DNA from: a virus
Direction: 5' to 3' (one strand)
IMG/VR virus record: IMGVR_UViG_3300023174_000330
Location: 1-40,080 of that record
DNA: 40,080 nt
Positions 1 to 40,080 of this stretch are shown in pieces. The notes under the pieces are model-generated. The model ran no database searches. It was not told the DNA's origin and was given only the letters and a program-made list of their open reading frames with translations. The position numbers and the translations under genes are program-made. Every line of letters starts with the position of its first letter. Position 1 is the first letter of the stretch.

Positions 1-773
1 TATACGACGAGCTCATGGAAAAGTATGATGACCAAGAACTAGAGCAGTTGGGCAAACTACTCGACGAGCACATTGACTGGGATAAAGAAGGCGAAAATGG
101 TCGCCCGCAATATACTAAAGAAGAGCTCAAGGCTATTCGTGACGAAATCCGTGAAGCTACTATCCAAGCAGCCAATGCCGCAGGTGCAGGCAATACCCCA
201 GCAGGCGTGGCTCGTCTTATTAAGGATCTTACTGAGCCTAAAATTAATTGGCGTCAATACCTACGTCAGCAAATTCAAAGTTTGATCAAGTCTGATTTCA
301 GTTTTACTCGTCCTAATCGTAAAGGTTGGGGGTTAGGTGCTGTATTGCCCAGCATGAAAAATGAAGAAACCATTGACATTTGTGTTGGCTTGGACATGAG
401 CGGTAGTATTACTGATGCTATGGGCAAAGACATGCTGAGCGAAATCAAGGGTATTATGGACGAGTACAAAGACTTCAAAGTAAAGATTTGGTGCTTTGAC
501 ACTGATGTTTACAATGAAAAAGACTTTGATAGCTACGAAAATGACATCGAAAGCTACGAGCTCAAAGGTGGTGGTGGCACTGAGTTTGATGCTAACTGGA
601 CCTACATGAAAGAACACAATATTACGCCAAAGAAGTTTATTATGTTTACTGATGGATATCCATATGGTTCATGGGGTGACGAACATTACTGCGACACATT
701 GTTTATTATCCATGGTAATCAAAACATTGTTCCTCCCTTTGGGCAATATGCTTATTACGAAGAAGCTAAGTAA
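1..773 (+). CDS. VWA-like domain protein (DUF2201 type), 5' end outside the window
   Basis: The frame is open to the left edge, so the ATG at 15 is probably internal and the N-terminal part is missing. The C-terminal half is a von Willebrand A-like domain. It has the MIDAS motif LDMSGSIT (bases about 390-415), a glycine-rich GGGGTEFD about 60 residues later that would supply the MIDAS threonine, and FTDGYPYG near the end. A charged helical segment and the stretch INWRQYLRQQI precede it, as in DUF2201 proteins, where a putative metallopeptidase domain is followed by a VWA-like domain. In many genomes such proteins lie beside a MoxR-type AAA ATPase; that neighbour would be off the left edge. 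The biological role in phages is unknown. The stop codon overlaps the next start by one base (TAATG). Confidence 0.75.
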   Translation, partial: YDELMEKYDDQELEQLGKLLDEHIDWDKEGENGRPQYTKEELKAIRDEIREATIQAANAAGAGNTPAGVARLIKDLTEPKINWRQYLRQQIQSLIKSDFSFTRPNRKGWGLGAVLPSMKNEETIDICVGLDMSGSITDAMGKDMLSEIKGIMDEYKDFKVKIWCFDTDVYNEKDFDSYENDIESYELKGGGGTEFDANWTYMKEHNITPKKFIMFTDGYPYGSWGDEHYCDTLFIIHGNQNIVPPFGQYAYYEEAK

Positions 774-1051
774 TGGCCCTAAAGAATGGCAAACCTAATC
801 CATTAAATTTATTAGGTTTACGGCGAGTGGACTTTCCTGCTCGCCATTTTCATTATACTATGTTAGGATGTAGATCACCTGACAAAATTCAATCCATTAA
901 TGATTGGATTTATCATAATTTAAATGGCAGATATTATTTGGCTATGAAGTTAGCATTAGACAATACTAATAGCATACGTTATGATACAAATCTTGGGTTT
1001 GAGGAAGAAAAGGAATTAAGTTTCTTTTTGCTTTCCTATTCAGATTTATAA
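773..1051 (+). CDS. Uncharacterised 92-residue protein
   Basis: I do not recognise this gene. It starts inside the stop codon of the VWA gene (TAATG), so it is translationally coupled to it and probably cotranscribed. The product is basic at the N-terminus (MALKNGKPNPLNLLGLRR), has several aromatic residues, and ends in a short hydrophobic FFLLSY stretch too short to be a membrane segment. No catalytic motif is visible. It could be an accessory partner of the VWA protein, but only position supports that. Confidence 0.55.
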   Translation: MALKNGKPNPLNLLGLRRVDFPARHFHYTMLGCRSPDKIQSINDWIYHNLNGRYYLAMKLALDNTNSIRYDTNLGFEEEKELSFFLLSYSDL

Positions 1052-1080
1052 TCTTTAAGATTTTAGAAAAGATATATAAT
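1050..1080 (+). promoter_or_regulatory. Possible sigma-70-like promoter with a small inverted repeat
   Basis: This 51-base gap between two + strand genes holds a consensus -10 hexamer TATAAT at 1075-1080. A clear -35 box is missing at the right distance. A perfect inverted repeat, AATCTT-T-AAGATT, lies at 1050-1062 where a -35 box would be. It may be an operator or simply AT-rich sequence. A good ribosome binding site (AAGGAG) follows before the ATG at 1103. Confidence 0.35.
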
Positions 1081-1102
1081 AGTACACTTTTAAGGAGACA
1101 TT

Positions 1103-1318
1103 ATGAATAAACCACCAATGAAACAACAAGAGCCAGTTCAAGAACAAGAAGTGGATGCTGCTGAAGATCTTAACATTAATGATCTAAACGCACTAAAGCA
1201 AATTATTGAAGTAACTAACAGTCGTGGTAGTTATAAAGCTGCCGAAATGGAAGCTGTTGGCAAAGTTTACAATAAACTAAGCAAATTTTTAGGTCAGGCA
1301 ACTGCCAAGGAAGAATAA
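1103..1318 (+). CDS. Small conserved-looking phage protein, 71 residues
   Basis: The start is supported by AAGGAG six bases upstream of the ATG. The N-terminal third is Gln/Glu-rich and probably disordered (KQQEPVQEQEVD). The rest is predicted helical, with LNINDLNALKQIIEVTNSRGSYKAAEMEAVGKVYNKLSKFL as its regular core. I recall similar small proteins in marine T4-like phages without an assigned function. It follows a possible promoter and is separated by one base from the next gene, so it probably heads a short operon that runs into thyX. Confidence 0.6.
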   Translation: MNKPPMKQQEPVQEQEVDAAEDLNINDLNALKQIIEVTNSRGSYKAAEMEAVGKVYNKLSKFLGQATAKEE

Positions 1319-1319
1319 A

Positions 1320-1919
1320 ATGGTTAGTCTAAAACACGTTGGACGTTTTGTTGCCAATGGTAGGAAATGTCTAGTAGCTTATAGGACACTTCCTGGTGAT
1401 GCATATAACTGCCTAGTAATTCCCACAGAAGCATTAGAAGACAGATATCATGATGCATTGATCCAATTAGTAGAGTCTAATTCTGCACAAACAGCAAATG
1501 AATTTGCCGAAGTATTGGCTAGATCTACTTTCCCTGATGGCAGCATTATGTTGGCTGCATTGCATACTCAAGGTAAATTGATGAGAGTTGCCACTGATCA
1601 AATTGAGATGATTCCTAATTTTCAAACTAAAATTAAATTAGATCAACTCAATGTTGTCATTGCCGAACAAATGGGCGTGGCCGTGGATGATTTATCCATT
1701 AAAGAAGACCTCAAAAATCAAAAAAGGGATGACGTTGAAATTATTGAAGTAGCTACTGTTACTGAAACTCCCATGCCAGTAGTCGAAGAAAATTTTGAAG
1801 ACATGCCAGTAGAACAACGTGCTACTAAATTAAGAGGCCAAGCTGATAAATTGGCCAAGCAGGCTGCTGAATTACGTCGTCAAGCTGAAGCATTGGTGCC
1901 AACTAAAAAAAGAAAATGA
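1320..1919 (+). CDS. Uncharacterised 199-residue protein with a helical C-terminal tail
   Basis: Function is not recognised. The start is backed by AAGGAAG at 1307-1313, with six bases of spacing. Residues 1 to about 120 look like a folded domain (opening MVSLKHVGRFVANGRKCLVAYR), followed by an acidic linker. The C-terminus is an Ala/Lys/Arg-rich amphipathic helix with heptad-like spacing (KLRGQADKLAKQAAELRRQAEAL), likely a coiled coil, ending in a basic KKRK. The 3' end overlaps the next gene by four bases (ATGA). It is part of the thyX operon by position only. Confidence 0.6.
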   Translation: MVSLKHVGRFVANGRKCLVAYRTLPGDAYNCLVIPTEALEDRYHDALIQLVESNSAQTANEFAEVLARSTFPDGSIMLAALHTQGKLMRVATDQIEMIPNFQTKIKLDQLNVVIAEQMGVAVDDLSIKEDLKNQKRDDVEIIEVATVTETPMPVVEENFEDMPVEQRATKLRGQADKLAKQAAELRRQAEALVPTKKRK

Positions 1920-2230
1920 CCATCAAAAAACTTTCAAAGGATGTCATTGAAAGTTGGCCCGAGATTTTCGAAGATGTTGAGCTTAATGTAGTACCATTGA
2001 AATATCTATGCTCTGTACAGGTCAAATTTAAAGATAAAAGAATTTGGAACATAGACATAGGTAAAAATCTACGGGATGACAATTGGCAAATTGTCCAAGA
2101 AAATATTCAAGAATTGATTATGAACTATAAAGAACATATATCAAATATAGATTTTAAATTAGATACTGACAAGATTAAAAAAGACATCAGTCGAGAAACA
2201 ACTAAATTCCTTAAAAAAAGAAAACTATGA
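1916..2230 (+). CDS. Conserved-looking 104-residue phage protein of unknown function
   Basis: This gene overlaps both neighbours by four bases (ATGA-type junctions), so translation is coupled from the 199-residue gene through to thyX. The product begins KLSKDVIESWPEIFEDVELNVVPLKYL and ends in a very basic tail (KKRKL). I recall related sequences with the 'W-P-E-I...V-P-x-x-Y-L' pattern in marine T4-like phages, annotated only as hypothetical. No enzymatic motif is visible. The basic tail could contact nucleic acid, which is inference. Confidence 0.6.
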   Translation: MTIKKLSKDVIESWPEIFEDVELNVVPLKYLCSVQVKFKDKRIWNIDIGKNLRDDNWQIVQENIQELIMNYKEHISNIDFKLDTDKIKKDISRETTKFLKKRKL

Positions 2231-2895
2231 ATGTTAAGCTAATTTCGTATAGTCAACCCACAGAAGAAATGAAAAATTTGGGCATTGACAGTGCTCAGGA
2301 ATTGGTAGCATACTGCGCTAGAGTTAGTAATCCTAGCAATCAACTTAACACAGAAACCAGTGAAAAACTAATCAAATATTTGATTAAGCATCAACACTGG
2401 AGTCCTCTAGAAATGGCCTCTGCCTGTATGGAGATTACCACTACTAGAGATATTGCTCGGCAAATATTACGTCATCGTAGCTTCAGTTTTCAAGAGTTTA
2501 GTCAACGCTACGCTGATCCAACTAAAGACCTTAATTTTGTCACTAGAGAGGCTAGACTACAAGATGATAAAAATAGGCAAAATAGTGTAGAAGTTGAAGA
2601 TCACTTACTGCAAAATGACTGGTACCGTGCTCAACAACGAGTTATCTATGCGGCGAAACGTGAATATGAATGGGCTATTGCTAATGGCATTGCCAAAGAA
2701 CAAGCTCGTGCAGTACTGCCAGAAGGACTTATTGAAAGTCGTTTATATATGAACGGCACACTTCGTAGTTGGATCCATTTTATTGAATTACGCAGTGCAA
2801 ATGGCACACAAAAAGAACATCAAGAAGTAGCTGTAGCTTGTGCCGAAGCTATTAGTAAAATTTTTCCACTAACTTCTAGTCTTATATCCAATTAA
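2227..2895 (+). CDS. thyX: Flavin-dependent thymidylate synthase ThyX
   Basis: ThyX makes dTMP from dUMP using methylene-tetrahydrofolate and FAD/NADPH, supplying thymidylate for phage DNA synthesis. The family signature RHRX7S is complete at residues 82-92 (RHRSFSFQEFS). It is followed by QRY, and by the C-terminal RxxLPxGLxxxxYMNGTLRSWxHFxxLR pattern that helps bind dUMP. At 222 residues it has the normal length. The start overlaps the preceding gene by four bases. The last 27 bases overlap the 3' end of the convergent methyltransferase gene. ThyX is common in marine T4-like phages, whereas T4 itself uses the unrelated Td enzyme. Confidence 0.96.
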   Translation: MNVKLISYSQPTEEMKNLGIDSAQELVAYCARVSNPSNQLNTETSEKLIKYLIKHQHWSPLEMASACMEITTTRDIARQILRHRSFSFQEFSQRYADPTKDLNFVTREARLQDDKNRQNSVEVEDHLLQNDWYRAQQRVIYAAKREYEWAIANGIAKEQARAVLPEGLIESRLYMNGTLRSWIHFIELRSANGTQKEHQEVAVACAEAISKIFPLTSSLISN

Positions 2896-3420
2896 CATAA
2901 ATCTAGAAAATTCTTTGTCAGGATATATAAATTTCTTTTCTGATCTATAAAGATTGGTCAAAGGATAACGCTCTGCCAACTGATCTAAACTAAAACAATA
3001 ATCATGATCATCATCATCGTCATGAATTTGATCAGTACTTTGAATAACCACTAATTGATTAGTAATTTTATCGAACCATTGTTTTTCAATAATATGCTCT
3101 GCTGATGTATTAATAATCACATCAAACTCTGAAAAATCTACTTGATTGGCATCTTGAGTATGAGCTTTGAATTGCCAATGATTACATACCCAAGCATTAT
3201 TGATTCGATCTGCTATGGACTCAACTTTTGAATCTATATCAAAAGATCTAATATGTTTAATATCTACTGCACGTCTACTTAGTAATAAAAAGGCTAAAAC
3301 TCCATACCACCCACCTAGTATAGCTATGCGACTATTACTAGGAATTATGGGTTCTAATCTTTCACACAGCCAAATTTTACTTTCAATTTGCCCATGACTA
3401 AATGCTGTAAAATCAATCAT
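2869..3420 (-). CDS. Class I SAM-dependent methyltransferase-like protein
   Basis: The 183-residue product looks like a small Rossmann-fold methyltransferase. It has a motif I-like strand and glycine loop (IAILGGWYGVLAF, residues about 32-44), a following acidic strand end (IRSFDIDSK), and a motif IV-like strand FDVIINTSAEHI. An aspartate/histidine run (DDDDDHD) lies in a loop near residue 135. The substrate is unknown. It is the last gene of a - strand run of four glycosyltransferase-like genes and overlaps the one before it by eight bases, so it may modify a sugar or small molecule in that pathway. Its 3' end runs 27 bases into thyX on the other strand. Confidence 0.65.
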   Translation of the reverse strand: MIDFTAFSHGQIESKIWLCERLEPIIPSNSRIAILGGWYGVLAFLLLSRRAVDIKHIRSFDIDSKVESIADRINNAWVCNHWQFKAHTQDANQVDFSEFDVIINTSAEHIIEKQWFDKITNQLVVIQSTDQIHDDDDDHDYCFSLDQLAERYPLTNLYRSEKKFIYPDKEFSRFMLIGYKTRS

Positions 3421-4090
3421 TATTGAACCTTTGTTTTAACCATTCAAAATCATTAATTAGCTTTAATTTGCCTATATTTTCAAAATTTACCAAAGCATAG
3501 GCTTTACCAGCTAGTGCCCCTTTTATGGCACAACTACCATAAGGTCTACCGTCACCTGCTGTACACCAAATGCTTAATCTTTTAAGACTTTCGTCATTGT
3601 CTTTTTTATTAATCACATTAATAGTTAATTTAACTGCTTCCCTAAAAGCACTACGCCATGTGCTAAATTCATCTACATTAAAATTTGTAATATTAGACAC
3701 TTGATCTATTACTTTAATTTTATTGTTAATGCTCAAAGTCATATCCAAACTAGATGTATCAACTTCTATGGTAAACTTTCTAGGTAATAATTTAACAGCT
3801 CCATATCCGTAAGTAAGATCATTAATGGGATTATGACTATGAAAAATATGTACACAATCTAAGTCATATTCAGGAACAACATAATCAAATTTGAATTCAT
3901 CTAATACTGTAGCATCACCATCAACAACCCAAAACATTTTGGTAAATGCACTTTTTGCTGCTGCTATATGTGCATTATGAATACCTTTAATATTATTAAT
4001 TCTTTTTGCTAATACAAATCTAGAACGCAATATTTCCCAATTTTCATCAGCATTTGGTTCATTATTTGAAATAAAAATTATGTCGTACAT
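3413..4090 (-). CDS. Glycosyltransferase-like protein (GT-A type, DGD motif)
   Basis: The 225-residue product begins with a beta strand (YDIIFISNNEPNADENW) and has a GT-A style metal-binding motif at residues 57-59 in WVVDGDATV, followed by PRKFTIEVDTS. The C-terminal part carries CTAGDGRPYGSCAIKGALAG. The donor and acceptor sugars are unknown. It overlaps its upstream neighbour by 13 bases and the methyltransferase by eight, so the cluster is one transcription unit. The call is a family-level judgement from motif and context. A nucleotide-sugar enzyme of another kind is possible. Confidence 0.6.
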   Translation of the reverse strand: MYDIIFISNNEPNADENWEILRSRFVLAKRINNIKGIHNAHIAAAKSAFTKMFWVVDGDATVLDEFKFDYVVPEYDLDCVHIFHSHNPINDLTYGYGAVKLLPRKFTIEVDTSSLDMTLSINNKIKVIDQVSNITNFNVDEFSTWRSAFREAVKLTINVINKKDNDESLKRLSIWCTAGDGRPYGSCAIKGALAGKAYALVNFENIGKLKLINDFEWLKQRFNND

Positions 4091-4998
4091 TGATAAAAAC
4101 TCTTAAATCTACCCCAATACTTACCTGAACTAATTTCATCGTTGCTCCAATGTATATGAGCAATCTTATCTAACCACTGACTTCTATCATTCATCACAGG
4201 CGATTCTATTAAATTAATATCATCAAACCCTACATCACAAGCCCAACTATTTAAAGGATCATCTAAATACACTGGAATGCCTTGAATTACACTAACACAA
4301 TTTGGTGTAGAATTAAATCCCACTGAACACCAAGCATTTGTCAAATCAGTTCGAATATTATCATTATTGGATATGGCTACACCTTTTCTTCCATAAAGAC
4401 TGTGTAGCTTTTTTTTATTCTCAGTATTAAAGCTTTTATCACCTGGATGCAATCTAACAATGATTTTTCTATCAGTAATTTTTTTTAACCTTTTTATAAC
4501 ATTTGTAATCCAATCTAAGCCATTTTGATTAGGCATATTCCAAGACAAAGTACGTTGACCCAAAACTAAAATATGATCTCCATTTTGTCGCCAAGGTTCT
4601 ATTGATATTTTATGGTGAGTTAAAATATCATTTAGTTTTGAAGCATATTGTTCATTGCCTAAAAAGTATTCCCCGTCTGTTGGGTAAACACTATTCACAC
4701 TATATCTATGATAAAAATGACTGGCTCTGCCATATGAAAAAATATTACTATCTACAAAAATAATTTTAGATCTTTGCAATTTCAAAATATCAATAATACG
4801 CTTTCTATAATTATTTTCCAAAGTGTAGCCTAAAATAAAACCTGCATCTAATTTTGGAATATTATCACTGGGACTTCTAAATTCTATAACCTCATCTCCG
4901 CATATATTTACACCATCACGAAAACAATCCATCAAATTTTCTTTATGTGGAGCTTTATGGATATTAGTTATAGAAGAATAAAAAATTCCAACTTTCAT
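4078..4998 (-). CDS. GT-B-like glycosyltransferase, capsule-polysaccharide type
   Basis: The 306-residue product resembles the KpsS/capsule polysaccharide transferase type of GT-B fold. It has an N-terminal Rossmann half (KVGIFYSS), a central strand HILVLGQRT at 142-150, a KIIVRLHPGDK motif at about 178-188, and a nucleotide-sugar-site-like stretch at 225-245 (SVGFNSTPNC, then IQGIPVYL). The start shares ATGA with the stop of the preceding glycosyltransferase. The sugar specificity is unknown. Together with the three GT-A-like neighbours it could build or modify a short glycan on the virion or on the host surface. Confidence 0.6.
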   Translation of the reverse strand: MKVGIFYSSITNIHKAPHKENLMDCFRDGVNICGDEVIEFRSPSDNIPKLDAGFILGYTLENNYRKRIIDILKLQRSKIIFVDSNIFSYGRASHFYHRYSVNSVYPTDGEYFLGNEQYASKLNDILTHHKISIEPWRQNGDHILVLGQRTLSWNMPNQNGLDWITNVIKRLKKITDRKIIVRLHPGDKSFNTENKKKLHSLYGRKGVAISNNDNIRTDLTNAWCSVGFNSTPNCVSVIQGIPVYLDDPLNSWACDVGFDDINLIESPVMNDRSQWLDKIAHIHWSNDEISSGKYWGRFKSFYQCTT

Positions 4999-5729
4999 TG
5001 ATTTTCCAATGTTTCCAATAGGGCTTCTTTATTTTTAATCATTTCAGATATCATATCCTCAGTTGAGCCCGTCCAAAGACTTCTAATTTTTTTAGGGATT
5101 TTACTGCCATAATGTACTGTGCCTAAAGTATAGGTATGTAATCCACCACCATGATCTTTATTTTTAATTTTATAGCTGGGATACTTTTCAAAAAGACTTT
5201 CTACAGCGTCCCCGTCATAGGCCCTATCAAGAGTGAGAATTTTTTTTGATTCCCAAATATTTTCATAATCGTATAGCAATTGATCTAGCCTACGATCACT
5301 CATATTAACTACGATATGACCTGCATCTAATTTTTTTAATTGTGATTCGCCAGTTGCCCAAATACATTTGCTTTCAACTAATCCTTTTAAAATAGAATCA
5401 AATTCTTCTTGATTAAATTTTACAATTTCTACATCTGTATCTAGCAACACTACAAAATTATAATCTCTTAAATTACGCAATGCCCATACTTGACTTTGCA
5501 TTTTACGCCAAAAATTTACAGGTTTAGTTCTATTACAAAATTCTGTAAATAAATTTCCTTGATTATAGATATCATTCCATTGAACTATCTTAATAGTTGG
5601 AATTTTAATTACATGTTCATCACAGATAACATATTTGTCACCTGGCAATTTACGCCAACTTGGAAGACAATATTTTGCTATGAGTTCATAATATTTTGCA
5701 TCAGCTAATCCACTCCATGCTATATTCAT
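4995..5729 (-). CDS. Glycosyltransferase-like protein (GT-A type, DTD motif)
   Basis: I chose the ATG at 5729 rather than an upstream codon at 5750. It gives the ATGA overlap seen elsewhere in this operon and has AGAGGG six bases upstream. The 244-residue product starts MNIAWSGLADAKYY and has VVLLDTDVEIV with the metal-binding DTD at residues 97-99. LDAGHIVVN and a late GGGLHTYTLGTVHYG stretch follow, probably supplying acceptor and metal ligands. The family resembles GT8/GT32-like enzymes that use UDP-sugars. The substrate cannot be told from the sequence. Confidence 0.65.
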   Translation of the reverse strand: MNIAWSGLADAKYYELIAKYCLPSWRKLPGDKYVICDEHVIKIPTIKIVQWNDIYNQGNLFTEFCNRTKPVNFWRKMQSQVWALRNLRDYNFVVLLDTDVEIVKFNQEEFDSILKGLVESKCIWATGESQLKKLDAGHIVVNMSDRRLDQLLYDYENIWESKKILTLDRAYDGDAVESLFEKYPSYKIKNKDHGGGLHTYTLGTVHYGSKIPKKIRSLWTGSTEDMISEMIKNKEALLETLENQ

Positions 5730-6415
5730 AGTATATCCCTCTGCTGACAATACTCAGTCAGTATACGTTCCTTATGCCATTCATTGGCCATGGGAGTATT
5801 AGCAAACTCATGAAAGGAAGGAGCACCTAGGGTGTAGTGCAACAACTTAGCATTAGGATTAGCACCATATTCATCTGGTAGCCAATTCCATTCTTTGGGC
5901 AATTCACCTATTCGACTGTCATCTAGCCATGTAAATCTATGTAATTCTTTGCCTGTTGCTTGCATAATATACTCTGGAGTTAGTATTCTATTTGGAAAAC
6001 TATTACAATTCCAAAGTATAACACTGGACCAATTTTTTCGAGGATAATCCTCATTTTTGGCACCTAAGTATTTAACTGGCATTTTAGTTTTATAATTGTG
6101 CTTGACTACTTGTACATCGAACATACTGTTACGTAAATTCCATAATTCTGTAATGTCACTACGCACTACCATATCACCATCAATAAAAATGGCATGCCCT
6201 GACCAATGCATAAGATATGGTACTAAAAATCTAGTATAGATAAAATGATTGCTGCCGTCAGTATGAGTCTCACTGTAATCTTTAAAAAGATTCAGTGCTA
6301 CTGGTATAATACTAACGGGGCTAGTGCTAGTTCTTATTATGCTGTTAGCACATACATGGAATACTGTGGCCTCTCTAGGATCATACCCAATAAAAATTGG
6401 GATCAAATCTTTCAT
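5726..6415 (-). CDS. GT8-like glycosyltransferase
   Basis: The 229-residue product is the most typical glycosyltransferase of this cluster. IPIFIGYDPREA opens the nucleotide-binding strand, YTRFLVPYLM precedes the strand HAIFIDGDMVV with the metal-binding DGD at 79-81, and SSVILWNCNSF and LLHYTLGAPSFHEF complete the usual GT8 arrangement. It uses a nucleotide sugar, donor unknown. The ATG directly follows the stop of the uvsY gene (TAGATG), so this cluster appears to be cotranscribed with the recombination genes upstream. No separate promoter is visible between them. Confidence 0.72.
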   Translation of the reverse strand: MKDLIPIFIGYDPREATVFHVCANSIIRTSTSPVSIIPVALNLFKDYSETHTDGSNHFIYTRFLVPYLMHWSGHAIFIDGDMVVRSDITELWNLRNSMFDVQVVKHNYKTKMPVKYLGAKNEDYPRKNWSSVILWNCNSFPNRILTPEYIMQATGKELHRFTWLDDSRIGELPKEWNWLPDEYGANPNAKLLHYTLGAPSFHEFANTPMANEWHKERILTEYCQQRDIL

Positions 6416-6868
6416 CTATAATGTAGCATCCTCTAACCCTGCGGTTCGAAGTTTTATTACATTACTTAGCTGCCATTGTTTGATGTCCAATGCTTTTGTG
6501 ATACCCAACCATTTATTACGTATTAAGGCGAATTCATTAATGGCTTTTTCAAATTCAACAACGTCTAGTTCGCCTTCTACGTAACGATCACAATCACGAC
6601 TGCTTAATGCTCTTTGATAGTTTTCCAAATACTTTTTAAAGTGATGGCTTTTAAGTTGACGCATTTCAATATTGAGGAACTCTAAGATAGCCTCGATTTC
6701 CTGTAATTGATTGAATCTCTGCTCCACAATACCAGGCATGCTGGCTGCTGCTTTTTCTATATTTCCCGCTATACGGGCATCTTTTCTTGCTTCAATCAAT
6801 TCATCTTCATAATATGCCATGGCATCAGGCAAAAGACTAAAATCTTGACTAATCTTAGAGTACCACAT
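6416..6868 (-). CDS. uvsY: UvsY-like recombination mediator
   Basis: In T4, UvsY loads the UvsX recombinase onto gp32-covered ssDNA. This 150-residue, mostly helical protein fits by length (T4 UvsY has 137 residues), by charge pattern and by position just downstream of uvsX and gp32. The central KSHHFKKYLENYQRALSSRD and the C-terminal half (NKWLGITKALDIKQWQLSN) resemble my memory of UvsY from marine T4-like phages. No enzymatic motif is expected. The ATG at 6868 is used here. A TTG at 6874 overlaps the upstream stop and has a better-spaced but weak GAAGAAG, so it is a real alternative. Confidence 0.7.
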   Translation of the reverse strand: MWYSKISQDFSLLPDAMAYYEDELIEARKDARIAGNIEKAAASMPGIVEQRFNQLQEIEAILEFLNIEMRQLKSHHFKKYLENYQRALSSRDCDRYVEGELDVVEFEKAINEFALIRNKWLGITKALDIKQWQLSNVIKLRTAGLEDATL

Positions 6869-6870
6869 GA

Positions 6871-7110
6871 TCAATAATCGTCTTCTTCAGAATCTTCGTA
6901 GTCTTCCTCAACATCAGTATCATCTTCTAAATAATACTCAATAGCACTATCTAGATCGGCATCTGAGCCCATAGCACCTTGAAGAACTTTGTCTTTGATA
7001 TTAAAGTCTGCTAACAAATCAACAAATTGTTCAGCAGCAGCTTCGATATCCTCTTTACCAATAAACTCTTTAAAAAAACACCAAATATCACTAATTTGCG
7101 TATCAGTCAT
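6871..7110 (-). CDS. Small acidic protein between uvsX and uvsY
   Basis: The 79-residue product has a helical N-terminal part (ISDIWCFFKEFIGKEDIEAAAEQFVDLLADFNI) and a strongly acidic tail (DDTDVEEDYEDSEEDDY). It overlaps uvsX by eight bases and lies two bases from uvsY, so all three are one transcription unit. I recall short proteins of this kind next to uvsX in marine T4-like phages, with no assigned role. The acidic tail could mimic DNA or bind a DNA-binding partner, which is inference from composition and position. Confidence 0.6.
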   Translation of the reverse strand: MTDTQISDIWCFFKEFIGKEDIEAAAEQFVDLLADFNIKDKVLQGAMGSDADLDSAIEYYLEDDTDVEEDYEDSEEDDY

Positions 7111-8152
7111 TTTCTACAGTCTCCTCCGTTATGACTTCTTTAGGTTTAATGTTATGGAAATCTTCCATTAACATATCTAATTTATCACTTTTCCATTCTT
7201 TTCTGTAATATAGATGTTCTGCACCCTTACTATCAGTAAACTTGAGTCTATTACCTTGTTGAGTCAATATACCTTTGGCTTCAAACAAATCTACTAAGCC
7301 ACTATATGGATCCATGCCAGTTTCATAAGGAATCTTAATTTGAAGTGTTTCAAAAGGCTTGGCATAACGAGTCTTCATAATCTTGCAACTTGCACGAATA
7401 CCCTTTACTTCACTGATCTTGTTGCCATTCTCATCCTCTTTGAGTTTGAGCTTTTTCATAGCAACTACAATACTACTCGCATAAACAAAGCCTTGACCAC
7501 CACTGATCTTGTCATCTGGGTCAAACATGTCTTGACTAGCATAGGTATGATTAGTACAAACCATGCCCACATTATAATTACCAAACATATTGACACAATT
7601 ACGAACCAATGCTGTCAATGCTTTAGGTTTACGCCCCATGTCACCTTTTAAATCGCCTGCTTCGAATTGATTAACATCAGTAGGAGTTAACAGCATACCT
7701 AAACTATCAAGTACAAACAGAACTTTAGGACGTTCTGCCATTTCTTTGTACTCTTTCATAAACTCACTGATAGTTTTGGCCACATCATCAATCATAGCCA
7801 TGTTCAATTTGAGCAGTTTATCTTCACCAGTGTCTACGCCAAGTGCTTTAAGCCACGCTTCATCCAAGGCATTTTCAGTATCAATCAATACTACATAGAT
7901 ACCTTGCTCTTGTGCATGTTTAATCAAATTGCCACTGCAAATATAACTTTTACCTGCACCACTTTCACCAGCAAACACAGTAACTTTACCTAAAGGAATA
8001 CCTTTATGGAAATCACTACTAATCAAATAGTTTAGTGCATAGTTACCAGTGCTTACCCAATCTGTAGGATCATTAAATCCCACACCCAATCCATCAATAC
8101 TCTTAGTTAGAGTTTTACGAAATTTACTTAAATCAAATGCTTTTGTTGCCAT
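7103..8152 (-). CDS. uvsX: UvsX, RecA-like recombinase
   Basis: UvsX is the phage RecA homologue that drives strand exchange and recombination-dependent replication. The 349-residue product has Walker A GESGAGKS at 62-69, an acidic strand end VVLIDTENALD near 88-97, Walker B VLFVLDSLGML starting near 144, and the L2-like region DKISGGQGFVYASS. The ATG at 8152 (MATKAFDLSK) is chosen because AGGA lies seven bases upstream and the 15 residues of the longer frame (MGVKTSLFHL...) do not look like UvsX. The start lies one base after the stop of the preceding 66-residue gene. The length is close to T4 UvsX (391) after allowing for a shorter C-terminus. Confidence 0.93.
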   Translation of the reverse strand: MATKAFDLSKFRKTLTKSIDGLGVGFNDPTDWVSTGNYALNYLISSDFHKGIPLGKVTVFAGESGAGKSYICSGNLIKHAQEQGIYVVLIDTENALDEAWLKALGVDTGEDKLLKLNMAMIDDVAKTISEFMKEYKEMAERPKVLFVLDSLGMLLTPTDVNQFEAGDLKGDMGRKPKALTALVRNCVNMFGNYNVGMVCTNHTYASQDMFDPDDKISGGQGFVYASSIVVAMKKLKLKEDENGNKISEVKGIRASCKIMKTRYAKPFETLQIKIPYETGMDPYSGLVDLFEAKGILTQQGNRLKFTDSKGAEHLYYRKEWKSDKLDMLMEDFHNIKPKEVITEETVEND

Positions 8153-8153
8153 A

Positions 8154-8354
8154 TTACATTCCTGGTTTAGGTGAAACAACGATGTCTTCACGCCCAATTG
8201 CCTTAAGCCAAGTGTTCAATCTATTAATTAAAACACTATCATCTTTGGGATTATCAAACCTAATATCAATATCAGCCACTGTATCGCCGGATTGATCCTC
8301 ACGACTATTAAAACTCAAGGTAAAACTTTCATTAATTTTCTGTGCTTTTGCCAT
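8154..8354 (-). CDS. Small 66-residue protein between gp32 and uvsX
   Basis: The ATG at 8354 has GGAG seven bases upstream and is preferred over a 14-residue longer frame that runs into an RNA hairpin. The product begins MAKAQKINESFTLSFNSRED and reads like a compact domain with alternating strands, ending VVSPKPGM. Its stop TAA lies one base before the uvsX ATG. It is unrecognised. Position between the ssDNA-binding protein and the recombinase suggests a role in DNA metabolism, without direct evidence. Confidence 0.6.
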   Translation of the reverse strand: MAKAQKINESFTLSFNSREDQSGDTVADIDIRFDNPKDDSVLINRLNTWLKAIGREDIVVSPKPGM

Positions 8355-8373
8355 TATTTTTCTCCATAGAAAG

Positions 8374-8407
8374 CTTGGGCATATGACTAGTGTCATAGAG
8401 GCCCAAG
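8374..8407 (-). other. Intercistronic RNA hairpin between gp32 and the 66-residue gene
   Basis: Two nested perfect stems form one structure: CTTGGGC (8374-8380) pairs with GCCCAAG (8401-8407), and TATGAC (8382-8387) pairs with GTCATA (8392-8397), with a TAGT loop. On the - strand the stem is followed by GCTTTCTATGGAG rather than a U-run, so it is not a typical intrinsic terminator. It could stabilise the gp32 message end, act as a processing site or attenuate read-through into uvsX. It ends 20 bases before the next start codon. Confidence 0.6.
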
Positions 8408-8414
8408 TGGTAAA

Positions 8415-9413
8415 TTACGCTTTTTGACGATTACGAATCATTGCAATAATGTCGGTTGCACGACTATCACTGCCTTTAGATTCTTCTTTTTCTTCAACAG
8501 ACTTAACTGTTTTAAGAGCAGGTTTAGCTGCCTTAGCCACAGGCTTTGGCGGCTCATCGTCCATGTCATCGTCCAAATCTGGTGTAACTGCAACTGCTTT
8601 TTTAACAGCCACAGGATCACCAGTGCTTTGAGCAGCGCCACTAGGTTTGAAATATTGACCCCAACGTTCCATGTCATATTCTTCACCATCTACGCTGGCT
8701 TGGAACATTTCCTTGATAACTTTGACTTCCACATCAGTGGGTTTCTTAGGTAGGAAATCTTTAAGTTTGAACAGGCCAAATTCATCAATTGCCGCTTGCT
8801 CATCTGCACTGAGAGGACGTTCACGACGGCTCCATTTGCTGGTGCCGTAATCTGCATAACCACCTTTACTGGATTTGATCAGACGAAAATCAACGCCATG
8901 AACATAATCAGTAGGAAGGTCTTCCATTTCTGGATCCATCAATGCACCCTTGATCAAGGTAAAGATCTGAGGACCAATAATAAATCTACGAATGGGATTT
9001 TCTGATTTTTGATCTTCTTTGAGACCATCTTCAGTGACAAAGCCTTGGAACAAATAGCTACGCTTTTTCCAGTATTTACGACCCATTGATTCGAGACTGG
9101 GGTCTTTAAACCACGCTCGAACTTCACTGAGTACAGGACAGACTTCACCATACATTTCCATGCAAGGAACTTGTACGTTAACTTTTTTATTATCTGTCTC
9201 GCCTTTCATGCCTGCAAATTCCAGCTTGATCATAGCACGTTCTACCCAAAAGAATGTGTTAGAGTCATCGCCGTCTGGGAGGAATCTTACAGCCGATTCA
9301 CCTCCTTCTTTAAGATTCCAGAAAGGATAAATTGAAAGATCGCCGGTACCTGTTCCGCCGCCTTTTACTTCTTGTTCTTTTAATTTTGCTCGAATTTCTG
9401 CTAAAGTTGCCAT
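8415..9413 (-). CDS. 32: gp32-like single-stranded DNA-binding protein
   Basis: gp32 coats ssDNA during replication, recombination and repair. The 332-residue product has the expected layout: a basic N-terminal cooperativity arm (residues 1-18), an OB-fold core starting FWNLKEGGESAVRFLPDGDD and including YWKKRSYLFQGFV and RFIIGPQIF, and an acidic, low-complexity C-terminal tail (DLDDDMDDEPPKP onward) ending IIAMIRNRQKA. In T4 the core holds a zinc site with C77, C87 and C90. Here C84 and C92 remain, but the position after CPV is Leu95, so the site looks incomplete. The start is supported by GGAG seven bases upstream. It heads the uvsX-uvsY operon. Confidence 0.88.
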   Translation of the reverse strand: MATLAEIRAKLKEQEVKGGGTGTGDLSIYPFWNLKEGGESAVRFLPDGDDSNTFFWVERAMIKLEFAGMKGETDNKKVNVQVPCMEMYGEVCPVLSEVRAWFKDPSLESMGRKYWKKRSYLFQGFVTEDGLKEDQKSENPIRRFIIGPQIFTLIKGALMDPEMEDLPTDYVHGVDFRLIKSSKGGYADYGTSKWSRRERPLSADEQAAIDEFGLFKLKDFLPKKPTDVEVKVIKEMFQASVDGEEYDMERWGQYFKPSGAAQSTGDPVAVKKAVAVTPDLDDDMDDEPPKPVAKAAKPALKTVKSVEEKEESKGSDSRATDIIAMIRNRQKA

Positions 9414-9429
9414 AGTTTTTCTCCTGTAA

Positions 9430-9448
9430 TTGCCTATGTTTTGCCTAT
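9430..9448 (-). repeat. Direct repeat in the gp32 leader
   Basis: TTGCCTAT occurs at 9430-9437 and again at 9441-9448, one helical turn apart (11-base period). On the - strand this reads ATAGGCAA twice, just upstream of the gp32 ribosome binding site. T4 gp32 binds its own leader RNA to repress translation. These repeats could play a similar role or bind a protein on DNA. The function is inferred. Confidence 0.45.
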
Positions 9449-9450
9449 AT

Positions 9451-9470
9451 TATCAGACACGTGTCCGATA
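9451..9470. promoter_or_regulatory. 20-bp inverted repeat upstream of gp32
   Basis: The site has ten-base arms with one mismatched pair: TATCAGACAC on the left and GTGTCCGATA on the right, centred on ACGT. It lies 38 bases upstream of the gp32 ATG and directly beside a strong terminator. This dyad is typical of a binding site for a dimeric regulator. No consensus -35/-10 pair is visible here; GATAAT just downstream on the - strand is the best -10 candidate. Confidence 0.5.
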
Positions 9471-9471
9471 A

Positions 9472-9502
9472 AAAAACGCATATAGCTATTATATGCGTTT
9501 TT
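9472..9502 (-). terminator. Strong bidirectional intrinsic terminator after the virion operon
   Basis: A perfect 13-bp stem (AAAAACGCATATA at 9472-9484 with its complement at 9490-9502) encloses a five-base loop. A-runs and T-runs flank both sides, so it could work on either strand. It lies 40 bases past the stop of the 813-residue structural gene and just ahead of the gp32 promoter region, separating late virion transcription from the recombination genes. Confidence 0.85.
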
Positions 9503-9541
9503 ATTTAGCTTTGCAAGCAAAAAGACAAGAAAAAACAGAAA

Positions 9542-11983
9542 TTATTTTTTCAATCCTGCAATTTTTAAGATTGCTGCAAGTTCAGATTCCATCATGTCAG
9601 CACCTGCTCTTCGTCTATAAGCAGTAGGACTCTGCTGACCTGAATTAGATCCAATTCCAGGCATGTTCATACCTTTCATCATGTCACCAAATTTACCTTG
9701 AACACCTTTCATCATGCCGCCCACTGGGTCATCACCACTAGCATCAAAGCCCATATCACCGGCCATGCCTTTGAATTTACCCATGGCATCGTCATAACTA
9801 GCAGATTGACCATTAATTGAACCACTACTGGTTCTAGTAGATTGCATATTACCAGATGGAATCTTACTTTGTATATTCTTCATCATGTCTTGAGGATTCA
9901 TACCACCAAGCTGGTCTTGCCCTGATGGCGGACGATATGTTCCTGGAACTAACTGACCTTGACTAAATGTGCCTGACCCTTGTCCATTAGGCAATTGAGC
10001 AACTTTAGCTTTCATCGCTTGAATTCTATAACGTGCTAGCGTTTGTTGTGGCGATTCTCCTGGTAAGGGAACCATTTTGGGCCATGCATCATTCATTTCT
10101 CCTTCTGCCATTGATACGTTATCAGAAAGACCAGCCATTCTTCTCATGTCCGATAACTCTCTTGAATGACTATGACGCTGCTTATATTTTTCCATGATGT
10201 TATTACAGGCTCTTTCCACCATGTGGTCAAATCTGTCAGCCTTATGAGTACCCGGGGGAACATGATATTTTTCTTTGAGTTCCTTACACATTTTGGTAAC
10301 GAACCCTTCTTCACCTATGGTGAAGGTGCCCTCAGTTTGATTAAAGAATCCACTAATACGACTACGAATTTCATCAACTAATTTGTTTACTTTGCCACTT
10401 TCAGCAAGTGGAGCAGGGTTTGGAATCATTGGGCCCGGGGCTGCTCCAGGTGGTGCAGCTGGTGGTGCCATTCCTGCATCAGGTGGCGGAGCAGGAGGTG
10501 CTGCTGCTTCAGGTGGCGGAGCAGGAGGTGCTGCTGCTTCAGGTGGCGGGGCTGCTGGTACTGCTGCTTCAGGAGGAGGAGGTGGTGGCGATCCTGATCC
10601 TGCGCCAGCAGATACAGTCATTGAAAACCCCAATTTACTGCTTAAATCTGTGCCATTTTCTCTATCATGCGATTTTAAATAGGAAGCTATAATTGGTCTA
10701 GCATCCATTTCATCTAAGCCTAAATCTGCTAGTAGATGAAAAGCACGATTTAATTTATTATTATCTATAAGACCTTTTATACTGTCTCTAATATTATCAC
10801 CATCTGTACCTAATGGAAGCTCATTACTAAATAAATCCTTTAGTTGAGCCATGGCTTGCTGTTGTAATTCATCATTATCGTCAAATAAATCATCATCTTC
10901 CTTGACAATTTGATCTAGATAACTTTCAAAAGCACTAAGTTCCTTAATTTTTTTGGTTTTTAACTTTGAATCTTTTTTGCCATCATCAGTCTTTAACATA
11001 TCCTCTTCTGTGTCAATTTCTTTAACAGGCAATTGTGATTCGTCGACTAATTTATAGATATAAGGAAATGCTGTTTTTAATTCTTCATTAAAACTGCGTA
11101 CAGTTAATCTATCAATCCAATCATTAAGCACTTCTTCTGGCACTTCTTGTGATTGATTTACTCTAAAATTCTCTTTAAAAATACTATAATTTTTAGACAT
11201 CTGTAATGAATGCACTTGTTTTTTGATGTCATTAATGCGTTCAATTACTTTTTGTTGAATATTGCCCATGCTTTCACTGACAACAGGGCTGCGATCTACA
11301 TAATTCTTAAAAAATCTTAATTTACTTAATTCTTCACTGAGGCCAATAACATGACGACCAATATCATCATATGGTGTACCACCATGGCTTACGTGCTGAG
11401 CCAATGCTCTTGCACCGTTTAAGTGCTTGACTGGATATAAAAATCTCTCACCCATTGCATTTTCAACATAAATGTGCTCAATGCGTTGAGATCTTCCATT
11501 CATGGAGTTTAAATTAACAGGTTGACTATGCCTTACTATAATTTTGGCCTCACCTATTTCTTGATAACTGGTCTTACTAGTACCAAATAGTTTTGATTCA
11601 TTCATGTCATTTTCCCCTAAGGAATCTCTTTTATCTAAATTAGTTTTTGACGGATTCTGTGCATTAAAATTTAATCCATGTGTTTGAGCAAATTTAGGTA
11701 ATATATTTCTAATAAATCTATCCCATGATCTATTGTTTACCGTATCACTCCATTGCACATCTAAACCAGGATCTTCGCCTTCCTCTGATAAACTGATAGT
11801 AACATTTACTATCTTTTCACCTTCCTCACTGGTAAAATCAAAGCTGAACTTTCTTGCATCAGCGTCTTTTAAATTAACACCGTCAATAGGTTTGTCATCC
11901 GCAGTGGTTTTTTCTAGGCTAGGAAACCTTGTTTGTAATTGTCTACCCAAATCTTTGGCTATTTGTTGGAAATTCGCACTCAT
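9542..11983 (-). CDS. Large virion structural protein (predicted), 813 residues
   Basis: Function is not assigned. It is the last gene of the terminase-tail operon. Residues about 130-230 form a segment I recall from large structural proteins of marine T4-like phages (ESKLFGTSKTSYQEI, then IYVENAMGERFLYPVKHLNGARAL and GGTPYDDIG). An acidic lysine-rich helical region follows, then a Pro/Ala-rich linker at about 459-527 built on PPPEAAAPPAP. The C-terminal part is rich in Gly and Met. Two short matches to a pattern ELxxxxxxAGL appear: SRELSDMRRMAGL near residue 606 and ESELAAILKIAGL at the C-terminus. No Shine-Dalgarno precedes the ATG; AATAAATA lies five bases upstream instead. Confidence 0.65.
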   Translation of the reverse strand: MSANFQQIAKDLGRQLQTRFPSLEKTTADDKPIDGVNLKDADARKFSFDFTSEEGEKIVNVTISLSEEGEDPGLDVQWSDTVNNRSWDRFIRNILPKFAQTHGLNFNAQNPSKTNLDKRDSLGENDMNESKLFGTSKTSYQEIGEAKIIVRHSQPVNLNSMNGRSQRIEHIYVENAMGERFLYPVKHLNGARALAQHVSHGGTPYDDIGRHVIGLSEELSKLRFFKNYVDRSPVVSESMGNIQQKVIERINDIKKQVHSLQMSKNYSIFKENFRVNQSQEVPEEVLNDWIDRLTVRSFNEELKTAFPYIYKLVDESQLPVKEIDTEEDMLKTDDGKKDSKLKTKKIKELSAFESYLDQIVKEDDDLFDDNDELQQQAMAQLKDLFSNELPLGTDGDNIRDSIKGLIDNNKLNRAFHLLADLGLDEMDARPIIASYLKSHDRENGTDLSSKLGFSMTVSAGAGSGSPPPPPPEAAVPAAPPPEAAAPPAPPPEAAAPPAPPPDAGMAPPAAPPGAAPGPMIPNPAPLAESGKVNKLVDEIRSRISGFFNQTEGTFTIGEEGFVTKMCKELKEKYHVPPGTHKADRFDHMVERACNNIMEKYKQRHSHSRELSDMRRMAGLSDNVSMAEGEMNDAWPKMVPLPGESPQQTLARYRIQAMKAKVAQLPNGQGSGTFSQGQLVPGTYRPPSGQDQLGGMNPQDMMKNIQSKIPSGNMQSTRTSSGSINGQSASYDDAMGKFKGMAGDMGFDASGDDPVGGMMKGVQGKFGDMMKGMNMPGIGSNSGQQSPTAYRRRAGADMMESELAAILKIAGLKK
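10481..10570 (-). repeat. 30-bp tandem repeat encoding the Pro/Ala-rich linker
   Basis: Two identical 30-base units (10481-10510 and 10511-10540) are followed by a diverged third copy (10541-10570). They encode a ten-residue PPAPPPEAAA-type repeat inside the 813-residue protein. The antisense strand reads as a Gly/Ala-rich open frame that is a by-product of the repeat. Copy number could change without shifting the frame. Confidence 0.85.
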
Positions 11984-11988
11984 ATCAA

Positions 11989-11996
11989 TATTTATT
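11989..11996 (-). promoter_or_regulatory. Late promoter motif AATAAATA, 5 nt before the ATG
   Basis: On the - strand AATAAATA ends five bases before the ATG of the 813-residue gene. With T4 late promoter geometry (-13 to -6) transcription would start at the A of the ATG. No ribosome binding site is visible in between or just upstream. Confidence 0.5.
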
Positions 11997-13578
11997 AGAA
12001 ACTGCTGGAAATGAATATAGGTAAAGGTGCTTCAAAATCTTCTTCTATGTGTACGCCACTAAGACTTTCAAACACTCTTGGGTCCCAATCAGCTACTAAA
12101 GTACTCATTCTAACCATTAATAACAAGGCACTTACCAAGTCATCATGGTCACCACTTTTTGCTTTGAAGGTAAACCCAGCTGCAATAAAGCTTTTTAACT
12201 CACTGATCAAGCTTTTACTATTAATTTCCATTTGACCTGTTTCAATTAAATGCTTTAATCTAGCACAGGCTGCTATTTTACTACTATGTGTGGTATTAAA
12301 TCCTTTACGAAATTTACGAACATGCCCTTTACGTATGGGTTCTGATACCATTAATCCGCTAAATTGCTCTTCACCTAGGTCTTTGATCACAACTAACCCT
12401 GCTTCACCTACAGTATTGTTTTCTATACTCCAATAAATGTTATTAGTAGTACCCCCCATTTCATCACTAAGGTATTTTAATATGTCTTTTAAAATTTTAA
12501 TTTGCCCTTGGATAGGAGTAGTATTATGATGCCACTCTGCTACCTGTTTAAATGTAGGTAATTCAAAAACTTCTATAGCACTATAGTTTCCGCCAGTGCC
12601 TAAACTGGGGTCTAAACTGACTAGATATATGTTATCTGGATTTAACCTACTATACCACCTAGTTTGCCCCATTTTAAATATGGGATCCTTGCCAGTTAAT
12701 TCACTTAATCTAATACTGTTAACCAATGTTTCATCATAGATCAAAAACTCACAGCCATATTCACGTCTAAATCTCTCTTCACCAATTCTACTTTGTTCTT
12801 GTGCAGCCCATTCATCATCTCTATCTGGATGTTCATCCCATGTACAAGTAAACGGAAAGAACCCATTCATTCCTAATTCCTGCTCGTTGCCGTATTCATC
12901 ATACTTATTATTAGCTTCTTTCCATATGGTAGCAAAAGTATCTTCATCACTATTAGGTGTACTAGTAATAATTGCCTTACCACCAGTTGCTAGTGTTGGG
13001 GAAATAGATGTCCAAAATTCATCAGCTATATTTGGTGGCACAAATGCAAACTCATCACAATATAGCAAGGAAATACTCATACCACGACCAGTATTACCAG
13101 TAGTAGTCGTGGATACAATTCGTGATCCATTGTCAAATTCCACACTGCCTTTGTTATAATTAATCACACCAGAACGAATAAAATCAGGACAAAGCTCATA
13201 TGCATAACGAATACGCTGCATGATCTCTGATGATCCTGTTTGTTTATGGGCCGCAATCAACACTGTTTGATCTGGATGGAACATTGTGTACCAAAGTAAG
13301 TAACCACTAGCACAGGTGGTCTTGCCCATTTGTCTAGGCAACATGTTTACAGTAAATCTATGATTATGATATGCGTGTAGCAGTCTTATTTGGTAATCAA
13401 AAGGCTCAAATAATAATTTACCCTTTACTGGGTGTTGAATATAAAAGAAATTAGTGCAAAAATGCAAGTATCCAATGTCAGGATCACTGCATTTTAAGAG
13501 ATCTTCTACCTGCTGTTCGGTATACTTTTCTTTCTTATAGGCTTTCTTAGTAAGTACACCATCCAGTGATTTTGCCAT
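11995..13578 (-). CDS. 17: Terminase large subunit gp17 (ATPase-nuclease)
   Basis: gp17 powers DNA translocation into the prohead and cuts the concatemer. The 527-residue product has an N-terminal ATPase with Walker A PRQMGKTT at 81-88, Walker B LLYCDE at 171-176 with catalytic Glu176, and the coupling motif ITSTPN at 204-209. The C-terminal RNase H-like nuclease shows LVSLDPSLGTGG with Asp323, SIENN with Glu386, and DHDD at 477-480, matching the acidic triad of T4 gp17. Its start overlaps the stop of the preceding gene (TAATG). It is slightly shorter than the T4 protein (610 residues), mainly at the N-terminus. Confidence 0.96.
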   Translation of the reverse strand: MAKSLDGVLTKKAYKKEKYTEQQVEDLLKCSDPDIGYLHFCTNFFYIQHPVKGKLLFEPFDYQIRLLHAYHNHRFTVNMLPRQMGKTTCASGYLLWYTMFHPDQTVLIAAHKQTGSSEIMQRIRYAYELCPDFIRSGVINYNKGSVEFDNGSRIVSTTTTGNTGRGMSISLLYCDEFAFVPPNIADEFWTSISPTLATGGKAIITSTPNSDEDTFATIWKEANNKYDEYGNEQELGMNGFFPFTCTWDEHPDRDDEWAAQEQSRIGEERFRREYGCEFLIYDETLVNSIRLSELTGKDPIFKMGQTRWYSRLNPDNIYLVSLDPSLGTGGNYSAIEVFELPTFKQVAEWHHNTTPIQGQIKILKDILKYLSDEMGGTTNNIYWSIENNTVGEAGLVVIKDLGEEQFSGLMVSEPIRKGHVRKFRKGFNTTHSSKIAACARLKHLIETGQMEINSKSLISELKSFIAAGFTFKAKSGDHDDLVSALLLMVRMSTLVADWDPRVFESLSGVHIEEDFEAPLPIFISSSF

Positions 13579-14165
13579 TATCTTCCTTTAACTTCGGTAT
13601 ATAAATTACTTAACTTATATTTTAAAGTCTCAAACTGCATATTCATCGGATTGTCACCACCACGATAATTATGCTTAAATGACTGTTTAGGTTTATTTAA
13701 ATCATCACCGTCTGGTATTGCGGCTGACATACCAGCATATTCTTCGTCAGGACTATTAGAATATTCATCCAACTCTAACTCTAACTCACCAGCATCATCT
13801 TCATCATGATCTATTTCATGACCTCTATCATGCATGTCATGTCCCATATCGTGCATATCATGATCCATGTCATCCTCAGGCTCTGAAACTGCAACTACCG
13901 CACCAGCTGGCGCACTCATTGCATCATCTGGAGCATCGTCCCCATGTCCTTTTAATACATTTAACAAGTCACGAATGCCTTCTGGTCCTGTAGCATTCAT
14001 ACTAACATTCATTGTAATAGGAGGATGTCCTGCACCACTCATCATGCCCATCCCACCGATTGAAGGCATAATACCACACTCTTGAACAGTTTGATTGGAT
14101 TCTTTTAAAATCTGTTTGTTTTGATCTAAATCTGTTATGGTTTGTAATAATTTTTTGAAATCCAT
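13578..14165 (-). CDS. His/Asp-rich protein coupled to gp17
   Basis: The 195-residue product is unrecognised as an enzyme. It has a helical start (residues 1-25), a Met/Gly-rich segment (GGMGMMSGAG), then TMNVSMNATGPEGIRDLLNVLKG at 51-73, and an unusual run of Asp, His and Met at 99-121 built on DMHD/DMGHD repeats that could bind metal ions. The conserved-looking C-terminus reads GGDNPMNMQFETLKYKLSN. I recall similar proteins beside the terminase genes of marine T4-like phages. It overlaps both neighbours by one TAATG each, which implies coupled translation with gp17. Confidence 0.6.
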   Translation of the reverse strand: MDFKKLLQTITDLDQNKQILKESNQTVQECGIMPSIGGMGMMSGAGHPPITMNVSMNATGPEGIRDLLNVLKGHGDDAPDDAMSAPAGAVVAVSEPEDDMDHDMHDMGHDMHDRGHEIDHDEDDAGELELELDEYSNSPDEEYAGMSAAIPDGDDLNKPKQSFKHNYRGGDNPMNMQFETLKYKLSNLYTEVKGR

Positions 14166-14767
14166 TATTCTGTCCTGTTGATTGAACTTAACACACTCTT
14201 TAAGAATTGTGATTGTTCCATATTATGTGCTTTTTCTGTAGGTGTACTTTTAGCCAATAGTTGGTCATTGACCCCTTTATACTGCTCACCTCTGTGACGA
14301 TCTTTACCCAAGCTTTTTATAAAACTTAGTTTAGCTTTTTCGCCTGCCATTGCTTGAAAATTAGATTTTTCATAAGGCTTGTTTAGTACAGCTTCACCTT
14401 TAGTGCCTACTCTACTGTAACTTTCAATATTAAGTTCTATTTCATCTTGCTCTTTTAGAGTTCTAACTCTTAAATGAACAGGATTAATTTTTAATTTTTC
14501 TGACAAATAAATTGCTAGCTCATGACTGGTCACTGGATACCCACAAGTAACATCATAAAGATTAACCTGTACATTTCTAAGTTCAGGAAAATCCATTGGG
14601 GTTTCAGCAATGGGTGTACGCATGGTTTTAGTTACGGTAGTACATTCAAACTTTGAAAGAACTGTTTTCATGTTCTCTTCAATTTTGTCATCAACATCAC
14701 CAGCAATTTTAACCTTAAATTCATAGGTTTTAATGCTTTCTATTAGGTATTCCTTAAATATGCTCAT
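14165..14767 (-). CDS. Uncharacterised virion-operon protein, 200 residues
   Basis: Not recognised. The first half alternates strands and helices (FKVKIAGDVDDKIEENMKTVL, VQVNLYDVTCGYPVTSHELA, VHLRVRTLKEQDEIELNI), suggesting a compact alpha/beta domain. The second half is basic and probably flexible (residues about 115-200). A late-type motif AATAAATA lies 18 bases upstream, with GGAAAG as ribosome binding site. It sits between gp16 and gp17, so a packaging or structural role is plausible by position only. Confidence 0.55.
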   Translation of the reverse strand: MSIFKEYLIESIKTYEFKVKIAGDVDDKIEENMKTVLSKFECTTVTKTMRTPIAETPMDFPELRNVQVNLYDVTCGYPVTSHELAIYLSEKLKINPVHLRVRTLKEQDEIELNIESYSRVGTKGEAVLNKPYEKSNFQAMAGEKAKLSFIKSLGKDRHRGEQYKGVNDQLLAKSTPTEKAHNMEQSQFLKSVLSSINRTE

Positions 14768-14785
14768 AGTCTTTCCAATATGCTA

Positions 14786-14793
14786 TATTTATT
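14786..14793 (-). promoter_or_regulatory. Late promoter motif AATAAATA
   Basis: AATAAATA on the - strand overlaps the gp16 stop codon and lies 18 bases before the next ATG, with GGAAAG in the leader. The placement suits a normal late promoter with a short 5' leader. Confidence 0.5.
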
Positions 14794-15265
14794 TAATATT
14801 TTTAAGTTTTTCTAACAAGCTATTCCTATCAGCTACAATATAACCATTACCTGGAATATCTAACCCTTTGGTATTATCTGTATTAGCTTCCTGATCAATT
14901 TTTTGCTTCTTTAACTGTAACTCAATCATTTTAAGCTTTTTATCAATTTTAGCAGCTTTGGCATCAATAGCATTCTTAAGCATAGTACCAGCTACTTCAA
15001 AAATACGTCCGCTGTAACGTGCTTCTACATTCATACCTAAATCCATAAGATCATCATAGGCATTAGTGGCACGATCTGCTAGAGCATCAAACTCTTTATC
15101 ACTTATATCACCTAGACCCTTGACCTGAGGTAATGCTGCGGAGATTTTATCAAACTCCTCCATATCTCTTAAAAAAGCTTCAGGTTTTTCTGCCTTCTTG
15201 GCTTCTTCTTTTACCAATTTTTTGTTTTCAGGTAAATTTAATACTTCTTCTAGTTTTTTAGTCAT
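14789..15265 (-). CDS. 16: Terminase small subunit gp16
   Basis: gp16 recognises phage DNA and stimulates the gp17 ATPase during packaging initiation. At 158 residues it matches T4 gp16 (164). The central region DALADRATNAYDDLMDLGMNVEARYSGRIFEV, followed by the KIDKKLKMIELQLKKQK coiled coil, is the gp16 oligomerisation core. An acidic/basic N-terminal helix and the short C-terminal tail (GNGYIVADRNSLLEKLKN) complete the protein. It follows gp4 by seven bases and has AAGG close to the ATG. Confidence 0.85.
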   Translation of the reverse strand: MTKKLEEVLNLPENKKLVKEEAKKAEKPEAFLRDMEEFDKISAALPQVKGLGDISDKEFDALADRATNAYDDLMDLGMNVEARYSGRIFEVAGTMLKNAIDAKAAKIDKKLKMIELQLKKQKIDQEANTDNTKGLDIPGNGYIVADRNSLLEKLKNIK

Positions 15266-15269
15266 ACCT

Positions 15270-15277
15270 TATTTATC
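15270..15277 (-). promoter_or_regulatory. Late-type motif GATAAATA next to the gp16 start
   Basis: GATAAATA on the - strand ends four bases before the gp16 ATG and overlaps the gp4 stop. The bases in between (AAGG) also serve as a ribosome binding site, so this match may be incidental. It is listed because the same motif recurs at other virion genes. Confidence 0.3.
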
Positions 15278-15710
15278 TTGCTCCGCCTTGGTGAAAAATA
15301 TCTGTCTCATTTAACACACGAAACTTTAACCCATGACCTTTACACCATGCTGTGGCTGCGGCCCATTTATATTGATTAACAACAAATTGTGCTTGTCTAG
15401 CTGTATTACGTCCAACCCTTTCTAAAAGCTGTTGATTTTGTGGCTTTATTTCAATTACTTCTGAAAGAAGATTATTATTTTTATCTAGATATTGTATGAA
15501 AAAATCTGGAACGTATACTGTGACACGTCTAGTTAAAGGATTTTGATAAGGTATTCTTATACTTTCACTAGCCCATTTTTGTATACTGGGGTGACTATCA
15601 CAAAAATTCATAAAGGCAAATTCCCAACTGCTACGATAAGTAGGACTTTTTACACCTATATATTTTTCTGGATTTTTAGGAGTAAATTTACCTTTAGCAA
15701 ACTTGCTCAT
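15273..15710 (-). CDS. 4: Head completion protein gp4 (TnsA-like nuclease fold)
   Basis: T4 gp4 (also called gp50/65) completes the DNA-filled head and has a nuclease-like fold. The 145-residue product shows the family pattern: GKFTPKNPEKYIGVKSPTYRSSWEFAFMNFCDSHPSI at the N-terminus, then TVYVPDFFIQY with the catalytic-type Asp, SEVIEIKPQNQ with the Glu-x-Lys of TnsA/PD-(D/E)XK nucleases, and a helical C-terminus. The length is the same as in T4 (150). It overlaps the upstream gene by four bases. Confidence 0.85.
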   Translation of the reverse strand: MSKFAKGKFTPKNPEKYIGVKSPTYRSSWEFAFMNFCDSHPSIQKWASESIRIPYQNPLTRRVTVYVPDFFIQYLDKNNNLLSEVIEIKPQNQQLLERVGRNTARQAQFVVNQYKWAAATAWCKGHGLKFRVLNETDIFHQGGAR

Positions 15711-16069
15711 ACCAATATGTTACGATTTTCAAAAGTATTACTGTTGTTACTGACTTTATATCCTAGTACACTAGTTTGAACTCTATAATAATTTAATACT
15801 TCTGTAACTACTTGGCTTAATTGAGCATCATTTAAAGTTTTAAGATTATCCAACACTTCGAATATATTAATCCCATCCAATTTAGCTTGATTTAATAAAA
15901 CAATCCCTGTGCTACGAGCAGCCTGTTCACCAAACCCTCTTTTAATAAAAAATCCCAATACAGCATCAATTTGATTACTGGGGAAAGTAACTTGACCTAA
16001 AAAAAACTTATCAAAAAATGTTCTAACCTCTTGATTATTTTGTGAAGTATCTAATGGTAAATTGCTCAT
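15707..16069 (-). CDS. Conserved-looking virion-operon protein, 120 residues
   Basis: Function is unknown. The product is largely helical: EVRTFFDKFFLGQVTFPSNQIDAVLGFFIKRG, then ARSTGIVLLNQAKLDGINIFEVLDNL, ending VLNYYRVQTSVLGYK. I recall homologues with the same 'FP-x-NQIDAV-x-GFF' core in marine T4-like phages upstream of gp4. AAAGGTG precedes the ATG by five bases. It overlaps gp4 by four bases (ATGA), so translation is coupled. A minor baseplate or head-tail role is possible. Confidence 0.6.
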   Translation of the reverse strand: MSNLPLDTSQNNQEVRTFFDKFFLGQVTFPSNQIDAVLGFFIKRGFGEQAARSTGIVLLNQAKLDGINIFEVLDNLKTLNDAQLSQVVTEVLNYYRVQTSVLGYKVSNNSNTFENRNILV

Positions 16070-16081
16070 CGAACACCTTTA

Positions 16082-17155
16082 TTAAGGAAAATCTACAGGT
16101 GAGGCAGTAGTTGAATTATTTGGTTTTTTAGTTGAAAAGAATGTGTCTTTTATTCCACCAATAGCTGCACCTGCTCCAGCAATAGCTACTCCAGCTAATA
16201 ATTTACTACCTTCAGCAGCAACACCTGCTTTGGTTAAATTTTTAGTATTTTGATATGTATTAACTGCTGCAATACCAGCAGTTAAGTAATTGCCTTGATT
16301 AATATTATCAGCAACACTAGAAATCCCAGCTAATACTCCGCCAGTTCCAAATAAAGTGCTTGTGCCACCACCTGCTGGGCTCAATGGACTTGGTAATTTA
16401 TCATAATGATCTTTGGCAAACCCTATGACATTGTCCCCTTGAATAGCACCTATATTATAAGAAACAGATTCGTATACAATTGTCATAGTACATTCAGAAC
16501 TTCCGCCACCTTGATCTGCGCTATTTGGGCTATCATGATTAAAAGATGTAATTAACGGATTAATTAATGTATAACTATTATATTCTCTTTTATTAAGTTG
16601 ATATAATACTATTTTATTAAAAAAAGGAATTGATGAATTATTATCAAAACCATAACTAACCTTTATGTCATTTGGGCCAGAAGTAGCATTTCTTTTATAA
16701 AACTCACTTTTAGCCACTGATGGATCTGCATAATAATAAGAATAGTAATTTTGCCAAAGCCTATTAACTATGTGAGCTCTATCATCATGAAATCTAAAAA
16801 CTATAGGTTGAAATTCATGTGTTAACTGAACTACTTTTTTACGATTATATTGATTTACTGTTTGGGTTTTAAAAGAAAATTTAGGGAGATCAACACTTTT
16901 CACTAATAACCCAATCTCAAATTGATGACGATCTCTTAAACTTTGGTCTCGTAACGCTCCTCGATTTATATCAAAATAAACATGATATAAAAACTTTGCC
17001 TTAGGGGCCAACCTAAAATCATCATCAACAAAAGTCCTAGCAGCATGCTGCCAATCGCCTAATTGACCTTTAGGTTTAAAAAAGCCTTTAGCTGTATCTT
17101 TTAGATTAAATCCAGCACCAAGAGTGTTTAATAATGAATTGAATTTACTAGCCAT
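16082..17155 (-). CDS. Tail-tube-fold protein, candidate baseplate tube initiator or cap
   Basis: Residues about 50-250 look like a tail-tube (gp19-type) domain: AKFLYHVYFDINRGA, then GLLVKSVDLPKFSFKTQTVNQYNRKKVVQ, FQPIVFRFHDDR and ECTMTIVYESVSYNIG. This is the pattern of T4 gp54/gp48-like initiator and cap proteins, which polymerise with the tube. The C-terminal 110 residues are Gly/Ala-rich and apolar (AGVAIAGAGAAIGG), possibly inserted into a neighbouring subunit or membrane. No ribosome binding site precedes the ATG; TATAAATA ends six bases upstream. Which of the two T4 counterparts it matches cannot be decided here. Confidence 0.6.
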   Translation of the reverse strand: MASKFNSLLNTLGAGFNLKDTAKGFFKPKGQLGDWQHAARTFVDDDFRLAPKAKFLYHVYFDINRGALRDQSLRDRHQFEIGLLVKSVDLPKFSFKTQTVNQYNRKKVVQLTHEFQPIVFRFHDDRAHIVNRLWQNYYSYYYADPSVAKSEFYKRNATSGPNDIKVSYGFDNNSSIPFFNKIVLYQLNKREYNSYTLINPLITSFNHDSPNSADQGGGSSECTMTIVYESVSYNIGAIQGDNVIGFAKDHYDKLPSPLSPAGGGTSTLFGTGGVLAGISSVADNINQGNYLTAGIAAVNTYQNTKNLTKAGVAAEGSKLLAGVAIAGAGAAIGGIKDTFFSTKKPNNSTTASPVDFP

Positions 17156-17161
17156 ATAGTT

Positions 17162-17169
17162 TATTTATA
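17162..17169 (-). promoter_or_regulatory. Perfect late promoter TATAAATA, 6 nt before the ATG
   Basis: The exact T4 late consensus TATAAATA lies on the - strand between the terminator behind gp19 and the tail-tube-like gene. It ends six bases before the ATG, so the expected transcript has a 5' leader of about one base and no Shine-Dalgarno. Confidence 0.65.
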
Positions 17170-17203
17170 GTATTTGATAAAGTGCTATTATAACTAGCCA
17201 ATA

Positions 17204-17227
17204 AAAAAGGGTCCGAAGACCCTTTTT
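17204..17227 (-). terminator. Intrinsic terminator with UUCG loop after gp19
   Basis: A ten-bp perfect stem (AAAAAGGGTC with GACCCTTTTT) closes on a TTCG tetraloop when read on the - strand, followed by a T-run. It lies 15 bases past the gp19 stop and 35 bases before the next late promoter. UUCG tetraloops are very stable, so tail tube and sheath messages probably end here. Confidence 0.88.
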
Positions 17228-17241
17228 AAAATAAAAAACTA

Positions 17242-17865
17242 TTAACCACCACCTGTGGCCATTGTTCTTAAAGTTCTTCCAACATTTGCACCAATTCCAG
17301 AACCTTGTGGAGTCTGGATGCAGTTGTCTGGCTGAATTGTTATATCAATTGTTTGAGGAGCCGCTTCAGCATAACTTAAACTTTGATAGTTTGCTTGTGT
17401 AATATAACAACCATAACACCCCCAAGTTTCTAAAACATTAGCATTCCATATACCATTACCGCCATCTAAAATCTCAATTTTCATTGTAAATTTATAGTCT
17501 GTGCCACTGGCTGCTGATGCTTGCTCAAAGAAGTCGAATTGCTTCTGCATCTGTTCACCAATCATTTTACTTACTACCCCTGTAGCATCGTCACGTAAAA
17601 CAAGCTGAATAGTTTGCCAAGTTGGTTTGCCAGCATAGTTAATTTTGCTGTTGTAAGTTTCAATAACTGTATTTGCAAACTGTACGTTAGGCTTGGCTGC
17701 TGTTTGTACTTGCTTGGTTAATTCAGTAGTCGGTGAACTAATTCCAAAATTTTCAAATAAAATTCTAAAACGATATTTGAGTTTTGGCATTAATGTGCCT
17801 TGACTACTAGCACTACTATCTGTAGCTAGTGGTACTGTAAATCTATTTAATGTTGCAATTGACAT
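17242..17865 (-). CDS. 19: Tail tube protein gp19
   Basis: gp19 forms the inner tube through which DNA passes. The 207-residue product (T4: 163) has the tube fold pattern: LKYRFRILFENFGIS, then AKPNVQFANTVIETYNSKINYAGKPTWQTIQLVLRDD, a helix of FDFFEQAS type, YKFTMKIEILDG, and the late strand ETWGCYGCYITQANYQSLSY. The N-terminal 25 residues and the C-terminal GSGIGANVGRTLRTMATGGG tail are probably flexible. AATAAATA lies 22 bases upstream with GGAG in the leader. It follows gp18 directly and is followed by a strong terminator, so sheath and tube form one late unit. Confidence 0.92.
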   Translation of the reverse strand: MSIATLNRFTVPLATDSSASSQGTLMPKLKYRFRILFENFGISSPTTELTKQVQTAAKPNVQFANTVIETYNSKINYAGKPTWQTIQLVLRDDATGVVSKMIGEQMQKQFDFFEQASAASGTDYKFTMKIEILDGGNGIWNANVLETWGCYGCYITQANYQSLSYAEAAPQTIDITIQPDNCIQTPQGSGIGANVGRTLRTMATGGG

Positions 17866-17887
17866 AATTTATAAGCTCCGTTATAGT

Positions 17888-17895
17888 TATTTATT
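17888..17895 (-). promoter_or_regulatory. Late promoter motif AATAAATA before gp19
   Basis: AATAAATA on the - strand overlaps the end of gp18 and lies 22 bases before the gp19 ATG, with GGAG in the leader. It would give gp19, needed in many copies, its own late transcript. Confidence 0.5.
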
Positions 17896-20800
17896 ATTTT
17901 AGACCACCAGTACTCTTTATGCGTAGCGGTATGTAGATAAATTCAACAGCCTTAACTGGTACTATGGCCACATCAACATACAACTCATTCTTATCAATTC
18001 TACTTGGTGTATTATTAGTATCATCACAAACTACAACATAATCATATAATGCTCTTTGACCAACTAACTCAAGTAAGAAACTTTCAACACTGTTCTTAAT
18101 CTCATCTCTTGTAAGTTTGTCATTTGGCTCAAAAACATATGGTTTAGCAATGATGTCCAACTGCCTACGCATATAAACAATCAATCTTGCTACATTGATA
18201 CGATCTAATGCACTAGCGTTTTTAGCACGAGTCTTCTGACCGTAATTAACTAACCCTACACCTGTGAAGAATGTAATTGGATTAATCTTTACATCATACA
18301 ATGTATCTCTTTGACCATTGTTTAATGCAATAACTTTAAACTCGCCTTCACTATCAACATAACCTACACTTGTGGCATTTGTGATGCCACCACGTCTTGT
18401 TCCAGCTGGAGCAAACCACGGATAGCTGACATTATCACTTAGAGCAATAGTTCTTAACATCATATGACTTGGCGGCACTACAATGTTATTTCCTAAATTG
18501 TCACTAGTAAATCCCCATGGATAAAATAAAGACATATATTCATCATAACTTGGGGCGCCAAGATCGTTGTCCTCTACTGCTAAACGTAAATTATTTCCCC
18601 ATGCCATTAAACTTGTAGCATCTGGTAATAATCTTGATGGAGTATCACCTACAATAAATGCAGTTAATGCACGATCATAATTCAATGTGATCATCTCACC
18701 AATCAATTCTGGATAGCCTGGGCAAGCAATTAAGTTAAACACTCTTGCTTCTTCACGAATATCTGTTGAACTATTAATTGTTGCCTGTAACGCTTGAACT
18801 ACAACCTTACGCTGTGCTTTACGTCCAAATGATCCACAACCATTATCTTGATTTGCGCTTACTGTAATCCAACGATGTGGATAATATTCAGCCATTGATT
18901 CGTCTTCATATCTCATATTATCATCATCAATGTTAACATAATTATGTACAAATTTCTTAACATTAAATCCGCTTCTACGTAGATTCCATAACAACATACC
19001 TTTTGGATATAGTGCAGGATCTGGAGCATCAAAATCAACGTAATCACTCACTAGCAAATCAACAATGTCACCTGGCATATCACTGTTCATACCAGTAGTA
19101 TTATAACGAGCATCATGGAATAAAACACCATCTTGTGTACTTTGATCTGTGACATCTTGCTCAACCCATTTCTTAGAAATAGGCCCTGACTTTGCTTCAT
19201 CAAATTTATAAATTCTAGGGAAGTTTTCTAAATCACTAGTGTCAATCCATAAGTCGCCATTACGTAAAGCTGTTCCATCACTTTGTAATAATGGAGCAGT
19301 TGCACTAACTAATGGACCCATTGGATCTGTCTTTTTGTCATCAGAGGAATTATAATATGGACTGGATGGATGTAGATATCCAACCCACCCATCATTACCA
19401 CTATGAATTAAAATATCTACTTCATCAATGATACTGCTATACCATAATGTACCATCTGTAGTCAATGTTGAAGGACTATCCTTACTAGCAGTAAATCTTA
19501 ATGGCTCCCATAAACTTACTATATAAGTAGTATTATCAAGAGCTTCATAAGATGCACGAACATTGTCATTATCTAGGAATCCTAATGAACTTAAAAAACC
19601 ACTATATTCTTGACCAATTCTAAAATCACCGCCATATTTGTGACTAATAACAATTCTTTTTTGTGCATCAACTGTAGCTTCAATATTATTGAGTCCTGAA
19701 GAATTAATAGCACCAGCAATTGTATCTGCATCACCTGCATTACCACTTAATTCAAATTCAACATGAACTGTATCAGATAATCCAGCTTGACCAACTAACC
19801 CTTCTTTAAAGAAAATGCCTTGGCCAGTTCCAAATTCTGCCCATCCATCAACAATTTTCTTACTAATAATGCTGTTTGGGCCTTGCATTGATTTTCTAAA
19901 TAATCTAAAATCAGCAACAATTGGTCCAAAATCACTATCAGTTTCAGTGGTGTTTGTTTGACAATATACTGTGCCAGCAGCAATATTTGCACCACCGCCA
20001 CTTCTATCTAATCCAAAAATTGCAGCATGGCCGCTAGCATATAAAGGAGCTGTAACTTTATCAAAAGCTTCTGTTACTGCATTATATTTCTTTAGTGCTA
20101 ATTTTGCACCGCCTTTAGGCTCAGTAGTTCTAATCCAAACACTACCTGTTCTTGCTCCTTCATTAGCACCGGGTGTTTCACCACTTACAAACACTGGAGC
20201 AAATTCTGGTGCATTGGTTAATGGTTGAATTGCCAAAGTCACTGGGGAATATTCCGCTGAAACAATACCTAAAGGTGCCAACGCACTACCACTAATTGTA
20301 AAAGATGAACGGTTTAGTGCATAAAATTCTATGGTAGCATTTCTAACTGATGCAAAGATTCCATTATCACTAAAATTAGAATTAATTTTTGCAACTACTT
20401 CATTTAGAGTCATTGTACCTGGTTGATCTGCTTCTGAAAAAGTGATATTTGGCTGTCCGTTTACACTTAATGTTTTACCATTAAGTACAGTAGCCGCTAT
20501 TGCATTTGAAACCACTACTGGCCAGCTAACTGACCAATCTTCACTGCCTACAACTACCCATTGACCTGGATCAATATTATAATTATTTCCTGGACTCTTA
20601 AAATAAAGCACATCAGGTTCACTGTAATCAGTGTTTAAATTGCTCAAACTTACAATAGCATAATCACCAATTACACCAACTGAAGTTTTTGGTGTATAAT
20701 CACCATCTGCATAATCGACAACTTTGGCAGTGTCTGTAATGACAATAGGAGTTTTTGCTGTAAACTTTTGGCCAAGTTTATTAGATCTAGGAGCATTATT

Positions 20801-21250
20801 CCATTCAAAAATACCCCAGCTTGAATTGGCAGTATCTAACCAATATGTACCACTTTCTGGTTCAGCACTTGGGGCTTCAGCTTGAGCATTTAATGCTTTA
20901 AGATCAATATCTGCTCTTACTACATAGGCTCTGTTACTAACACCCAATAAGCTATATGCTGCTTGTAAACCATATTCATTTTGTTCACCTGCATGAATTG
21001 GGTTACTATTAGCATCAGTCTTAAAAATTGGGGTTCCAAATGTTTCTGCTAGATCACGTTGACTTGTAATTAAGTACGCTTTACCTGCATTAGCTTTTAA
21101 TGTGCCTGTAGCAATACCAGTATTAGCAGCATTTTGCTTGTTTTCTTCGGAAGCTACAAGGATAAATGGTACTGTGCTTGGTGCTGATGGGGCATAAAAA
21201 CTTTCGTCAATAACTGTTACGGCGACGCCTGGTGAATTTAATTGGGCCAT
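17894..21250 (-). CDS. 18: Tail sheath protein gp18, enlarged
   Basis: gp18 is the contractile sheath. The 1118-residue product begins with the sheath signature AQLNSPGVAVTVIDESF and ends with the conserved C-terminal domain: VSANQDNGCGSFGRKAQRKV, then ITNATSVGYV, GLVNYGQKTRAK, RINVARLIVYMRRQL and the final VEFIYIPLRI. T4 gp18 has 659 residues. The extra length lies in the middle (about residues 130-680), where short segments of related look recur: GTYWLDT, GSVWIRT, GTLWYSS and GDLWIDT, each followed by a Trp- or Tyr-rich strand. These insertions would project from the sheath surface. AGGAG precedes the ATG, and an exact TATAAATA lies 30 bases upstream. Confidence 0.93.
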   Translation of the reverse strand: MAQLNSPGVAVTVIDESFYAPSAPSTVPFILVASEENKQNAANTGIATGTLKANAGKAYLITSQRDLAETFGTPIFKTDANSNPIHAGEQNEYGLQAAYSLLGVSNRAYVVRADIDLKALNAQAEAPSAEPESGTYWLDTANSSWGIFEWNNAPRSNKLGQKFTAKTPIVITDTAKVVDYADGDYTPKTSVGVIGDYAIVSLSNLNTDYSEPDVLYFKSPGNNYNIDPGQWVVVGSEDWSVSWPVVVSNAIAATVLNGKTLSVNGQPNITFSEADQPGTMTLNEVVAKINSNFSDNGIFASVRNATIEFYALNRSSFTISGSALAPLGIVSAEYSPVTLAIQPLTNAPEFAPVFVSGETPGANEGARTGSVWIRTTEPKGGAKLALKKYNAVTEAFDKVTAPLYASGHAAIFGLDRSGGGANIAAGTVYCQTNTTETDSDFGPIVADFRLFRKSMQGPNSIISKKIVDGWAEFGTGQGIFFKEGLVGQAGLSDTVHVEFELSGNAGDADTIAGAINSSGLNNIEATVDAQKRIVISHKYGGDFRIGQEYSGFLSSLGFLDNDNVRASYEALDNTTYIVSLWEPLRFTASKDSPSTLTTDGTLWYSSIIDEVDILIHSGNDGWVGYLHPSSPYYNSSDDKKTDPMGPLVSATAPLLQSDGTALRNGDLWIDTSDLENFPRIYKFDEAKSGPISKKWVEQDVTDQSTQDGVLFHDARYNTTGMNSDMPGDIVDLLVSDYVDFDAPDPALYPKGMLLWNLRRSGFNVKKFVHNYVNIDDDNMRYEDESMAEYYPHRWITVSANQDNGCGSFGRKAQRKVVVQALQATINSSTDIREEARVFNLIACPGYPELIGEMITLNYDRALTAFIVGDTPSRLLPDATSLMAWGNNLRLAVEDNDLGAPSYDEYMSLFYPWGFTSDNLGNNIVVPPSHMMLRTIALSDNVSYPWFAPAGTRRGGITNATSVGYVDSEGEFKVIALNNGQRDTLYDVKINPITFFTGVGLVNYGQKTRAKNASALDRINVARLIVYMRRQLDIIAKPYVFEPNDKLTRDEIKNSVESFLLELVGQRALYDYVVVCDDTNNTPSRIDKNELYVDVAIVPVKAVEFIYIPLRIKSTGGLK

Positions 21251-21280
21251 TGTTCGATTTCTCCTAAATCTTACTCATTG

Positions 21281-21288
21281 TATTTATA
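21281..21288 (-). promoter_or_regulatory. Perfect late promoter TATAAATA before gp18
   Basis: The exact T4 late consensus lies on the - strand 30 bases before the gp18 ATG, with AGGAG in the leader. Spacing and strength fit a main late promoter for the sheath-tube unit. Confidence 0.78.
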
Positions 21289-21345
21289 GTAAATGGAGAA
21301 AATCGGTGAGTTTGAGTTTAAAAGCAACTAATAAATATCACTATT

Positions 21346-21957
21346 TTAAACTAAAATCTCAACTCGACGATACAAATTTTCAACACTATCATTATTATCT
21401 ATGACAAGATCAAAATCAGTACCAACCCAACTCCACTCACTGGCATGAATTGCCAAGTCTTCTAACTGTTTTCTTTGCTCTAAATCACCGTTATTAGCTG
21501 CCAATGCCATTGAATACCAACTAGGTAATATACCTCTTTGTACCCAAATCACAGTTCCGCCTGCATTTTTAATGGCAGATATTTCATTTGGAAACCTGCA
21601 ATCACTAACTACTACATTATCCTTAGCATTTTTTAATTTATTTTCTAAACTGGCAATCCAAATATCATCATTAAACCCTTTACGACAAACTTCAGTACCC
21701 CAATATTGTAACACCCATCTTGGCGTAAGATTAGGCATATTTAATCGACTAGACCACCAAGGATCTACTTGCTCACGCCATTCTCTACTTTGTTTTGTTC
21801 TGCCTTCTAGCATATCTCTATCCCAGCCAAATACTGCTGAAACAGCATCTTTTAATGAACTAGCAAAACTTTCACGCCTAAATTCGTGAAAATTTACTAG
21901 ATAATCTGCTATAGTATCCTTGCCACTACCAATAAAGCCACAAATACCAATTATCAC
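21346..21957 (-). CDS. Deoxynucleoside monophosphate kinase (T4 gp1-like)
   Basis: The enzyme phosphorylates dNMPs for phage DNA synthesis. The 203-residue product has P-loop GFIGSGKDT at 7-15, FASSLKDAVSAVFGWDRDMLEGRT as the NMP-binding lid region, a WVLQYWGTEVCR helix, VVVSDCRFPNEISAIKNAGG at the Walker B position, and DLVIDNNDS near the end. All of this fits the T4 gp1 family. I chose GTG at 21957: AAGGAG lies six bases upstream, whereas the TTG at 21963 directly abuts it. It is a replication gene inserted between gp13 and gp18 in a virion operon. Confidence 0.88.
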   Translation of the reverse strand: MIIGICGFIGSGKDTIADYLVNFHEFRRESFASSLKDAVSAVFGWDRDMLEGRTKQSREWREQVDPWWSSRLNMPNLTPRWVLQYWGTEVCRKGFNDDIWIASLENKLKNAKDNVVVSDCRFPNEISAIKNAGGTVIWVQRGILPSWYSMALAANNGDLEQRKQLEDLAIHASEWSWVGTDFDLVIDNNDSVENLYRRVEILV

Positions 21958-22012
21958 AAGCAACTCCTTTTTTGCAATAATATAGAATTTTACAAATTAA
22001 GTCAAATCTTAA

Positions 22013-22786
22013 TCAACCAATAACAAAATAATAGCCTTCTCTCGCGCCGCCGACAAACATGTCAAGGTCTTTTTCTAACTTCTCAACTTCCTCTTTACCA
22101 GCTGATTTTAAGTCAGTGCCATTCAATCCACCAGCACCACCAGGGCCTGCTATTTGACTAAACTTACTACGTGCCTCACCTAAAATTACCTTGCATGTGG
22201 CCAATGTATAGTCTTTAAACCATTGAGCGGCATAGGTGTCTTTGAGCAAGTGATCATCAGGTCTGTAATTATAACCCCTAATCAAAATTTGCTCGCCCTC
22301 ACCATATGGACGCTGTAATATTCTCAATGTATGGGTAGTTGGAATCCACTGAAATTCAATAAAAGCACCAAACATTCTACCCACTAACTTTTGATATCCT
22401 GCAAACATTTCATATGTGGCTATACCGCCTAACATGGTACTGTTTAACAAATATGTATTTGTATATGCCAAATTAAATGGTTCAAAATTTGTGCCGCCGC
22501 TACCGCCTGCCGTTCTAGATCCAATAGTTCTACGATAAACACTACGTACTTCAACTATTTCTTTTGGAAGAATGTAGTCGTTAGTATCCAATTTAAATTC
22601 TAAAAAATAATAGCCTTCTTCTACGCTGTTACTACTGCGTTGCCTAAACTTGGCAAGAGCTTTATTTAAAGCTGTTTCATAATGAATTGGGTCCAATTCC
22701 ACATCCACCATGCCATCACCTAACATGGCTTTACAATATCTATAAACATTTTCTCTTTCTTGAACGATAGTGGTATCTGGCGTCAT
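22013..22786 (-). CDS. 13: Neck protein gp13-like head-tail connector
   Basis: gp13 joins the filled head to the tail with gp14. The 257-residue product (T4: 309) has the connector pattern: an N-terminal helix pair (ENVYRYCKAMLGDGMVDVELDPIHYETALNKALAKFR), then GYYFLEFKLDTNDYILPKEIVEVRSVYR. The C-terminal region (KFSQIAGPGGAGGLNGTDL, then VEKLEKDLDMF and a final IG) I recall from marine phage gp13. Position next to gp14 and gp15 agrees. The start has GGGGGA six bases upstream. The late motif GATAAATA on the - strand, 16 bases upstream, is half of a perfect palindrome shared with gp14. Confidence 0.68.
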   Translation of the reverse strand: MTPDTTIVQERENVYRYCKAMLGDGMVDVELDPIHYETALNKALAKFRQRSSNSVEEGYYFLEFKLDTNDYILPKEIVEVRSVYRRTIGSRTAGGSGGTNFEPFNLAYTNTYLLNSTMLGGIATYEMFAGYQKLVGRMFGAFIEFQWIPTTHTLRILQRPYGEGEQILIRGYNYRPDDHLLKDTYAAQWFKDYTLATCKVILGEARSKFSQIAGPGGAGGLNGTDLKSAGKEEVEKLEKDLDMFVGGAREGYYFVIG

Positions 22787-22801
22787 ATTAGTTCCCCCTG
22801 T

Positions 22802-22823
22802 ATATTTATCAGCTGATAAATAT
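22802..22823. promoter_or_regulatory. Perfect 22-bp palindrome carrying two divergent late promoter motifs
   Basis: The half-site ATATTTATCAG is followed directly by its exact complement. This creates GATAAATA on the - strand (22810-22803), 16 bases before the gp13 ATG, and GATAAATA on the + strand (22815-22822), four bases before the gp14 ATG. Both are late-type -10 elements. One short element would thus direct the two neck genes in opposite directions. Confidence 0.65.
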
Positions 22824-22826
22824 CAT

Positions 22827-24020
22827 ATGCCACGCTTATCACTTTACCGCCCAGAACGAGGAAACGATTATAAATTCATAGACCGCCAAATCAGTGAAAT
22901 GTTTGCTGTTGGTGGTACAGATTTTTACCTACACAAATATTTAGGAGTAAAAAGTTCAGCAGAAAATGCCAGCGCTGCTACTCCTTTTTATACCAATGAC
23001 GGTGTCAATCCCACTTATGACCCTACTCAAATACAAGATTTACTGTTATTAGAAAATAGAGATAGAAAATATGACCCTAGCATCTATAAAATTAGAGGGC
23101 ATTACAATGTACAAAATTTAGATTTTAATCTTAGTCAGTTTGGCCTGTTTATTGACAATGACACTGTGTTTGCCACTGTACACATTAATGATTGGATACA
23201 GACCATAGGCCGTAAACCAATTAGCGGCGATGTTGTTGAAATGCCTCATCTAAAAGATGAATTTGCTCTAAACAATTATAACATTGCCTTACCAAGATAT
23301 TTTGTCATTGAAGACGTTAGCAGAGCCAGTGAAGGGTTTAGTATTACTTGGTGGCCACATTTATATAGATTAAAACTTAAGAAAATTACAGACTCACAAC
23401 AGTTTGCTGACATATTGGATCAACCTATTACAGATGCCAACGGTGATCCCACAACCCAAACTCTACGTGATGTATTAAGCACCAAAGGCAAAGAATTAGA
23501 AATTAATGACAGCATCATAACACAAGCTGAAGCCGACACTCCGCTTAGCGGCTATGAAACTAGACAATTTTATACATTAGCTATTGATCCTACTAATGGA
23601 AATCCCATATTAGAAACAGCAGATGACAATATGACCCCACCTGATACCAGCAGTATGGGACTTGACACTAGTAGAATACATGGTCGTGCTGTTAGAAGCG
23701 GATATGTAGGATACTTACTAGGTGATGGATTCCCACCTAATGGCTATGATTTTGGTCACGGAGTAACTTTTCCAGCTAATCCATATCTCAATGATTACTA
23801 TCTAAGAACTGATTTTGCACCAAATAGATTGTTTAGATATGATGGCGTTCGTTGGATCAAAGTAGAAGATGCAGTACGTCATAAACTGACTAATACTGAT
23901 GATCGAACAACTCAAAAAACTGGCTTTATTAACAATACTAACGTAAACATTATTGGTGGCAAAGAGGTTCCAGAAAGACAGGCGTTGAGTAAAGTACTTA
24001 AACCTAAGGCAGATTTCTAA
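22827..24020 (+). CDS. 14: Neck protein gp14-like head-tail connector, enlarged
   Basis: gp14 completes the neck below gp13. The 397-residue product (T4: 256) starts MPRLSLYRPERGNDYKFIDR, then MFAVGGTDFYLHKYLG. The core matches the gp14 pattern around FGLFIDNDTVFATVHIND, GRKPISGDVVEMPHL, and RASEGFSITWWPHLYRLKLKKITDSQQFADIL. An extra C-terminal segment contains NDYYLRTDFAPNRLFRYDGVRWIKVED. The ATG at 22827 is preferred over an upstream GTG at 22770 that would overlap gp13. No Shine-Dalgarno precedes it; GATAAATA ends four bases upstream. The stop overlaps the gp15 start (TAATG). Assignment rests on motif memory plus position between gp13 and gp15. Confidence 0.62.
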   Translation: MPRLSLYRPERGNDYKFIDRQISEMFAVGGTDFYLHKYLGVKSSAENASAATPFYTNDGVNPTYDPTQIQDLLLLENRDRKYDPSIYKIRGHYNVQNLDFNLSQFGLFIDNDTVFATVHINDWIQTIGRKPISGDVVEMPHLKDEFALNNYNIALPRYFVIEDVSRASEGFSITWWPHLYRLKLKKITDSQQFADILDQPITDANGDPTTQTLRDVLSTKGKELEINDSIITQAEADTPLSGYETRQFYTLAIDPTNGNPILETADDNMTPPDTSSMGLDTSRIHGRAVRSGYVGYLLGDGFPPNGYDFGHGVTFPANPYLNDYYLRTDFAPNRLFRYDGVRWIKVEDAVRHKLTNTDDRTTQKTGFINNTNVNIIGGKEVPERQALSKVLKPKADF

Positions 24021-25666
24021 TGCAATTTTTTTATGATGGTCAGATAAGACGTTATCTTATACAAACAATAAGATTACTCAGCAACTTTGTTGTAAAATAT
24101 GGTGATGGCACCCTAGCAAGAGTACCTGTTATGTATGGCGACCAAGATCGTCAAGTTGGTAATATTATTAGACAAAACAGTGAAAATAAAGTTAACAGCA
24201 TGCCAAGAATTGCTGTATACATTAGTAGTCTTGAAATGGAAAAAGACCGTCTAGCGGATGCAACTTTTGTAGGAAAAATGCATATAAGAGAACGTGATAT
24301 AGAATATAATGAAGAAACAGGCAGAGACGAATATACCAGCACTGAAGGCACTAATTATACCATAGAAAGAATCATGCCCACACCTTACAAACTTACAGTA
24401 AAGGCAGATATTTGGACTTCAAGTACCGAGCAAAAATTACAACTTCTAGAACAAATGATGATGTTGTTTAACCCCAGTCTTGAAATTCAAACTACTGATA
24501 ATTATGTAGACTGGACCAGTTTAAGTGTGATCTATATGGATGGTATAAATTTTAGTAGCCGTTCAATTCCAGTAGGGCAAGATACTCCTATAGATATTGC
24601 CACTATGACGTTGAGCATGCCTATTTGGATCAGTCCTCCAAGTAAGGTAAAACGATTAGGTGTCATTGAAAGTGTTGCTATGGGAATGTTCAGTCAGATA
24701 GGCAGAGGTAGTGGAGGTTATATTGATGGGTTAGGAGTAGATGATGGTGGTGCAAGCCCTACACAGTTAAACAATGTAGGTGCCACTGCTACTGTCATAG
24801 ACAACTATAACCTTATTGTTTATGGCGGCCAAGCTAGAATATTTTATCCAGATGCTAGTGGATCACATAAAGATGATTTAATTAATGTTGAAATAAATTC
24901 AGAACAAAGAGTTAATTGGAATTTGATATTTGACAAGCATATTGGTCAATGGGACTCTAGAAACAGCAAAATATTCTTACTTCAACCTAACGGAACACAA
25001 GTTGTTGGTACTATAGCCATCAATCCATTAGATACAACCATATTAAATATAGAATGGATTACAGATACATATCCAAGCAACACTGATATCGTCAGTGAAT
25101 ATAGGCCCAATAGCCCAGGAACATTTGATGCTATTATTGATCCAAAAACTAAAGGCCCTAATAGTGGGTTACCATCATCCACAGTTGGTACTAGATATTT
25201 GATCATTGACAATATTGGCGGTGGCATACGTGAAACTTTAATTGCTGAAAATTCCAGTAATAGAATAGATACTACTATAGATTATAATAAAGTTTTAAGA
25301 ACAGAAGTATACGTCAATAACATCCCAGTAGATTTTGAAGTATTAAATATTCAAGGAAAATTAGTAATTAGATTAGCTATATCAGCACAGATAGATGATA
25401 CTATAACCTACGAATTATTTGTCAATCAATATGGGCCTAGTGCTTGGCAAAATCAAGACGGCAGTGACTTTATAGCCAATACTAACGATATTATTGAATG
25501 GACTGGTTCAAAATGGCGTGTATTATTTGATAGCACTGCATCAAAAAATGTCATACGATATCTTACCAACATATATACTAACGTCCAATACAAATGGAAC
25601 GGTGTTAGCTGGGTTAAAAGTTTTGAGGGCGAATACCTTAAAGGATATTGGCGTATATTGCTATGA
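24020..25666 (+). CDS. 15: Tail sheath stabiliser/completion protein gp15, with long C-terminal extension
   Basis: gp15 caps the tail and binds the neck. Residues 1 to about 210 match the family: QFFYDGQIRRYLIQTIRLLSNFVVKYG, RVPVMYGDQDRQVGNII, NSMPRIAVYISSLEM, PTPYKLTVKADIW and MTLSMPIWISPPSKVKRLGVI. T4 gp15 has 272 residues; this one has 548. The extension (about 215-548) contains DIIEWTGSKWRVLFDS and YKWNGVSWVKSFEGEY, Trp-containing strands that resemble those added to gp14 and gp18. The start overlaps the gp14 stop. The stop forms ATGA with the Nudix gene. Confidence 0.8.
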   Translation: MQFFYDGQIRRYLIQTIRLLSNFVVKYGDGTLARVPVMYGDQDRQVGNIIRQNSENKVNSMPRIAVYISSLEMEKDRLADATFVGKMHIRERDIEYNEETGRDEYTSTEGTNYTIERIMPTPYKLTVKADIWTSSTEQKLQLLEQMMMLFNPSLEIQTTDNYVDWTSLSVIYMDGINFSSRSIPVGQDTPIDIATMTLSMPIWISPPSKVKRLGVIESVAMGMFSQIGRGSGGYIDGLGVDDGGASPTQLNNVGATATVIDNYNLIVYGGQARIFYPDASGSHKDDLINVEINSEQRVNWNLIFDKHIGQWDSRNSKIFLLQPNGTQVVGTIAINPLDTTILNIEWITDTYPSNTDIVSEYRPNSPGTFDAIIDPKTKGPNSGLPSSTVGTRYLIIDNIGGGIRETLIAENSSNRIDTTIDYNKVLRTEVYVNNIPVDFEVLNIQGKLVIRLAISAQIDDTITYELFVNQYGPSAWQNQDGSDFIANTNDIIEWTGSKWRVLFDSTASKNVIRYLTNIYTNVQYKWNGVSWVKSFEGEYLKGYWRILL

Positions 25667-26097
25667 AAGAAAAAATTGTTTGCAGCGGCGCACTTTTTTA
25701 TGCTAAAAATACGGGACGTATTTTATTATTACAAAAAGCTAATGGCAAACATCGAGGCACTTGGAGCTTAGTTGGTGGCACCAACGATGCTGGCGAGAAC
25801 GCTTGGCAAGGATTAATGCGTGAAATAAACGAAGAATTAGGGTTTATTCCAGAAATTTTAAAATCAATTCCATTAGAAACATTTGTCAGTAATGACAGCG
25901 TGTTTAACTTTCACACATATCTATGTTTGGTTGAAGATGAATTCATACCAACTATCAGTGATGAACATGCAGGATGGTCTTGGAGCACTATTGATTTAGC
26001 CCCAAAACCATTACATCAAGGATTACGTAGTAGCTTTAGTAATCGTGTTATTAGAACTAAGCTACAGACAGTATTTGATGTAATGGATCTAATTTAA
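25663..26097 (+). CDS. Nudix hydrolase
   Basis: Nudix enzymes cleave nucleoside diphosphate derivatives (NTPs, ADP-ribose, capped RNA and others). The Nudix box GX5EX7REUXEEXGU is complete at residues 39-61 (GTNDAGENAWQGLMREINEELGF). The N-terminal strand IVCSGALFYAKNTGRILLLQKANGKHRGTWSLVGG is typical. The ATG at 25663 is taken because it forms the ATGA overlap with gp15; a TTG at 25648 is unlikely. The 144-residue length is normal. The substrate is unknown. It lies at the end of the gp14-gp15 operon and its stop shares TTAA with the convergent GT2 gene. Confidence 0.9.
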   Translation: MKEKIVCSGALFYAKNTGRILLLQKANGKHRGTWSLVGGTNDAGENAWQGLMREINEELGFIPEILKSIPLETFVSNDSVFNFHTYLCLVEDEFIPTISDEHAGWSWSTIDLAPKPLHQGLRSSFSNRVIRTKLQTVFDVMDLI

Positions 26098-26873
26098 AAA
26101 CCTACATATTTACTTCTAATAAATTCTAAGTCGTAACGCTGTTCGCTTAGGTGATGAGGTTTGCCTTCCCATGGTTCAAAGGTAGGCCAACAAGTGCGCC
26201 AATATTCGCCCCATTTATTAGTCAAATAATCAATGTTCAAGTCACGTGCGGCATCAACTTTTTCTTGAAATGCAGGATCTCTACGACGTGTATTCCCACC
26301 ATAAAAATGATATTGAGTTTTATCACCAGCACCGTGATAATAATTACTTTCTAGTCCTAAGATTTTCTTAACAGGCTTATGCACAAGACGCATAATATAG
26401 TCGTCATCCTCACTGTATGCTGGATACATGTTCTCATCAAACAATCCATAGTCTCTAACAACAGTGTCTCGAATTAAAAATAGATCCCAACTACCTACAC
26501 TAAAATCACCACCATTGGCATGAATCATACCAACCTCTGGATCATTAGTTATTTTGTGATGCATTTCAGCCAATAACCCTGGTCCAAAGCTTACATCATC
26601 ATTTACTATGACCCAATATGGTGCCATCATATAACTTTTAATGATCAAGTTCCAAGAAAATGACACACCCATATTAGCTGGCATATGGCATACATGAATT
26701 TTCTTAATATATCTATGCTTGATTTTGGCTAAATTGTCAAGGTCTTCTGTAATTTCACCTTTGCCGTTGTTATTAACAATGAAAAAATTCTCTACGGGAA
26801 AATCCACACTGGCCAGCAACCTAGCTACCCAATATGTATCAAAAACCACTGCTGTGCCTATTACTGGAATCAT
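26094..26873 (-). CDS. GT2 family glycosyltransferase
   Basis: The 259-residue product has a GT-A fold pattern of the GT2 family. It opens IPVIGTAVVFDTYW and NFFIVNNNGKGEIT, then NMGVSFSWN at 67-75, the metal-binding strand WVIVNDDVSF with NDD at 91-93, and the catalytic-base region FDENMYPAYSEDDDY near 145-158, ending LESNYYHGAGDKT. It transfers a sugar from an NDP donor to an unknown acceptor. It follows the FkbM gene by two bases and is the last gene of the glycan block. Its stop overlaps the Nudix stop on the opposite strand. Confidence 0.82.
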   Translation of the reverse strand: MIPVIGTAVVFDTYWVARLLASVDFPVENFFIVNNNGKGEITEDLDNLAKIKHRYIKKIHVCHMPANMGVSFSWNLIIKSYMMAPYWVIVNDDVSFGPGLLAEMHHKITNDPEVGMIHANGGDFSVGSWDLFLIRDTVVRDYGLFDENMYPAYSEDDDYIMRLVHKPVKKILGLESNYYHGAGDKTQYHFYGGNTRRRDPAFQEKVDAARDLNIDYLTNKWGEYWRTCWPTFEPWEGKPHHLSEQRYDLEFIRSKYVGF

Positions 26874-26875
26874 TA

Positions 26876-28135
26876 TTAACCTCTACCTGATAAAACGTAA
26901 TCCTCGCCTTTCTTAGCCTTGTCATTAATAACAATCATCTTGTTTAATATATCCTTATCAATATACTCGGCACATACCCACCAATCTTCATAATTGCGCC
27001 ATTCATCTGGCGCAATGTCATTTACTACTAAAGTATAACCTTTAGACTTTAAAAACTCTCTTGATAATTCTCTTAAATCTTTTCTGTCTGTGTTATAATG
27101 ATCATGTTCAAAGGTAATAACTTTGAATTTGTATTCGTCAAAAGGAATCTTTTTTAGTATTTCAAAAGTTACTTCAGCCGGATCACAATCTAATTGAAGG
27201 TAATCTACGGCTGGTCCTAAATCCATTTCCCTAATAATTTTAGCATAATCAATTTCTAATGCATTCTTAATTAGGAAAGGAGTACGACGTTCTGTGCTAA
27301 CTTGACGCTCATCTAAATCAATACTGATGCCACGCCAATTAAATTGCTTCTCTAATAATGCTGTATTATTACCATAAAAAGGACGGCCAGCACCAATTTC
27401 AATAAATGTGCCATCTCTTTTTCCATTAAGCATACTTAAAACAAACATATCTTGATATGCTTCACTATAATTTGTTTCAATAGTTTCTGAACCTGGAAAA
27501 TTATGTCTTAATTTGTAGTGTTTAGACGGGTCAAAATTATCAAAAGGAATCTCCACATAGGAACTCATGTACTTTAAATTATTGTAAATGATCTTCTTAT
27601 ATTCCTCAGACAGCTCTTTTGAACTCATCAATTCTTTGAATAAACTACGAGACTCATCACATAATCCACAATGCCAACTGCTTAGAGCTTTTTGAAATCT
27701 AATAGCATCTCGACCTGGATACCCCACATTAGTGCGTAACCCAAACTGAATATCTTCAGCAACACTCTCCCCAATGCTGGCTGCTGTATAACTTTCGTTC
27801 CAATGACCGTCTTCAGGCTTTCTTTCATAAAATCTACTGAGATGATAGTATGCTTCAGGACGTTTTGGCTGGATAGCCACTGCATGAAGCAACAATCCTT
27901 TTACAGTAAAGTTACGAGAACCTTGCCTTTCAAAGCATAATGCTGCTCTGATCAAACATTCATAACGTAAAAGTTCATCATTAGTGCGTTCAGCTGTTCT
28001 TAAAAAATAACTGACTGCGCTAGCTGATTGACCTAACAAATCATACTCTAAACCAATGGCAAAATTGCGTTCAGGATCTGTTGGGTCTTTAATATATTCT
28101 AATAAATGAGATTGAATTTTATCTGCTTCAAGCAT
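26876..28135 (-). CDS. TPR-containing FkbM-type methyltransferase
   Basis: This is a 419-residue fusion. The N-terminal half (about 1-185) has TPR-like helical pairs: NFAIGLEYDLLGQSASAVSYFLRTAE, CLIRAALCFERQG and PEAYYHLSRFYERKP. The C-terminal half is an FkbM-type SAM methyltransferase with SEAYQD at 224-229, motif I TFIEIGAG at 243-250, the ribose-binding acidic strand ISIDLD near 270, AVDYLQLDCD, and VITFEHDHYN. FkbM enzymes O-methylate sugars or similar hydroxyls. TPR helices could dock the enzyme on a protein carrying the glycan. It overlaps the DUF4422 gene by eight bases. Confidence 0.8.
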   Translation of the reverse strand: MLEADKIQSHLLEYIKDPTDPERNFAIGLEYDLLGQSASAVSYFLRTAERTNDELLRYECLIRAALCFERQGSRNFTVKGLLLHAVAIQPKRPEAYYHLSRFYERKPEDGHWNESYTAASIGESVAEDIQFGLRTNVGYPGRDAIRFQKALSSWHCGLCDESRSLFKELMSSKELSEEYKKIIYNNLKYMSSYVEIPFDNFDPSKHYKLRHNFPGSETIETNYSEAYQDMFVLSMLNGKRDGTFIEIGAGRPFYGNNTALLEKQFNWRGISIDLDERQVSTERRTPFLIKNALEIDYAKIIREMDLGPAVDYLQLDCDPAEVTFEILKKIPFDEYKFKVITFEHDHYNTDRKDLRELSREFLKSKGYTLVVNDIAPDEWRNYEDWWVCAEYIDKDILNKMIVINDKAKKGEDYVLSGRG

Positions 28136-28871
28136 AATGATCTATATCCAGTATATTTAAATGTGCGATGTCCACATTACCTAAAAAATGATAGTTATTA
28201 GTTAGGATAATATGTAAAATACGTTCGCCAAAAAAGTCATAAAACCTAACCTGCTGATTTCTGTTGTATATTTCAGGAAGAAAACTAGCATAATTAGCGT
28301 GAAATTCAAATAATATTGTGAAAAGGACTTCACAAATACGATTAAAAGTGTTAAAATCTGCTGTAAACATATGAAATGGTATGAGATATTTGTAATTTCT
28401 TAAGCCATTAATCATATCAACAGTAATAGGGATTCGTCGATCTCCAGCTAAACCATATAATAATTGCCATCCTAAATTATTATGGCAATGACTAAAATGA
28501 TCATAGACATTATCCACATGCGGAGCATGTCCTTTTATAGCAGTAACTATGTCTTTAGCCTCAGGAACGTATACTCTATTGGGTTTGAGATTGAATTCTT
28601 CATCCCAATAAATTCTATATGTATTAGTTCCTTTATATTCATGTTGGGCATTCTTCCAAACCCAATATATTCCAGTTAAACTGCCAAAATCATTGTTCAT
28701 ATGGCTAATACTTTCACCAATATTATCCATAATAAATCCTCTATTTTGGAGGACAGAATAATCCGCGTGATTATAATTCACAGCGCCACACATGATGTTT
28801 CGCTGATCAAACTGAATCTTTTTTGGTTCTCTGCCCACATAACAGAGACAATACATTCCTAAGTCTATCAT
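28128..28871 (-). CDS. DUF4422 glycosyltransferase-like protein
   Basis: The 247-residue product fits the DUF4422 family, found in polysaccharide biosynthesis clusters and thought to be glycosyltransferase-like. It has LGMYCLCYVGREP at the start, MDNIGESISHMNNDFGSLTGIYWVWKN at 48-74 (the family's central block), DNVYDHFSHCHNNLG, and FHMFTADFNTFNRICEVLFTILFEF. The reaction is unproven. It is the first gene of the glycan block, with a consensus sigma-70 promoter just upstream and a 14-bp dyad at the expected transcription start. No Shine-Dalgarno is visible. Confidence 0.72.
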   Translation of the reverse strand: MIDLGMYCLCYVGREPKKIQFDQRNIMCGAVNYNHADYSVLQNRGFIMDNIGESISHMNNDFGSLTGIYWVWKNAQHEYKGTNTYRIYWDEEFNLKPNRVYVPEAKDIVTAIKGHAPHVDNVYDHFSHCHNNLGWQLLYGLAGDRRIPITVDMINGLRNYKYLIPFHMFTADFNTFNRICEVLFTILFEFHANYASFLPEIYNRNQQVRFYDFFGERILHIILTNNYHFLGNVDIAHLNILDIDHYA

Positions 28872-28875
28872 ATAA

Positions 28876-28889
28876 CATAGTTATCTATG
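28876..28889 (-). promoter_or_regulatory. Possible operator dyad at the transcription start of the glycan block
   Basis: CATAG-TTAT-CTATG is an inverted repeat with five-base arms. It covers the expected +1 of the sigma-70 promoter at 28895-28922 and lies four bases before the DUF4422 ATG. It may be a repressor site or a small RNA hairpin near the start codon. Confidence 0.35.
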
Positions 28890-28894
28890 CTACT

Positions 28895-28922
28895 ATTATA
28901 CTGGAATTTTTTATGTTGTCAA
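28895..28922 (-). promoter_or_regulatory. Consensus sigma-70 promoter for the glycan block
   Basis: On the - strand TTGACA (28922-28917) and TATAAT (28900-28895) are both exact consensus, separated by 16 bases. The predicted start is near 28888, giving a 17-base leader before the DUF4422 ATG. It is the only consensus -35/-10 pair I found in the window and would give host-polymerase (early) expression, unlike the late motifs on virion genes. Confidence 0.85.
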
Positions 28923-28924
28923 GA

Positions 28925-31309
28925 TTAACCTATTCGAAGTATGCTGATTTTACTTGCTGTGGCGCCAGTACCTAATATGGCAATTGCATTATTGGCAAAC
29001 CAACTAACGGTATCGCCTACAGTTATGGGAAATATATCTGTTACCGTGCCTCTTCTAACTGCTGTTGAATATAACTGCAAATATCTTGTGGGAGTATCTG
29101 CTCCGTTCAGCCTTCCCCAAAAATCACTAATTGGCATGCCATCGCCGCCGCCTGCTACACCTAAGTTGTAGTGTACAATAACTTGATAATATCCTGCCAC
29201 ACTAAATGTAAAAATACCCGTATTATCCATTGTGCCAAAACTTGCACCTACTTGTAAAGACGGAGTTGAACTAAATCTTACTACTGCACCACTGCTTGTT
29301 GTAGTTTGATCACCATCTTTGGTAAACACTATTGATGGTGAGCTAGATGGATTAACCCATTGAACACCTGTACCTGTAGTTTGTAAATATTGACCAATAA
29401 TCCCAGCAGTACCATCAACTGTTAATGAACCAGTTAGTGTTAAATCTTCTATAGTTGGGGCTGTCAACGTCTTGTTTAATATAGTTTGACTAGCTGCTAA
29501 TGTAACTACTTGACTATTATCACTGTACATATCATTAGCATAAATGCTGCCTTGTACCCCAATACCTCCTACTACAGTTAATGCACCAGTAGAATTTGAA
29601 CTACTAGCCTTCAAAGATGTTATTGCTACAGTTCCATTAGGTGCATCTAAGGTAATTAGAGCGCTGTCCTTTAGATTTTTAATCAAAAAGTTATCGTTTT
29701 CTGTTACAATAGTACTAAGAGTATTTTGACTTAGTATATCAACATAATTTCTATCACCACCTGTTGTATAATTAGGTCCAATACGCATTTTAGCATTGGG
29801 CCCTTGTACTACTAGATTGTATCCAGTTAAGGTTGTCTCATTGTAGGCCTTGGCACCAGCATAAATTGTACCATCAATATGTAAATTTTTAGCAATACCA
29901 ACGCCGCCTGACAAGACCAAAGCACCAGTAGCAGCATCATCACTTTCAGTACTGCTAGTAAAAGTTACATCTCCATTGGCTCTTATTGTGGTAAATGATC
30001 CTGAATTACGTATTACTTCACCAATTGGTGTATTTTCTAAACCATTGGCATAAACATCGCCACCAAACCCTGCTCCGCCAGCAACAATCAATGCACCTGT
30101 ACTAGTATCTGAACTGGATTCTGTAGAACTGACACTTATTGATCCTGTGCTAAGATTAATCACTAATGTGTCATCAATCCAAGTACCACTAGGATTTCTA
30201 GAAACATAAAAATTATTACTTGAATTACGTCCAATAGCAAACTTTTCGACTCCATTTGCTTGGAAATTTATTGTATTATTGCCTGCTGATGTTTGATTAA
30301 GTATGACATTTGGGTCAGTACCCTCTAATTCCAACAAGTTCATGTTGTCAGAAACTACATAAATGTCATTTTGAACTGTCATTGAGTTCCTTACCACGGG
30401 ATCATCAATGTAAGGACTGGTCAATGTCTTATTGGACAACGTCTGCTCTACATCAATTCCCACCAAAGTTGTACTAGCATCAGGGATTAGAACTGTTCTA
30501 TCCGCTGTAGGATCAACTACTGACAATGTTGTTTCATAACTATCAGGTGTAGCGCCTTCAAATACTATATTTCCGTCAAGCAAACTTAATCCACTAACAT
30601 AAGGACTGGTCAATGTCTTATTGGTCAATGTTTGTTGAGTGGTTATTGTGGCAAATATTGTGAGATCTTGTGGCACACCCTCTGGTCCACTTGGACTAAA
30701 TGTCACATAAACTGGGTCATCATTGGTGAAATTACCATAACTTCTAGCTAGACTTACTGTTATTTCAGTGTAATAATCGTTGACTGTGACTACTTTGTAT
30801 TGAAAAATTAAAAACCAATTGGGATTATTTTGCTTTTCAACTTTGATATAACCTCTTCTAACATAATTTCCAAACAAATTCAAACTGTCTAAAAATTCTG
30901 ATATATCATTTTCAGCCAAATCGTAATTACTGATGTAGATAGTGTCGGCATCTTGCATTGATGCATTGTTAAACCTTATAACAGATTTGGTAGAGCCATT
31001 ATCTATACCTGTAGTAGTAATAAGAGTACTGGCTGTATAACGATATCTAGTAACATCTAAACTGCTAGGCGGAACCCAACTGACATTACCAAATCCATCA
31101 GTTCGTAATATGTAGTTAGTTCCGCCACCTAATGGGAAGGCAGCATAACCTGCCTGTGTAGTATCTAACCAAAGTAATTTTAAATTCTGAGGAGGAGTGG
31201 CAGCAACGTGAATACTCTTGCTGATGACCTGACTGCCGTTAAGGATTAGTCCATCTTCGTCGGTACTGAGTAAATGCGATGGGCCTGTCTGGTCTAAATT
31301 AATTGACAT
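28925..31309 (-). CDS. Tail fibre-like protein with repeat modules and a C1q-like C-terminus
   Basis: The 794-residue product looks like a fibre or adhesin. The middle carries repeats of two kinds. One is QQTLTNKTLTSPYVSG-like strands (three or four copies). The other is TGALxVxGGxGxxGxxYAN-like strands, e.g. STGALIVAGGAGFGGDVYAN and TGALTVVGGIGVQGSIYAN, typical of phage fibre and chaperone-linked shafts. Residues 657-794 resemble a C1q/TNF-type jelly roll: VVRFSSTPSLQVGASFG, GIFTFSVAGYYQVIVHYNL, and the final strand ASKISILRI. Such domains are trimeric. It lies 20 bases downstream of the giant collagen-like gene on the same strand; GAGG precedes the ATG. Confidence 0.75.
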   Translation of the reverse strand: MSINLDQTGPSHLLSTDEDGLILNGSQVISKSIHVAATPPQNLKLLWLDTTQAGYAAFPLGGGTNYILRTDGFGNVSWVPPSSLDVTRYRYTASTLITTTGIDNGSTKSVIRFNNASMQDADTIYISNYDLAENDISEFLDSLNLFGNYVRRGYIKVEKQNNPNWFLIFQYKVVTVNDYYTEITVSLARSYGNFTNDDPVYVTFSPSGPEGVPQDLTIFATITTQQTLTNKTLTSPYVSGLSLLDGNIVFEGATPDSYETTLSVVDPTADRTVLIPDASTTLVGIDVEQTLSNKTLTSPYIDDPVVRNSMTVQNDIYVVSDNMNLLELEGTDPNVILNQTSAGNNTINFQANGVEKFAIGRNSSNNFYVSRNPSGTWIDDTLVINLSTGSISVSSTESSSDTSTGALIVAGGAGFGGDVYANGLENTPIGEVIRNSGSFTTIRANGDVTFTSSTESDDAATGALVLSGGVGIAKNLHIDGTIYAGAKAYNETTLTGYNLVVQGPNAKMRIGPNYTTGGDRNYVDILSQNTLSTIVTENDNFLIKNLKDSALITLDAPNGTVAITSLKASSSNSTGALTVVGGIGVQGSIYANDMYSDNSQVVTLAASQTILNKTLTAPTIEDLTLTGSLTVDGTAGIIGQYLQTTGTGVQWVNPSSSPSIVFTKDGDQTTTSSGAVVRFSSTPSLQVGASFGTMDNTGIFTFSVAGYYQVIVHYNLGVAGGGDGMPISDFWGRLNGADTPTRYLQLYSTAVRRGTVTDIFPITVGDTVSWFANNAIAILGTGATASKISILRIG

Positions 31310-31326
31310 CTATCTATCCTCTATAT

Positions 31327-31334
31327 TACTTATA
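31327..31334 (-). promoter_or_regulatory. Possible late promoter variant TATAAGTA
   Basis: TATAAGTA on the - strand differs from the late consensus by one base, overlaps the giant fibre stop, and lies 17 bases before the ATG of the 794-residue gene. Support is weak; read-through from the fibre gene is an alternative. Confidence 0.25.
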
Positions 31335-34300
31335 ATCCACCAATCAATGTTACAAAGTCATCCCAAGTAGTCGAACTAGCTACCCAAGTTTTCAAATCAC
31401 TTAACGAAACAGTACCAATTGTTCCATCAGCACCTTGTGTACCAGTAGCACCTTGTGTACCAACTCCAACTGGACCTTGCGAACCTTCATTACCTTGAGC
31501 ACCGTAAAATCCTTGTAGTCCTTGGAATCCTGTTGTACCTTGAATGCCTTGGCAACCTTGAATACCCTGTGTGCCATCATTACCTTGGATACCAGTTATA
31601 CCTTGTGTACCTTGACGACCTTGAACACCTTGGATACCTTGTGTACCCTGCTGACCTTGTATACCCTGCTGACCTTGTATACCCTGCTGACCCTGTGTAC
31701 CCTGTGTGCCTTGTGTACCCTGTGTACCCTGTGTACCTTGAATACCTTGCTGACCTTGGATACCCTGTTGGCCTTGTGTACCCTGTGTGCCTTGTGTACC
31801 CTGTGTACCCTGTGTACCTTGAATACCTTGCTGACCTTGGATACCCTGTTGGCCTTGTGTACCCTGTGTACCCTGTGTACCCTGTGTACCCTGTGTACCC
31901 TGTGTACCTTGAATACCTTGCTGACCCTGTGTGCCTTGTGTACCCTGTGTACCCTGTGTACCCTGTGTACCTTGAATACCTTGCTGACCTTGGATACCTT
32001 GCTGACCTTGGATGCCCTGTGTACCTTGGATACCTTGACCACCTTGAATACCTTGAATACCTTGTGTACCTTGCGCGGACATCTGGCTCCAATATGTTGG
32101 AGAAGTACTTGGCGCTTGGCTTGTGCTATGCGCTAATATGCATACATAAGATCCACTTAGATAGAATACAGCATCATCAACAGCGTAAGTTGTACCGCCA
32201 ACCCAAGCTCCTTTGTAAGTTAACCCTCTACCTTGGATACCTTGCTGACCCTGTGTACCTTGGATACCTTGCTGACCTTGAATACCTTGCTGACCTTGAA
32301 TACCTTGCTGACCTTGAATACCTTGTGTACCTTGGATACCTTGCTGACCTTGAATGCCTTGCTGACCTTGAATACCTTGCTGACCTTGAATACCTTGACC
32401 ACCTTGGATACCTTGTACACCCTGTAGTCCTTGAATACCTTGGACACCTTGAATACCTTGACCACCTTGAATACCCTGTACACCTTGTACGCCTTGTACG
32501 CCTTGAATACCCTGTACACCTTGGATACCTTGACCACCTTGAATACCCTGTACACCTTGGATCCCCTGCACACCTTGGATGCCTTGGATACCCTGTTGAG
32601 TCATTTGGTTCCAATAAGTGGTATTTGCCAAGCTTGGTCTTTGACCACTAAATGTAGCAGTACTATAAACAGCTATCCAACTTTGACCATTTTCAAATAC
32701 TACATCATTTTGGAAATAGGAAGTTGCATTGTTATATACACCTCTCCAAGTAATTCCAAAACCTTGAATACCTTGTACACCCTGTACACCTTGTATACCC
32801 TGTACACCTTGTATACCCTGTACACCTTGTATACCCTGCACACCTTGGCGTCCTTGTACACCTTGTATACCTTGTACGCCTTGTATGCCTTGTAGACCTT
32901 GTGCTCCTAATAGATCCCAATAAACAGTATTTGTCGTAACTGGATTATTGTTTAAGTTAGCATTTGTTAAGCTTAACCATGTACTACCGTTGTATAGAAC
33001 AATGTCGTTAGCTGCGTATGTAGTAGCTGCACTCCAACTACCCTGCCACTTAAATCCCGAACCTTGAATACCTTGTACACCCTGAATACCTTGTACACCC
33101 TGTACACCTTGGATACCCTGTACACCTTGGATACCTTGTACACCTTGGATACCTTGACCGCCTTGAATGCCCTGTACACCTTGTATACCCTGTACACCTT
33201 GGATACCTTGTACACCTTGACGTCCTTGTACGCCTTGGATACCTTGTACGCCTTGGATACCTTGTACGCCCTGTAGACCTTGGATACCTTGGCTATCCAT
33301 TCTACCCCAGTATGTGGTGTTTGCATCACTTGGTCTTTGGTTAGTGAATGTGCCACTAGTGAATGGATATACCGCAATCCAGGTGTTACCATTCTCATAT
33401 ACTATGTCATTTTGTGTATAAGCATATGTGCTAGACCAAGTACCCTGCCATGTAACACCAACACCTTGAATACCCTGTACACCTTGTACACCTTGAATGC
33501 CCTGTACGCCCTGTATACCTTGAACACCTTGGCGTCCTTGTACACCTTGAATACCTTGTACACCTTGAATACCTTGTACACCTTGAATACCCTGTACACC
33601 TTGGATACCTTGACCGCCTTGAATACCCTGAACACCTTGGATACCTTGTACACCTTGTACACCTTGCAGGCCTTGGATACCTTGCATGGTCTCTCTGTTC
33701 CAATAGGTAGTATTTGCGTCACTTGGTCTTTGGTTAGTGAAAGATCCGCTAGTAAATGGCCATACAGCAATCCAGCTATTACCATTTTCATAAACTACAT
33801 CGTTTTGATAATAAGCTGTTGCTGCGTTCCAAACACCGCGCCATGTAATACCAAGACCCTGAATACCTTGTACACCTTGTACACCTTGAATACCTTGTAC
33901 ACCTTGAATACCTTGTACACCTTGAATACCTTGTACACCTTGAATACCCTGTACACCTTGGATACCTTGACCGCCTTGAATACCCTGAACACCTTGGATA
34001 CCTTGTACACCCTGTATACCCTGCACACCTTGAATACCCTGTACACCTTGTAGACCTTGAATACCTTGTGCTGTTAAACGTGACCAATATGTAGTGTTTG
34101 CGTCACTTGGTCTTTGATTTGTAAATGTACCAAGGGTATATGGCCATACAGCAATCCAACTGTTACCATTTTCATATACAATGTCATTTTGAGTATAGGC
34201 ATATGTGCTAGACCAAACCCCTTGCCATGTAACGCTAAGTCCTTGGATACCCTGTACACCTTGTACACCTTGGATACCCTGTACACCTTGGATACCCTGT

Positions 34301-37300
34301 ACACCTTGACGTCCTTGTACACCCTGTATACCCTGTACACCTTGGATGCCCTGTACACCTTGTAAGCCTTGAATACCTTGTGCTGTTTGACGTGCCCAGT
34401 ATGTGGTATTTGCATCACTTGGTCTTTGATTTGTAAATGATCCACTGCTAAATGGATATACTGCTATCCAGCTGTTACCGTTTTCATATACAATATCATT
34501 TTGTGTATAAGCGGTTACTGAACTCCAAACACCCTTCCAAGTAACTCCAACACCTTGAATACCTTGTACACCCTGTATACCTTGTACACCCTGCACACCT
34601 TGTAGACCTTGACTGGACAATTGGTTCCAATAAGTAGTATTACTTACTGTTGGCGTTTGACCACTGAATGTACCAGTAGTTATTGGGTAAACTGCTATCC
34701 AGCTTGTACCAGCATAGAATACAACATCATTCTGTTGATATGTTGTGGCAGCACTATACGCACCTTTCCAATTGATACTGAAGCCTTGAATACCTTGAAT
34801 ACCTTGGCGACCTTGAATACCTTGAATACCTTGAGCACCAGTCAATTCCCAGTTTTGATTAGCTGGAGTATACGGGCCACTACCTGCACTAACACCGTCC
34901 CAATCTGTGTATTGATATAGATTTGGTTGTCTAGCACTGTTATACGGTGATGCTGCACTTGGACCAGAAGGGGTTAACGCCACATATGTACTACCAAGAT
35001 ATGTGACCATATCGTTGGTGTTATAAGTGACTGTTGCCGACCACGCACCTTGCCACTTAAATCCAGCACCTTGAATACCTTGTACACCTTGTACACCTTG
35101 GATACCTTGTACACCTTGGATACCCTGTACGCCTTGACGTCCTTGTACACCTTGTACACCCTGTACGCCTTGAACACCTTGTAACCCTTGTAGGCCTTGA
35201 ATACCTTGGCTGGTCATCTGGTTCCAATATGTAGTATTGGTTAAGCTTGGGCGTTGATTAGTAAATGTTCCACTGGCAAACGGATACACTGCAATCCAGC
35301 TTTGTCCGTTTTCATATACAACATCATTTTGTGTATAAGCTGTTACTGCACTCCAAGTGCCTTTCCAGCTAATACTTAAACCTTGAATACCCTGTACACC
35401 TTGAATACCCTGTACGCCTTGGATACCCTGTACACCCTGTACACCTTGTACGCCTTGGATACCCTGTACACCTTGAATACCCTGTACACCTTGAATACCC
35501 TGTACACCTTGGATACCCTGTACACCTTGGGAGACCAACATATTCCAAAACGCATTATTAGAACCAACTGTTGGCGCATTATTTAAATTGTTTGTAACAA
35601 TTGAAATATATGATCCGCCTCTGTAGAAAACAACGTCATTTAAGTTATATGTGGTTGCACTAGTCCAAGTACCTTGGAAATTAATACTAAATCCTTGAAT
35701 ACCCTGCTGACCCTGTATGCCTTGTACACCCTGTATACCCTGTACACCCTGTATACCCTGCACACCTTGTATACCCTGCACACCTTGTATACCCTGCACA
35801 CCTTGTATACCCTGCACACCTTGTATGCCTTGGATACCTTGGCTATCCATTCTATTCCAATATGTAGTATTACTTACACTTGGACGTTGATTGGTAAAGG
35901 TTCCGCTTGCAAATGGATAAACTGCAATCCAGCTATTACCATTTTCAAATACCACATCGTTTTGTGTATAAGCTGTTACTGCACTCCAAGTGCCTTTCCA
36001 TACTAAGCTAAGTCCTTGAATACCTTGTACACCTTGTACACCTTGAATACCTTGTACACCTTGAATACCCTGTACACCCTGGATACCTTGTACGCCTTGG
36101 ATACCCTGTACACCTTGGATGCCTTGTACACCTTGGATGCCTTGGATACCCTGATTGGTCATTATGTTCCAATACGTAGTATTAGCTAAACTTGGACGTT
36201 GATTTGTAAATGTTCCACTTGAGGAGGGGTAAACTGCAATCCAGCTTTGTCCATTTTCATACACAATGTCGTTTTGTGTATAGGCGGTAGCACTACTCCA
36301 AGTGCCTTTCCATACTAAGCTAAATCCTTGAATACCTTGAATACCTTGTACACCTTGTACACCTTGGATGCCTTGTACTCCCTGTATACCCTGTACACCT
36401 TGAATACCCTGTACACCTTGAATACCCTGTACACCTTGAATACCCTGTACACCTTGAATACCCTGTACACCTTGAATACCTTGTACGCCTTGAATACCTT
36501 GTACACCTTGGATACCCTGTACACCTTGTACACCTTGAATACCTTGACTGGTCATCACGTTCCAGTTAGCAGTATTAGTTGCACTTGGTCTAGAATTTAA
36601 ACTAATTGCTACTGCAATCCAGCTTTGGCCATTTTCAAATACTACATCGTTTACGGCATAAGTTGTAGCACTACTCCATGTACCTCTCCAAACAATACTA
36701 AATCCTTGAATACCCTGCTGACCTTGAATACCCTGTACACCCTGTATACCTTGTACACCCTGTATACCTTGTACACCTTGGATACCCTGTACACCTTGAA
36801 TACCCTGTACACCTTGGATACCTTGTACACCCTGTATACCCTGTACACCCTGTATACCTTGACCACCTTGGATACCCTGTACACCCTGTATACCTTGTAC
36901 TCCTTGGATACCCTGTACGCCTTGGATGCCCTGTACACCCTGAATACCTTGACCACCTTGGATACCCTGTACGCCTTGGATGCCCTGTACACCCTGAATA
37001 CCCTGTACACCTTGGATACCTTGACCACCTTGGATACCCTGTACGCCTTGGATGCCCTGTACACCTTGGATACCCTGTACACCTTGAATGCCTTGACCAC
37101 CTTGAATACCCTGTACACCTTGAATACCCTGTACACCTTGAATACCCTGTACACCTTGGATACCTTGTACACCTTGACGTCCTTGAATACCTTGTACGCC
37201 TTGTATACCTTGTACGCCTTGTATACCTTGTACGCCTTGTATACCTTGAGCAGCAATGATACTCCAATATACGAACGCCCAAGTTGCAGTACTAATTCCA

Positions 37301-40080
37301 GGTTCAGTATTTGGTGCTGAGTTTGTATTAACTACTAATGCTCTCCAAGTACCAAGATAACCAAGAGGACTTGTATAAGTGACTACTTCATTGATCTGAT
37401 AAGTTGTACTGGAAACCCAATAGCCTTTTGCAACTGGATAAGCTACTGGAGTAATATTAAAGTTACGATTGGATGCCGAGGCTGGAGTAACATTTGGATC
37501 GCCATAGTTAGATGTATAAGAACTACCATTGTAATAAACAGAATCATTTCTTATATAATAATAAGCAGGATCCCAATTACCTAAGAATGTAAAACCCTCA
37601 CCCTTAGTACCTTGAATACCTTGTACACCTTGTACACCTTGAATACCCTGTACACCTTGAATACCTTGTACACCCTGAATGCCTTGAACGCCTTGAATAC
37701 CTTGTACACCCTGTATACCCTGTACACCTTGTATGCCCTGTACACCCTGTATACCTTGACCACCTTGGATACCCTGTACACCCTGTATACCTTGTACCCC
37801 CTGTATACCCTGTACGCCTTGGATGCCCTGTACACCTTGAATACCCTGTACACCTTGAATACCCTGTACACCTTGAATACCCTGTACACCTTGTAGGCCT
37901 TGGATACCCTGATTAGTCATTATGTTCCAATTAGGGTTGGTTATAGTCGGAGGTGAACCAGTACTAGTTGCCACTGCAATCCAGCTTCCACCATTATAAT
38001 AAACTACATCATTGGCATTATAGGTTGTGGCATTATTATATGCACCTTTCCAATTAATACTAAACCCTTGAATACCCTGTACACCCTGTATACCCTGTAC
38101 GCCTTGTACACCTTGAATACCCTGTACACCCTGTATACCCTGTACGCCTTGAATACCCTGTACGCCCTGTATACCCTGTACGCCCTGTATACCCTGTACG
38201 CCTTGAATACCTTGACCGCCTTGAATACCTTGTACACCCTGTATACCCTGTACACCTTGGATACCCTGTACACCTTGTAGGCCTTGGATACCCTGATTGG
38301 TCATTATGTTCCAATATGTAGTATTAGCTAAACTTGGTCTCTGGTTTGTAAATGTTCCGTTTGCGGAAGGATATACTGCGATCCAACTTTGACCATTTTC
38401 ATACACAATGTCGTTTTGTGTATAGGCAACAATACTACTCCAAGTACCTTTCCATACCAAGCTAAATCCTTGGATACCCTGTATACCTTGGGTGCCTTGT
38501 ACACCCTGTATACCTTGTACACCCTGTATACCTTGTACACCTTGTGTACCTTGTACACCTTGTATGCCCTGTACACCTTGGATACCTTGTACACCTTGGG
38601 TGCCTTGCACACCTTGAATACCTTGTACACCTTGAATGCCTTGTACACCTTGAATGCCTTGTACACCTTGAATACCTTGTACACCTTGAATACCTTGTAC
38701 ACCTTGGGTGCCCTGTACACCTTGAATACCTTGTACACCTTGAATGCCTTGAACACCCTGAATGCCTTGTCCACCTTGGATTCCTTGAATACCCTGAATG
38801 CCTTGTCCACCTTGGATACCTTGTACGCCTTGAATTCCCTGTACACCCTGAATACCTTGTCCACCTTGGATACCCTGTACACCTTGTACACCCTGTACAC
38901 CCTGTACACCCTGTACACCCTGTACACCTTGGATACCTTGACCGCCTTGGATACCTTGTACACCCTGTATACCCTGTACACCCTGTATACCTTGAATACC
39001 TTGCCATCCCTGTACACCTTGGATACCTTGTACACCTTGGATACCCTGTACACCCTGTATACCTTGAATACCTTGCCATCCCTGTACACCTTGAATACCC
39101 TGTACACCTTGGATACCTTGTACGCCTTGAATTCCCTGTACACCCTGAATACCTTGTCCACCTTGGATACCCTGTACACCTTGAATACCCTGTACACCTT
39201 GAATACCCTGTACACCTTGTACACCTTGAATACCTTGCCATCCCTGTACACCCTGGACACCTTGTACACCTTGAATACCCTGTACGCCTTGGACACCTTG
39301 AACGCCTTGTACACCTTGGACACCCTGTACACCCTGTACACCCTGTACGCCCTGTACACCTTGACTTGCTAAAGCGGCCCAATATATCGAATCATAGCTA
39401 GGAATATTTCCTATATTATTATCATTTAAAGAAATCCAGCTGGCTCCGTTATAACTAACAGAATCATTTCTACTATAATCAGTTGTTGAGTTCCAAGATC
39501 CTCTCCATACTAATCCAGATCCTTGAATACCCTGTACACCTTGTACGCCTTGGACACCTTGAACACCTTGAACACCTTGGACACCTTGTAAGCCCTGTAC
39601 ACCCTGAATACCTTGTCCACCTTGGATACCTTGGATACCTTGTATGCCCTGTACACCTTGGATACCTTGGACACCTTGAATACCTTGACCGCCTTGGATA
39701 CCCTGTACACCCTGTATACCTTGTACACCTTGAATACCTTGTACACCTTGGATGCCTTGTACACCCTGAATACCTTGACCGCCTTGAATACCTTGTACAC
39801 CCTGTATGCCTTGAACACCTTGTATGCCTTGTACGCCTTGCACACCTTGCACACCTTGCACACCTTGCACACCTTGTACACCTTGTTGTGCTACGTAATC
39901 CCACCAAACTCCAATATTGGATAATAAATCTGGTTGATTTCCAATGTTAAAATCTTGTATGCTAACAAAGCTAGCACCATTATAATATACAGCTTGATTT
40001 ATTCCATAATTAGTTGTGGAATTCCAAGGCCCTAACCATCTAAATCCAACACCTTGAATACCTTGTACGCCTTGGACACC
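31330..40080 (-). CDS. Giant collagen-like fibre with carbohydrate-binding-like modules, 5' end outside the window
   Basis: The frame is open to the right edge, giving at least 2,916 codons; a GTG at 39868 is internal, since the repeat pattern continues upstream of it. The protein alternates collagen-like Gly-X-Gln blocks with about 19 modules of 50-60 residues. The blocks are mostly GVQ and GIQ, with some GGQ, GRQ, GWQ and GLQ, and GTQ/GQQ near the C-terminus. The modules read [20 protein letters not shown] then GQSWIAVYP and end TTYWNxMxxQG, like chitin/cellulose-binding CBM5/12 folds. Y-position residues are almost all Gln and proline is nearly absent. The C-terminus is a short non-collagen cap: [19 protein letters not shown] and FVTLIGGL. 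It is presumably a trimeric virion fibre for host glycan binding. Lack of a promoter near the end says nothing, as the 5' end is missing. Confidence 0.88.
31561..40080 (-). repeat. Collagen-coding repeat array interrupted by binding modules
   Basis: Nine-base units (Gly-X-Gln) make up the array, mostly paired as 18-base GVQGIQ. Approximate positions of the non-repetitive modules: 32074-32231, 32601-32762, 32900-33062, 33290-33465, 33685-33860, 34072-34240, 34383-34550, 34608-34783, 34836-35070, 35212-35380, 35530-35695, 35842-36013, 36155-36327, 36547-36706, 37248-37605 (a double module), 37912-38067, 38297-38468, 39366-39520 and 39889-40060. Unit changes preserve the frame. The opposite strand stays open by composition, which produces long spurious frames. 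Confidence 0.92.
31706..31867 (-). repeat. Identical 81-bp tandem duplication in the fibre gene
   Basis: Bases 31706-31786 and 31787-31867 are identical by direct comparison. The unit encodes nine Gly-X-Gln triplets, a mix of GTQ, GQQ and GIQ. Elsewhere in the gene neighbouring units differ at third codon positions, so this exact copy points to a recent duplication. Confidence 0.9.

Follow-up and report, generated by a model that had tools for sequence, protein, structure and literature searches.

Opposed boxes of probable T4-type late promoters between divergent gp13 and gp14-position genes, and a likely class of leaderless late genes in some giant T4-related phages

The window analysed here, the whole of a 40,080-base virus record, derives from a T4-related giant phage; its ORFs were called mechanically, and virus records of this kind may be fragments. 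Judged by the protein encoded in the gp14 position, the closest isolates are the Agrobacterium phage Atu_ph07 (40%), the Sinorhizobium phage Phosso (37%) and Pseudomonas phages of the PA5oct group (36%). A gp13-like head-tail adaptor of 257 aa is encoded on the minus strand (22013-22786; phrog_211, E 2.9e-30, the same family that T4 gp13 matches). It diverges from a plus-strand gene at 22827-24020, the start codon of which is backed by homologues and the 397-aa product of which matches the 'virion structural protein' family phrog_11591 (E 2e-87). A gp15-like tail sheath stabiliser of 548 aa follows on the plus strand (24020-25666; PF16724, T4-gp15_tss, E 1.9e-20). A preliminary description of this DNA had named the divergent genes as neck genes; the assignment is borne out for gp13 by phrog_211, while the label 'gp14' rests on phrog_11591 and on gene order, which fits T4 gp14 (head closure Hc2). 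Alignment of the gp14-position protein to the single T4 gp14 sequence with hhalign gave a probability of 1.3%, a Pfam search with this protein returned no match, and its structure model, with a pLDDT of 49, is of too low quality for use. Upstream of 22827, all genes lie on the minus strand back to about 2.9 kb, the plus-strand ORFs found there being nested in minus-strand genes. Elsewhere in the window, a minus-strand ORF of 2846 aa (31330-39870) comes with numerous long ORFs that overlap on either strand, a pattern seen in giant structural genes with repeats.

Between the divergent genes lies a perfect 22-bp palindrome, ATATTTATCAGCTGATAAATAT (22802-22823), which is its own exact reverse complement and is composed of two opposed putative late-promoter boxes and an AGCT spacer. 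One copy of GATAAATA, the candidate box of gp14-gp15 (22815-22822, plus strand), ends 4 nt before the gp14 ATG, and the other, the candidate box of gp13 (22803-22810, minus strand), 16 nt before the gp13 ATG; the two copies are separated by 4 bp, exactly as had been described. This is the longest perfect palindrome of the window, the next one, TAATCAAATATTTGATTA, measuring 18 bp and lying at 2369-2386 within the thymidylate synthase gene (2227-2895). Among 200 order-3 Markov sequences of window length, 6 contained a palindrome of at least 20 bp and 1 contained one longer than 22 bp. Since the three copies of GATAAATA in the window, two of them inside the palindrome, are not above chance level, the evidence concerning the palindrome comes from position and conservation and not from copy number. 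The start region of gp14 reads GATAAATA-TCAT-ATG, with no SD ahead of the ATG, and the gp13 ATG is preceded by an SD-like GGGGGA (22793-22798, minus strand), where relatives read GGAGA. That the plus-strand box stands only 4 nt from the gp14 ATG had been overlooked in the preliminary description. Its suggestion that this site is the only promoter of gp14-gp15 agrees with the gene map, the palindrome's plus-strand box being the sole late-type box upstream of this plus-strand island and the neighbouring upstream genes all lying on the minus strand. A host sigma-70 promoter for gp14 was also considered and rejected: the sole nearby upstream match on the plus strand (22710-22737) is at chance level.

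One scan of viral contigs yielded 80 relatives, of which 75 loci hold both gp13 and gp14, and in all 75 the two genes are divergent. The intergenic regions were compared among 47 distinct gp13/gp14 sequences. Both opposed TAAATA boxes are present in all 47; the gp14-side box is GATAAATA in 43, and the gp13-side box is in most relatives either GATAAATA or GCTAAATA, the two being about equally common. In every one of the 47 the gp14-side box lies 4, 5 or 7 nt from the ATG (7 nt in 8 distinct relatives), and in all tabulated distinct gp14 sequences, including those with a 7-nt ATG, the fifth or sixth base following the box is an A. The spacing between the TAAATA cores is 8 bp in 37 of the 47 sequences and 4, 5, 7, 19 or 27 bp in nine others. 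We also considered a helical phasing of the two starts and rejected it, since no constant phase accommodates spacings of 4, 5, 7, 8, 19 and 27 bp. In three relatives (L058, at 5570-5992, L060 and L064) a 140-aa HNH-endonuclease-like gene occupies the space between the outer boxes, both of which are kept; such insertions represent a natural separation of the paired promoters.

The dyad symmetry itself is not conserved. Symmetric boxes together with a symmetric spacer occur in only 5 of the 47 distinct sequences, and the symmetry has already been lost in relatives whose gp14 is 94-96% identical to that of the window (L002, L003, L004 and L007). The preliminary description had proposed a search of related phages for a conserved palindrome; the two boxes are present in all 47 sequences, the symmetry in few. 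What is conserved, therefore, is the boxes, their orientation and the box-to-ATG distance, and not the palindrome as such, the perfect symmetry of which is an incidental by-product of two identical boxes flanking a spacer that happens to be AGCT. This pattern bears directly on the idea that a dimeric repressor or activator uses the palindrome as its operator. Perfect dyad symmetry and a length typical of operators are what such a site would offer, but most relatives lose the symmetry and keep the boxes, the centre of the palindrome is free to vary, and no other copy was found among the longer palindromes of the window; we regard an operator as very improbable.

We then measured how far each TAAATA lies from the ATG-initiated ORF that follows it, in the window and eight related records (nine records, 706 kb). 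The distribution is bimodal: a spacing of 4 nt occurs at 25 sites and one of 5 nt at 23, the interval of 8-15 nt is sparsely occupied, and a second class extends from 16 nt onwards. Sites at 4-5 nt make up 48 of 534 TAAATA occurrences (9%), compared with 0.55% for anagram hexamers in the same records, and their start codons are exclusively ATG (ATG:GTG:TTG = 48:0:0). An SD was found at none of 47 such sites, as against 50 of 84 sites at 16-30 nt. A T precedes the ATG in 40 of the 47, whereas the corresponding share is 27% for ATGs overall and 37% for SD genes; T at -1 and A at +1 is the pattern favoured at start sites by bacterial polymerase. The genes lying 3-7 nt downstream of a box belong to about 21 families, seven of which recur in several records. 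The leaderless and leadered classes do not differ in the bases on either side of the box, suggesting a single kind of promoter put to two uses.

Both classes are represented within the window, the first five boxes named here being on the minus strand. To the leaderless class we assign the GATAAATA box at 15270-15277, which is 4 nt away from the start codon of gene 14789-15265, and the AATAAATA box at 11989-11996, 5 nt before the ATG of virion gene 9542-11983 (4-5 nt in homologues of the relatives). The tail-tube-like gene 16082-17155, whose ATG follows the TATAAATA box at 17162-17169 after 6 nt (5-6 nt in homologues of the relatives), would be near-leaderless. Leaders with an SD are found downstream of the TATAAATA box at 21281-21288, which precedes gene 17894-21250 (1118 aa, a tail-sheath homologue judged by relatives), and of the AATAAATA box at 17888-17895, which precedes the tail tube gene 17242-17865. 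A further box with an SD leader lies at 14786-14793. On the plus strand, AATAAATA also occurs at 21330-21337, between the sheath-side and dNMP kinase genes, where no plus-strand gene follows; this copy is probably a chance occurrence or an antisense start. A second back-to-back pair was noted at position 84062 of the related record G003, with 8 bp between the cores and both divergent ATGs 4 nt from a box.

The sites at 4-5 nt in these nine records include homologous genes and are thus not all independent, which is why the result from a single genome matters. In a more distant, 517-kb relative (record G011), the gp14 locus L193 encodes a protein 37% identical to the window gp14, with the gp14 box 5 nt from the ATG. 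Throughout this genome TAAATA-N5-ATG occurs 56 times, against 3 for the reversed control, and an ORF begins 4-5 nt after 58 of 311 TAAATA sites, whereas anagrams occupy this position in 0.73% of cases; the start codons at 4-5 nt sites are ATG, GTG and TTG in a ratio of 59:1:1. Back-to-back pairs in which both ATGs lie at 4-5 nt are found at 10713, 99991, 225601, 255114 and 262884, their boxes abutting or nearly so. Sites at 4-5 nt number only 1-3 each in T4, S-PM2, Atu_ph07, PA5oct and the leadered relative G012 (2 in the 488 kb of Atu_ph07 and about 3 in T4), and boxes at exactly 4 nt from an ATG were found in none of T4, Aeh1 and RaK2. On these sequence grounds we infer that gp14 is one of a set of leaderless late genes present in its own clade and in the 517-kb relative.

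The ATG-proximal boxes could instead be translational elements, namely A/U-rich ribosome sites of a non-SD type, with gp14 being read from an unseen promoter further upstream. TAAATA is indeed A/U-rich and positioned where a ribosome would bind. However, the identical box with the same flanks also stands 16-30 nt upstream of SD genes, and a gap between 8 and 15 nt would be expected of a promoter and not of a ribosome site. Moreover, because gp14 is divergent, another plus-strand promoter would need an antisense position inside gp13. We therefore consider a purely translational role of the boxes unlikely.

The boxes resemble known late promoter motifs. The T4 late motif TATAAATA is placed at -13 to -6, and Aeh1 uses CTAAATA (PMC1524935); the late motif of CBB/GAP32 is ATAAATA (PMC5259590). 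GATAAATA and GCTAAATA fall within these published Aeh1 and CBB/GAP32 variants. In the portions of those two papers available to us (PMC1524935, PMC5259590), the Aeh1 and CBB/GAP32 descriptions include neither a divergent pair nor a leaderless placement, unlike the situation in the window clade. As with the gp55/gp33/gp45-dependent late promoters of T4, a -10-like motif is found before virion genes in the window. The arrangement is nevertheless different: T4 genes 13, 14 and 15 lie on one strand, whereas the candidate promoters of the window stand back to back, one of them abutting an ATG. Atu_ph07 and Phosso share with the window the divergent gp13/gp14 order and the opposed TAAATA boxes; in these two isolates, however, gp14 is preceded by an SD-bearing leader, which the window gp14 lacks. 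Homologues of gp55 are encoded in the related record G001 (38%, E 7e-55) and in the 517-kb relative (39%, E 9e-55), as well as in Atu_ph07.

Considering all these observations, we judge it very probable that the palindrome represents two T4-type (gp55-class) late promoters placed back to back, with gp14 leaderless and gp13 provided with an SD leader. A gp55-class sigma factor together with host RNA polymerase would read the minus-strand GATAAATA to produce the gp13 mRNA with its short, G-rich SD leader. The gp14-gp15 mRNA would arise from the plus-strand GATAAATA and begin on the A of the gp14 start codon or no more than 1 nt from it, which would make the message leaderless for gp14 translation. 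A start at or beside the gp14 ATG follows from the position of the box 4-7 nt from the ATG, the lack of an SD and T4-type spacing. Specifically, T4 spacing (PMC1524935) and the T-1/A+1 pattern predict that the gp14 mRNA begins with the first or second base of the start codon, A or T (22827-22828, plus strand), and the same spacing with the local sequence predicts the gp13 start at 22797-22798 on the minus strand. Use of the boxes by gp55, the start sites and leaderless translation are thus predictions from sequence, and several details fit them less well. With an ATG at 4 nt, strict T4 spacing would make the T and not the A position +1; the 7-nt ATG of 8 distinct relatives would leave a leader of 2-3 nt; and the gp55 region lies outside the 40-kb window itself.

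The predicted starts also bear on the notion that the palindrome acts in RNA, as a hairpin serving as terminator or stabiliser. The palindrome strand does fold, at -7 kcal/mol (z -2.4), but both starts would fall outside the palindrome, so that neither message would contain it; furthermore, a terminator scan did not call it terminator-like and the symmetry needed for a hairpin is not retained in relatives. We attach a negligible probability to such a role.

If the palindrome is indeed a pair of late promoters, the late holoenzyme would bind one or the other box at a time. The T4 open complex is melted from -12 to +2, with the clamp located upstream (PMC7892883). A second, oppositely facing complex should therefore not fit beside the melted region, the polymerase and the clamp behind it; only one of the promoters is probably occupied at a given moment, and mutual exclusion of two open complexes is plausible by analogy with T4. 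The preliminary description had gone further, taking the palindrome for one regulatory device that makes its promoters fire alternately and so keeps the amounts of the two neck proteins in balance. The closeness of the boxes, at which two open complexes should not fit if T4 is a guide (PMC7892883), and the 8-bp core spacing kept in 37 of 47 sequences would suit such a device. Exclusion of two polymerases, however, does not impose alternation, and the 8-bp spacing may persist simply by descent. Relatives in which the boxes are 19 or 27 bp apart, or are separated by the endonuclease gene, indicate that exclusion is not required. Balanced amounts fare no better: given the G-rich SD leader of gp13 and the predicted start of gp14 at its AUG, the translation signals differ and equal promoters are not expected to yield equal protein. 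We consequently find enforced alternation with balanced neck amounts quite improbable.

Leaderless messages are well known from individual genes, lambda cI being an example. Messages such as that of cI have no SD and start with AUG, and the same holds for the class described here, for which the start at the AUG is predicted. Unlike cI-type cases, this class would comprise dozens of late genes in one phage lineage and, as predicted from sequence, would arise through promoter placement. Leaderless mRNAs are recognised by means of a 5'-terminal AUG (Brock et al. 2008, cited in PMC5312081), and phage transcripts are often leaderless, as PMC5312081 remarks. Our search among the available papers for leaderless T4-like late transcripts found no report of such a class.

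A homologue of IF3 (PF00707) was noticed in four leadered relatives, namely G012 (84111-84362), Atu_ph07 (256-501), Phosso (382560-382817) and RaK2 (138590-138841). PF00707 was found in none of the 517-kb relative, G001 and the other leaderless-clade records examined, most of the clade records being fragments. IF3 is also absent from other leadered phages (T4, S-PM2, PA5oct and SCTP-2). Because IF3 disfavours leaderless mRNAs, the split between presence and absence is suggestive, and the proposed leaderless late regulon may be connected with the lack of a phage-borne IF3 such as those four leadered relatives carry.

Taken more broadly, it appears likely that late promoters have been shifted onto start codons in some giant T4-related phages, generating a leaderless late regulon of dozens of genes translated from a 5'-terminal AUG; in places its promoters stand back to back, with a leaderless message on one side or on both. 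If this reading is true, TAAATA followed by 4 or 5 nt and an ATG would be a simple sequence rule for locating late genes, their true starts and further lineages of this kind. Leaderless initiation would then be a main route to virion proteins in a phage lineage, which entails a prediction for the use of host ribosomes late in infection (relative IF2 and IF3 activity, start-codon stringency), and a T4-type late programme would be able to run largely without ribosome-binding sites.
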